A DNA stretch of 64,000 bases from Lathyrus oleraceus (Eukaryota > Streptophyta > Magnoliopsida > Fabales > Fabaceae). The first letter of the stretch is position 1; the number at the start of each line of letters is the position of its first letter. Positions 1-64,000 of this stretch are shown here, piece after piece. A program made the position numbers and the translations under genes. The notes beneath the pieces were generated by a model, which saw nothing but the letters and a program-made list of their open reading frames with translations, did not search any database and was not told the DNA's origin. Where the stretch lies: assembly GCF_024323335.1 (NCBI RefSeq), contig NC_066581.1:31244699-31308698 (forward strand), in the 5' to 3' direction.

Positions 1-290
1 GACTGTCTGTGCATGAACTGATGGCTTCTGAACATCCAATCTTTGGCTTAAACACTTCAAATGGACTTCCAAGTCATGTGAACTTGTTGGACAAACCCTA
101 GGGCCTTTGCTCCTTGAGAAACCCTTTGCTTGCTTGGTGGACTAATCTCCTGATCAGTTTGACCTAATTCTTGACTTGCTTGCTCTTGAGGCAGCTGGGG
201 GCAATGCAATGCTATGCAATGGACCATGATATGCTATGACCTAATATGAAAATGTATGTACAATGATAGGTGCAAATTTGAGGTGCTACA
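1..290 (-). repeat. Partial 3' LTR of A1
   Basis: Matches 7468-7758 almost base for base and ends in GAGGTGCTACA, so its sense start is TGTAGCACC. The rest of this LTR lies left of the window. Confidence 0.9.
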
Positions 291-303
291 GCTGCCCCTA
301 TTC
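291..303 (-). other. Polypurine tract of A1
   Basis: The sense strand reads AATAGGGGCAGC directly before the LTR start TGTAGCACC. The same AATAGGGGCA core adjoins the LTR at 34497 and 20657. Expected role: plus-strand DNA priming. Confidence 0.7.
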
Positions 304-606
304 AATCAGCTGGGAACCCGAACGGATGATAGCAACGGCTGTCAGACTTTCAGGGTAAACAGGGATTGAATACCAAAGAACCGTGGAATTTGCACGATGC
401 CAGGATCCACCAATGGAAACGTCCACTGGGACTTATTACTGGGTATATATTTTTTTGTTTTTGTTTTCAAAGGGTACAGCCACATCCAGACATCGCAATG
501 ACGATGAATGGGAAAGAAATCACAACTAGATGCCAACGGACAACTAGGAAAAACTCAGCGTTTACCGGACCAACGGAGAGGTAAATCCGCAAGGGGACAG
601 GTACAA

Positions 607-1140
607 CTAGACGTCATAGGACGAATAGGAAGACTCACGTTTATCGACACCAACGGAGAGGAGGAAAACTCAACCAGGCGTCATAGGACGAAAGGTAGAC
701 TCACGTTTATCGACACCAACGGAGAGGAGGAAAAACTCAACCAACGTCATAGGACGAAAGGTAGACTCACGTTTTATCGACACCAACGGAGAGGAGGAAA
801 ACTCAACCAGACATCATAGGACGAAAGGGAGACTCACGTTTATCGACACCAACGGAGAGGAGGAAAACTCAGCCAGACGTCATAGGACGAAAGGGAGACT
901 CACGTTTATCGACACCAGCGGAGAGGAGGAAAATTCAGCCAACGTCATAGGACGAAAGGGAGACTCACGTTTATCGACACCAACGGAGAGGAGGAAAAAT
1001 TCAGCCAGACGTCATAGGACGAAAGGGAGACTCACGTTTATCGACACCAACGGAGAGGAGGATAACTCAGGCAGACGTCATAGGACGAAAGGGAGACTCA
1101 CGTTATCGACACCAACGGAGAGGAGGAAAAATTCACTAGG
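607..1140 (-). repeat. Tandem array R1 (about 66 bp x 8) in A1 3' region
   Basis: GTCATAGG recurs every 66-67 bases (613, 680, 746 and onward). Each unit carries GTCATAGGACGAAAG, then GACTCACGTTTATCGACACC and a GGAGAGGAGG block. CGTC-ATAG-GACG in each unit can fold as a small hairpin. Tandem repeats just upstream of the 3' LTR are a known hallmark of Ogre and can seed satellites. The open frames across it are repeat artefacts. Confidence 0.9.
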
Positions 1141-1164
1141 GAAGGGAGGGCGACATTATGAACA

Positions 1165-1570
1165 TCGAAAGAGGATGTTTACCGACATCAAAAGAAAACC
1201 AGACACTTACGCATGACTGGAAATCACCGAAGGATGGTGTTTACCGACCCAAAGAAGACCAGACACTTACGCATGACTGGAAATCACCGAAGGATGGTTT
1301 TACCGACACCAAAAGAAAACCAGACACTTACGCATGACTGGAAATCACGAAGGATGGTGTTTACCGACACCAAAGAAGACCAGACACTTACGCATGACTG
1401 GAAATCACCGAAGGATGGTGTTTACCGACACCAAAGAAGACCAGACACTTACGCATGACTGGAAATCACCGAAGGATGGTGTTTACCGACACCAAAAAAA
1501 AACCAGACACTTACGCATGACTGGAAATCACCGAAGGAAGGTGTTTACCGACACCAAAGAAACAACACAC
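1165..1570 (-). repeat. Tandem array R2 (60-62 bp x 6) in A1 3' region
   Basis: GCATGACTGG recurs at about 1212, 1272, 1333, 1393, 1454 and 1516. Each unit contains GGTGTTTACCGACACC, a perfect GGTGT/ACACC hairpin. The first unit has GATGTTTACCGACATC instead, where both stem sides changed together. CACC-GAAGGA-TGGTG gives a second small stem. Distinct from R1 though adjacent. Confidence 0.9.
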
Positions 1571-2523
1571 GCGGGTGCTGACGGATACTGACATCCACAA
1601 GATGACAGGGCAAGGCTGAACACTTGCAGGGGTTTCACTGGGGAACAAGGTCACGACAGCGAGCAAACAGGAAGGAACACCAAGAATACCGAGTTGTAGG
1701 TATGAACGGGTGACCGACCAAAGCGTGAATTGATTTGTTTTCCAAAACACTCAACATCCTGAAGAGGGCTAGAAAAGCGATCTTGTTAAAGGATGAACAT
1801 TCAATTCCACAAGGAATACGAATCTTACTCTGCTGGAGATAACAATCAAAAGATTGACCAAAGAGTGCATGAGATATATTATCTATAGCCGTCAGAACGT
1901 AGATAATACACTCGCATGGAAGATTATCCATAACCGGTTGTAGGTTGTTAATGAATAATCGACCGACATCATCCTGAAGAAGCGAAGGCAAACTTGTTAA
2001 AGGATGGACATTCGATTCCACAAGGAATACGAATCTTACTCTGCTGGTGATAACAATCGGAAGATTGACCAAAGAGTGCATGAGATATATTATCTATAGC
2101 CGTCAAAACGTAGATAATAACCTCGCATGGAAGATTATCCATAACCGGTTGTAGGTTGTTAAACGAATAATCGACCTGAACTGCTCGTGATATCAATGTT
2201 CCGCTAAGTGGCGCAAATACCACCCGCTTCCCATGAATCACTCTATTCCTAATCATCCTAGATTTCACTCATGGTCTGGGTATTGGACCTTTTACCTCAA
2301 CTGACTCCCCCCCCACACAGAGAAACAAAACAACCAGCCAGGCAGAAAGAATAATGAATATGAATGCAAACATAAGTGTACACAATAAATGCAAACAATA
2401 AATGCACATATATACAATGAATGCAAAAAATAACAGCACAAAGCAACCAAAATCCTAACCTAGAGAGCGCTAGGAGAGACTCGCTCAGGGAAGATGGACC
2501 AGCATAGGTCAACTTCTCTACAT
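1571..2523 (-). other. Noncoding remainder of A1 internal region with stem-loop modules and deletion join
   Basis: 1640-2176 holds two related modules about 210 bp apart (AGGATG(A/G)ACATTC then GGAATACGAATCTTACTC). Each ends in a perfect inverted repeat ATTATCTA/TAGATAAT (1878-1907 and 2089-2118). After 2176 the sequence jumps to the leader segment just downstream of the PBS, matched at 42533 onward in A2. ATACC-GAGTTGTA-GGTAT near 1690 is another small hairpin. No coding potential is credible. Confidence 0.75.
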
Positions 2524-2540
2524 CCCCAGCAGAGTCGCCA
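2524..2540 (-). other. Primer-binding site of A1
   Basis: The sense strand reads TGGCGACTCTGCTGGGG, starting with the TGG that pairs with a tRNA CCA end, two bases (GC) after the LTR ends in GCGACA. Ogre elements are reported to use tRNA-Arg; that assignment is from memory. The same 17-mer is at 42870-42886 and 28805-28821. Confidence 0.85.
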
Positions 2541-2849
2541 GCTGTCGCATTACGCGAAAAACCGGCAGGAAAAGAAAGAAACAACAGAGCCGCCACCGTG
2601 CGTTATTTATCCCAAAAGAGGGAAAGGAAACGCTCAGAGTAAACCTAGGAAAGAACATGGTCTCGCGACCAAAGAGAATGGGTTCGGGAGTCGGTTATGC
2701 GAAGGGAAGGTATTAGCACCCCTACGCATCCGTAGTACTCTACGGGATCCACGCACAAAAGGAAGGAATAATGGTTGCTAAACACTGCTCAAATACTCAC
2801 ACACACTGGCTGAAAGAAACGCAAGAGACTGACTGAAACTGACTCGGCA

Positions 2850-3694
2850 GGATATCGTATCCTGGGCCTACTTAGTCTATCAGGCATAGACATCAGAGTC
2901 GAAGTAGTTCGGACTGGGGAAACGACACATGCTCGCTAGGATATCGCATCCTATGCATACGTATCTTCTCGGACGAGAGAAGAATCAGAGCATTCGTAGC
3001 TCAGCTGACACGCAGACAAACAAACACAGGCAAAGGCAAACGTGGAGCCTGAATGCCAATCACTGGACTTACATCAGCATCCGAACCAAAACGCACACAC
3101 ACTGGAACCCAAATGCCACTCGATGGACTTACATCGGCTTCCAAGCACACAACAACACAACAAGTTAATAGGGAGTCGGGGACTCGAGCCTATAACTGTC
3201 AAGCAACACACTCAAACAAACAGACAACAGATTGCTAAGGAGTCAGGCACTCGAGCCTAGCAACTGTCAAACAACACACACAAAAAGAAAAAGGGCGCCC
3301 GGAGAGATCAGCTCAATCTCCTGCCTACATACTTCATCTGGTGTGAAGATCAGGGCGATGTAGTTCCCCTACGCAGGGACAAGGATCTAGCCTAACCAGA
3401 TAGCAGAGGGAGACACAACTCTAGGGAGACTACGACTCGAGCCTAGATGTTGTCATGCAAAGTCAACCCTAAGTTAAGGTTTCTAGCTAAATGGCACAAG
3501 GGCCAACCTATCCTAGACACGGCTTGCACAGGAAGCAAGGGTCTCGATTGCAACTAGGGCAAGAGAAAGGGGAAGTCTCAATCACAGCAAGGGTGAGAGA
3601 AAAGAGTTAGTGTTAGTTGTTAGTCAAACTCGGCAAGACATCGCGTCTCGTGCCTACGTATCTCATCTGGACATGAGAATCAGAGTTGTCGTAG
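2850..3694 (-). other. Four structured stem-loop modules at U5 end of A1 LTR
   Basis: Modules at 2850-2907, 2939-2998, 3304-3363 and 3636-3694. On the plus strand each has a hairpin (GGATA/TATCC, GGAT/ATCC, GAGAT/ATCTC, AGAC/GTCT), then an outer stem enclosing an inner hairpin and the words ATCAGAG or ATCAGGG. Outer stems are CTACTT/AAGTAG, TACG/CGTA, CTACAT/ATGTAG and CTACG/CGTAG. Inner stems are GTCTAT/ATAGAC, CTTCTC/GAGAAG, CTTCA/TGAAG and TCTCAT/ATGAGA. Sequences differ but pairing holds. I cannot assign a named RNA family. Confidence 0.7.
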
Positions 3695-3737
3695 TTCGGC
3701 TGGCAGGGAAAAAGGACTCGATTGCAACTAGGGCAAG

Positions 3738-3890
3738 AGAAAGGGAAAGTCTCGATCGCGACGAGGGCGAGAGAAAGGAAAAGTCTCGATCGCAACGAGG
3801 GCGAGAGAAAGGAAAAGTCTCGATCGCAACGAGGGCGAGAGAAAGGAAAAGTCTCGATCGCAAGGAGGGCGAGAGAAAGGATCGCAACGA
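3738..3890. repeat. 34-bp tandem repeat inside A LTR
   Basis: AAGTCTCGATCGCAACGAGG followed by GCGAGAGAAAGGAA, four copies plus a partial one. The A2 3' LTR (30478-30630) also has four. The A2 5' LTR (44095-44200) has three, which explains most of its shorter length. Confidence 0.85.
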
Positions 3891-4437
3891 GGGCGAAAGC
3901 AAACAGGGATTAGTCTAAACTAAACCTAACTTGCACAGGAAGCAAGTCAAACAAACACAAGCACAGGTAGCACACACTATATGCACACAAGAGGCTCACA
4001 CAAGGGTTAGGTTTTAGTCGAGGGGTCATATCAACCTCAACAAACAAACCTCTGGAATGGGGTGAAGATTGCTCTTAACCTTGCCATTGAGGGGCTAAGG
4101 TGAAGCAGATGAAAGGAGATGAGGGGTGTGCCTCATTGCTTCTATCCCTGGCCTGGGAGAGCATTTGACAAGAATGTGTGGGTTCAGAAAGTGGGAACCC
4201 TTCTACACATTAGATACTGACTCAACTGTGCAATTGCACAAGATCTTGGGTTTTTATCTGTAATGCATCAACACAATGGTGTGAGCAAGACAGAAGACAC
4301 ACTGATTAGCAGGGGATAGGTTGCTTATCCCTTGGGTTCTGCCAATTGCCTCTTCACTTAGGAGGTCTTTGACTCTATACAAGGACAATTTAAACATACA
4401 CAGGCATTGCCTCTTAAGGAGGACTTCAGACAGTTTG

Positions 4438-4459
4438 CCCGGCCAAATGACAGGCCGGG
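4438..4459 (-). other. Conserved mid-LTR hairpin (A type)
   Basis: CCCGGCC-AAATGACA-GGCCGGG, a perfect 7-bp stem with an 8-base loop. The flanks CTTCA and TGAAG can extend it as an outer stem. Same position and loop in B-type LTRs but with different, still complementary stems. The A2 copies are at 31175-31196 and 44751-44772. Confidence 0.75.
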
Positions 4460-6354
4460 TCTCCAGACTACATGAAGAAAAAGGAATTATACCTCAAGCA
4501 AGTTGCTAAATAGCAAAGCAAAGCAAGTTCAGAGAACTTAAGCAACTAAGGGTACCTGAAAGAGTCAAACTAATCAGTAAACATTTCACAAGTCAAAGCA
4601 AAAGGAAATGAATCCACAGACAAAACAGATGATCAATTGTGCAAAGCACAAGACTCAAACACATGAGTCAAACCTACAAAACAAAGGTTAGCATATGATA
4701 TGTAACCACACTCAATCACATTTGTATGATCTTTGAAGCATTGGTGCTTAACCTGAAACAATGAGCTCAAACATAAGCCAGGAGACCCCTAGGACAAGCC
4801 TAGAGTCAAAGACAAAATAAAAAGTCAAAACAGCAAAGGAAAGTCAACCATTATCAAGTTCAAACATTTAGGAAGCAAACATAATTGGATTCATGTTCAT
4901 ATCATGTACCATCATCAATTCATGAGCAAAAGAAACCAAAGCATGGCAAATGAAGGCACAAAGAAGTCAACAGAATGACTTGCATCAAAAGTCAACTCAA
5001 ACAATTTCAAAAATCACCAAATAAATCAAGTTCAAACCTAACACCTAGCATGGTAAGCATGTCAAATTTCATTGCATTTGGACAAGTGGAAGGCAGTCAA
5101 TGAAAATCATAAAGTTAAAGCAAATTCAAACATGCACAAAGAAGTCAAACAAACATGGGTCAACTTCAAAAAATCATAACTAAATGAAAACAGATGAGAA
5201 ATGAATGAGATTAACACCAATGCAAAGCTCAAGATGTCTAGTATGCACATGCAAAATTTCATGATCATACAATAAGGCATGAGAATTTCCCAAATGAAAT
5301 GGCAAGGTATGTCACACAAAGTCAACATTTGACTAGGCAGGGAAGAAAAATCTCAAACAAATGGAAAATAGTTCAAATAAATCCCAGAAAATTCACACAT
5401 AAACTAGACATATGAGAGAAGGCTTATGCAAAAATTTGGATCATTTGGAGGTCAGGAAGTATGTCATTAAAATTCATGGAAATGCACATTCATGGTGTGA
5501 CACCAAATGTAACACCTTACTTCAAAAAATCAAAGCTCTCAATCCACATATGATAAAATCATGAAATTTACACCAAAATAAACATGAATGAGTATAGATT
5601 ATGCACAAAAAATTTCAACTCAAATGGATGTAACATGGTCATTTCACAATGGTTTTGGCAACATGTATCATTTTTGGTCACTTTACACAAACCCTAAGGC
5701 CATTTAAATACCAATGATCAGAAAATTTATTAAAAATCGTGACAAAAAACTAGACATCAAACAGGACATGATGCAAAAAACCCCATGAAAATTGGAATTG
5801 AAATGAACAAGATATGATTTTTGCAAATATTGATGATCAAATGAAATGTTTATTGAAATTAAATGGATTAAATTGAAATAATTAGGAAGCGGATGGCACA
5901 TTGGTAATTTTGAAGCTCACTTAGCAAAACGACCGTGTTTAAGGGGTGACCAGGAAATGTTGTGATTGGTCCGCATCCAATGAAACAGTACCAAAGCCAG
6001 GAAATACACATGAAAACAAGTTTCTGGAAAAATGGCTAGGGTTTTGAACAGTGACCGTGTGTGTGTTCATCAACTTCATCATGTTCAAATCGTGAAAATC
6101 AAAATGTGCCCAGAAATGAAAATTAGACATGGCATTCGAATCAGTATATCACACACATCAAGAATCCATCATTCATCTTCCTTAAAACACATTAACAATC
6201 ATGAATCGAGCAAAACAAATAAGCATCATCAAACTTGAAAGCAGCATAACTTCTCGAATACTTGACCATTTTCGAAAACAAACACATCATGAAGCTCAGC
6301 GTGGATAGATCTACACTAAGCATGGCATGGATTTGAGAAACAAGTGAATCGAAA

Positions 6355-6360
6355 ACTTAC
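6355..6360 (-). promoter_or_regulatory. Conserved 5' splice donor-like GTAAGT downstream of LTR promoter
   Basis: The sense strand reads AATAAGTAAGTTTTCGA. The TATA box starts 368 nt upstream. The same hexamer lies 365-366 nt from the TATA box in the B and B2 LTRs. A2 copies are at 33093-33098 and 46669-46674. Whether it is used for splicing is inferred. Confidence 0.55.
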
Positions 6361-6727
6361 TTATTCTTGAAAAAATCTGATATGCAGTGATGTTTTGGCT
6401 GTTATGAGCTTAAACAGATGAGCAAAAGTTCTCCAAAGGATGACTGGTGAAGATGCCTTGGCTCAGTGTAGCTTGTCTTTGCTCGAAACTCCATCTGCCA
6501 TGGCTGAGCTTTGGAATAACAGTTGGATGAAAACCGCTTCCAGTTGAGTTTTGATGCTTTAAAATGCTTTCAAATGCTGGCCAAGTGATGATGGAAACAA
6601 GTGTGGTTCGAGCTCTTTGAGAATTTTGGCAGAAAAATGCAAAGGTGTGTAAATGGTGATTTGAGAAAAGAGAGAATTTCTATCTGTTTGCAGCTGCTTC
6701 TAGGGTTGGAGAATGGACAGAAAATAT

Positions 6728-6735
6728 CTTATATA
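6728..6735 (-). promoter_or_regulatory. LTR promoter TATA box (A type)
   Basis: Sense TATATAAG, about 1.02 kb from the LTR start, so U3 would be about 1.05 kb and R plus U5 about 4.1 kb. A2 copies are at 33466-33473 and 47042-47049. Confidence 0.65.
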
Positions 6736-7758
6736 CATCTGTTTAGGCAATGCTAATCATGTACTAACCAAACTTTGCTCATTTTAACCAATTTGCTAAG
6801 TTTGCACTTTTGGCCAAAAGGGTGGTATGTGGTAGCAAGCTGCACGAATTCTGGGCCTTGGCAAGTCTCAAATGACAATTAAAACAATTTCCAAATGGCC
6901 AATTATGCTGAAAACCTTTAATTCAAAAAGTCAACCATTGGTCAAACTTGGATTTTAAATGAAACAAGTCAAAAAATGCCATTTTGATTGGCAAGGTTTT
7001 GGTACATGATGTTTATATTTTTGGAAAGAGGAGGAAAAATGTGGTTTGTAGGAAAAAACCCCATCAAATTTGGCCAAAGGAATCATGAGATATGGCCATT
7101 TGAAGTTCATGAAAATGTGAAAATGATTTGATCATATCTTGCAAACCATTCATGGGATTTGAGAGTTCTTGGACTTTTTGAAAATGGGAGAACAAGATCT
7201 TCAACTTTCATGTTGGGCAAAAATTCATTTGGAGCTTGTATCATGATGTAAGTTGAGGATCAAGAAGTTTCCATTTTTGGCAGTTACAGTTACAGGTCCA
7301 GTTTCTATTTTGGGAAATTTTCTGATTGGCTTCAAATTCTTCAATGATGTTGATTGCCATGACATATGAGGCCTATTGGGACATGAATAAACTCTCTCAA
7401 ACCATTTCCATCCATCAAAACCATAAAATCAACCACAGTTGACCAACTTTGACTTTCTAGGGTTTTTGACTGTCTGTGCATGAACTGATGGCTTCTGAAC
7501 ATCCAATCTTTGGCTTAAACACTTCAAATGGACTTCCAAGTCATGTGAACTTGTTGGACAAACCCTAGGGCCTTTGCTCCTTGAGAAACACCTTTGCTTG
7601 CTTGGTGGACTGATCTCCTGATCAGTTTGACCTAATTCTTGACTTGCTTGCTCTTGAGGCAGCTGGGGGCAATGCAATGCTATGCAATGGACCATGATAT
7701 GCTATGACCTAATATGAAAATGTATGTACAATGATAGGTGCAAATTTGAGGTGCTACA

Positions 7759-7763
7759 AATAG
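7759..7763. repeat. Target-site duplication AATAG of element A at A1
   Basis: AATAG follows the A1 5' LTR. The left partner is outside the window, but the same AATAG flanks A2 on both sides in the homologous LTR. Confidence 0.75.
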
Positions 7764-8548
7764 CACTGAGGCTCTTCATTATCAATGGGAGAAAACTCGA
7801 CCAAGACCAACATCCACCATGCGAGGATAGCTTCGACGTACTAGAGGGGTTAACTCTGTTTTCAGTACGGAAGTCTTACTGTCGACTCACTAAGGATAGG
7901 GTGAGGTTTACATCAACCACAATGATAATTGAAACCTATGGCTAATGCATGAAAAGATTTAACAACGGACAAAGCCAAAACAAGTGAATGGGTGAAGTTA
8001 ATTGATTGTGATTATGAAAATGGAGTCAAAGTATGATTAAGATTAATTCAAAGACGTATTATGAAATGGAGTTTGAAAAAAGTCAAGGACTTGGGGTCCA
8101 GGTTTTTGGTTTGAAAACATGAAGATGTTTGCACAATATCTATGTCAAGTTTGAAATCAAAGTGTGAAAAGGTTTAGGACACAATGAGGATGAATGGATG
8201 AAGATGGAGTGTAAAACTTCTCAGAAGGTTCACCTCTTGAAATCATATAGAAGATGATTCAAGTGTGTCCTTTGGAATAGGCAATGGATAATAATAATGT
8301 AAGCAAACAAATGATACCGGATGCCACTCAATGGTCTTACTCCAATCTCACAAACAAAAAGCGGATACCGGATACCAATAGATGGATTTACACCAATCTC
8401 CTAAAACAAAACTGGATATCAGATGCCACTCAATGGACTTACACTAATCTCCTCAACAAAGAAAATGAAAGAATGGATACCGGATGCCAATCTGTCTGGA
8501 CTTATACCAATATCCAACATATGATCATAGGAAAGCAAATGCCAACTT

Positions 8549-8553
8549 GCAGG
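8549..8553. repeat. Left TSD (GCAGG) of solo LTR B2
   Basis: GCAGG precedes TGTAGCGG and recurs at 16226-16230. The intact target, with one GCAGG, is preserved at 48862-48866. Confidence 0.95.
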
Positions 8554-8897
8554 TGTAGCGGTGTATTCGTCGCTATATGATCTATTGGTTAAATCATAAG
8601 CTAAGAGATACATTGAAAATTTCGAGTCGCCACCGCACTTTTATTTATCCAAAGGATTGGCTAAAAAGCGAACAAAAGCCTAAGAAGTTTTACACGTAGA
8701 AAACTAATAAAAAGATCAGAGAGTCTGGGTAAGGGGTAAATTACGTAATGGGAAGGTGTTAGGCACCCACTACGTCCTAGGTACTCCTAGGGAGCCCTTT
8801 TCACACTTGTTGTAAAAGATTGTTATTTGTTATGACATAAATATTGTGCAAACATGATTGGGATGGTGAGAAAAGAATATACAAGTTTTTTATTATT

Positions 8898-8963
8898 GGG
8901 TTCGAACGGATGAACCCGTTGCCTACGTACCTTCCATCAAAGGTAAGGATCAGAACGCCGTAG
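8898..8963 (-). other. U5 stem-loop module in B2
   Basis: GGGTTC/GAACCC hairpin, then outer stem CTACG/CGTAG (8923-8927 with 8959-8963) around inner stem TACCTT/AAGGTA (8928-8933 with 8940-8945), and ATCAGA between. Same plan as the four modules in the A LTR with different stem sequences. The B 5' LTR has its copy at 29165-29230. Confidence 0.7.
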
Positions 8964-9579
8964 TTCGGCTAAAAGATTTCCAAAAAGTGGGTTAGGTTCA
9001 ATTTTAAACACAAACCCTAGGTCTTACGTTATCCACGGGAGAAAACTCAACCTTATACAAACAACAAAGTCCACCATGTGAGAACAGCTTCAACTGGCCA
9101 GGGAGGGGTTAACCCTATAATAGGCGAGGAAGACTTACAATTCAATCACTAAAGACAGAAGGTGAGATTAACATCAACCACTAAGATAAATCAAACCTAT
9201 AGCTCATGTATGAAAAGATTAATGGACAAAGCCAAAACAAGTGAATGAGTGAAGTTACTGATTATGATTATGAAAATGGAGTCAAAGTATGATTAAGATC
9301 AATTCAAATAAGTATTATAGAAATGAGTTTGAAAAAAGGTCAAGGACTTGAGTCCAGGTTTTTAGTTAGGAAAACATGAAAATGTTTGCACAACACTTAT
9401 GTCAAGTTTAAAAGATGAAGTGTGAAAAAGGTTCTAAGACATAATGGATGATGAATGGATGAAGATGGAAAGTAAAACTTCTTAGAAGGTTCACTTCTTG
9501 AAATCATATAGCAGATGATTCAAGTGTGTCCTTTGGAATAGCAATTAATAATAACAAACAAGCAAAGCAAGCAAAAGCG

Positions 9580-10160
9580 GATATCGGATGCCAATCACTG
9601 GTCTTATACCAATCTCCTAAAACAGAATGGGATATCGGATGCCACTCAATGGACTTACACCAATCTCCACAGGCAAAGAAATAAAAAGCGGATACCGGAT
9701 ACCAATAGATGGATTTACACCAGTCTCCTAAAACAAAACGGGATATCAGATGCCACTCAATGGTCTTACACCGATCTCCTCAAAAGAAAAGAACAGAGAT
9801 GAAATATGGAAGTCAACTGCCAATCTATCTGGACTTAGGTTAACTCCACAGTATGCTCACAGGAAATCCAATGCCACATCACAGGGGCTTACAATGGATC
9901 CTCACATACAAGAACAAAAGAAACAATATGATCACAGGAATGCAAATGCCAACTTACAGGGACTTATAACTGCAACCTCACATACAAACACACAGATCAA
10001 ACTATGATCACAGGATAACAGATGCCAACTTACAGGGACTTATAACTGCAACCTCACATACAACATCAAACAGATCAAATCATGATCACAGGATAACAGA
10101 TGCCAACCTACAGGGACTTATAACTGTATCCTCACATACAAACAGATAAACGGAAGATAT
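9580..10160. repeat. Degenerate tandem modules in B2 LTR
   Basis: About ten units of 50-75 bp built on GGATGCCA(A/C)TC..TGG(A/T)CTTACACCAATCTCC, shifting to GATGCCAACTTACAGGGACTT..CCTCACATAC. Two related units sit in the A LTR at about 3053 and 3112. Confidence 0.7.
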
Positions 10161-10797
10161 GAGTGACCAATGAGGTCTTACACTCTATCCTTCCATATCA
10201 CAGGAGCAAATGCCAAAGTAATGGACTTACAATTGTCCTCAATGGGCAAACAACAATGATAGCATCACAAAACAAATGAGATGATCCTGCATTAATGGCA
10301 ATTGATGATGATGATAAATGCATAGCATACAAGCAAGCAAGTGCATATGAAGCAATCAATCAAGCAATGAATAGCAAACAACACACTCTATAGCCAAACA
10401 ATGGGGGCTCACACAAGAGGGTTTGACTTTAAAAGTCCACTGTAATGGGTGAAGGTTGCTCTTAACCTGGCCATTGAGGGGCTCAGATGAAGCAGATGAA
10501 AAGGAGATGAGGGGTGTGCCTCATTGCTTCTATCTCATATCAGAGAGAGCATCAAAGAAAGTGTGGGAGTTCAGAAAGTAGGAACTCTCTCCACATTATT
10601 GACTCGATTAGATCTTGGGTATTTATCTCATTGCTTCAACCAGATACTGGGAGCAAAGAGAGGACACACTGAATAGTGGGGGATAGATTACTTATCCCTA
10701 CCTTCCACCAATTGCCTTACTTGAAGGACTTTTCCTGCTTAGGACGAATATAAACAAACACAGGCATTGCCTCTTAAGGAGGACTTCAGACAGTTTG

Positions 10798-10819
10798 CCC
10801 GGTCAAATAACAGACCGGG
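10798..10819 (-). other. Conserved mid-LTR hairpin (B2 type)
   Basis: CCCGGTC-AAATAACA-GACCGGG. Compared with the A type, stem position 6 changed from C-G to T-A on both sides, keeping all seven pairs. Confidence 0.75.
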
Positions 10820-12349
10820 TCTCCAGACTACATGAAGAAGAAGTAATTATACCTCGGAGCAAATGCTAAAAGCAAAGCAAGCAATCAAGTTCAAAGAACT
10901 TAAGCAACTAAAGCACCTGCAAAAGTCAAACTTATTAGCAAACAAGTCAACAGTCAAAACAAAAAGGAAATGAACCAATAGTCACACAGAGGGACCAATT
11001 GTGCAAAGCACAAAGACTCAAGCATATGAGTCACCTACAAAACAAAGGTTAGCACATCATATAATTCAACTCAAACAAATATTTGAATGATCCTCAAGGC
11101 ATTGGTGCTTAACCTGAAACAGATGAACTCAATCATAAGCTCAGAAGACCACTAGGGCTAGCCTAGGGTCAAAGATGAAAGAAAAAGTCAAGGCAGCAAG
11201 CAATGTTCAATCAAAGTCAAATGCAATCATGTAGGAAGCAAATACAATTGGATTCAAACTTATATCATGCATCAAGATCATTTCATAAGCCAAAGAATGC
11301 AAAGCATAGCAAGAGAAGCACACAAAAGTCAACAGCAAAGACTTCATTCAAAAGTCAACTCAAACATTTTCAAAAATTATGAAATAAATCACACTCAATC
11401 CTAACATCTAACATGGTATACATGTAAAATTTCATGGCATTTGGATGAGAGGAAGGCAGTCAATGAAATTCATGAAGTCAGATCAAATTCAAGCAAGCAT
11501 GGTGAAAGTCAACAAGCATAGGTCAACTTCAAAAAATCATATCAATTTGAAAACAGAAGATAAATGAATGAGATTAACATCAATGCAAAGCTTGAAGTGT
11601 CTAGTTATCACATATGAAATTTCATGGTCATGTGATATGATTTGAGAATTTCACAAAGGATTTGGCAAGGCATAGCACAAAAAGTCAACAAATGAACACA
11701 TGTGGAAGGAAATTCACAATCAAATGGAAAACAGCAAGATTAATTCCAAGAAAATTCATACATCAATTAGACATACAAGGGATCATTCATGCAAAATTTG
11801 GGATCATTTGGATAAGAGGAAGCATGTGAACAAAAATCATACATTTGCAAATCATTGGTGTGACACAAATGGTCACACCCTAATTCAAAAATTCATATCT
11901 ATCAAACCACAAATGGGAAATCCACAAACTTTATATGGAAATGAAGATCAATGTGTCTAGTTTTACCACAAAAAATTTCAAAGGCATTGGATGCAATATG
12001 ACAATTTCACAAAAGGATGGCACAATGTATCATTTATGCATACATGTTGGGAAAATAATTACCAATAAAAACCAACCAATGGAAAATTCATTAAAAATCA
12101 CAATTAAAAACTAGACTCAATCATGAACATGATGGAAAAAGAATCATAATTTTTGGATGAAAAATGAATTAGAAAATAATTGTTGAAGTTGGATGAAATA
12201 ATGATGCAAACATGAACAAGATGGTATGGCAATTGGTCAACATGAGAGTCAATGATGGCAGACTTGTAATTTCTGCCAACTTAAGTGAAACGACACAGCT
12301 TTGGTAAGGCAAATAAAATGTTGTGATTGGCTCTCATATTAATAGAACA

Positions 12350-14380
12350 GTGGCATGCGCATGGAATCAACAACAACAACCAATCAGCTCCAACATTCTA
12401 GGTTCACATGCATTTTAGGGTTTTGGCAAACAGCAAACAGACTTTCAACAAGCCCAAACGAGCAGCATGGCAATAGGACGGTTCATACAGCATCTAAACG
12501 AACACAAACCAGCATGTTCATAAATTTTGGACAAGTTTTAACAGCATGAACAACAAACAACAACAGCCAATTGTAGTTCAAATTCAGGAAAATCTCATGC
12601 AGCATTAGGGGATGGAAGCAACCATATGCATTCAATGTTCATGCATCAATCAATCAAAACAAGAACCAATCAACAACACCAAAACAGCATGGAAAGTAAT
12701 AAGTTCATGCAACATTTGCAACATGACAACAACCGATGCATCAAAATTCTGGGCAGTGGCAAGACAGAAACATCATGCAACATTCAACCATCACCTAACA
12801 TATGCGACCCAACACAACAAACATGTAACAGCATGGTATTGACAGCATGGTATAAGGTGTTCATCAACATCCAAACAAAATGAACAACAGCAAACAACAT
12901 GTGGATTTAGCAAGCAGCAGGACATTGATGTTTGTCAATTATTATCACTTGAAATTCAGCATAGCAGTACATCAACATTCAGCCTAGCAGCATGGTATAG
13001 CAGCAACAATAAACAAGCATGGTCATGGAACACTATCCTCATGATTCAAACATCAGCATTATGCACCATTAACAACAAACCAAACAAAATCTTGAGAAAA
13101 TTTTGGACAGGACAAATTTTGGAAACAGCAGCATAGTGCATTTAAAAATCTAGGCGTGGCAGGTTTGAACAGCAGCATGGTTCTACCACAGCAATGGTAT
13201 CATGTGACTTCATGCAATCAATTCAAACTGAAACCCAACAAGAGCTCACAAACAGCATGGCAAGAGCATTCTTCTCATGTCCATTAACAAATAAAACTCA
13301 AACAGCCACATGGACTCCACATGATAATACACACATGATGCTTATGCAACATATAACAGCAACTAACATCATTCAACAACAGCAGGACAATGCATAGCAG
13401 TATTGTTAACATCATGGTATTCATCATCATGTTCATCAAAAACAACACAAGCATGACAAAAAGATTTTTGGGCATATCAAGTAGTTTAACAGCAGCAAAG
13501 GTATTCATCAATAGCAGCAGTATTTCATCCTTCAGTTTCATCATCATGTAATTATCAAACCAGGTAATAATCAAGCATCCACAACAAACATTAAGCATGT
13601 GAATTTTTCTGGACATAGTAAGGTTTTATAACCAGCAGCATGGTTTCAGTACAGCAAAGAACCAGTTCATGTTTTATCCTCATCGAACCAAAATCGAGCA
13701 ACAGCATGGCATTGAAAGGTATTATGCAACATGAGCACTAATAAACAGCCAATGTTTATACAACATGAAAGCATGACTTCTGGAAGGAAACAGCAGGTTT
13801 CTGACAACAGCAGCATTCATATTTATCCATCATCAAACAATCGATCATTCAATTTGAATCACACACACAGCGTGGCAATGATTACATAGCAAGCAGTCAA
13901 GAGCATTAACAATTAATCATGGCAAGGAGGTACTGTCATCATGCAGTAGCATCAATCAACAGCAAAACAAAACAGCATAGCACAGTAGGTTCATGCAAAT
14001 ATCATGCAACGTTGAACAACCAACACCCAACACAACGAACACAATGCAATGGATTTTCAGAGCAGGCCTATGAGATTCAAAACTGCAGCAGGTTTTAGCA
14101 AGCAAAATATCAAGTTCATGTTTCATCACCATCAAACCAAACAAGTTTTGAGCAACAACACATAAATGACATAGCATTAGCACCTATGTAGCATCATGAC
14201 ACTAACACACACAACCTATTTCATGAGGATTTCTTGGCAAACTAAAAATAGCAAAAAAACAGCAGCATTCATCATCATGTAAAATCAATCAGTGTCAACA
14301 TGCCCAGAAAATGAAACCAGGCATGTTAAAAGCATCATCAAGCATCCAACAACAAGAATATAATGTCTATTTTCATTAAC
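12350..14380. repeat. CAGCATGG/CAACA-rich expansion in B2 LTR
   Basis: About 2 kb in which AACAGCA, CAGCATGG, CATCAAC and ACAACA recur irregularly with no fixed period. Not present in the B LTR, where the flanking motifs are about 0.4 kb apart. It lies between the donor motif and the hairpin, so inside the putative leader. Open frames rich in Q, H and N here are composition artefacts. Confidence 0.6.
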
Positions 14381-14548
14381 TCAACATGGATAGGGTGAAT
14401 CGAGCTAAAACTTATTTGAGCATACACCATAAAATTCACTTTTCTCACAGCACAAACAGCCAATTAGCATGATGTAAGCTGCAACGGATTCAATGATATA
14501 TGCTCTACCAGAAATACACCATGGTTTGGAGAAAAAGAAGGTCGAGAA

Positions 14549-14554
14549 ACTTAC
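14549..14554 (-). promoter_or_regulatory. GTAAGT donor-like motif in B2
   Basis: Sense AACAAGTAAGTTTCTCGA, 365 nt downstream of the TATA box. Confidence 0.5.
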
Positions 14555-14918
14555 TTGTTTTTGAGGAGAATGAAAACAGTGGTTGTTTGGAGGATATAGC
14601 CCGATGCAGATGAGGATAATGGTTAGAAGTGATGAATCCTTGAGGTAGGTGAGCTCAGCCAAGCTTGGAATCATTCATAGCTCGATTTGCCATTGTTGTG
14701 TCTTGGTAAAACAGAGCTTGGAAATGGAGTAACAGCTGGGATTTAATGATTCCACTGACTCTCAAATGCTGTCTAGATGAAGAAGCAATAAAGGTTGTTT
14801 TAAGGTTCTTTGTGTTTTGGCAGAAAATGCACTATATGCAAAAAAATGCAAAAGTGAGAGGATGATGATTTTCTCTCGTGGAGGCTGCCAAACTAGGGTT
14901 GGATTTGACAGAATGAAG

Positions 14919-14928
14919 CTTATATGTG
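14919..14928 (-). promoter_or_regulatory. TATA box of B2 LTR
   Basis: Sense ACATATAAGC, about 1.3 kb from the LTR start and in the same relative place as the A-type TATATAAG. Confidence 0.55.
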
Positions 14929-16225
14929 ATCTGTTTTAGGTCCTTAATCCATGTTGTAAATTGGTTTAGTGTTAATGCACTCATTTGCATTTTTGCTAAG
15001 TGGAAGAATGTGGAACATGGAGGGTGTACCTTGCACGTTTTTGGGCCTCAAGACAGGCTGCTAGCAGACTGTATGTTTGCTGTTTTTGTGGTACATGTAC
15101 TGCTGTACTGATTTTGTTCAAATGAAAGCCAATTGCCAATTTTGTCCATTTTGCATTTTGATTCAAGATGATGGGAAAATGGTAATATGATGATGGTTTT
15201 AGGCTTGGAGCAAGTTTCAAATATGGTTTAAAACATTTCCCAATTGGCAAAATGATGAAAAAGTCCATAAATCAAAAAGTCAAAGTTTGGTCAAACTTTG
15301 AATTTAAATGAAAAGGTCCAAAAATGCCATTTTGAATGGTAAGGTTTTAGGTCATGAAATTTATATTTTGGAAAGAGGATGAAAAATGTGGTTTGTAGGA
15401 AAAAACCCACCAAATTTGGCCTTATGGTTTGAAAGTTATGGCTTGTTGAAGTTCAAAAATTGGTGAAAATGATTTGATCATATCTTGACAACCACACATG
15501 GGATTTTGATGTTCTTGGACTTTTTGAAAATGGGAGAACAAGATCTTCAACTTTCATGTTGGGCAAAAAATCATTTGAAGCTTGTATCATGATGTAAGTT
15601 TAAGATCAAGAAGTTTCCATTTTTGGCAGTTGAAATTACAGGTCCACTTTCTATTTCTGGAAAATTTCTGATTGGCTTGGTTTTCTTCCATGATGAGGCT
15701 TGACATGATAGATGAGGCTTATACAAGCATGAATGAACTTCTCCAGATCAATTCTATCCATCAAATTCTGATTAAATCAACTGTTGACCAAGTTTGACTT
15801 TTCTAGGGTTTTGAGTGACTGGACTTCTTCTGATGAATTCCAAACCCTAATTCCTTGAGAACTTGATTTCAAATGATGTCTCAAGATGTATGAGCTCTTG
15901 ATTGTTGATCATGGTGCCCAAATTCTGCAAGAATGGCCACCATCCATTGCTTTGACTGATCAATGACTGATTTTGACCTAATTGCTGATGATTGCTTCAA
16001 CTGCAAGCAACAAGGTTAGACTGACAATATTTTTGTACTTTTTGAATGATAAACATATGAAAGCAAAGATATACAAATGCAAAGTATGCTTGGTGATCAA
16101 GAAACAAACCTACAAGGCAATCTATCCACTAAGGGGAAAGCAAAGGCATGCAATGATCCTTGAGGCCATGATATGATATGATATGGGCCATGAGGGATCT
16201 TAGGGCCCAAAATTGGGGTCTCACA

Positions 16226-16230
16226 GCAGG
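16226..16230. repeat. Right TSD (GCAGG) of B2
   Basis: Directly follows TCTCACA; partner of 8549-8553. Confidence 0.95.
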
Positions 16231-17197
16231 GACTTACAATTGCATCCTCACATACAATCAAATGAAACATTATGGTCATAGGAAAGCAAATGCCAACTTG
16301 CAGGGACTTACAATTGCATCCTCACATAAACAAAGAAAAGCAAAACATGGATGTCAGATGCCAATCTATCTGGGCTTACTCTAACCTCCACAGTATGGTC
16401 CTAGGAATACAAATGTCAACTTGCAGGGACTTACAGTTGTATCCTCACATACAACAAACAAAACAACATGTGATCATAGGAAAGCAAACGCCAACTTACA
16501 GGGACTTATAATTGCATCCTCACATACAAACAAACAAATGCATCAAGCAAAGATAAGATGAGTGGCCAATGAAATGGTCTTATACTCACTTCCATATCCT
16601 AGGAGCAATAGCCAATGAATGGTCTTACAATCGTCCTCAATGGGAAAACAACAATGATAAGGTCACAAAGACAAATGGGATGATCATGCACTAATGAGCA
16701 ATTAATGATGATAAATGCATAGAGCATACAAGCAAACATGTGCATATGAAACAATCAAGCAATCAATGAAAGCAATCAGCACACACTATAACCAAACAAG
16801 GAGGCTCATACAAAAGGGTTAGGCATTGAAGCCAACTGGAATAGGGTAAAGGTGCTCTTAACCTTGCCATTGAGGGGGCTAAGGTGAAGCAGATGAAAGG
16901 ATATGAGGGGTGTGCCTCATTGCTCTTATCCCTGGTCAGGGAGAGCATTTGAATATCAGAAGGTGTGGGAGTTCAGAAAGTAGGAACTCTCTCCACATAT
17001 TAGACTCTATAGATCTTGGGTTTGGATCTCAATGCTACAACCATGTAATGGGAGCAAGGAGAAGACTCACAGAATAGTAGGAGATAGGTTGCTTATCTCT
17101 TTGATCTACCAATTGCCTTATTAAAAGGACTTTTCCTGCTTGGGACAAATGTAAACATACACAAGCATTGCCTCTTAAGGAGGACTTCAGACAGTTG

Positions 17198-17219
17198 CCT
17201 GGCCAAATAACAGGCCAGG
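17198..17219 (-). other. Conserved mid-LTR hairpin (B type)
   Basis: CCTGGCC-AAATAACA-GGCCAGG. Stem position 3 changed from C-G to T-A relative to the A type, with pairing kept. The other B LTR copy is at 49834-49855. Confidence 0.75.
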
Positions 17220-19133
17220 TCTTCCAGACTACATGAAGAAAAGGGATTATACCTCAAATGCAAATTGCTAAAAAGCAAAGCAAAGAAAGTTCAAAGAACT
17301 AAGCAACTAATGGTACCTGAAATAGTCAAACAAATCAGTACACAGTTCAACAGTTACAGCAAAAGGAGGTAGGAAACAACAGTCAAAACAGACAGGCAAA
17401 TGTGCAAAGCACAAGACTCAAATCACATGAGTCAAGCCACCTACAAAACCAAGAGGTTAGCACATGATAAACAATCAAGCTTAATCAAATTTGTATGATC
17501 TCTTTGAAGCATTGGTTGCTCAACCTGAAACAATGAACTCAAACATAAGCCAGGAGACCCCTAGGACAAGCCTAGGGTCAAAATGAGATGAGAAAGTCAA
17601 AACAGCAAGGGATAGTCAACCGAAATCAAGTTTAAACAATCAAGAAGCAAACTCAATTGGTCCCACATTCATATCATTCATCATCATGATTTCATAAGCA
17701 AAAGAAGTCAAAGCATGGCAAATGAAGGCTCATAGAAGTCAACAGCAAGACTTAGCTCAAAACCAATCATAGACAATTCCAAAAATCATCAAATAATTCA
17801 TGCTCAATCATAATCCATAACATGACATGCATATCAAATTTCAGCTCATTTGGATCATGGGAAGATGGTCAATGAAAATCAGAAAGTCAAAGCAAGTTTA
17901 AGCATGCTCAAAGAAGTCAACCAAACATGCATCAACTTCACAAATTCATAAATCAGTGATAACAAATGATAAATGAATGGGATCAACACCATGGCAAAGC
18001 TTAGGATGTCTACTAATCACATGTAAAATTTCAAATTCATCCAATAAAGTATGAGAATTTCACAAAGGAAATGGCAACATGTATCACACAAGTCAACATT
18101 TTGGTCAAACAGGGGAGAAAATCTCAAACAATTAGAAAATGCCACAATTAATTCCAAGAAAATTCACATGTGAACTAGACATACAAGAGTAGGTTCATGC
18201 AAAAATTCACATCAAATTGAGGTCAGGAAGCATGGTATCAAAAATCATGAAATTGCACATCAATGGTGTGACACAAATTGTCACACCCTAATTCAAAAAT
18301 TCATAACTCAATGACCAGATAAGATAAATTCATGAACTCTACATCAAAATCACCATGGATGAGTCTAGTTTATGCACAAAAAATTTCAGATCAAATGGAT
18401 AATGCATGACTATTTCACAAAGGATTTGGCCAAGGGTACAAAATATGCATACATGAACAAAACCCTAATGCCATTTAAAATCTAGCCATCCAAAAAATCA
18501 GCAAAAATCATGATAAAAAAGTAGACATTCATGTGAACATGATGCAAAATTTTTATGAAATTTGGAATTGAATTGAAGATGTTATGAATTTTAGAAGATG
18601 AGCATATCAAATGACATAAATAAACAATTAAACATGGATTGATAAGTCAAAATGGTTGACCAGTGGCAATATGGTAATTAGGTGACCATTTAAATGAAAC
18701 GGTGAGTATTGATCTCCTGCGTGTCACACGGTAACAGGGCATGGGCAATAAAACAGTGCAGGGCCATGCAAAACACGATACAGCAGCCAATTGCAATTTG
18801 AAAAGAAAATCTGGAAAAAAAGCTCTTAGGGTTTTACGCATACAGTGGTATCATCTCCTTCCTCATCAAATCGAAATTTTCAAAACACCCAGAAATAGCA
18901 ATTAAGCACACCATTCGAACAAGTGAACCAAGCACATGCATAATCCAGCCATAGTTTTCAGTAAATCGAACCATACAAAACAAATCATACAAGAACATGT
19001 TTGGATGTAAAATTTGAAAACCAGATTTCTCTTAACACAAGCAACCATTTCAAGTGATACAAAGTTCAATGGAATCAGCATCAAAAGATCTATCCTAAAC
19101 ATAGCATAATTTGGTAAATGGTGAGACTCGAAC

Positions 19134-19139
19134 ACTTAC
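19134..19139 (-). promoter_or_regulatory. GTAAGT donor-like motif in B 3' LTR
   Basis: Sense ATCAAGTAAGTGTTCGA, 366 nt from the TATA-like box. The other LTR copy is at 51771-51776. Confidence 0.5.
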
Positions 19140-19504
19140 TTGATTTTGAAGAAAAGAGTGGAGCAGTGGTTATTTTGGTGATGCAAGCTCAAACAGATGA
19201 AGATTATGGTTGATATTGATGGATACTTGAAGCAATCTAGCTCAGTGATGCTTGAGAATGTCCAAATCGAAAATCACCATTAATGTGCTTGGAGAAAACA
19301 GAACATGAGTAGGCTGTTCCAGCTGGGGTTTGATGCTTCAAAAGACTTCCAAATGATGGCCAGGTGATGAAACAAGGAAGGTGGCTCGTGGTTCTTTAGA
19401 GTTTTTGAGCAGAAATTGCAAAATGTGAAAATGGTGTTCTTGAGAGAAGAGGGTTTTCTGTATGTTTGTGAGGCTGCAGCTAGGGTTGAAATGACAGAAA
19501 ATAA

Positions 19505-19513
19505 GTTTAAATA
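19505..19513 (-). promoter_or_regulatory. TATA-like box of B LTR
   Basis: Sense TATTTAAAC, aligned with TATATAAG of A by the neighbouring TTTTCTGTC context. The other LTR copy is at 52142-52150. Confidence 0.5.
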
Positions 19514-20656
19514 CTTCTGTTTTGCATTGCTAATGAAGGTGCTAATCAAGGTTATCCCAAATGAAGCAACTTTGCCATTTGCTAATTTTCCACCATATGC
19601 ACATGGGGTGTGTGGTCTGGCCGAGTTTGGGCCTTGGACAAGCTTCAAATATCATCCCAAAACATTTCCAATTGGCCACAAGTGTTTAAAAATGGCTAAA
19701 TCAAAAAGTCAACTTTTCAACATACTTGAAATTAATTAAGACAAGTCCAAAAATGCCATTTTGCATGGTAAGGTTTTGGTACATGAGGATGACATTTTTG
19801 GAAAGAGGGGATTAAATAGGACTTGTAGGAAAAAACCCCACCAAATTTGGCCAAATGGTTTGAGAGATATGGCCTTTTGAAGTTCACAAATTTTTGAGAT
19901 TGAAATGATCATATCTTGCCAACCATACATGGGAATTGAGTGTTCTTGGACTTTTTGGAAATGGGAGAACAAGATATTCAACTTTCATGTTGGGCAAAAA
20001 TTCATTTGAAGCTTGTATCATGATGCAAGATTAAGATCAAGAAGTTTCCATTTTTGGCAATTTTGAATTACAGGTCAACCTTCTATTTCTGGAAATATTC
20101 TGTCTGACTTTATTTTCTTCACTGTGGATGCTTGACATGATATATGAAGCTTGTATAGACATGAATGAGACCTCTCAGACCAAATCCCATCATCAAATCA
20201 CTGATTAAATGGACAGTTGACCAAGTTTGACTTTCTAGGGTTTTGCTTGACTGAAGCACCTTCTGATGAATTCCAAACCCTAATTCCTTGATATCTTGAT
20301 TCCAAATGATGTCCCAAGTTATATGAACTCTTGATTATTGATCATGATGCCCAAATTCTGCAAGAATGGCCACCATCCACTGCAATGACTGACTTTGACT
20401 GATTTTGACCTAATTGCTGATGATTGCTTCAACTGCAAGCAACAAGGTTAAATGACAATATTTTTGTACTTTTTGGTTAGTAAACATATGAAAAGCAAAG
20501 ATATACAAATGCAAGACATGCTTGGTGATCAAGAATCAACTCACAAGGCAACCTACCCACTAGGAGGGGAGCTAGGGCATGCAATGATCCTTGAGGCTAT
20601 GATATGATATGATATGGGCCATGAGGGATCTTAGGGCCCAAAATTGGGGTCTTACA

Positions 20657-20670
20657 GATGCCCCTATTTA
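20657..20670 (-). other. Polypurine tract of B
   Basis: Sense TTAAATAGGGGCATC immediately before TGTAAGACCCC. Shares AATAGGGGCA with element A. Confidence 0.7.
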
Positions 20671-21180
20671 AGGTCATTCTAGCCGGAGAAGTGAAGTTTA
20701 GAAATCTTCATCTCGACGCGGTAGAATGGGCTTAAATAACAGTAATGAGACAAATTTTGGTCCCTAAGAGACCTCATGATGCAAATGTATGTATGCAAAA
20801 GACACAAATTCTGTGGGGAATATGATTCACACAGAATAAAAGACGATCCATCGGAGTAATACACTCACCAGGAACAGAGACTCTAACAAGACTCTAGTTG
20901 GGGATAAACAAAACTGATACAACGTGAACAAAACACGACTCTGATTAGGGAAACAGAAATCAGACTGGAGGCCTCACTGGGGAGTGAAGGACTCACACTG
21001 GGGAAAAGAATTCCAAAGGAAAATAAATCCATTGGAAAGACACAAACTGACTCCTGGGGAGAAGCAACAGGAAACTTCACTGAGGAAGCACCAAAGAAAT
21101 GAGGTGTTACCGGTATAAGGGTAACAAACTCAGGAAGGAACACCAAGGATACCGGGTTGTAGGTATGTAACAGGTGACCG
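20671..21180 (-). other. Noncoding start of B 3' internal region
   Basis: No gene seen. Contains repeated (A)CTGGGGA phrases near 20970-21060 and a small hairpin ATACC-GGGTTGTA-GGTAT near 21150. Confidence 0.5.
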
Positions 21181-22480
21181 ACCAAAGACGTGAATTGGTG
21201 TGTGTTCCAAAACACTCATCATCCTGAAGAGAGCGAAAGCAAACTTGTTTATAGGATGGATATTTGATTCTGTAAAGAATGCAAATCTTACTCAGTTGGG
21301 GAAACAAACAAAGTGTTCGACAAGAGAGTGCATGAGATATATTATCTATAGCCGTCAAAACGTAGATAATGTACTCGCATGGAAAATTATCCTGAACCGG
21401 GTTGTAGGTTGTTTATAGGATAAAATCCGAAATCGTGAATTGGTTTGTGTTCCAAGACACTCATCACCCTGAAGAAAGCTAGAACAGCAGACTTGTTTAT
21501 AGGATGGCCGAAAAAACGTGAATTGGTGTGTGTTCCAAAACACTCATCACCCTGAAGAAAGCTAGAACAGCAAACTTGTTTATAGGATGGACATTCGATT
21601 CCACAAGGAATACGAAACTTACTCTGTGGAGAAAACAATCAAAAGATTGACCCAAGAGTGAACGAGATATAATATCCATTACCGGCATACCGTGGATAGT
21701 ATACTCAAAAGGAAAATTATCCTGAACCGGGTTGTAGGTTGTTTATAGGATAAAATCCGAAATCATGAATTGGTTTGTGTTCCAAAACACTCATCACCCT
21801 GAAGAAAGCTAGAACAGCAGACTTGTTTATAGGATGGACATTCGATTCCACAAGGAATACGAATCTTACTCTGCGGAGAAAACAATCAAAAGATTGACCC
21901 AAGAGTGAACGAGATATAATATCCATTACCGTCAGAACGTGGATAGAATACTCACAAAGGAAGATTATCCTGAACCGGGTTGTAGGTTGTTTATAGGATA
22001 AAAATCCGAAGACGTGAATTGGTTTGTGTTCCAAGACACTCATCACCCTGAAGAAAGCTAGAACAGCAGACTTGTTTATAGGATGGACATTCGATTCCAC
22101 AAGGAATACGAAACTTACTCTGTGGAGAAAACAATCAAAAGATTGACCCAAGAGTGAACGAGATATAATATCCATTACCGGCATACCGTGGATAGTATAC
22201 TCAAAAGGAAAATTATCCTGAACCGGGTTGTAGGTTGTTTATAGGATAAAATCCGAAATCGTGAATTGGTTTGTGTTCCAAAACACTCATCACCCTGAAG
22301 AAAGCTAGAACAGCAGACTTATTTATAAGATGGACATTCAATTCCACAAGGAATATGAATCTTACTCAACTGGGGACACAAACCCAAAGAGTGCATGAGA
22401 TATAATATCCATTACCGGCAGACCGTGGATAAGAATACTCGCATGAGATATATTATCTATTACCGTCAGAACGTAGATAA
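21181..22480 (-). repeat. About 248-bp tandem repeats in B 3' internal region
   Basis: CCGGGTTGTAGGTTGTTTA recurs at 21397, 21727, 21975 and 22223; the last three are 248 bp apart. Units carry ACACTCATCACCCTGAAG, GGACATTCGATTCCACAAGG, ACTCTG(C/T)GGAGA and a hairpin TATCCA-(CCG/CGG loop)-TGGATA. The same module, diverged, occurs in A1 (1640-2180) and A2 (35880-36400). The overlapping minus-strand frames are repeat artefacts. Confidence 0.85.
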
Positions 22481-22731
22481 TAAACTCGCATGGAAGAAAC
22501 ACCAGAGATACCGGTTACTGGGTATATAATAGGTGATCTACCGAAACGTGAATTGGATTCCACTTCCAAAACACTCATCATCCTGAAGAGAGCGAAAGCA
22601 AACTTGTTTATAGGATGGATATTCGATTCTACAAAGAATACGAATCTTGCTCAGCTGGGGAAAATCAACAAAGGATTCCAACTAAAGAGCGCATGAGATA
22701 TATTATTCATTACCGGCAGACCGTGAATAAT
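22402..22731 (-). other. Set of covarying hairpins in B internal region
   Basis: 22406-22431 TATCCA/TGGATA, 22452-22481 ATTATCTA/TAGATAAT, 22702-22731 ATTATTCA/TGAATAAT. Inside each is a second short stem with a CAGA loop: CGG-CAGA-CCG or CGT-CAGA-ACG. Both outer and inner stems change on the two sides together. Confidence 0.75.
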
Positions 22732-23439
22732 ATCCTCGAAAGGAAAAGCCACCAGAGATACCGAAGTATATAATAGGTGACTATCCAGAACAGAGAGACA
22801 ATCGATACCAAGCATCCGGGTAAACGAAAGACAACTCAAAGGGATAAATTGCAAGCATCCGGCAATTATCCGACAACAAAGAAATATTCGATTCCGCAAA
22901 GGGCAATAACGAATCTTACTCAACAAAGAAAACACAAAGGCTTCGACTGAAGAGTGCATGAGATATATTATTCATTACCGGCAGACCGTGAATAATATAC
23001 TCGCATGGAAGATTATCCACAACCGGTTACTGGGTTAATAAAGGATAAATCAACCGAAAAGAAAGGCATCGGGATACCGAACTAGGTATATAATGATGAC
23101 CAGTCAAAGGGAGCAACAGACATTACCGACAAAAGGGTAAATGAAAGGCAATCTGCTGAGGATACATTGATGACAATCAATGATCCGGGGAACACAATCA
23201 CTGACAAAAGGTGAAAGGACCCGCTAGGGATAAAATTGCTAGCATACGGCAATTATCCGCAAAAGACTTACTGGGGATATAAGTGCTTATCTGAGCAACT
23301 TATCCAAGCAAAGGAAGATCGACATCAAGAACTAGATGAAGATAACCACAAGGGGGATTGTCATCGGTTGGGATGAACAACAAAGTTAACTCTGCAAGTG
23401 GAGAAAACAGGGTTTATAACTACCGGTTTGTAGGTAGAA

Positions 23440-23745
23440 AAACCGCAAAGATAGGACTTACGACTGCTGGTTTGTAGGCAGAGGGCCAAAAAGGTGGAGG
23501 TGACCACAAAATTAGGGTTTACATCTATCGGTTTGTAGGTAGAAAAAACCGCAAAGATAGGACTTACGACTGCTGGTTTGTAGGCAGAGGGCCAAAAAGG
23601 TGGAGGTGACCACAAAATTAGGGTTTACATCTATCGGTTTGTAGGTAGAAAAAACCGCAAAGATAGGACTTACGACTGCTGGTTTGTAGGCAGAGGGCCA
23701 AAAAGGTGGAGGTGACCACAAAATTAGGGTTTACATCTACCGAAT
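23440..23745 (-). repeat. 106-bp tandem repeat x3
   Basis: GATAGGACTTACGACTGCTG recurs at 23450, 23556 and 23662. Units include CTGC-TGGTTTGTAG-GCAG and CTATC-GGTTTGTA-GGTAG stem-loops. Almost no divergence between units, so the expansion is recent. Confidence 0.9.
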
Positions 23746-26297
23746 ACGGGGTAGAAGACCAAAAACTCCGCGTGGGGATAGAACAAATCACAAATCCGTA
23801 CGGGAAACCAAAATAGGGTTTATAACAAACCACAAACTGCTGAAGAGCAGGAAAAATAGGGTTTACAACTACCGACTGTTAGGTAGGAAACCAACAATTC
23901 TGGCTGGGGGAATAAAAGGTGTATAACCACAAATTCTGTCAAGAAAGCCAGGAGAAATAGGACTTATAACTACCGGTATGAGGGTAGAGGCCCGAAAATT
24001 CCGCTGGGGAACAACCCACTGGGAAGCACAAGACTTTTGACAAATAGTCAATTCGGGAATAATCCGAAAAGACGGACTGAATCAAGACATGTCCTAATGA
24101 GGATGTATCTCAAATAGGAAAATCCATCCCAATATATGTGTTGGGAGGAAACGGAAGAAACCGTCATCCACGAGGATATATCTCAGTGGGGAACTGCAGA
24201 AAGAAAGGCAAACATTTCTGCTTATGGGGTTGACTCTATATGGAGAGATTTAAAACACCCGACATCTGCTTGGGGGGATCTATAAAGAGATCTATATCAC
24301 CATAGCAGGAGACACGACAAACAAAAGATACATGGCAAGAAATGCGACATGAATATCTGAATGTTTTATGAATATGCACGAATATGCATGATTTATGTTT
24401 GATGAATGCTGACAAAACAGACAATTCTAACACAAACAGGTCCAGGAATCAAACGTCCGGTATTATACTTCCAGGGGAAAAACCAACTGGAGAGCCAATC
24501 TGCGGAGATCTACGTGCTGTAAAGCAAAGATCTGCGGGTACTGCTGGAGAAGCAGAGGATTAGAGATATCAGGAAACAACCCAATCAGGGTACAGAAAGT
24601 CACAACGGGCAGAAGCCACCAAGACAAATCTGTCGGGGAGCAAGAGAAAATCCAAGATATCTGCAAGGGATCCCAGTGTCAACTGAGAAACAAAAGAGTG
24701 CATAAGCACGAGCACGAACTGCTGTAGAAGCAACTCCACATAACTCCGCTGGGGGACAACCCACTGAGGGAGAATGATATCATCCAAATAGAATCTAACT
24801 GCATAAGCAATTCTACTGGGGAAAACTGTCGGCTACTCTCTTGGGGAACAAACCACTGAGGGAGGACAGATCAAACAAGTAGATTCTGCAACAAACCACT
24901 CTACTCGGGGAGAATATACATAGCAAACTGATCACGACAAGTAGATTCTGCAATAAGCCACTCTACTGGGGATCACAGACAGTCAGGAAATTAATCCGTT
25001 CACTGGAGGCTAGAGCCATCATCCGACCATGTTGGGGATTGAAGGAGTATTCAACAGGCGAAACTGCCACAATAAACATTCTGCAGACTATACTGAGGAA
25101 AAGATGGATGCAATACTGGGATATCAACCCAAATCAACCCGAGTAGAAAAATAAATCCTGCTCTGCTGGAGAGAATAACTCTGATGGAGAGATAGCAACA
25201 ATTCCGCAGACGACTTTGCCGGGGAAATGGGTAAGGTACCGGGTATCAAACCACTGACTTACCGAGTCTTCAAAACGAAAGCGATCGTGCTGAGGAAACC
25301 GACAATTCCGCTGGCAACTGCACTGGGAAGAGTGACAACAACTCTGCTCGCGAATCCGATGGGGATATCAACAGCAGCTCTACTCATGACTGTGTTGAGG
25401 AGACAAATAAAGTCTGGGGCATACGACCCACTGGAGAAAGGGACGGGGCACCAAGATGACAAACCATCAACCGCCGAAACTTCACAATAAAACACCCATG
25501 CTGGGAAAACTGCTGCTGGAGAAAACGAAGTCTTCAACAACACTCTGCTTGCGACTATACCGGGGAACAACCCCAACAACAACTTTGTTCGAGGAACAGC
25601 CTCAACAAAGATCTGAAGAAAGAAGATACAACCAAACCAGGAATATGAACGAATGTCTTACCTGTTGGAAATCACGCCACCCTCGGGAGAGCACTGAGAT
25701 ATTCTTGAGTATCCTTTCCATCTTGTGAATGTTCACTTTGTTTAGAACAATATTTTGAAAAATTTGATTTGTTTAAGGCAATGACATTTTATCAATTTAA
25801 AACATGCAAAACATTTGTTGAATTGAAACAAATAAGAGTGCAAATAATTGGATAAAAAGCTCAAATTGATTTGATGGAATGGTAGCCTGCAAATGGCAAG
25901 ACTCCATAGATCTGTACAAATTTGAAATCAGTGATATATATTGGAAGAGGGCTACATTGAACATAATGATCCTTTCTCTACCAATTCGAATCTCGATGTA
26001 TCCGAAGCTTCAGTTGACGACGAATTGAGAATCTTCTGACGAAATGACGACTGGTAAACCAGAAAGTCTTGTCAGGATGCAGTTACTTGCCAAATCCCTA
26101 ATTTTTGCCTAGATTGCCCCAGGGTGAGGTACTCAATCTAGCGGGATGCAAATTCTTTTTTTTCTCAAGTCCCTAATTTTTGCCTGGATTACCCTTGCGG
26201 GTTCTCCACCGAGACGCTCATTTTTGCCTAAGCCGCCCTTTCGGGTTTTCAACTTAGCGAGCTATGTTGTTTTTTTTTTCATTTGCATATACTTTTT
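23746..26297 (-). other. Noncoding B 3' internal region with CTGGGGA-type motifs
   Basis: No convincing protein. 23746-25630 is dense in plus-strand phrases like ACTCTACTGGGGA (24960-24972) and ACTCCGCTGGGGGA (24743-24756), complementary to the PBS in the element sense strand. Stem-loops CTACC/GGTAG occur near 23738, 23870 and 23970. 25720-26297 matches A2 38220-38797, the stretch just after the pol stop codon. Confidence 0.5.
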
Positions 26298-26636
26298 TTA
26301 GGCAAAGTATCTCTTAACTGCATCTGAATTCACAGGACGAGTGAAATCCTCCCCATCCATTGTTGTAAGCATCAAAGCACCGCCTGAAAAGGCTCTCTTA
26401 ACAACATATGGACCCTCGTAGTTTGGAGTCCACTTGCCCCTGGAATCGGGCGCGAAAGACAAAACTTTCTTGAGCACGAGGTCACCTTCTCGGAACACAC
26501 GAGGCCTGACCTTCTTATCGAATGCTTTCTTCATTCTCTGCTGATATAGCTGACCATGACACATGGCAGTTAAACGCTTCTCTTCGATCAAATTCAGTTG
26601 GTCATAACGACTCTGAATCCATTCAGCATCAGTCAA
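26298..26636 (-). pseudogene. Integrase C-terminal remnant of Ogre pol in B
   Basis: About 110 residues running from DAEWIQSRYDQLNLIEEKR through KKAFDKKVRPRVFREGDLV and GKWTPNYEGPYVVKRAFSG to the natural pol end KRYFA plus stop. This is the basic C-terminal tail and chromodomain-less end typical of Ogre/Tat integrase. The HHCC and DDE parts of integrase are missing: upstream of residue 1 the sense strand has a stop and then purine-rich filler. The fragment cannot act alone. Its reading frame is intact, so loss of the rest need not be old. Match is by recall of Ogre polyproteins. Confidence 0.85.
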
Positions 26637-26750
26637 CTAGGGACTTGAGGGTATAATTTTTCTTTTTTCTTTTGGAAAAAATTTGAAAAAAATTTCCTGA
26701 TTTTTGACTTTTTCATCTTTTTCACCCTCTCTCTCTTTTTTCTTTCTTTT

Positions 26751-26785
<35 letters not shown>

Positions 26786-26812
26786 TGCATTTGCAATGCC
26801 CCAGTTTAACTG
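26637..26812 (-). other. Purine-rich filler replacing RT, RNase H and integrase core in B
   Basis: Sense strand is A/G-rich (AAAGAAAAAGAAAG, AGAGAGAGGG), including a run of about 30 A. It sits where several kilobases of pol should be. A2 has a similar tract at 39075-39225 at the same join. Confidence 0.7.
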
Positions 26813-26824
26813 TCTTGCTGATTC

Positions 26825-26976
26825 TCATGATACAGCTGAATGAGCCTTTTGGTGCTCAAGAAGTCGGGTAATCTCAGCGGGAATCTCTTCAACGTCATCT
26901 TCTTCTGTCTCAAATACAGGGAATTCAAGATTGGGAGATGGCGTTGGATCATTATGTTCAATGGGTTTAGAAATCC
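26825..26976 (-). pseudogene. Start of RT exon (pre-RT linker) of Ogre pol in B
   Basis: Sense frame reads GISKPIEHNDPTPSPNLEFP, then an acidic stretch ending in EITRLLEHQKAHSAVS and a stop. This acidic linker is known at the start of the Ogre RT-RNase H exon, just after the intron. It follows a good acceptor (CATTATGCAG) ending at 26977. The RT domain itself is absent. Confidence 0.8.
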
Positions 26977-27237
26977 CTGCATAATGATTCTGGATAATGA
27001 AAAGCTTTTGAATTTTAAACAAGCAAATCATTGATGCAGATGAAAAGATGTTTCCTTGTTTTTCATGGTTTTTTGTGATCACTGATTTCATGCAAAAGCA
27101 AAAAGTGAAAACAAATGGAAAAACAAATGTTTAGCAATGCATTAATTGAATGAAAACATCATTGTATTAAATGCTGCCAACAATGTCATCACTTCTCCTT
27201 TTGGCATGGGAGAAGGGTTTTCAAACAAAATGAACAA
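26977..27237 (-). other. Retained Ogre intron in B (3' splice site at 26977)
   Basis: AT-rich noncoding stretch between the protease-exon end and the RT-exon start. The acceptor reads ATTATGCAG before GGATTTCT. Ogre is known to carry an intron between pro and RT. The donor position near 27237 is not resolved. Confidence 0.65.
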
Positions 27238-27680
27238 TCACGCTGATCTATGGATGACCGTAGGAACATCTACAGCGACCCAATTGTGGCAGACACCACC
27301 AGGAATAACAAAATTGTTCAAGTCTTCTGCGTCCTCTTCCAAGATGGCAGCAGCTTCTTCTTCAGGTTGATCTTCATGGATGAATCCTCCACTTGCGAAC
27401 AAACCTTGCTCATTAAGTGCCCCAGAACAGTAGCCAATGCCAGCCCGGGATTGGTTAACCAGGAATAAATCCATCAACAGCACTAAGTCTGGCAAAATCC
27501 TCCTCGAGTTCACAAATTCTCTTGCTCAGGATGATCCATCAATCTGGCAGAGATGGCTCTGGTATAATACCGGCAAAGTGCATCTTCAAAATAAATGAAG
27601 ATCGCAGGGTCAGACCACAGGACAGGAGACCGGAACAAAACACCCGCTTATGCAAATGATGCATGAAGTGTTCGTGCATA
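27238..27680 (-). pseudogene. Protease-exon C-terminal remnant of Ogre in B
   Basis: 27238-27513 encodes SRAGIGYCSGALNEQGLFAS, then an acidic run EEEAAAILEEDAEDLNNF and IPGGVCHNWVAVDVP. The same segment is at 39667-39915 in A2. Comparable text (GLGF, acidic stretch, NW.A.D.P) closes the exon upstream of the intron in Ogre polyproteins. The stretch to about 27680 continues the homology in another frame, so it is frameshifted. The protease active site (D-S/T-G) is not present. Confidence 0.7.
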
Positions 27681-28804
27681 TGCTTGTTTTTTATTTCAAA
27701 GGAACTCGAAGGTTTTATTTGCAAACTTTGAAATGTTTAAGCATTTTGATCATATATGAGAATATCTCATCAGATATATCAGGTGAAAATTTTTTCCCGG
27801 TTTTTTCATGTTTGAAAATTTTTGCAAATAAACTCCTTTGAGTTCCTTGAAAATTTTCTTTTTCTGATGACATGAATGCGGATGAATGCGTGAATGTATG
27901 AATGCAACAATCACACTCAAGGATCAAGCAAAGCACACCAGACAAAGGTCGTGGGAAAGCTCATTGTATCCCTAATATCAATCATCCATTTTGGTGGATT
28001 TAGGTTTTCACTTTATCGACACCCAAGTTCCATTGATATTAACGGTACATGAACCGGCTCTAACATTCTTAATATCAACCAGCCGCTTTGGTGGATTTTA
28101 GGTTTTACACCTGATCCGGGATCCATTGATATTAACGATGTTTGAACGACTCAACCACGAATCACGGGTTTGTTGAGAGTCACGAGCATGGAGTCTCGGT
28201 TAAGAACCACCCAAAGGGAGTGTACTAGGGTTTAAACCTGCCAGACATGTTCTACCAGAGGTTCCCATAATCATCGTTCCATCTTTCGAATATTATCGGA
28301 GGAACGAATACTCGTATTCCAAAAATATTCTCAAGAGAAACTCTCATGAGTGTAGTATCGCGTAACAATCGCATCAGAACTTACATCTGAACGACCTCCG
28401 CACTACGTTCCTAAAAATAGGCCAAGATGGGTTTGGTAAACTACGGTCCTTGGCTTCTGCGGAACATGATTGAAAGAATAATGCCTAACCACAAATAACT
28501 TGTGTGACATTATTAATCCAACATTACCTCCACCAAGTGAATGGGCTCGCAAGTCAACTGGCTAAGGAATACTCCACACCAGTCAACAAGACTATGCCAT
28601 TCTCCTATCCTAGAGTGCACTCGAGTTCGGGTATAGAACTCATCTCACAGATCACCAAAGCAAACAACAATTGTATATCAAGCAATTCAAACATTGCAAT
28701 CAATACAGTGATCCCAAATTGTACAAAAATATGTCAAATAACACATAAACAAATATCATACAACAAGGGTGAAAAGTAGGCAATACCACCAAGGATCGGT
28801 TTAT
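27681..28804 (-). other. Leader region of B between PBS and coding remnants
   Basis: No ORF1 or gag recognisable. A direct repeat at about 27968-28135 (TAATATCAA...TTTGGTGGATTTAGGTTTT...CCATTGATATTAACG, two diverged copies) is the only clear structure. Stops occur in all frames. Confidence 0.5.
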
Positions 28805-28821
28805 CCCCAGCAGAGTCGCCA
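28805..28821 (-). other. Primer-binding site of B
   Basis: Sense TGGCGACTCTGCTGGGG, six bases (GAAAAG) downstream of the LTR end CGCTACA. Identical to the PBS of A1 and A2, though the spacer is longer. Confidence 0.8.
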
Positions 28822-28827
28822 CTTTTC

Positions 28828-29279
28828 TGTAGCGGTGTATTCGTCGCTATATGATTTATCGATTAAACCATAAGCAAAGCATACAATGAAATTTCGAGTC
28901 GCCACCGCACTTTTATTTATCCAAAGGATTGGCTAAAAAGCGAACAAAAGCCTAAGAAGTTTTACACGTAGAAAACTAATAAAAAGATCAGAGAGTCTGG
29001 ATAAGGGGTAAATTACGCAATGGGAAGGTGTTAGGCACCCACTACGTCCTAGGTACTCCTAGGGAGCCCTTTTCACACTTGTTGTAAAAATTGTTATTTG
29101 TTATGACATAAGTATTGTGCAAACATGATCGGGATGATGAGAAAAGAATGTACAAGTTTTTATTGGGTTTGAACGGATGAACCCGCTGCCTACGTACCTT
29201 CCATCAAAGGTAAGGATCAAAACGCCGTAGTTCGGCTAAAAACTTTCCAAAAGTTGGTGGATTCAATTTTAAACAATAG
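28828..29279 (-). repeat. 5' LTR of B, U5 terminal piece
   Basis: Starts TGTAGCGGTGTATTCGTCGC and runs 452 bp to the A2 insertion, where the last five bases are the AATAG TSD. Continues at 48077. Contains a U5 stem-loop module (29165-29230: GGGTT/AACCC, CTACG/CGTAG, TACCTT/AAGGTA). Confidence 0.88.
29275..29279. repeat. Left TSD AATAG of A2
   Basis: AATAG before TGTCGCATC; partner at 48072-48076. Confidence 0.92.
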
Positions 29280-32200
29280 TGTCGCATCACGCGAAAAACC
29301 GGCGGGAAAAGAAAGAACAACAGAGCCGCCACCGTGCGTTATTTATCCCAAAAGAGGGAAAGGAAACGCTCAGAGTAAACCTAGGAAAGAACATGGTCTC
29401 GCGACCAAAGAGAATGGGTTCGGGAGTCGGTTATGCGAAGGGAAGGTATTAGCACCCCTACGCATCCGTAGTACTCTACGGGATCCACGCACAAAAGGAA
29501 GGAATAATGGTTGCTAAACACTGCTCAAATACTCACACACACTGGCTGAAAGAAACGCAAGAGACTGACTGAAACTGACTCGGCAGGATATCGTATCCTG
29601 GGCCTACTTAGTCTATCAGGCATAGACATCAGAGTCGAAGTAGTTCGGACTGGGGAAACGACACATGCTCGCTAGGATATCGCATCCTATGCATACGTAT
29701 CTTCTCGGACGAGAGAAGAATCAGAGCATTCGTAGCTCAGCTGACACGCAGACAAACAAACACAGGCAAAGGCAAACGTGGAGCCTGAATGCCAATCACT
29801 GGACTTACATCAGCATCCGAACCAAAACGCACACACACTGGAACCCAAATGCCACTCGATGGACTTACATCGGCTTCCAAGCACACAACAACACAACAAG
29901 TTAATAGGGAGTCGGGGACTCGAGCCTATAACTGTCAAGCAACACACTCAAACAAACAGACAACAGATTGCTAAGGAGTCAGGCACTCGAGCCTAGCAAC
30001 TGTCAAACAACACACACAAAAAAGAAAAAGGGCGCCCGGAGAGATCAGCTCAATCTCCTGCCTACATACTTCATCTGGTGTGAAGATCAGGGCGATGTAG
30101 TTCCCCTACGCAGGGACAAGGATCTAGCCTAACCAGATAGCAGAGGGAGACACAACTCTAGGGAGACTACGACTCGAGCCTAGATGTTGTCATGCAAAGT
30201 CAACCCTAAGTTAAGGTTTCTAGCTAAATGGCACAAGGGCCAACCTATCCTAGACACGGCTTGCACAGGAAGCAAGGGTCTCGATTGCAACTAGGGCAAG
30301 AGAAAGGGGAAGTCTCAATCACAGCAAGGGTGAGAGAAAAGAGTTAGTGTTAGTTGTTAGTCAAACTCGGCAAGACATCGCGTCTCGTGCCTACGTATCT
30401 CATCTGGACATGAGAATCAGAGTTGCCGTAGTTCGGCTGGCAGGGAAAAAGGACTCGATTGCAACTAGGGCAAGAGAAAGGGAAAGTCTCGATCGCGACG
30501 AGGGCGAGAGAAAGGAAAAGTCTCGATCGCAACGAGGGCGAGAGAAAGGAAAAGTCTCGATCGCAACGAGGGCGAGAGAAAGGAAAAGTCTCGATCGCAA
30601 TGAGGGCGAGAGAAAGGATCGCAACGAGGGCGAAAGCAAACAGGGATTAGTCTAAACTAAACCTAACTTGCACAGGAAGCAAGTCAAACAAACACAAGCA
30701 CAGGTAGCACACACTATATGCACACAAGAGGCTCACACAAGGGTTAGGTTTTAGTCGAGGGGTCATATCAACCTCAACAAACAAACCTCTGGAATGGGGT
30801 GAAGATTGCTCTTAACCTTGCCATTGAGGGGCTAAGGTGAAGCAGATGAAAGGAGATGAGGGGTGTGCCTCATTGCTTCTATCCCTGGCCTGGGAGAGCA
30901 TTTGACAAGAATGTGTGGGTTCAGAAAGTGGGAACCCTTCTACACATTAGATACTGACTCAACTGTGCAATTGCACAAGATCTTGGGTTTTTATCTGTAA
31001 TGCATCAACACAATGGTGTGAGCAAGACAGAAGACACACTGATTAGCAGGGGATAGGTTGCTTATCCCTTGGGTTCTGCCAATTGCCTCTTCACTTAGGA
31101 GGTCTTTGACTCTATACAAGGACAATTTAAACATACACAGGCATTGCCTCTTAAGGAGGACTTCAGACAGTTTGCCCGGCCAAATGACAGGCCGGGTCTC
31201 CAGACTACATGAAGAAAAAGGAATTATACCTCAAGCAAGTTGCTAAATAGCAAAGCAAAGCAAGTTCAGAGAACTTAAGCAACTAAGGGTACCTGAAAGA
31301 GTCAAACTAATCAGTAAACATTTCACAAGTCAAAGCAAAAGGAAATGAATCCACAGACAAAACAGATGATCAATTGTGCAAAGCACAAGACTCAAACACA
31401 TGAGTCAAACCTACAAAACAAAGGTTAGCATATGATATGTAACCACACTCAATCACATTTGTATGATCTTTGAAGCATTGGTGCTTAACCTGAAACAATG
31501 AGCTCAAACATAAGCCAGGAGACCCCTAGGACAAGCCTAGGGTCAAAGACAAAATAAAAAAGTCAAAACAGCAAAGGAAAGTCAACCATAATCAAGTTCA
31601 AACATTTAGGAAGCAAACATAATTGGATTCATGTTCATATCATGTACCATCATCAATTCATGAGCAAAAGAAACCAAAGCATGGCAAATGAAGGCACAAA
31701 GAAGTCAACAGAATGACTTGCATCAAAAGTCAACTCAAACAATTTCAAAAATCACCAAATAAATCAAGTTCAAACCTAACACCTAGCATGGTAAGCATGT
31801 CAAATTTCATTGCATTTGGACAAGTGGAAGGCAGTCAATGAAAATCATAAAGTCAAAGCAAATTCAAACATGCACAAAGAAGTCAAACAAACATGGGTCA
31901 AATTCAAAAAATCATAACTAAATGAAAACAGATGAGAAATGAATGAGATTAACACCAATGCAAAGCTCAAGATGTCTAGTATGCACATGCAAAATTTCAT
32001 GATCATACAATAAGGCATGAGAATTTCCCAAATGAAATGGCAAGGTATGTCACACAAAGTCAACATTTGACTAGGCAGGGAAGAAAAATCTCAAACAAAT
32101 GGAAAATAGTTCAAATAAATCCCAGAAAATTCACACATAAACTAGACATATGAGAGAAGGCTTATGCAAAAATTTGGATCATTTGGAGGTCAGGAAGTAT

Positions 32201-34496
32201 GTCATTAAAATTCATGGAAATGCACATTCATGGTGTGACACCAAATGTAACACCTTACTTCAAAAAATCAAAGCTCTCAATCCACATATGATAAAATCAT
32301 GAAATTTACACCAAAATAAACATGAATGAGTATAGATTATGCACAAAAAATTTCAACTCAAATGGATGTAACATGGTCATTTCACAATGGTTTTGGCAAC
32401 ATGTATCATTTTTGGTCACTTTACACAAACCCTAAGGCCATTTAAATACCAATGATCAGAAAATTTATTAAAAATCGTGACAAAAAACTAGACATCAAAC
32501 AGGACATTATGCAAAAAACCCCATGAAAATTGGAATTGAAATGAACAAGATATGATTTTTGCAAATATTGATGATCAAATGAAATGTTTATTGAAATTAA
32601 ATGGATTAAATTGAAATAATTAGGAAGCGGATGGCACATTGGTAATTTTGAAGCTCACTTAGCAAAACGACCGTGTTTAAGGGGTGACCAGGAAATGTTG
32701 TGATTGGTCCGCATCCAATGAAACAGTACCAAAGCCAGGAAATACACATGAAAACAAGTTTCTGGAAAAATGGCTAGGGTTTTGAACAGTGACCGTGTGT
32801 GTGTTCATCAACTTCATCATGTTCAAATCGTGAAAATCAAAATGTGCCCAGAAATGGAAATTAGACATGGCATTCGAATCAGTATATCACACACATCAAG
32901 AATCCATCATTCATCTTCCTTAAAACACATTAACAATCATGAATCGAGCAAAACAAATAAGCATCATCAAACTTGAAAGCAGCATAACTTCTCGAATACT
33001 TGACCATTTTCGAAAACAAACACATCATGAAGCTCAGCATGGATAGATCTACACTAAGCATGGCATGGATTTGAGAAACAAGTGAATCGAAAACTTACTT
33101 ATTCTTGAAGAAATCTGATATGCAGTGATGTTTTGGCTGTTATGAGCTTAAATAGATGAGCAAAAGTTCTCCAAAGGATGACTGGTGAAGATGCCTTGGC
33201 TCAGTGTAGCTTGTCTTTGCTCGAAACTCCATCTGCCATGGCTGAGCTTTGGAATAACAGTTGGATGAAAACCGCTTCCAGTTGAGTTTTGATGCTTTAA
33301 AATGCTTTCAAATGCTGGCCAAGTGATGATGGAAACAAGTGTGGTTCGAGCTCTTTGAGAATTTTGGCAGAAAAATGCAAAGGTGTGTAAATGGTGATTT
33401 GAGAAAAGAGAGAATTTCTATCTGTTTGCAGCTTCTTCTAGGGTTGGAGAATGGACAGAAAATATCTTATATACATCTGTTTAGGCAATGCTAATCATGT
33501 ACTAACCAAACTTTGCTCATTTTAACCAATTTGCTAAGTTTGCACTTTTGGCCAAAAGGGTGGTATGTGGTAGCAAGCTGCACGAATTCTGGGCCTTGGC
33601 AAGTCTCAAATGACAATTAAAACAATTTCCAAATGGCCAATTATGCTGAAAACCTTTAATTCAAAAAGTCAACCATTGGTCAAACTTGGATTTTAAATGA
33701 AACAAGTCAAAAAATGCCATTTTGATTGGCAAGGTTTTGGTACATGATGTTTATATTTTTGGAAAGAGGAGGAAAAATGTGGTTTGTAGGAAAAAACCCC
33801 ATCAAATTTGGCCAAAGGAATCATGAGATATGGCCATTTGAAGTTCATGAAAATGTGAAAATGATTTGATCATATCTTGCAAACCATTCATGGGATTTGA
33901 GAGTTCTTGGACTTTTTGAAAATGGGAGAACAAGATCTTCAACTTTCATGTTGGGCAAAAATTCATTTGGAGCTTGTATCATGATGTAAGTTGAGGATCA
34001 AGAAGTTTCCATTTTTGGCAGTTACAGTTACAGGTCCAGTTTCTATTTTGGGAAATTTTCTGATTGGCTTCAAATTCTTCAATGATGTTGATTGCCATGA
34101 CATATGAGGCCTATTGGGACATGAATAAACTCTCTCAAACCATTTCCATCCATCAAAACCATAAAATCAACCACAGTTGACCAACTTTGACTTTCTAGGG
34201 TTTTTGACTGTCTGTGCATGAACTGATGGCTTCTGAACATCCAATCTTTGGCTTAAACACTTCAAATGGACTTCCAAGTCATGTGAACTTGTTGGACAAA
34301 CCCTAGGGCCTTTGCTCCTTGAGAAACACCTTTGCTTGCTTGGTGGACTGATCTCCTGATCAGTTTGACCTAATTCTTGACTTGCTTGCTCTTGAGGCAG
34401 CTGGGGGCAATGCAATGCTATGCAATGGACCATGATATGCTATGACCTAATATGAAAATGTATGTACAATGATAGGTGCAAATTTGAGGTGCTACA
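29280..34496 (-). repeat. 3' LTR of A2, 5217 bp
   Basis: Same structure as 2543-7758. Hairpin 31175-31196, donor 33093-33098, TATA 33466-33473. Its private bases (GTCAAAG near 31853, CATTATG near 32505) distinguish it from the other two A LTRs. Confidence 0.93.
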
Positions 34497-34509
34497 GCTG
34501 CCCCTATTC
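34497..34509 (-). other. Polypurine tract of A2
   Basis: Sense AATAGGGGCAGC directly before the 3' LTR. Confidence 0.7.
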
Positions 34510-34814
34510 AATCAGCTGGGAACCCGAACGGATGATAGCAACGGCTGTCAGACTTTCAGGGTAAACAGGGATTGAATACCAAAGAACCGTGGAATTTGCA
34601 CGATGCCAGGATCCACCAATGGAAACGTCCACTGGGACTTATTACTGGGTATATATATTTTTGTTTTTGTTTTCAAAGGGTACAGCCACATCCAGACATC
34701 GCAATGACGATGAATGGGAAAAGAAATCACAACTAGATGCCAACGGACAACTAGGAAAAACTCAGCGTTTACCGGACCAACGGAGAGGTAAATCCGCAAG
34801 GGGACAGGTACAAC

Positions 34815-35350
34815 TAGACGTCATAGGACGAATAGGAAGACTCACGTTTATCGACACCAACGGAGAGGAGGAAAAACTCAACCAGGCGTCATAGGACGAA
34901 AGGTAGACTCACGTTTATCGACACCAACGGAGAGGAGGAAAAACTCAACCAGACGTCATAGGACGAAAGGTAGACTCACGTTTATCGACACCAACGGAGA
35001 GGAGGAAAAACTCAACCAGACATCATAGGACGAAAGGGAGACTCACGTTTATCGACACCAACGGAGAGGAGGAAAACTCAGCCAGACGTCATAGGACGAA
35101 AGGGAGACTCACGTTTATCGACACCAGCGGAGAGGAGGAAAATTCAGCCAGACGTCATAGGACGAAAGGGAGACTCACGTTTATCGACACCAACGGAGAG
35201 GAGGAAAAATTCAGCCAGACGTCATAGGACGAAAGGGAGACTCACGTTTATCGACACCAACGGAGAGGAGGATAACTCAGGCAGACGTCATAGGACGAAA
35301 GGGAGACTCACGTTTATCGACACCAACGGAGAGGAGGAAAAATTCACTAG
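34815..35350 (-). repeat. Tandem array R1 in A2 (about 66 bp x 8)
   Basis: Same units as 607-1140, with small differences in poly-A length and GTCATAGG variants. The array length is almost the same in A1 and A2. Confidence 0.9.
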
Positions 35351-35379
35351 GGAAGGGAGGGCGACATTATGAACATCGA

Positions 35380-35785
35380 AAGAGGATGTTTACCGACATC
35401 AAAAGAAAACCAGACACTTACGCATGACTGGAAATCACCGAAGGATGGTGTTTACCGACACCAAAGAAGACCAGACACTTACGCATGACTGGAAATCACC
35501 GAAGGATGGTGTTTACCGACACCAAAAGAAAACCAGACACTTACGCATGACTGGAAATCACCGAAGGATGGTGTTTACCGACACCAAAGAAGACCAGACA
35601 CTTACGCATGACTGGAAATCACCGAAGGATGGTGTTTACCGACACCAAAGAAGACCAGACACTTACGCATGACTGGAAATCACCGAAGGATGGTGTTTAC
35701 CGACACCAAAAAAAAACCAGACACTTACGCATGACTGGAAATCACCGAAGGATGGTGTTTACCGACACCAAAGAAACAACACACG
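35380..35785 (-). repeat. Tandem array R2 in A2 (60-62 bp x 6)
   Basis: GCATGACTGG at about 35423, 35484, 35546, 35607, 35668 and 35729, with the GGTGTTTACCGACACC hairpin in each unit. Confidence 0.9.
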
Positions 35786-38700
35786 CGGGTGCTGACGGGA
35801 TACTGACATCCACAAGATGACAGGGCAAGGCTGAACACTTGCAGGGGGTTTCACTGGGGAACAAGGTCACGACAGCGAGCAAACAGGAAGGAACACCAAG
35901 AATACCGAGTTGTAGGTATGAAACGGGTGACCGACCAAAGCGTGAATTGATTTGTTTTCCAAAACACTCAACATCCTGAAGAGGGCTAGAAAAGCGATCT
36001 TGTTAAAGGATGAACATTCAATTCCACAAGGAATACGAATCTTACTCTGCTGGAGATAACAATCAAAAGATTGACCAAAGAGTGCATGAGATATATTATC
36101 TATAGCCGTCAGAACGTAGATAATACACTCGCATGGAAGATTATCCATAACCGGGTTGTAGGTTGTTAAATGAATAATCGACCGACATCATCCTGAAGAG
36201 AGCGAAGGCAAACTTGTTAAAGGATGGACATTCGATTCCACAAGGAATACGAATCTTACTCTGCTGGTGATAACAATCGGAAGATTGACCAAAGAGTGCA
36301 TGAGATATATTATCTATAGCCGTCAAAACGTAGATAATAACCTCGCATGGAAGATTATCCATAACCGGGTTGTAGGTTGTTAAACGAATAATCGACCGAA
36401 AAAGAAAGGCATCAGGGTACCAGGACTAGGTATGCAAAAGATGACCAATCAAAAGAGGATAAAGTTGCTAACTCGGAGCAAATACCCAAAGGCAGGGGAA
36501 GACCCAATGGGGACAATACTGCTTGATCAAGGCAAGTATCCAGAGGGGAAAGAATATCAATATCACAGACCGGATACTGATAACTGCAAAGAGGGAATTA
36601 CATCTACCGGTTTGTAGGCAGAAAACCACGGAAAAGTAACCAGTCATCATCGGGATGAGCACAAAGGGTTAACTCCAACAAGGGGGGGAACGTGGGATTT
36701 TACAACTACCAGCTAGTGGGTAGAAAACCACAAAGATAGGACTTACAACTGCCAGTTCGTAGGTAGAGGCCAATGGAAAAGTAACCAGTCATCATCGGGA
36801 TGAGCACAAAGGGTTAACTCTACCAAGGGGATGAAAGTGGGATTTTACAACTACCAGCTAGTGGGTAGAAAACCACAAAGATAGGACTTACAACTACCGG
36901 TTCGTAGGTAGAGGCCAGTAAATGGTCTGCTGAGAGACAGAGTGAGAAAAAAGGATTTACAACTACCGGGTAGCGGGTAGAAGACCGTAAAGAAAGGACT
37001 TACAGCTACCGGTTCGTAGGTAGAGGCCCACAAATTCCGCTGAGGATGAAATGAATGAGTGCCGGTTAGTGAGCGACTATTCATTTATGCCCCAGGGAAG
37101 CACAGGAGACAGCCAATTTAGGATCGATCCAAAAAGGCAGACTGAAACAAGACTGATCCTAATGAGGAAAGAACTCAATAGGGAAAACCCATCCCGTTAG
37201 GGAGGGAACGGAAGCAACCGTCATCCACGAGGATGTATCTCAGTGGGGAAATGGCAGGAAAGGATTGACACTTTCTGCTTAAGGGGTAGACTCTATATGG
37301 AGGGATCAGACACACCCATATCTGCTTAAGGAAAATCTACTAGAGAGATCTGTATCAACAAATAGCAGGAGGTAACAATCAACAGATACCCGGCAACAGC
37401 TGCAACATGAGTATCCAAATGCTATGATTATGCATGTATGCATTCTATCTAAAATGTATGATGAATGCTGACAAACAGGCATGCTCAACACGCAGGTCCG
37501 GGAATCAACCGTCCGGAGAGAAAACCAAAGCCACCAGAGAGCAAAGAAGATCCACTAGGGACTGGGATATCAGGGAACATTTATCCTGCAGGGGAGGAAG
37601 ACCACCGGAGGCTTCCGGAGGGATCGTCGGTCACAACCGGAGAAAAGAGTTCAACATACAGGCGGATGCGCCACAACAACTTGTGATGAAAATCCGAGGT
37701 ACCGAGAAGCAACCAGATCTCTGATGAGGATACATAGGCATTGATAAGGCTCGTCATGCCAACAACTCCGCTGGGGGATCCATCTGAGGGCATGCCGGAT
37801 TACGGGGATGTCGACCCTCCGGATACTGAATCTTCAAAGAAAAACACCCACGCTGGGGGAGAGAGGAAGACTACTCTGCTGGAGAGGCGAAAGTTGAAGT
37901 CTTCAGTAAACACTCTGCTAGGGGAGCTGCCCCACAATAATGTCCGAAATAGCAAACTTACTGGGGATGCCCCACGGTAAGGCTCAAACAGCACTCTACT
38001 GGGGATGCCCCATAATAGAGCTAACAGGGATTTGGAGGAAGAATCTGTACTGCCGGGAACGTGAAGATGAACAACTTCAAACAACACTGCATCGGGCAAC
38101 TTCACTGAGGAGACCATACGAGGTTGTGCAGGACAAAGATACAGTCATGCTCGAGATACGAACAATTGTCTTACCTGTTAGTAATCATACCACCCTCGGG
38201 AGAGCACTGTGGGTCTCCTAAGTATCCTTCCATCATTGTGAATGTTCACTTTGTTTAAGAACAATTTTTTTTGAAAAATTTGTTTATTTTGAAAACAATG
38301 ATACTTTATCAATTAAAACATGCAAAACGTTTGTTGAGTTGAAACAAATAAGAGTGCAAACAATTTGGATAAAAGCTCAAATTAGATGTAATGGAATGGT
38401 AGTCTGCAAAGGGCGAGACTCCATAGATCTGTACAAGTTTGAAATCGGTGATATATATTGGAGAGGGCTACATTGAACATAATGACCTTTCCTCTACCAT
38501 TCTGAATTTTCGATGTATTCGGAGCTTCAGTCGACGACGAATCGAGAATCTCTGACGGATGACAGATATAGAGCACAGTCTTGTCAAGATGCAGTTACTT
38601 GCCAAATCCCTAATTTTTGCCTAGATTGCCCCAGTGTGAGGTGCTCAATCTAGCGGGATGCAAATTCTTTTTTTTCAATGTCTCTAACTTTTGCCTGGAT

Positions 38701-38797
38701 CGCCCTTTCGGGTTTTCAATCCACCGAGACGCTCCTTTTTGCCTAAGTTACCCTTTGGGGTGTTCGACTTAGCGAGCTTTTGCTTTTTTTCTTTGTT
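35786..38797 (-). other. A2 3' internal noncoding region with repeated stem-loops
   Basis: 35880-36400 holds two modules ending in ATTATCTA/TAGATAAT hairpins. 36600-37040 has repeated CTACC...GGTAG stem-loops in a GATAGGACTTACAACT context. 37500-38130 has plus-strand ACTCCGCTGGGGGA (37765-37778) and ACTCTACTGGGGA (37993-38005), complementary to the PBS. 38220-38797 matches B 25720-26297. No credible gene. The part after 36397 is deleted in A1. Confidence 0.6.
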
Positions 38798-39070
38798 TTA
38801 GGCGAAGTATTTCTTGACTGCATCGGAATTCACAGGACGAGTGAACTTCTTCATCCATTGCTGTAAGTGTCAAAGCACTGCCTGAAGAGGCTCTTTTGAA
38901 AACATATGGACTTTCATAGCTTGGAGTTCACTTGCCCCTGGAATCGGGCACGAAAGACAAGACTTTCTTGAGCACAAGGTCCCTCGGAACACACGAGGCT
39001 TGATCTTCTTGTCAAATGCTTTCTGACCATAAAACATGGCAGTTGATCTTTTGTTTTTGCTTGAATTCAG
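38798..39070 (-). pseudogene. Integrase C-terminal remnant of Ogre pol in A2
   Basis: Recognisable as a worn copy of 26298-26636. The sense strand ends in a KKYFA-type terminus with stop at 38798, and KKIKPRVFR is readable near 38990. It has lost bases (the GDLVLKK segment is out of frame) and about 20 residues around the LNLIEEKR to GQLYQ region. The 5' boundary GTTGACTGATGCTGAAT is the same as in B. No catalytic residues are present. Confidence 0.75.
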
Positions 39071-39225
39071 CATCAGTCAACTTGGGACTTTGAGGGTGCT
39101 ATCTTTTTTTGTTTCTTTCTTTCTTTTTCTTTCTTTTGATTTGGATTTCTTTTGATTTGGATTTCTTTTGATTTTGCACCCTCTCTTTCTTTTTTCTTTC
39201 TCTTTTTTTTTTGATAATGCCCCAG
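39071..39225 (-). other. Purine-rich filler at pol deletion in A2
   Basis: Sense strand rich in AAAGAAAG, AAATCC repeats (three AAATCAAAAGAAATCC-like units) and AGAGAGGG. Same place as the 26637-26812 tract. Confidence 0.65.
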
Positions 39226-39400
39226 TTGGCTGTTCTGCTGATTCTCGAGATGCAGCTGAGTGATCTTCTTTTCTTGCTCAAGAAGTCGGGAAATCTCGTC
39301 AGGAATCCCTTCAACATCATCTTCGTCCGCTTCAAATACAGGGAATTCAAAATTGGGAGATGACGTCCGATCATTATGTTCAATGGGTTTGAGAAACAAC
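39226..39400 (-). pseudogene. Start of RT exon (pre-RT linker) in A2
   Basis: Sense frame PIEHNDRTSSPNFEFPVFEA, then acidic DEDDVEGIPDEISRLLEQEK before running into filler. Counterpart of 26825-26976; follows the acceptor at 39401. Confidence 0.8.
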
Positions 39401-39666
39401 CTGCATAAAGATTTTGATATGAAAAGCACTTTGAAAATCAAACAAGATAATCGTTATGCAGATGAAAAGATTGCTTTTATTCTTGTTTTTTTTTTAAGGT
39501 TTTTTGTGATCACCAATTTCATGCAAAAGTGAAAAGGGAAAACAAATGGAAAAACAAATGTTTAACATGAATTTATTTGAATGAAAATATCATTGCACAA
39601 AATGTTGCCAACAATGTCATCACTTCTCCTTTGGCATGGGAGAAGGGTTTTTAAACAAAGTGATTG
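39401..39666 (-). other. Retained Ogre intron in A2 (3' splice site at 39401)
   Basis: Acceptor CTTTATGCAG before GTTGTTTC. Length and AT-richness match the B intron; the donor boundary near 39666 is unresolved. Confidence 0.65.
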
Positions 39667-40123
39667 TTACTCTGACTTATGAACAACTGTAGGAACGCCC
39701 ACAGTGACCCAATTGTGGCAGACACCACCAGGAATGATGAAATTGTTCAAGTCCTCTGCGTCCTCTTCCAAGATAGCAGCATCCTCTTCTTCTTTAGGCT
39801 GATCATGATGGATGAATCCTCCACTTGCAAACAAACCTTGCTCCTTGCATGCCCCAGAACAGTAGCCAATGCCAGCCCGGGATTGGTTAACCAGGAATGA
39901 ATCCATCAACACCACTTAATCTGGCAAACTCCTCTCTGAATCCACAACTCTCTTGCCCCAGATGATCCATCACTCTGGCAGAAATGGCTCTGGTATAATG
40001 CCGGCGAGATGCGTCTTCAAAATAAATGAAGATCGCAGGGTCAGACCACAAGGCGGGAGACCGGAACAAAACACCTGCTTGTGCAAATGATGCATGAAGT
40101 GTTTGTGCATATGCTTGATGCAC
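39667..40123 (-). pseudogene. Protease-exon C-terminal remnant of Ogre in A2
   Basis: 39667-39915 reads SRAGIGYCSGACKEQGLFAS, acidic EEEDAAILEEDAEDLNNF and IPGGVCHNWVTVGVPT. 39887-40123 adds, in a different frame, WSDPAIFIYFEDASRRHYTR and MDHLGQESCGFREEFARLSG, which I cannot place with confidence. The overlap of two frames implies a frameshift near 39890. No gag nucleocapsid knuckle or protease active site remains. Confidence 0.65.
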
Positions 40124-40442
40124 ATGATATGCTCATTTCTCAGGCATTCAAAGAGCCTGACCCATCCTCAAAAGATGGCAACCCGCAGCAAAAAGAGAAC
40201 ACAGATACAGGGAAAAATGAAAGCAACAGAGAAATGCTGATAACCTTATCTATACATAAGGGTAAAAAGTCATACAACCAAAATCAACAGAATATTCGGA
40301 TAATCAGAGTACAAAGAAAAAGAATCCCATCCAACAAGCCTGGAGGTGATTCTCAACAAATAGATCCAAAGATGGAGTACAAGCAAATGAATCCCATCCA
40401 ACAAGCCTGGAGGTGATTCAACAAAATATCACAGAGATACAA
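40124..40442 (-). other. Short spacer where gag and protease are missing
   Basis: About 300 bp between the end of ORF1 and the pro remnant. Contains a direct repeat (ATCCCATCCAACAAGCCTGG with flanks, at about 40323 and 40391). A full Ogre would have gag and protease here. Confidence 0.6.
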
Positions 40443-41180
40443 CTAAGACAGGCGATCTTCAGGAATGAGGGTCTTCAGGTAATGGCACTGGTCTATCAAC
40501 AGTGTGCATTCTGAACAATCTGGTAGAGGAGTGATCTTCTCCTTCAATTGTCTTCTAAGCTCCAAGACTTCTCCTCCAAGATAATCCCCTGATTTCTGTC
40601 TCAACTCCATCTCTTTCTTCAACTGAGTGTCTTTGTCTTTGAGTTGCTTTTCCAAGTCTCTGATCTTCTTCTGATAGTTGACTTCTGCTCTCTGCAGTCT
40701 CAGACATTCCCTATGCTCTGTATCTAACATGGATTCCATCTCCTCATATGACCTCTTCCTACTCCTTGCTCTGCCAGCATCCTCTCCTTGCACTTCCCTG
40801 AGTTGATGGGCCAAGTGCAGCTTATCAGCCTTAGCTTTGTACAACTCCATCTGAGTGTCTTGCTCTTTCTCTCTCAGACGACGACTCTCCATCAGGGCTT
40901 GCTTATAGTGTTCAGCAGGCACACTATCAGCAAGAACTAAAGGTGGTTGCTCCTGCAACGGCTCCATCCTATCATAGGGTAGCAGCAAAGTTTCCACTCT
41001 CTTCTTTACCCAATCAGTGTAATCAGGCATTGCAATGGCAAACTTCTTCCCTAAGACGGATCCATCCTTCGCTTCAACAAATTTCCAGGCTCTCCCAATC
41101 TGCTCCAACTTAACAGGGTCAGTACGCTTCTCAAAATACACACTCTCAACTATCTCAGTTTCAAGTGGCCTTCTACTCAT
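40443..41180 (-). pseudogene. Ogre ORF1, C-terminal part
   Basis: About 245 residues starting at MSRRPLETEIVESVYFEK, in a different frame from the N-terminal part, so one indel lies near 41183. The first ~70 residues are globular; from about EHYKQALMESRRLREKEQD onward the chain is highly charged with heptad-like spacing, suggesting a coiled coil, with a short Cys/His-containing tail (DCSECTLLIDQCHYLK). The stop at 40443 is probably the natural end. ORF1 is the extra gene upstream of gag that defines Ogre; its function is unknown. Confidence 0.75.
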
Positions 41181-42082
41181 GAAAACCCTAGCTGGCGAAG
41201 AGAAAGAACTGGGTTGTAATTGATGCAACCTTTGGTCCCCACAAGTGGCACGTTCCGGAATTCACCACAGCTCATGATAACATCCTTTACGTCCATCCGG
41301 TATGACTGCCATCTGATGTCATAAGAGGTGAGTGACATGACCCTCTGAGTCCACTTAAGAGTGCTCTGGGTATCCACAAATGGTCCACTGGCTGGCAAAA
41401 GGGACGTGAACCATTTGAACAGAAGGGGTAGACAGCACCTGATGGCTCCACCCTTACCATGCCTACTGTGGATGGCATAGTAAGTATCAGCTAACAAAGT
41501 GGGGACTGGATTCCCTCTGATGAAGATACTGATGGCAGCGAAGTCAATGAAATTTGGCATACTGGGAAATAGGATGACTCCATAGATCATGGCAGCAAGC
41601 TGGGCATGAAAAACTTCCCAATTCCCCTTCTCTGCTTCATCTCTGGCAATCCTCAACAGAAACTTCAATGGCAGACCCACTACTTCCCCACAGGGCTTCC
41701 AATTCTCACCAACCTCCTTAATACTCAACCGGAGAGCTCTGGCAATTAATCTGAAGTCAACCTCCTTTGGGACGTCCAAGAAGGTAGTCTGATGCTGAAC
41801 CGGGACACTCAACAGGATAGAATACTCTTCGAGAGTAGGTGCAAGCTGATAATCCTGAAATGTGAAGCATCTGAGCTCTGGATCATAAAACTGAAGAAGT
41901 GTCTGCAGAGGTACTGGGTCCACTACTGTCTTCAGCACTGTCAAGATGTCTCCATACCGTCCAACAAAACTCTTCAGTCGATCGTCCGTCACAAGGCTAC
42001 CCAACTCAACTAGTGGAGTCAACGGCTTACAATGGAAACTGTAGGAACAGGTCTTCCGCTTCAGCTCGGGGACTGTTGCCAT
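41177..42082 (-). pseudogene. Ogre ORF1, N-terminal part (DUF7745-like)
   Basis: About 300 residues. I take the ATG at 42082 (MATVPELKRKTC) over the upstream one at 42130 because similarity seems to begin there. Visible blocks: VGRYGDILTVLKT, LLQFYDPELRCFTFQDYQLA, PTLEEYSILLSVP, LPLKFLLRIARDEAEKGNWE, AIHSRHGKGGAIRCCLPLLF and the tail GCINYNPVLSLRQLGF. The F.D.QL.PTLEEY block is characteristic of plant transposon proteins of the DUF7745/plant-mobile-domain group (by recall). Ends in a premature stop at 41177 caused by the frameshift. Best preserved Ogre coding region in the window. Confidence 0.8.
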
Positions 42083-42869
42083 CTCTATCAGTAGACAAGC
42101 TCGGGAATGTACCTGAGAAATGATATGCATGCAGAGATTAGTTTTTTTCTTTTCTTTTATTATTATTTTTTTTTTTTTTTGATTTTTTTTTTTTCAATTG
42201 CGTTTCTTTTGAAAAAATAAATATGCTATGATGCACATGATGCAGACTGGACTGGCTGGTTGTGCAATTCTGATCACTAGGTCGAATCTTCAGTCAAAAC
42301 TCGGAACTTAAATCCAACTTAAGGTCAACTGAACATCGTTGTCTGAACTAGAGTCACCAACAGAACCAAGTCACCAACGGTACCTGTAATGAATAACCCT
42401 TCCCCACTCACGGGTGTAGTCTAGGCCAGGGTAAAGCTGAGAGAAACGCAGCATAGATAACCTTTCGCAGAATACCATCATATACACACCCGAAGTATGT
42501 AACGACAGTATCCCACCAGGGTCTGAACTGCTCGTGATATCAATGTTCCGCTAAGTGGCGCAATACCACCCGCTTCCCATGAATCACTCTATTCCTAATC
42601 ATCCTAGATTTCACTCATGGTCTGGGTATTGGACCTTTTACCTCAACTGACTCCCCCCCCACACAGAGAAAACAAACAACCAGCCAGGCAGAAAGAATAA
42701 TGAATATGAATGCAAACATAAGTGTACACAATAAATGCAAACAATAAATGCACATATATACAATGAATGCAAAAAATAACAGCACAAAGCAACCAAAATC
42801 CTAACCTAGAGAGCGCTAGGAGAGACTCGCTCAGGGAAGATGGACCAGCATAGGTCAACTTCTCTACAT
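42083..42869 (-). other. A2 leader between PBS and ORF1
   Basis: Noncoding. Contains an A-rich/poly-T tract (42140-42200) and, near the PBS, the segment shared with A1 2177-2523. CATTTCTCAG just upstream of the ORF1 start (ends near 42112) looks like a splice acceptor and could pair with the LTR donor; this is inference. Confidence 0.5.
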
Positions 42870-42886
42870 CCCCAGCAGAGTCGCCA
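42870..42886 (-). other. Primer-binding site of A2
   Basis: Sense TGGCGACTCTGCTGGGG, two bases from the LTR end. Confidence 0.85.
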
Positions 42887-42888
42887 GC

Positions 42889-45800
42889 TGTCGCATTACG
42901 CGAAAAACCGGCAGGAAAAGAAAGAAACAACAGAGCCGCCACCGTGCGTTATTTATCCCAAAAGAGGGAAAGGAAACGCTCAGAGTAAACCTAGGAAAGA
43001 ACATGGTCTCGCGACCAAAGAGAATGGGTTCGGGAGTCGGTTATGCGAAGGGAAGGTATTAGCACCCCTACGCATCCGTAGTACTCTACGGGATCCACGC
43101 ACAAAAGGAAGGAATAATGGTTGCTAAACACTGCTCAAATACTCACACACACTGGCTGAAAGAAACGCAAGAGACTGACTGAAACTGACTCGGCAGGATA
43201 TCGTATCCTGGGCCTACTTAGTCTATCAGGCATAGACATCAGAGTCGAAGTAGTTCGGACTGGGGAAACGACACATGCTCGCTAGGATATCGCATCCTAT
43301 GCATACGTATCTTCTCGGACGAGAGAAGAATCAGAGCATTCGTAGCTCAGCTGACACGCAGACAAACAAACACAGGCAAAGGCAAACGTGGAGCCTGAAT
43401 GCCAATCACTGGACTTACATCAGCATCCGAACCAAAACGCACACACACTGGAACCCAAATGCCACTCGATGGACTTACATCGGCTTCCAAGCACACAACA
43501 ACACAACAAGTTAATAGGGAGTCGGGGACTCGAGCCTATAACTGTCAAGCAACACACTCAAACAAACAGACAACAGATTGCTAAGGAGTCAGGCACTCGA
43601 GCCTAGCAACTGTCAAACAACACACACAAAAAAGAAAAAGGGCGCCCGGAGAGATCAGCTCAATCTCCTGCCTACATACTTCATCTGGTGTGAAGATCAG
43701 GGCGATGTAGTTCCCCTACGCAGGGACAAGGATCTAGCCTAACCAGATAGCAGAGGGAGACACAACTCTAGGGAGACTACGACTCGAGCCTAGATGTTGT
43801 CATGCAAAGTCAACCCTAAGTTAAGGTTTCTAGCTAAATGGCACAAGGGCCAACCTATCCTAGACACGGCTTGCACAGGAAGCAAGGGTCTCGATTGCAA
43901 CTAGGGCAAGAGAAAGGGGAAGTCTCAATCACAGCAAGGGTGAGAGAAAAGAGTTAGTGTTAGTTGTTAGTCAAACTCGGCAAGACATCGCGTCTCGTGC
44001 CTACGTATCTCATCTGGACATGAGAATCAGAGTTGCCGTAGTTCGGCTGGCAGGGAAAAAGGACTCGATTGCAACTAGGGCAAGAGAAAGGGAAAGTCTC
44101 GATCGCGACGAGGGCGAGAGAAAGGAAAAGTCTCGATCGCAACGAGGGCGAGAGAAAGGAAAAGTCTCGATCGCAACGAGGGCGAGAGAAAGGATCGCAA
44201 CGAGGGCGAAAGCAAACAGGGATTAGTCTAAACTAAACCTAACTTGCACAGGAAGCAAGTCAAACAAACACAAGCACAGGTAGCACACACTATATGCACA
44301 CAAGAGGCTCACACAAGGGTTAGGTTTTAGTCGAGGGGTCATATCAACCTCAACAAACAAACCTCTGGAATGGGGTGAAGATTGCTCTTAACCTTGCCAT
44401 TGAGGGGCTAAGGTGAAGCAGATGAAAGGAGATGAGGGGTGTGCCTCATTGCTTCTATCCCTGGCCTGGGAGAGCATTTGACAAGAATGTGTGGGTTCAG
44501 AAAGTGGGAACCCTTCTACACATTAGATACTGACTCAACTGTGCAATTGCACAAGATCTTGGGTTTTTATCTGTAATGCATCAACACAATGGTGTGAGCA
44601 AGACAGAAGACACACTGATTAGCAGGGGATAGGTTGCTTATCCCTTGGGTTCTGCCAATTGCCTCTTCACTTAGGAGGTCTTTGACTCTATACAAGGACA
44701 ATTTAAACATACACAGGCATTGCCTCTTAAGGAGGACTTCAGACAGTTTGCCCGGCCAAATGACAGGCCGGGTCTCCAGACTACATGAAGAAAAAGGAAT
44801 TATACCTCAAGCAAGTTGCTAAATAGCAAAGCAAAGCAAGTTCAGAGAACTTAAGCAACTAAGGGTACCTGAAAGAGTCAAACTAATCAGTAAACATTTC
44901 ACAAGTCAAAGCAAAAGGAAATGAATCCACAGACAAAACAGATGATCAATTGTGCAAAGCACAAGACTCAAACACATGAGTCAAACCTACAAAACAAAGG
45001 TTAGCATATGATATGTAACCACACTCAATCACATTTGTATGATCTTTGAAGCATTGGTGCTTAACCTGAAACAATGAGCTCAAACATAAGCCAGGAGACC
45101 CCTAGGACAAGCCTAGGGTCAAAGACAAAATAAAAAAGTCAAAACAGCAAAGGAAAGTCAACCATTATCAAGTTCAAACATTTAGGAAGCAAACATAATT
45201 GGATTCATGTTCATATCATGTACCATCATCAATTCATGAGCAAAAGAAACCAAAGCATGGCAAATGAAGGCACAAAGAAGTCAACAGAATGACTTGCATC
45301 AAAAGTCAACTCAAACAATTTCAAAAATCACCAAATAAATCAAGTTCAAACCTAACACCTAGCATGGTAAGCATGTCAAATTTCATTGCATTTGGACAAG
45401 TGGAAGGCAGTCAATGAAAATCATAAAGTTAAAGCAAATTCAAACATGCACAAAGAAGTCAAACAAACATGGGTCAACTTCAAAAAATCATAACTAAATG
45501 AAAACAGATGAGAAATGAATGAGATTAACACCAATGCAAAGCTCAAGATGTCTAGTATGCACATGCAAAATTTCATGATCATACAATAAGGCATGAGAAT
45601 TTCCCAAATGAAATGGCAAGGTATGTCACACAAAGTCAACATTTGACTAGGCAGGGAAGAAAAATCTCAAACAAATGGAAAATAGTTCAAATAAATCCCA
45701 GAAAATTCACACATAAACTAGACATATGAGAGAAGGCTTATGCAAAAATTTGGATCATTTGGAGGTCAGGAAGTATGTCATTAAAATTCATGGAAATGCA

Positions 45801-48071
45801 CATTCATGGTGTGACACCAAATGTAACACCTTACTTCAAAAAATCAAAGCTCTCAATCCACATATGATAAAATCATGAAATTTACACCAAAATAAACATG
45901 AATGAGTATAGATTATGCACAAAAAATTTCAACTCAAATGGATGTAACATGGTCATTTCACAATGGTTTTGGCAACATGTATCATTTTTGGTCACTTTAC
46001 ACAAACCCTAAGGCCATTTAAATACCAATGATCAGAAAATTTATTAAAAATCGTGACAAAAAACTAGACATCAAACAGGACATGATGCAAAAAACCCCAT
46101 GAAAATTGGAATTGAAATGAACAAGATATGATTTTTGCAAATATTGATGATCAAATGAAATGTTTATTGAAATTAAATGGATTAAATTGAAATAATTAGG
46201 AAGCGGATGGCACATTGGTAATTTTGAAGCTCACTTAGCAAAACGACCGTGTTTAAGGGGTGACCAGGAAATGTTGTGATTGGTCCGCATCCAATGAAAC
46301 AGTACCAAAGCCAGGAAATACACATGAAAACAAGTTTCTGGAAAAATGGCTAGGGTTTTGAACAGTGACCGTGTGTGTGTTCATCAACTTCATCATGTTC
46401 AAATCGTGAAAATCAAAATGTGCCCAGAAATGAAAATTAGACATGGCATTCGAATCAGTATATCACACACATCAAGAATCCATCATTCATCTTCCTTAAA
46501 ACACATTAACAATCATGAATCGAGCAAAACAAATAAGCATCATCAAACTTGAAAGCAGCATAACTTCTCGAATACTTGACCATTTTCGAAAACAAACACA
46601 TCATGAAGCTCAGCGTGGATAGATCTACACTAAGCATGGCATGGATTTGAGAAACAAGTGAATCGAAAACTTACTTATTCTTGAAGAAATCTGATATGCA
46701 GTGATGTTTTGGCTGTTATGAGCTTAAACAGATGAGCAAAAGTTCTCCAAAGGATGACTGGTGAAGATGCCTTGGCTCAGTGTAGCTTGTCTTTGCTCGA
46801 AACTCCATCTGCCATGGCTGAGCTTTGGAATAACAGTTGGATGAAAACCGCTTCCAGTTGAGTTTTGATGCTTTAAAATGCTTTCAAATGCTGGCCAAGT
46901 GATGATGGAAACAAGTGTGGTTCGAGCTCTTTGAGAATTTTGGCAGAAAAATGCAAAGGTGTGTAAATGGTGATTTGAGAAAAGAGAGAATTTCTATCTG
47001 TTTGCAGCTGCTTCTAGGGTTGGAGAATGGACAGAAAATATCTTATATACATCTGTTTAGGCAATGCTAATCATGTACTAACCAAACTTTGCTCATTTTA
47101 ACCAATTTGCTAAGTTTGCACTTTTGGCCAAAAGGGTGGTATGTGGTAGCAAGCTGCACGAATTCTGGGCCTTGGCAAGTCTCAAATGACAATTAAAACA
47201 ATTTCCAAATGGCCAATTATGCTGAAAACCTTTAATTCAAAAAGTCAACCATTGGTCAAACTTGGATTTTAAATGAAACAAGTCAAAAAATGCCATTTTG
47301 ATTGGCAAGGTTTTGGTACATGATGTTTATATTTTTGGAAAGAGGAGGAAAAATGTGGTTTGTAGGAAAAAACCCCATCAAATTTGGCCAAAGGAATCAT
47401 GAGATATGGCCATTTGAAGTTCATGAAAATGTGAAAATGATTTGATCATATCTTGCAAACCATTCATGGGATTTGAGAGTTCTTGGACTTTTTGAAAATG
47501 GGAGAACAAGATCTTCAACTTTCATGTTGGGCAAAAATTCATTTGGAGCTTGTATCATGATGTAAGTTGAGGATCAAGAAGTTTCCATTTTTGGCAGTTA
47601 CAGTTACAGGTCCAGTTTCTATTTTGGGAATTTTCTGATTGGCTTCAAATTCTTCAATGATGTTGATTGCCATGACATATGAGGCCTATTGGGACATGAA
47701 TAAACTCTCTCAAACCATTTCCATCCATCAAAACCATAAAATCAACCACAGTTGACCAACTTTGACTTTCTAGGGTTTTTGACTGTCTGTGCATGAACTG
47801 ATGGCTTCTGAACATCCAATCTTTGGCTTAAACACTTCAAATGGACTTCCAAGTCATGTGAACTTGTTGGACAAACCCTAGGGCCTTTGCTCCTTGAGAA
47901 ACACCTTTGCTTGCTTGGTGGACTGATCTCCTGATCAGTTTGACCTAATTCTTGACTTGCTTGCTCTTGAGGCAGCTGGGGGCAATGCAATGCTATGCAA
48001 TGGACCATGATATGCTATGACCTAATATGAAAATGTATGTACAATGATAGGTGCAAATTTGAGGTGCTACA
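42889..48071 (-). repeat. 5' LTR of A2, 5183 bp
   Basis: One 34-bp unit shorter than the other A LTRs (array at 44095-44200). Hairpin 44751-44772, donor 46669-46674, TATA 47042-47049. The U5 modules follow the PBS-proximal end as in A1. Closer to the A1 5' LTR than to its own 3' LTR at several sites. Confidence 0.93.
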
Positions 48072-48076
48072 AATAG
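48072..48076. repeat. Right TSD AATAG of A2
   Basis: Follows GGTGCTACA; partner of 29275-29279. Confidence 0.92.
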
Positions 48077-51000
48077 CACTGAGGCTCTTCATTATCAATG
48101 GGAGAAAACTCGACCAAGACCAACATCCACCATGCGAGGATAGCTTCGACGTACTAGAGGGGTTAACTCTGTTTTCAGTACGGAAGTCTTACTGTCGACT
48201 CACTAAGGATAGGGTGAGGTTTACATCAACCACAATGATAATTGAAACCTATGGCTAATGCATGAAAAGATTTAACAACGGACAAAGCCAAAACAAGTGA
48301 ATGGGTGAAGTTAATTGATTGTGATTATGAAAATGGAGTCAAAGTATGATTAAGATTAATTCAAAGACGTATTATGAAATGGAGTTTGAAAAAAGTCAAG
48401 GACTTGGGGTCCAGGTTTTTGGTTTGAAAACATGAAGATGTTTGCACAATATCTATGTCAAGTTTGAAATCAAAGTGTGAAAAGGTTTAGGACACAATGA
48501 GGATGAATGGATGAAGATGGAGTGTAAAACTTCTCAGAAGGTTCACCTCTTGAAATCATATAGAAGATGATTCAAGTGTGTCCTTTGGAATAGGCAATGG
48601 ATAATAATAATGTAAGCAAACAAATGATACCGGATGCCACTCAATGGTCTTACTCCAATCTCACAAACAAAAAGCGGATACCGGATACCAATAGATGGAT
48701 TTACACCAATCTCCTAAAACAAAACTGGATATCAGATGCCACTCAATGGACTTACACTAATCTCCTCAACAAAGAAAATGAAAGAATGGATACCGGATGC
48801 CAATCTGTCTGGACTTATACCAATATCCAACATATGATCATAGGAAAGCAAATGCCAACTTGCAGGGACTTACAATTGCATCCTCACATACAATCAAATG
48901 AAACATTATGGTCATAGGAAAGCAAATGCCAACTTGCAGGGACTTACAATTGCATCCTCACATAAACAAAGAAAAGCAAAACATGGATGTCAGATGCCAA
49001 TCTATCTGGGCTTACTCTAACCTCCACAGTATGGTCCTAGGAATACAAATGTCAACTTGCAGGGACTTACAGTTGTATCCTCACATACAACAAACAAAAC
49101 AACATGTGATCATAGGAAAGCAAACGCCAACTTACAGGGACTTATAATTGCATCCTCACATACAAACAAACAAATGCATCAAGCAAAGATAAGATGAGTG
49201 GCCAATGAAATGGTCTTATACTCACTTCCATATCCTAGGAGCAATAGCCAATGAATGGTCTTACAATCGTCCTCAATGGGAAAACAACAATGATAAGGTC
49301 ACAAAGACAAATGGGATGATCATGCACTAATGAGCAATTAATGATGATAAATGCATAGAGCATACAAGCAAACATGTGCATATGAAACAATCAAGCAATC
49401 AATGAAAGCAATCAGCACACACTATAACCAAACAAGGAGGCTCATACAAAAGGGTTAGGCATTGAAGCCAACTGGAATAGGGTAAAGGTGCTCTTAACCT
49501 TGCCATTGAGGGGGCTAAGGTGAAGCAGATGAAAGGATATGAGGGGTGTGCCTCATTGCTCTTATCCCTGGTCAGGGAGAGCATTTGAATATCAGAAGGT
49601 GTGGGAGTTCAGAAAGTAGGAACTCTCTCCACATATTAGACTCTATAGATCTTGGGTTTGGATCTCAATGCTACAACCATGTAATGGGAGCAAGGAGAAG
49701 ACTCACAGAATAGTAGGAGATAGGTTGCTTATCTCTTTGATCTACCAATTGCCTTATTAAAAGGACTTTTCCTGCTTGGGACAAATGTAAACATACACAA
49801 GCATTGCCTCTTAAGGAGGACTTCAGACAGTTGCCTGGCCAAATAACAGGCCAGGTCTTCCAGACTACATGAAGAAAAGGGATTATACCTCAAATGCAAA
49901 TTGCTAAAAAGCAAAGCAAAGAAAGTTCAAAGAACTAAGCAACTAATGGTACCTGAAATAGTCAAACAAATCAGTACACAGTTCAACAGTTACAGCAAAA
50001 GGAGGTAGGAAACAACAGTCAAAACAGACAGGCAAATGTGCAAAGCACAAGACTCAAATCACATGAGTCAAGCCACCTACAAAACCAAGAGGTTAGCACA
50101 TGATAAACAATCAAGCTTAATCAAATTTGTATGATCTCTTTGAAGCATTGGTTGCTCAACCTGAAACAATGAACTCAAACATAAGCCAGGAGACCCCTAG
50201 GACAAGCCTAGGGTCAAAATGAGATGAGAAAGTCAAAACAGCAAGGGATAGTCAACCGAAATCAAGTTTAAACAATCAAGAAGCAAACTCAATTGGTCCC
50301 ACATTCATATCATTCATCATCATGATTTCATAAGCAAAAGAAGTCAAAGCATGGCAAATGAAGGCTCATAGAAGTCAACAGCAAGACTTAGCTCAAAACC
50401 AATCATAGACAATTCCAAAAATCATCAAATAATTCATGCTCAATCATAATCCATAACATGACATGCATATCAAATTTCAGCTCATTTGGATCATGGGAAG
50501 ATGGTCAATGAAAATCAGAAAGTCAAAGCAAGTTTAAGCATGCTCAAAGAAGTCAACCAAACATGCATCAACTTCACAAATTCATAAATCAGTGATAACA
50601 AATGATAAATGAATGGGATCAACACCATGGCAAAGCATAGGATGTCTACTAATCACATGTAAAATTTCAAATTCATCCAATAAAGTATGAGAATTTCACA
50701 AAGGAAATGGCAACATGTATCACACAAGTCAACATTTTGGTCAAACAGGGGAGAAAATCTCAAACAATTAGAAAATGCCACAATTAATTCCAAGAAAATT
50801 CACATGTGAACTAGACATACAAGAGTAGGTTCATGCAAAAATTCACATCAAATTGAGGTCAGGAAGCATGGTATCAAAAATCATGAAATTGCACATCAAT
50901 GGTGTGACACAAATTGTCACACCCTAATTCAAAAATTCATAACTCAATGACCAGATAAGATAAATTCATGAACTCTACATCAAAATCACCATGGATGAGT

Positions 51001-53293
51001 CTAGTTTATGCACAAAAAATTTCAGATCAAATGGATAATGCATGACTATTTCACAAAGGATTTGGCCAAGGGTACAAAATATGCATACATGAACAAAACC
51101 CTAATGCCATTTAAAATCTAGCCATCCAAAAAATCAGCAAAAATCATGATAAAAAAGTAGACATTCATGTGAACATGATGCAAAAAATTTTATGAAATTT
51201 GGAATTGAATTGAAGATGTTATGAATTTTAGAAGATGAGCATATCAAATGACATAAATAAACAATTAAACATGGATTGATAAGTCAAAATGGTTGACCAG
51301 TGGCAATATGGTAATTAGGTGACCATTTAAATGAAACGGTGAGTATTGATCTCCTGCGTGTCACACGGTAACAGGGCATGGGCAATAAAACAGTGCAGGG
51401 CCATGCAAAACACGATACAGCAGCCAATTGCAATTTGAAAAGAAAATCTGGAAAAAAAGCTCTTAGGGTTTTACGCATACAGTGGTATCATCTCCTTCCT
51501 CATCAAATCGAAATTTTCAAAACACCCAGAAATAGCAATTAAGCACACCATTCGAACAAGTGAACCAAGCACATGCATAATCCAGCCATAGTTTTCAGTA
51601 AATCGAACCATACAAAACAAATCATACAAGAACATGTTTGGATGTAAAATTTGAAAACCAGATTTCTCTTAACACAAGCAACCATTTCAAGTGATACAAA
51701 GTTCAATGGAATCAGCATCAAAAGATCTATCCTAAACATAGCATAATTTGGTAAATGGTGAGACTCGAACACTTACTTGATTTTGAAGAAAAGAGTGGAG
51801 CAGTGGTTATTTTGGTGATGCAAGCTCAAACAGATGAAGATTATGGTTGATATTGATGGATACTTGAAGCAATCTAGCTCAGTGATGCTTGAAAATGTCC
51901 AAATCGAAAATCACCATTAATGTGCTTGGAGAAAACAGAACATGAGTAGGCTGTTCCAGCTGGGGTTTGATGCTTCAAAAGACTTCCAAATGATGGCCAG
52001 GTGATGAAACAAGGAAGGTGGCTCGTGGTTCTTTAGAGTTTTTGAGCAGAAATTGCAAAATGTGAAAATGGTGTTCTTGAGAGAAGAGGGTTTTCTGTAT
52101 GTTTGTGAGGCTGCAGCTAGGGTTGAAATGACAGAAAATAAGTTTAAATACTTCTGTTTTGCATTGCTAATGAAGGTGCTAATCAAGGTTATCCCAAATG
52201 AAGCAACTTTGCCATTTGCTAATTTTCCACCATATGCACATGGGGTGTGTGGTCTGGCCGAGTTTGGGCCTTGGACAAGCTTCAAATATCATCCCAAAAC
52301 ATTTCCAATTGGCCACAAGTGTTTAAAAATGGCTAAATCAAAAAGTCAACTTTTCAACATACTTGAAATTAATTAAGACAAGTCCAAAAATGCCATTTTG
52401 CATGGTAAGGTTTTGGTACATGAGGATGACATTTTTGGAAAGAGGGGATTAAATAGGACTTGTAGGAAAAAACCCCACCAAATTTGGCCAAATGGTTTGA
52501 GAGATATGGCCTTTTGAAGTTCACAAATTTTTGAGATTGAAATGATCATATCTTGCCAACCATACATGGGAATTGAGTGTTCTTGGACTTTTTGGAAATG
52601 GGAGAACAAGATCTTCAACTTTCATGTTGGGCAAAAATTCATTTGAAGCTTGTATCATGATGCAAGATTAAGATCAAGAAGTTTCCATTTTTGGCAAATT
52701 TGAATTACAGGTCAACTTTCTATTTCTGGAAATATTCTGTCTGACTTTATTTTCTTCACTGTGGATGCTTGACATGATATATGAAGCTTGTATAGGCATG
52801 AATGAGACCTCTCAGACCAAATCCCATCATCAAATCACTGATTAAATGGACAGTTGACCAAGTTTGACTTTCTAGGGTTTTGCTTGACTGAAGCACCTTC
52901 TGATGAATTCCAAACCCTAATTCCTTGATATCTTGATTCCAAATGATGTCCCAAGTTATATGAACTCTTGATTATTGATCATGGTGCCCAAATTCTGCAA
53001 GAATGGCCACCATCCACTGCAATGACTGACTTTGACTGATTTTGACCTAATTGCTGATGATTGCTTCAACTGCAAGCAACAAGGTTAAATGACAATATTT
53101 TTGTACTTTTTGGTTAGTAAACATATGAAAAGCAAAGATATACAAATGCAAGACATGCTTGGTGATCAAGAATCAACTCACAAGGCAACCTACCCACTAG
53201 GAAGGGAGCTAGGGCATGCAATGATCCTTGAGGCTATGATATGATATGATATGGGCCATGAGGGATCTTAGGGCCCAAAATTGGGGTCTTACA
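48077..53293 (-). repeat. 5' LTR of B, main piece (U3 to part of U5)
   Basis: Resumes the LTR broken at 29279 and ends at GGGGTCTTACA (53293), the sense LTR start TGTAAGACCCC. Carries the unoccupied B2 target CTTGCAGGGACTT (GCAGG 48862-48866), hairpin 49834-49855, donor 51771-51776 and TATA-like 52142-52150. Near-identical to the 3' LTR pieces 7764-8553 and 16226-20656. Confidence 0.9.
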
Positions 53294-56148
53294 TAATGCA
53301 TAACCTGTTATCCATAAGTCAATTAAGTGATAATGGTTATGACGTGATCTTTAATCAAAAAACATGTAAAGCCATAAATCAAAACAATGGTTCTGTCCTA
53401 TTCACAGGCAAGAGGAAAAACAATATTTATAAAATTAATCTTTCTGATTTAAAAGAACAAAATGTGAAATGTCTGATGTCTGTTCACGAAGAGCAATGGG
53501 TATGGCATAGACGCTTGGGCCACATTAGCATGAGAAAACTATCTCAACTAAATAAACTCGAGTTAGTCAGAGGCCTACCTAAACTGAAGTTTTCTTCAGA
53601 TGCTCTATGTGAAGCATGTCAGAAAGGAAAATTTTCAAAAACTTCTTTCAAAAAGAAAACTATTGTTACCACCTCTAAGCCTCTGGAACTTCTTCACATT
53701 GATTTATTTGGTCCTGTGAAAACAGCATCAGTCAATGGAAAGAAGTATGGACTAGTCATTGTTGATGATTTCAGTCGCTGGACATGGGTGAAATTCCTAA
53801 AGCACAAGAGTGAGTCACACTCTGTATTCACTAGTTTCTGCTCCAAAGTGCAAAAAGAATTTGACTCTAAAATTACTAGAGTCAGAAGTGATCATGGTGG
53901 GGAATTTGAAAACAAAAATTTTGAGGAATTATTTGACTCTAATGGAATATCCCATGATTTCTCCTGCCCTAGAACTCCACAACAAAATGGAGTTGTAGAG
54001 AGGAAGAATAGGACACTCCAAGAGATGGCCTGAACCATGATCAATGAAACAAATGTGGCTAAGAACTTTTGGGCCGAAGCTGTAAATACAGCGTGTTATA
54101 TTCAGAATAGAATCTCCATAAGACCTATTCTGGAAAAGACTCCCCATGAACTGTGTAAAGGAAGAAAACCAAACATTTCATATTTCCATCCATTTGGATG
54201 TTCTTGCTTTATTTTAAACACTAAAGAACATCTGAACAAGTTTGATTCCAAAGCACAGAAAGGTATTATGTTAGGATACTCAGAACGCTCTAAAGGCTAC
54301 AGAGTATACAATACAGAAACCAAAATTGTGGAAGAATCAATTCATGTTAGATTTGACGATAAGCTTGACCCTGAAAAGTCAAAGCTAGTTAAAAATTTGG
54401 AAGATTTAGAAATCACTCTTGCAGGATCTGATAAAGTTCCAGAAGCAACTGCCACTCAGAACTTTGAGGAAATTAATTCCCCAGCAATCCCAAAGAAAGC
54501 TAAAAGTCGCATCAACGTATCTGAAGAATTGATTATGGGCAACAAAGACGAACCTGTCAGAACCAGATCTACCTTCAGGACCTCTGAAGAGACGCCTCTA
54601 GGACTAGTGTCTCTGATCGAGCCTACGTCCTGTGATGAAGCACTTCAAGATAACGACTGGGTTTCAGCTATGCAAGAAGAGTTAGATCAATTCACAAAGA
54701 ATGATGTCTGGGATCTTGTTCCCAAACCCAGAAGCACTCACGTTATTGGAACCAGATGGGTATTCAGAAACAAGCTGAATGAGAAAGGAGAAGTCGTCAT
54801 AAACAAAGCTCGACTGGTAGCTCAAGGTTACAGTCAACAAGACGGTATTGACTATAATGAAACCTTTGCTCCAGTCGCAAGGTTAGAATCTATTCGTCTT
54901 CTTGTATCTTTTGCTATTAACAATTCTATTAAATTATATCAAATGGATGTCAAGAGCGCATTCCTTAATGGTTATATATCAGAAGAAGTGTATGTCAACC
55001 AACCTCCAGGTTTTGAAAATCCAAATTTTCCAGAACATGTCTTTAAACTTAAAAAATCTTTATATGGACTTAAACAAGCTCCTAGAGCTTGGTATGAATG
55101 TTTAAGTAATTTTCTTCTGGAACACAATTTTATCAGAGGGAAAGTTGACTCCACACTCTTCTGTAAGAACCTTAACAATGATCTCATGATATGTCAGATA
55201 TATGTTGATGATATTATTTTTGGTTCTGCTAACGCCTCTATTTGTCAAGAATTCTCTGAGTTAATGCAGGCAGAATTTGAAATGAGCTTAATGCAAGAAC
55301 TAAAGTTCTTTCTAGGAATTCAAATTAACCAAACTTCAGAAGTCACGTACGTTCATCAAAGCAAATACATAAAAGATGTTCTGAAGAAATTTGACATGGC
55401 TGAATGTAACTCTGCAAAGACTCCCATGCATCCAACATGCATTCTTGAAAAGGAAGAAGTCAGTAAAAAGGTTTGTCAGAAGCTCTATCGTGGTATGATA
55501 GGCTCCCTTCTCTATCTGACTGTTACTCGACCTGATATTCTCTTTAGTGTCTGTCTCTGTGCCAGATTCCAATCAGATCCTAGAGAAACTCACTTAACAG
55601 CAGTTAAGAGAATTTTCAAATATCTGAAAGGAACTCCTAACCTGGGCCTGATGTATGAGAAAACATCAGAGTATAGACTTTCGGGTTACTGTGATGCAGA
55701 TTATGCAGGAGATAGATTGGAACGAAAAATCACATCTGGAAATTGTCAGCTCCTAGGAAATAATCTGATATCCTGGGCCAGCAAAAGACAGTCAACCATC
55801 GCTCTATCAACTGCAGAAGCAGAATACATCTCAGCATCACTGTGCACAACTCAGATGCTCTGGATGAAGAATCAGTTAGAAGATCTGCAAATCTTCGAGA
55901 GTAACATTCCTATCTTTTGTGATAATACTGCTGCCATTTGTTTAAGTAAGAATCCCATTTTACACTCCAGAGCTAAGCACATTGAAATAAAACATCATTT
56001 TATCAGAGACTATGTTCAAAAAAGGATAGTAACATTGAAGTTCATTGATACAGATCATCAATGGGCAGATATCTTTACTAAGCCTTTAGCTGAAGATAGA
56101 TTTCTTTTTATCCTAGAAAATCTGAACATTCAAAATTTCCCTGAATAA
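53294..56148 (+). pseudogene. pol: Sirevirus pol: integrase, RT, RNase H (one internal stop)
   Basis: Entered mid-gene where element B ends; the first credible words are HNLLSISQLSDNGYDVIF. Counting residues from 53281: zinc finger H76, H81, C110, C113; integrase triad D141, D204, E240 with the usual 35-residue spacing. A single in-frame TGA (54031-54033) follows; family alignment expects arginine, so a CGA to TGA change is likely. From 54037: RT with DVKSAFLNG (about residue 304) and YVDD (389-392), and RNase H with CDADYAG (D553), E594 and D629, ending at DIFTKPLAEDRF and a TAA at 56146. Otherwise the frame is open for 2.8 kb, so decay is recent. Confidence 0.93.
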
Positions 56149-56670
56149 AGTGTGCCTCTGAAGATGTAAAATGAGACTCTGACATAAACATATGAGTTTC
56201 TGCCTCTGACTCTGATACTTCTACCAAGTTAAGAAGATATCTGAGTTAGAAATCTCCAGGAACCAATCCTTTGGTATTCCTGAAGATCAGATACATCAAC
56301 ACGTGGAGTGAATTGCGTCTAACCTTGGAACTTCTAGACAGCTGTCCAGAAGAAATTCAAAGGACAGACGTTTGAGATCTCCTTGAGCAGTGTGCATACT
56401 GATGGGATTAGACATTCATTAATGAGCCATAATCATTTCTCCCTCTAAGCGTGCTAACTTGGTTTTTGTGCTAAACTCTGATTTTTGTGTCGTTTTGCAT
56501 GCGTTTCTTTTTAGTATATAAACACAACTCTCACATTGTGCACACACTTCACTCTCACTCACTTTCTCAAACCATCTCTCTCAGGCATTTCTGCAAGCAG
56601 TTCATCTTCATCTCGTTCTTCTTCAACAATGGATTCTTAGCAACAATCCGTGTTCAACTATTCTCAATAA
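56149..56670 (+). other. Pol to env-like spacer
   Basis: About 520 bp. Second half looks like a plant promoter and leader: TATATAAA at 56515, then a CT-rich leader and a four-codon upstream ORF (ATG GAT TCT TAG, 56629-56640) before the env-like ATG at 56671. Confidence 0.55.
56515..56522 (+). promoter_or_regulatory. Possible internal TATA box for the env-like ORF
   Basis: GTATATAAACAC followed about 30 nt later by CACACACTTCACTC and a pyrimidine-rich leader. Core-promoter look only; no expression evidence. Confidence 0.45.
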
Positions 56671-58898
56671 ATGGACTCCAGCAACGCAGCTCAAAGCACA
56701 AGCATTCCTACTCCAACAGTTACAGGCGTAACTATAACACCAGTGTACAAGGAGCCTCATATTCTTGACCGTGAGCCTCATATAAATCTTGCAACTCCTT
56801 TCGAGAAACTGGATGTTTTGTGTGAATCACTTGTGGATTTCAACAACATGAAGAGGAATGGGGTAGACCTAACTGAAGAACTTCATCAACAAGGTTGGGA
56901 AAACTATTTTCAACGCCTTTATGGTCCCGTTTACCCAAACCTCATCAAGGAGTTCTGGAGGTTTGCTGACGTTGACGACCATTTTATCGTGTCCTACGTT
57001 TTGGGGGTAAAAATCGTGATTACTGAAAAATCAATAGCCTCATTGCTGAACATGGAGAAAGCTGGAGGAAGAAGGATTTACAACATCAATCCTAGAACAA
57101 AGTACATTGCTCATGAAATCAACCCCACCATCTTCAAACTCAACACAGAAGGCAATCCCTCAAAGAACAAAGAACTTCATCAGAACCTCCGGGTATGGCT
57201 CAAAATCATTTTGGGAACCATTCATCACCGCCCAACATCCAACTCCTCAGATTACATCAATACAGTCAGAAGTGTATTCTGTACTGTATTCACAAGGGTT
57301 TGAAGCTCTGCCTCCCAGCACTCCTCTTCAAATACCTCAGAGACTCCGTACGGGAGACCAGGAACAACATGAAACCCAGAACCTACATCCCTCTGGGAAG
57401 ACTTCTATCAGATGTACTGATAGAAAATGGGCTCATAGATCATCTGGAAAAACATAAACTCATGGAAGATATGGCAATAGAAACTGGAAGGCCTCTGAAC
57501 TCCAGAAATCTGAAGAGCATGGGGATTCTGAAGAAGATTCAAGTCAAACCTACTCTGGACACCTCTTGGGACGCTTTAAAAGATCAGAGGGATATGCCAA
57601 ATGGTCTCGCAAGGTTCTACAAGAATGAACCTAAAGAGGCAATCCTCCACTATCTCCAACGTCTGAAGGATGAAGGAGTGGACATCTCAAACTTCAGATT
57701 AGACGATCTGCCAGATTCAGCCCCAGACTTCGTGAAGTTCAAAAGAGGTCCATCTGAGAAGTCTTCAAAAGCGAAGAGAGCAAATCTAGGAGAATCTTCT
57801 GAATCAAGACCTCCAGTGCCTCTGCAAGAATCTTCTAGTAAGTCTGCCTCTACTGTTCCCTCTGCACAGCCATTGCCTCCTTCTACTCCTCTACCAACAC
57901 CCATCTATACCACATCTGAAACCCCTCCTTCCACAACCAGAACACAACAAACTCTACCAAAATTTAATCTTGTTAACACCTCCTTACCACTATCTGAAGC
58001 TGAAGAATTAAACCAAACCACTTCCTCATCCTCAGCCCCAGAATCACCTCCCTACTTTATCCTTTCCTCTGACACAGAATCCTCTGACCCCGCTTCTCCC
58101 ACTCTAGCACAACTTCAATCTCTAAACCGAAATTCCCAACAACCACAACAACCTCCACCTGAACCTGAAGTAACTTCACCATCCACAGAACAACCAACCA
58201 TCACTCCATCTGAACTTCAACCTTCTGACCTCCATGCCTCTTACATTACCCCTCCACACACTTCCGTTGAACCTCAAACACTCAACCTAAGCCCTCCAAC
58301 CTCTCCACCTCAAACATCTGAACCAGAACATTCCCTGCCTATCCTAGAGGAAGCCATTATGCTGTTCGCAGGGGCTTCAGTGCAAAAGGTCAAGTCTCTG
58401 ACCATAAACTCTGGCATCAGTGAGGATCCTGACTCTGTTAGGACACACTTGAACAGGGTCATTGGCTGGATGACATCTGAGGCCTTCAAACTGAAGCACA
58501 TCTCTGAGCAAGTCAGAAACAACTTCATCAGAGACGCTGAGGTAAGACTACAGGAGCGCTTGGCCAGAGAAGCTGAAGAACAGGCCAGAAGGGAAGAAGA
58601 AGAAAGAGCCAGAGAAGAAGAAATGCAAAGGGCAAGGGAAGCTGAAGCTACAGCTCTAGTTGACGTTGCTGCTGCTGCTGAAGCTGAAGCAAAGGTTGCT
58701 GCTGAAACTGAAGCAAAGACTGTTGCTGAAGCTGAAGCCAAAGCCGCTGAAGAACAACATGCTCTGACTCAGGGGGAGTCTTCTTCTTTTGCCCCCTGGT
58801 TCTCAGGACGCTGGAAGAACTTCAAAAAGAGCAGAAGGAAGTCTGAGCCAGACTGGATCAATAGGACACTGTCAACGCCAACGTCCAGAACCTGCTGA
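56671..58898 (+). pseudogene. Sirevirus env-like (post-pol) protein, frameshifted
   Basis: Starts MDSSNAAQSTSIPTPT. Residues ~45-200 form the conserved plant transposon domain (FQRLYGPVYPNLIKEFWRFA, VLGVKIVITEKSIASLLNM). A one-base loss near 57266 shifts the frame; the domain then continues (LLFKYLRDSVRETRNN, YIPLGRLLSDVLIENGL) to about 57700. Next comes a Pro/Ser/Thr-rich stretch (57740-58340) and a charged Glu/Arg/Ala coiled-coil-like segment (58540-58760). Another shift probably lies near 58865, because a different frame reads NANVQNLLNQLLQ before a stop near 58940. No signal peptide or clear transmembrane helix is evident. The role of this protein is not known; env-like is a positional name. 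Confidence 0.8.
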
Positions 58899-59355
58899 AT
58901 CAACTGCTTCAGAGAATGCCCCCTCCTCCCAACCCTTAGGCACTTAGGATTTTTTGCTTGTTGCCTTGCTTATCCTTATTTCTGATGTTTGTTTTTCTTG
59001 CCATTATCTCTGATGTTCTGTTATCTGAATATATAATGTTTTATTGATTATTCTATTTAAGTCTTTTTGATTCTGACAAAAAGGGGGAGAAATCAAATAG
59101 CTCTGATGAAAAATTGCCTAATACCTTAAGCACTCTGCAAACATACTATTCCTTAAAAATAAATTCATCTAACACTGGACTTAAGAAATTGCAGAAGGTA
59201 TTGAGAAACTTCATTTCCGGGAAGCTCTAGTAAGAACTTCTGAACTCCCTAGCCTATCTCAGGGGGAGCTCATTTCTATCTGATCTGATAAACTCTATTT
59301 TTTTGTTTCATCTGTCATTTGAGTTTTGTTTTGTCATCATCAAAAAGGGGGAGAT
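58899..59355 (+). other. Sirevirus 3' untranslated region with repeated polypurine tracts
   Basis: AAAAAGGGGGAGA occurs at about 59078-59090 and again at 59344-59354 directly before the 3' LTR, with CAGGGGGAGC near 59260. Multiple PPT copies upstream of the LTR are a recognised Sirevirus signature. No gene here. Confidence 0.8.
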
Positions 59356-60386
59356 TGTAAGAGCAAATATTGTTCTACAATAGATTCCAGGATTTTGATG
59401 ATAACAAAGGATGAAACCAAAAATGGCACTCTAACGAAAAGCTTCTAAGTGTGCAGGATTCTAAACTAGAAGAAAGGAATCTGATTACGTCATCAGATAT
59501 AGAATCCAATCAGATACAAATGATCAGAAGCATCTGAAGTAGAAACGCGCTCAAGAAGGTCTAACTCTGAGTAAAACAGTAGAATACCAGAAGCATCTGT
59601 AGAAGAAGTGCGCTCTAGAAGTTCTGACTCTGAACAATGGTATATCTGAATTCCAGAAGCTCTCAGCGTCATCTGAAGACATCATCAGAACTCTAAAAGA
59701 TCAACATCAGAAGCTCCGAATCCACATAGCAAGATCTCAGATTAACAGAGTCACGTAGATTCTGATAATGGATTTCCTAATTCAGAAAGAGTAACGTCAA
59801 CTTCGAATTTAAATGGAAAGGAACTATTATTGGAAAGAAGTTATTCAGGGAGACAAATTTGTTTTGGCAAGAAACAACAGAAGTTATGGCATTAATTTCT
59901 ATTCAAGACAAAATATCTGCCATCAAAATTCAACGGTCCTTTCACCTCTATATAAAGGACAGCAAACAGCATTGAGAAAAACACCAGCGCACATAAACCT
60001 TTTCCTCTCTCTCTCTCAATCTTTCACGAAGCTTTTGCTTAGAACGTGAAACATTCTTTTGTTCTCACTGTTGTAATATTTGCTTTATCCTAGAAGCACT
60101 CTAGATTACAAAGTCTTCTTATCTATTATTTTATTTCCTCAAGTGACTCTGCGCAGTCTGTATACTTGAGAGGACTAAGAGATCCATCTCTTAGACGTTG
60201 GTTGTAATAATCTTTCAAGATTAGTGGATTAAGTCCTTATTGAAGGCGAAATCACCTTGGCCGGGTGGACTGGAGTAGCTTTGTGTTATAAGCGAACCAG
60301 TATAAATTCCTTGTGTGGTCTTTGTCTGAAAAAGCGCTTATTTTCCAAAACAATTCAAACCCCCTTTCTTGTTTTTCTCACCTTCA
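59356..60386 (+). repeat. 3' LTR of the Sirevirus, 1031 bp
   Basis: Begins TGTAAGAGCAAATATTG after the PPT and ends TTTTTCTCACCTTCA. TATA box TATATAAA at 59949-59956. Length normal for the lineage. The 5' LTR is outside the window, so the ends cannot be checked against a partner. Confidence 0.8.
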
Positions 60387-60394
60387 ATTCTAAG

Positions 60395-61564
60395 TGTTGG
60401 CAGCAATTTTGGTAAAACAAAGAGTGTTCACAAGATGTTATGTGTGATGTCTTAACATGAGATATCCTATGTACCTGCTGGAGTTCAAGAACATGTGCAT
60501 GCAGGATTGTTTCAGAATGCCACATACAATGACAAGGCTTCTGATATTGGATGTACCAGCTGGAGCTTAAATGAAAGACATGTTCATGCAGGATTGTTTC
60601 AGATGACATACACAATGTCATGACATCTGATATGGCTGTACCTGCTGGAAGTTATAAAAGGAATTATTGGATTATGCAAGATTTTTCCAGGATGTCAGAC
60701 CCGATGTCATGACATATTGTACACAGAACATTCAGTATGAATGTCTGGTGTTTTGTGATTGCACAATTAATGGCAATCTTTGTATGATTGAAGATATGGC
60801 TAGCTGGCGCATTCAATCATGGATTACAACCAGATTTACTTATTTTCTAAGGAGATCTAAACAGCTGTTATAAAAAGATTTGATTGGAAAATAGATTTAG
60901 GGTTTTCAAGATGTCCAAGCCCAGTTGGATGCTTCTATAAAAAGGGACTTAGAAAACCTGTTTGTACACACAACCAAGACTGAGCGAAATATAGAGAGAG
61001 ACCTACGGTTTGTGTCTGTTTAGTCGTAAGACTTGTAGGTCATTCAAGTCATCCATTGATGATTGAATTGGACTGATTTGTGGTTGTAATTTGTCACTCT
61101 AAAGCTGTTAAGCAAGAGTGTGTATCTTCTTGATCAAAGCTTTGAAGCAAGATCAAGAGTGTGTCTTCTTGATTGAAACTGTGAAGTAAAATCAAGAGTG
61201 TGTAATTGAAAAGTATTTTCTTTTCACAAGGGATTGTTGTTTAAAATCACTGGTGTGTGATTGTAAGGGAAGTGAGTGGGTTCTCATATCTAAGAGTGCT
61301 TAGGTAGAAGTTGCACGGGTAGAGATTAGGTGATAAAGACTGTAACTTGTTGAAGTGTACGGAGAGTCTTTGAACTAATTCTATTTTAGTGAATTTCCTT
61401 CCTGGCTTGGTAGCCCTCAGACGTAGGTGAGTTGCACCGAACTGGGTTAACAATTGCTTGTGTTATTTGCTTTACCATTCTGTTTTTGTTTATCCATTGT
61501 GTTTTACCAGATATTAGTGTCGTGACATTACCTTCGACATCTTATATCTGATACCAGAATTTCA
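60395..61564 (+). repeat. 5' LTR of second copia element, about 1170 bp
   Basis: TGTTGGCAGCAATTTTGG start, CCAGAATTTCA end, followed by AT and the PBS. U3 carries 2-3 diverged copies of an ~80-bp unit (60473-60655: ACC(T/A)GCTGGA...GCAGGATTGTTTCAGA). TATAAAAAG at 60936-60944 is the likely TATA box. The left end is inferred from TG and could be a few bases off. Confidence 0.7.
60936..60944 (+). promoter_or_regulatory. TATA box of second copia LTR
   Basis: CTATAAAAAGGGAC, about 540 bp into the LTR. Confidence 0.6.
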
Positions 61565-61566
61565 AT

Positions 61567-61578
61567 TGGTATCAGAGC
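61567..61578 (+). other. Primer-binding site, initiator-tRNA-Met type
   Basis: TGGTATCAGAGC, the standard copia PBS, two bases after the LTR. Confidence 0.92.
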
Positions 61579-61631
61579 ATGCATCCTGCTCTGGTTTTGG
61601 GTGAGATCTATGGGCATTACTTTCTCGTACA

Positions 61632-62972
61632 ATGGAGAGAGATGGAGGATTTGTTCATAGGCCACCAATTTTGGATGGTTCTAACTATGACTATTGGAAA
61701 CCTAGAATGGTAGCGTTTCTGAAATCCCTTGATAACAAGGCTTGGAAAGCTATGCTAACAGGATGGGTGCATCCTGTCATTACTAAGGAAGGAGAAGTCA
61801 CCACTGAGAAGAAGCCTGAAGAACAATGGTCCAAGGAGGAGGATGATCTTGCTCTTGGAAACTCTAAAGGCCTGAATGCAGTATTCAATGGGGTAGACAA
61901 GAATATTTTCAGGCTGGTAAATAACTGTGAAGTGGCCAAAGATGCTTGGGACATTCTCAAGACCACTCATGAAGGCACCTCTAGGGTAAAGATGTCTAGA
62001 CTTCAACTTCTCACCTCCAAGTTTGAAAATTTAAGGATGAAAGAAGATCAAAACATTCATGAATTTCACATGAGTATCCTTGAGATTGCTAATGCTTCAA
62101 GAGCCCTGGGAGAGAAGATGACAGATGAAAAACTAGTAAGAAAAATACTTAGGTCACTCTCTAAGAGATTTGCGATGAAGGTGACTGCCAAAGAAGAGTC
62201 TCAAGACATCTCCAACATGAGGGTAGATGAGCTAATTGGATCCCTCCAAACCTTTGAGATGGGATTAATGATGGAACTGAAAAGAAAAGCAAGAGCATTT
62301 CCTTCATATCCAACATAGAAGAGGAAAATAGTCAAGATATGGATAAAGAATGGGCCAATGAAGTTGCAATGCTGGGGAGACAGTTTAACAGATTGTTAAA
62401 GAAAATGGATGTAAGATCCAAGGCAAATGTCAAGAACATCTCATCTGACATCAGCAATGAAAGAAGAGTAAGGCCAGAGGAGAAGCCCAAAGAAGGAAAA
62501 GAAGTAAAGTGTTATGAATGTGATGGGTATGGACACATTAGAACAGAGTGTGGAACCTACCTCAAGAAGCAAAAGATGAGTCTTGCTGCCACCTGGTCAG
62601 ATGAGAGTGATACAGAGGAGGCTGCAAATCTTGGGATTGCTTTGACAGGAAGATATGGGGATCTGATGAAGACTCAAGTGATGGTGAAGTAACCTTTGAG
62701 GAATTGGCCTCTACCTACAGAGAGCTGTGTCATAAAAGTGTAGAGCTAAGCAAGCAGGTTTTAAACCAGAAGAAAGAAATAACTCAACTTGAAAATGAGA
62801 AGGTAGAATACTTGGAAACCATCTCCAAATTGAAAACAGAAGTTGTGGGTCTGAAGGACAAGCTAGATGAAAGTCAACAAGTTGAGAGCCAGAAGATAGT
62901 ACAACTGGAGAATGAAAAGGCAGAACAGGTGGAAACCATCTTCAAGCTAAAACCTGAAGCCATGCTCCTAAA
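61632..62972 (+). pseudogene. gag: Copia gag, two frameshifts and truncated by an Ogre LTR
   Basis: Part 1 (61632-62318) starts MERDGGFVHRPPILDGSNYD and has the retrotransposon gag core (DAWDILKTTHEGTSRVKMSR, LVRKILRSLSKRFAMKVTA, MRVDELIGSLQTFEMGL). The frame shifts near 62300. Part 2 (to about 62650) carries one zinc knuckle C-X2-C-X4-H-X4-C (CYECDGYGHIRTEC). A second shift near 62650 leads to part 3, a predicted coiled coil (LNQKKEITQLENEKVEYLET repeated as QKIVQLENEKAEQVETIFKL) ended by the Ogre LTR at 62973. Each shift is a net loss of one base (or gain of two). Confidence 0.85.
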
Positions 62973-64000
62973 TGTAAGACCCCAATTTTGTCCCTAAGAT
63001 CCCTCATGGCATCATATCATATCATTGCATTGCCTCAAGGATCATTGGACACCTTGCTTCCTTCCCTGTGGGTGGGATATTTCTTTGAGAGTGGTTCTTG
63101 ATCACCAAGCATTGCTTGCATTTGTATATCATTGCTTTTCTTTTAATCACTAACCAAAATGTACAAAAATATGTCATCTAACATTTGTCTTGCAGCTTAA
63201 GCAGTCAACAGTCAAGGCAATTCAAGTAAATCTTGTGTGTAAGACATGAAGTTTCCATTGAGATATGGATCATTTGATCATTTCGTCGAGCTTATGTGAG
63301 CTATAGGTTCATTTTGGAGCAAATTCCCAAGTGGCAAAGGCCCCAAATTCATCAGGACATTTTTAGGTCATCTAAGGACCAATGCAGTCAACTGAAAACT
63401 CAATTGTAGGTTTTGAGTGTGGAAATTGAGTTTCTTCATCCCATTCATGTTCAAATCATGCTTATTCATCATTTCAAAGATCAAGGTTGAAGAATTTGAA
63501 GTCAAGTCAAAAGTTTCCAAAAATGGAAAGTGACATATAATTTCAACTTTCCAAAAATGGCAAGTTTTTGATCCAACTTCAACTCAACTTTCCAACAACA
63601 AATAAGCTTCAAATGAAATTTTGTCCAACATGAAAGTTGAAGATCTCTCTCTCCCATTTTCAAAAAGTCCAAGATCATGAGCATCTGATGAATGGTTGAG
63701 GAGATATGATCCAATCATTGCCAAGTGTGCTTGGAACTTCAAATGGCCATATCTTTTGATTCATAACTCCAAATTTGGTGGTTCTTTTTGCATTTTGCTT
63801 CTCATGACATGAGCTTTTCAAAACATTCACCACATTGCATGAATTGTTATCACATGATCATTTGTTAATCCATGCCTTTTTTGGAGGGAAAATGCAAAAT
63901 TCAAAAATGGTGCATCATGGGAACTTTCTACCATTGCCACTGGGTTTAAAAAATGATTTTAAGTGACTTTGATCAAGGAAATGGTACTATTCACGTGGGT
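62973..64000 (+). mobile_element. Partial Ogre LTR (B-like family), plus strand
   Basis: Starts TGTAAGACCCCAATTTTG, then CCCTAAGATCCCTCATGG and ATCATATCATATCATTGC, CCTCAAGGATCATTG: the sense start of the B LTR, diverged. Further matches include TGTCCAACATGAAAGTTGAA and CCCATTTTCAAAAAGTCCAA. Opposite orientation to B. The first ~1 kb is U3, and the TATA box would fall just beyond the window. Confidence 0.85.

What the first reader, a model, noticed from the sequence alone, without database searches (positions are those of the whole stretch)
2850..3694. Four-times repeated, covarying multi-stem RNA module at the U5 end of Ogre LTRs
Each module has an upstream hairpin plus an outer stem around an inner hairpin, with ATCAGA-type sequence between. 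Between the four A modules and the B/B2 module (8898-8963) almost every stem differs in sequence but stays paired: outer CTACTT/AAGTAG, CTACAT/ATGTAG, CTACG/CGTAG; inner GTCTAT/ATAGAC, TCTCAT/ATGAGA, TACCTT/AAGGTA. This is the mark of selected RNA structure. Its position next to the PBS suggests packaging, dimerisation or priming. I know of no named family.
Basis: partly seen in the sequence, partly recalled or inferred. Interest (0 to 1): 0.87.

Follow-up and report, generated by a model that had tools for sequence, protein, structure and literature searches.

The report
Repeated RNA pseudoknot in plant retrotransposons
A short stretch near the end of jumping-gene control regions, whose core occurs over 200,000 times in this genome, appears to fold into a knotted RNA shape that was kept while its letters changed, so it probably does a job in copying the jumping gene's RNA.

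Summary
Four diverged modules (A4-A1) lie near the 3' end of an Ogre-like LTR on the minus strand, single ones in two further LTRs. The missed helix, P2, pairs the five bases before UGAU with bases after the 3' hairpin and crosses the outer stem P1: a four-helix pseudoknot, if both form at once. On 76 distinct modules, the covariation of P2, P3 and P4 exceeds all 2000 tree-based null alignments; P1's was reached by 13. The core pattern occurs 211,384 times genome-wide against 85 for its reversed control; at the fifth P1 pair, U-A occurs 17,970 times, U.C 292. Modules come 1-4 per LTR, the last starting 170-231 nt before a second conserved hairpin, 176-218 nt before the PBS. Rfam has no match at its thresholds. 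Most likely a cis-acting leader RNA; packaging is my favoured but unproven role, export next. Against or open: strand of action unresolved (G.U 4,999, A.C 5,198 at that pair), one genome only, modules fetched by a pattern that fixes CTAC, TGAT and GTA, folding energies unremarkable.

The parts
3619..3700 (-). Module A4 (sense 5' end at 3700). P1 3694-3690 with 3658-3654; P2 3687-3683 with 3631-3627; P3 3678-3673 with 3666-3661; P4 3650-3646 with 3638-3634; GAA, UGAU, UA, GC around them
3294..3369 (-). Module A3 (P2 CGCCC/GGGCG, P1 CUACAU/AUGUAG)
2926..3005 (-). Module A2 (P2 UGCUC/GAGCA; outer P1 pair is C.U, which GC/GC pairing around a bulged U could replace, by eye)
2837..2913 (-). Module A1, the last before the LTR end (P2 GACUC/GAGUC, P1 CUACUU/AAGUAG)
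29573..30437 (-). Same four modules in the A element's 3' LTR (30360-30437, 30031-30106, 29662-29741, 29573-29649)
43183..44047 (-). Same four modules in the A element's 5' LTR (43970-44047, 43641-43716, 43272-43351, 43183-43259)
29157..29236 (-). Single module of the B LTR (P2 GUUU/AAAC)
8890..8969 (-). Single module of the C solo LTR (P2 GUUC/GAAC: compensatory relative to B)
2699..2720 (-). Conserved U5 hairpin core GGUGC..ACCUUCCC between module A1 and the PBS (also 29435-29456 and 43045-43066; B and C versions near 29039 and 8767)
2523..2542 (-). Primer binding site just after the LTR end (matched as GCTGGCGACTCTGCTGGGGA; also from 42888 and 28823)
6728..6735 (-). TATA-box-like TATATAAG at LTR position 1024, about 3.0 kb upstream of module A4
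2543..7758 (-). A-type LTR holding modules A4-A1 (matches 29280-34496 at 99.7%)

Best explanation
Each module is a compact pseudoknotted RNA domain of about 80 nt in the long transcribed leader (R-U5) of Ogre-like Ty3 elements. Shown by comparison: four helices, P1 (CUACN/NGUAG), P2 (5 bases before UGAU with 5 after P4, crossing P1), P3 (hairpin between UGAU and UA) and P4, kept through compensatory changes. Shown in the sample: it lies on the LTR's own strand at a near-fixed distance before the PBS, in 1-4 copies. Inferred: P1 and P2 form together; it acts as RNA on the sense strand, in cis on the element's genomic RNA. Inferred and least certain: the signal is bound by the element's Gag (or its extra ORF1 protein) to choose genomic RNA for packaging and prepare it for reverse transcription, several modules giving additive binding. 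My figure for 'selected cis-acting RNA pseudoknot of the genomic RNA' is about 0.8; for 'packaging' within that about 0.4. The score below is for the cis-acting genomic-RNA statement with replication or packaging as its most likely use.
For: Covariation: (30 of 61 A-type modules: 96.3% of 630 cells paired; 115 cells changed on both sides vs 33.5 shuffled; covariation score 0.530 vs 0.208); RNAalifold, given no structure, returns P2, P3 and P4; in 61 A-type modules the seven highest of 1749 column pairs are structure pairs from all four helices, E 0, 0, 0.05, 0.12, 0.17, 0.19, 1.5 (40 null alignments); helix test on 76 modules: covariation score reached by 0 of 2000 nulls for P2, P3, P4 and 13 of 2000 for P1. 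Genome counts at P1 pair 5: A-U 26,522, U-A 17,970, U.C 292, A.C 5,198, G.U 4,999. Position: in 28 of 28 module groups in the window and L034-L053 (those loci chosen for having modules; several groups are near-identical LTRs) a U5 hairpin core starts 170-231 nt after the start of the last module on the same strand (for L039 the last module is a CM hit); the PBS starts 176-218 nt later in the 11 groups where it was found. Cis: the A element keeps all four modules although, apart from DUF7745 (41177-42130 and 40443-41261), none of the 14 minus-strand stop-to-stop pieces of 70 aa or more in 34510-41000 has a convincing Pfam match. Gag, DUF7745 or protease matches lie behind module-bearing LTRs in L036, L040, L042, L045, L051: 5 of 8 loci, 9 of 19 ORFs given.
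Against: No experiment and no transcript data. In one search two of five measures do not exceed shuffling: pairs with a change on both sides 13 vs 11.2 (63 of 500 shuffles reach it) and further pair types 32 vs 30.2 (120 of 500). In one search only three pairs have E below 0.05; eight other structure pairs rank from 10th to 676th and six could not be scored. In one search P1's share of paired cells is reached by 185 of 2000 nulls. CTAC, TGAT and GTA are demanded by my patterns, so their invariance, and that of four P1 pairs, says nothing. 14 of 61 modules have C.U at the outer P1 pair; 12 of 61 have a non-standard P2 pair, 10 of them at its outer end. Folding energy adds little: mean z -0.87 sense, -0.71 antisense in 26 of 76 modules. 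Strand of action is not resolved: G.U and A.C are equal at P1 pair 5, and the 53 vs 16 G.U excess in 61 modules comes mostly from P4, where the register of A3-type modules is ambiguous. P1 and P2 could be alternatives (a switch). B-type P3 is short and irregular in several families. All from one genome. Packaging untested; decayed gag-pol shorter than 70 aa in the A element not excluded.
Confidence: 0.6

Rival explanations
1. Nuclear-export element: the modules let intron-containing, unspliced Ogre RNA leave the nucleus, as the pseudoknotted MusD transport element does for its own element.
For: Ogre of Medicago truncatula contains functional introns, and MTE has pseudoknot and kissing-loop motifs (review PMC12786077, passages only). 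Repeated structured modules suit additive recruitment.
Against: Nothing tested here distinguishes it from packaging; the near-fixed spacing to the PBS fits a replication signal slightly better.
Confidence: 0.25
2. Translation or leader-stability element (internal entry, shunt, or block to 5'-3' decay) for the long leader upstream of ORF1/gag.
For: By TATA position the A leader before the PBS is about 4.1 kb (inference), long for simple scanning; structured leaders control translation and replication in pararetroviruses (PMC5902531, abstract start in a listing).
Against: Copy number 1-4 and the position before rather than after the PBS; not testable here.
Confidence: 0.12
3. A self-cleaving ribozyme: the strand order P1a-P2a-P3-P1b-P4-P2b is that of the HDV ribozyme skeleton (recalled), and plant retrozymes carry ribozymes in LTRs.
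For: Same strand order, J1/2 of 1-3 nt, C just before P2b in 59 of 61. Retrozymes: PMC4918200, abstract start in a listing.
Against: No ribozyme among Rfam matches even at E up to 5 in the A and B U5 regions; P1 is 5-6 bp with a C-G end; no consistent P1.1 by eye; no A-rich J4/2; GAA/GAG lies 5' of P1, where HDV-like ribozymes have no requirement (recalled).
Confidence: 0.04
4. DNA-level element: palindromic protein-binding sites in the LTR, not RNA.
For: G.U versus A.C is flat at P1 pair 5; covariation is strand-symmetric.
Against: P2 crosses P1, which simple DNA palindromes do not explain; in the A LTR the modules lie about 3 kb or more downstream of the TATA-like box.
Confidence: 0.08
5. 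Not selected: shared ancestry and duplication of modules mimic covariation.
For: Modules are paralogues and copies are numerous; P1 alone is modest (13 of 2000, and 185 of 2000 on paired cells).
Against: A null that keeps the tree and the number of substitutions is exceeded by three helices in all 2000 draws; U-A 17,970 vs U.C 292.
Confidence: 0.03

Closest known systems
MusD transport element (MTE) / CTE-type export elements
   Same: Pseudoknotted cis-acting RNA of an LTR element (MTE, per PMC12786077 passages)
   Different: From an animal element (recalled); ours is an 80-nt module repeated 1-4 times before the PBS; the two were not compared by sequence
Ty1 5' leader pseudoknot (recalled, not looked up)
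   Same: Pseudoknot in the 5' part of genomic RNA of an LTR retrotransposon, linked to packaging/reverse transcription
   Different: Single long-range fold near the gag start, not a repeated U5 module
HDV-like ribozymes
   Same: Strand order of the helices (recalled)
   Different: Lacks the catalytic and P1.1 features; see membership test
Retrozymes (hammerhead ribozymes in plant LTRs; PMC4918200, listing only)
   Same: A folded RNA inside plant LTRs
   Different: No hammerhead match in Rfam scans; here the elements are Ogre-like with LTRs of about 5 kb
Cassandra (5S rRNA in LTR; PMC10853983, listing only)
   Same: RNA-related sequence inside LTR
   Different: No 5S match in Rfam scans of the A or B U5

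Membership tests
Ogre/Tat Ty3-type LTR retrotransposon (host element) | Paired LTRs, PBS after 5' LTR, polypurine tract before 3' LTR | tested here: met
   A LTR pair 99.1% identical, PBS at 2542/42888/28823, PPT-like tract at 302/34508/20668; 5-bp TSD CTATT for the A element
Ogre/Tat Ty3-type LTR retrotransposon (host element) | Ty3-type gag and extra ORF1 in module-bearing elements | tested here: met
   PF03732 in L036, L040, L042, L051; DUF7745 in L040; DUF7745 in the A element. That DUF7745 marks the Ogre ORF1 is recalled
Ogre/Tat Ty3-type LTR retrotransposon (host element) | RT phylogeny placing it in Ogre | not tested
   no RT was sought outside the ORFs named; the label Ogre-like rests on LTR, PBS and ORF1 features
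HDV-like ribozyme | Strand order P1a-P2a-P3-P1b-P4-P2b | tested here: met
   (definition recalled)
HDV-like ribozyme | 7-bp P1 starting with G at the cleavage site | tested here: not met
   P1 is CUACN/NGUAG or NGUAU, 5-6 bp (CUAC demanded by the search pattern)
HDV-like ribozyme | P1.1 between L3 and J1/4, and C plus A-rich J4/2 | tested here: not met
   by eye on the 61-row alignment: no consistent L3/J1/4 pairing; J4/2 is NC
HDV-like ribozyme | Self-cleavage | not testable with these tools
   needs in vitro transcription
Any Rfam 15 family | Match above gathering score | tested here: not met
   (0 in 64 kb); permissive scans: two hits far below threshold in 2500-4000 (Ms_IGR-2 E 2.1; Six3os1_2 E 4.8 over 3535-3783 +), none in 28820-29280; C module region not scanned permissively
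Cassandra / 5S-bearing LTR | 5S rRNA homology | tested here: not met
Packaging signal | Selective binding by Gag and effect on RNA incorporation | not testable with these tools
   none
Constitutive transport element | Promotes export of unspliced RNA | not testable with these tools
   none

The most novel reading that the evidence does not exclude
A new class of autonomously folding RNA domain with an HDV-order nested pseudoknot, its core present over 200,000 times in one genome through a retrotransposon, that has its own catalytic or ligand/protein-capturing activity; the number and type of modules per LTR (1-4) would be a modular code by which autonomous Ogre elements recognise their own RNA and by which gag-less elements parasitise them.
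Probability: 0.12. Interest if true: 0.93.

Novelty: new variant of a known kind. Interest (0 to 1): 0.76.

Why it matters
Ogre-like elements make up much of some large legume genomes (recalled), and to my knowledge little is known of how plant LTR elements mark their genomic RNA. A pseudoknot with strong covariation, near-fixed spacing to the PBS and huge copy number gives a concrete, testable RNA signal, a candidate new RNA family, and a marker of U5 ends for annotating these elements.

Tried and rejected
Tried without result: module pattern in viral contigs gave 3 stretches, which I read as unrelated coding DNA; U5-hairpin pattern 0; DUF7745 loci in viral contigs none confirmed; plasmids and phages no match; GTDB contigs 0. 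No plant collection was on hand, so presence in other species is untested. Sequence-literal paper searches turned up no description in what they listed (40 of 78 listed); a Melilotus LTR marker primer contains CGTAGTTCGG (PMC8146837, passages), a 10-base match too short to count. Topic searches listed nothing that names this module by title or abstract start; one search listed 15 of 145. No wider claim of absence from print is made. A DNA search of the own genome with module A4 returned nothing (the tool says it skips very common words); the pattern search then gave 211,384. Rejected: 5S, hammerhead, HDV membership (see tests); splicing as cause of the 6.1-kb gap in the short A copy (junction not GT-AG). 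Model R1 had P4 one column off by my slip; R2 replaced it. Planned genome counts for P2 pair types did not complete, so P2 rests on the sampled modules.

Full report
What is there. The window is a nest of Ogre-like LTR elements whose sense strand is the minus strand. A-type LTRs run 7758-2543, 48071-42889 and 34496-29280 and are 99.1% or more alike in the pairs that include 29280-34496; a B element has its 5' LTR from 53293, interrupted by the complete A element (48071-29280, TSD CTATT), and resumes at 29275-28828; a C solo LTR runs 16225-8554 with TSD CCTGC. PBS sequences follow the LTR ends at 2542, 42888 and 28823. The A element's internal region carries DUF7745; of its 14 minus-strand stop-to-stop pieces of 70 aa or more in 34510-41000 only one, the end of that same domain (25.9 bits, cut-off 26), has a match better than E 0.03, so it looks non-autonomous.

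The modules. Model R1, built from the six window types, finds 14 copies in the window and nothing else up to E 5, all on the minus strand: A4, A3, A2, A1 in each of three A LTRs, one in B and one in C. Read in sense, each is GAA/GAG-P1a-J-P2a-UGAU-P3-UA-P1b-GC-P4-NC-P2b. The minimum-energy folds of the A modules pointed to a further pairing: the bases before UGAU with bases after P4. It holds in all six distinct modules with different letters, including a compensatory difference between the closely related B (GUUU/AAAC) and C (GUUC/GAAC) modules. P2 crosses P1; the module is a pseudoknot if both form at once.

More copies. The genome holding the window (3.795 Gb, 1550 contigs, unnamed) contains 211,384 matches to the core pattern GAACTAC..TGAT..GTAGGC against 85 for the reversed pattern. 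I took 30 loci of 3 kb and 20 of 9.9 kb, all from the first 1.9 Mb of one contig and all chosen because they hold a match, so they sample element families, not genome positions. With the window they give 81 distinct core hits; one, a chance hit, was dropped and four merged on trimming, leaving 61 A-type and 15 B-type modules. The patterns fix CTAC, TGAT and GTA, so constancy there is not a result.

Covariation. I aligned 30 of the 61 A-type modules. With the four-helix structure 96.3% of 630 cells pair, against 80.6% after shuffling and 30-51% after sliding; 115 cells change on both sides against 33.5 shuffled. Two other measures do not exceed shuffling: pairs with a change on both sides, 13 of 21 (shuffled 11.2, reached in 63 of 500), and further pair types, 32 (30.2, 120 of 500). 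By helix: P1 97.3%, P2 94.7%, P3 96.1%, P4 97.3%. RNAalifold, given no structure, picks P2, P3 and P4 and leaves out P1, which it cannot combine with P2. On all 61 A-type modules I ran a tree-based null (40 alignments) that keeps the substitutions of each column: the seven best of 1749 column pairs are P3, P4, P4, P2, P2, P1, P3, with E 0, 0, 0.05, 0.12, 0.17, 0.19 and 1.5; the next two are not structure pairs; eight other structure pairs rank from 10th to 676th and six varied too little to score. With the 15 B-type modules added (P2b there set by its place after P4), the covariation score is reached by 0 of 2000 nulls for P2, P3 and P4 and by 13 of 2000 for P1; the share of paired cells by 0, 0, 0 and 185. 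Fifteen combinations of P2 strands occur in the 61 modules, UGCUC/GAGCA (19), GACUC/GAGUC (12) and CGCCC/GGGCG (7) being commonest; 12 modules have a non-standard P2 pair, 10 of them at the outer end. 14 of 61 have C.U at the outer P1 pair. This is my script, not R-scape.

Genome-wide test of P1. At the fifth pair: A-U 26,522, U-A 17,970, G.U 4,999 (reversed control 73), A.C 5,198, U.C 292; the remaining 156,403 of 211,384 were not split and are mostly G-C by the sample (44 of 61). Independent decay from G-C would give about 170 A-U. The equality of G.U and A.C suggests that single changes are mainly decay in dead copies and gives no hint of strand. In the 61-module sample G.U outnumbers A.C 53 to 16, but mostly in P4, where A3-type register is ambiguous.

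Where it lies. In the window and L034-L053 there are 28 groups of modules by pattern; each is followed on the same strand by a second conserved hairpin core (GGUGC..ACCUUCCC). It starts 170-231 nt after the start of the last module in 27 groups; in L039 the pattern module lies 1,685 nt before it, but R2 finds a nearer module at 6109. In the 11 groups where a PBS was found it starts 176-218 nt later. A further hairpin hit in L035 (9550) has an R2 module 208 nt before it; one in L053 is spurious by eye. Groups hold 1 to 4 modules. R2, built without P2, gave 65 matches in 22 sources up to E 10, two of them at chance level (E 3.7, 7.8). Among those the pattern missed, L039:6109, L050:2245 and L035:9342 still pair P2 at four of five positions and L039:5246 at four, one of them G.U; a weaker one, L049:2597 (E 0.0015), was not scored (by eye). 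Gag, protease or DUF7745 matches follow the PBS in five of eight loci. A TATA-like box lies at LTR position 1024 of the A LTRs, so by position the modules lie in the transcribed leader; no transcript was seen.

What it probably does. The evidence shows a selected RNA-type fold; it does not show a function. Near-fixed spacing to the PBS, redundancy, and retention in an element without a recognised gag point to a cis signal on genomic RNA. Packaging is my first choice, export of intron-containing RNA the second: a review states that Ogre of Medicago has functional introns and that the MusD export element has pseudoknot motifs (PMC12786077, passages). Nested energies slightly favour P2 over P1 (lower in 52 of 61), so a P1/P2 switch is also possible; overall folding energy is unremarkable (mean z -0.87 sense, -0.71 antisense, 26 of 76 modules).

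Novelty. No Rfam family matches at threshold; permissive scans of the A and B U5 regions gave two hits far below threshold and none. The plant LTR survey PMC6317226 (passages) treats PBS type and domains; the terms 'untranslated' and 'RNA structure' do not occur in its main text. The strand order is that of HDV-like ribozymes (recalled), but their catalytic features are not met, so I do not file it there.

Noticed in passing
window 2699-2745 (-), about 29036-29075 (-), about 8760-8800 (-); L004-L053: Between module and PBS a second structured domain recurs: a GAGUAC hairpin whose flanks change as pairs (UAG/CUA, GUC/GAC, GUU/AAC, AUG/CAU) and the GGUGC..ACCUUCCC hairpin with AUGCG/CGCAU or ACG/CGU (by eye).
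   Followed up: partly
window 3150-3215, 3215-3275, 3405-3465 (-): A thrice-repeated GGCUCGAG hairpin in the same U5, also found in other A-type LTRs with changed but apparently paired flanks (by eye).
   Followed up: partly
window 3537-3604, 3717-3881 (-): 34-bp tandem repeats beside module A4 whose variants seem to keep a small hairpin paired (UCG/CGA, UUG/CAA, UCA/UGA), seen by eye.
   Followed up: no
window 3043-3160, 8313-8460, 9558-10144: Repeats in all three LTR types share sense GUAAGUCC or close variants, which resembles a 5' splice site, many times over (by eye).
   Followed up: no
window 7758 and 48071: Both LTRs of the B element hold an A insertion at the same site; the one at 7758 lacks about 6.1 kb of internal sequence, junction not GT-AG.
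   Followed up: partly
G000:C1:206839604-206862356: Four listed module copies of the U.C class recur every 7,569 bases, as if a whole unit were in tandem array.
   Followed up: no
window 53281-62318 (+): Copia-type gag, integrase and RT ORFs lie on the other strand.
   Followed up: no
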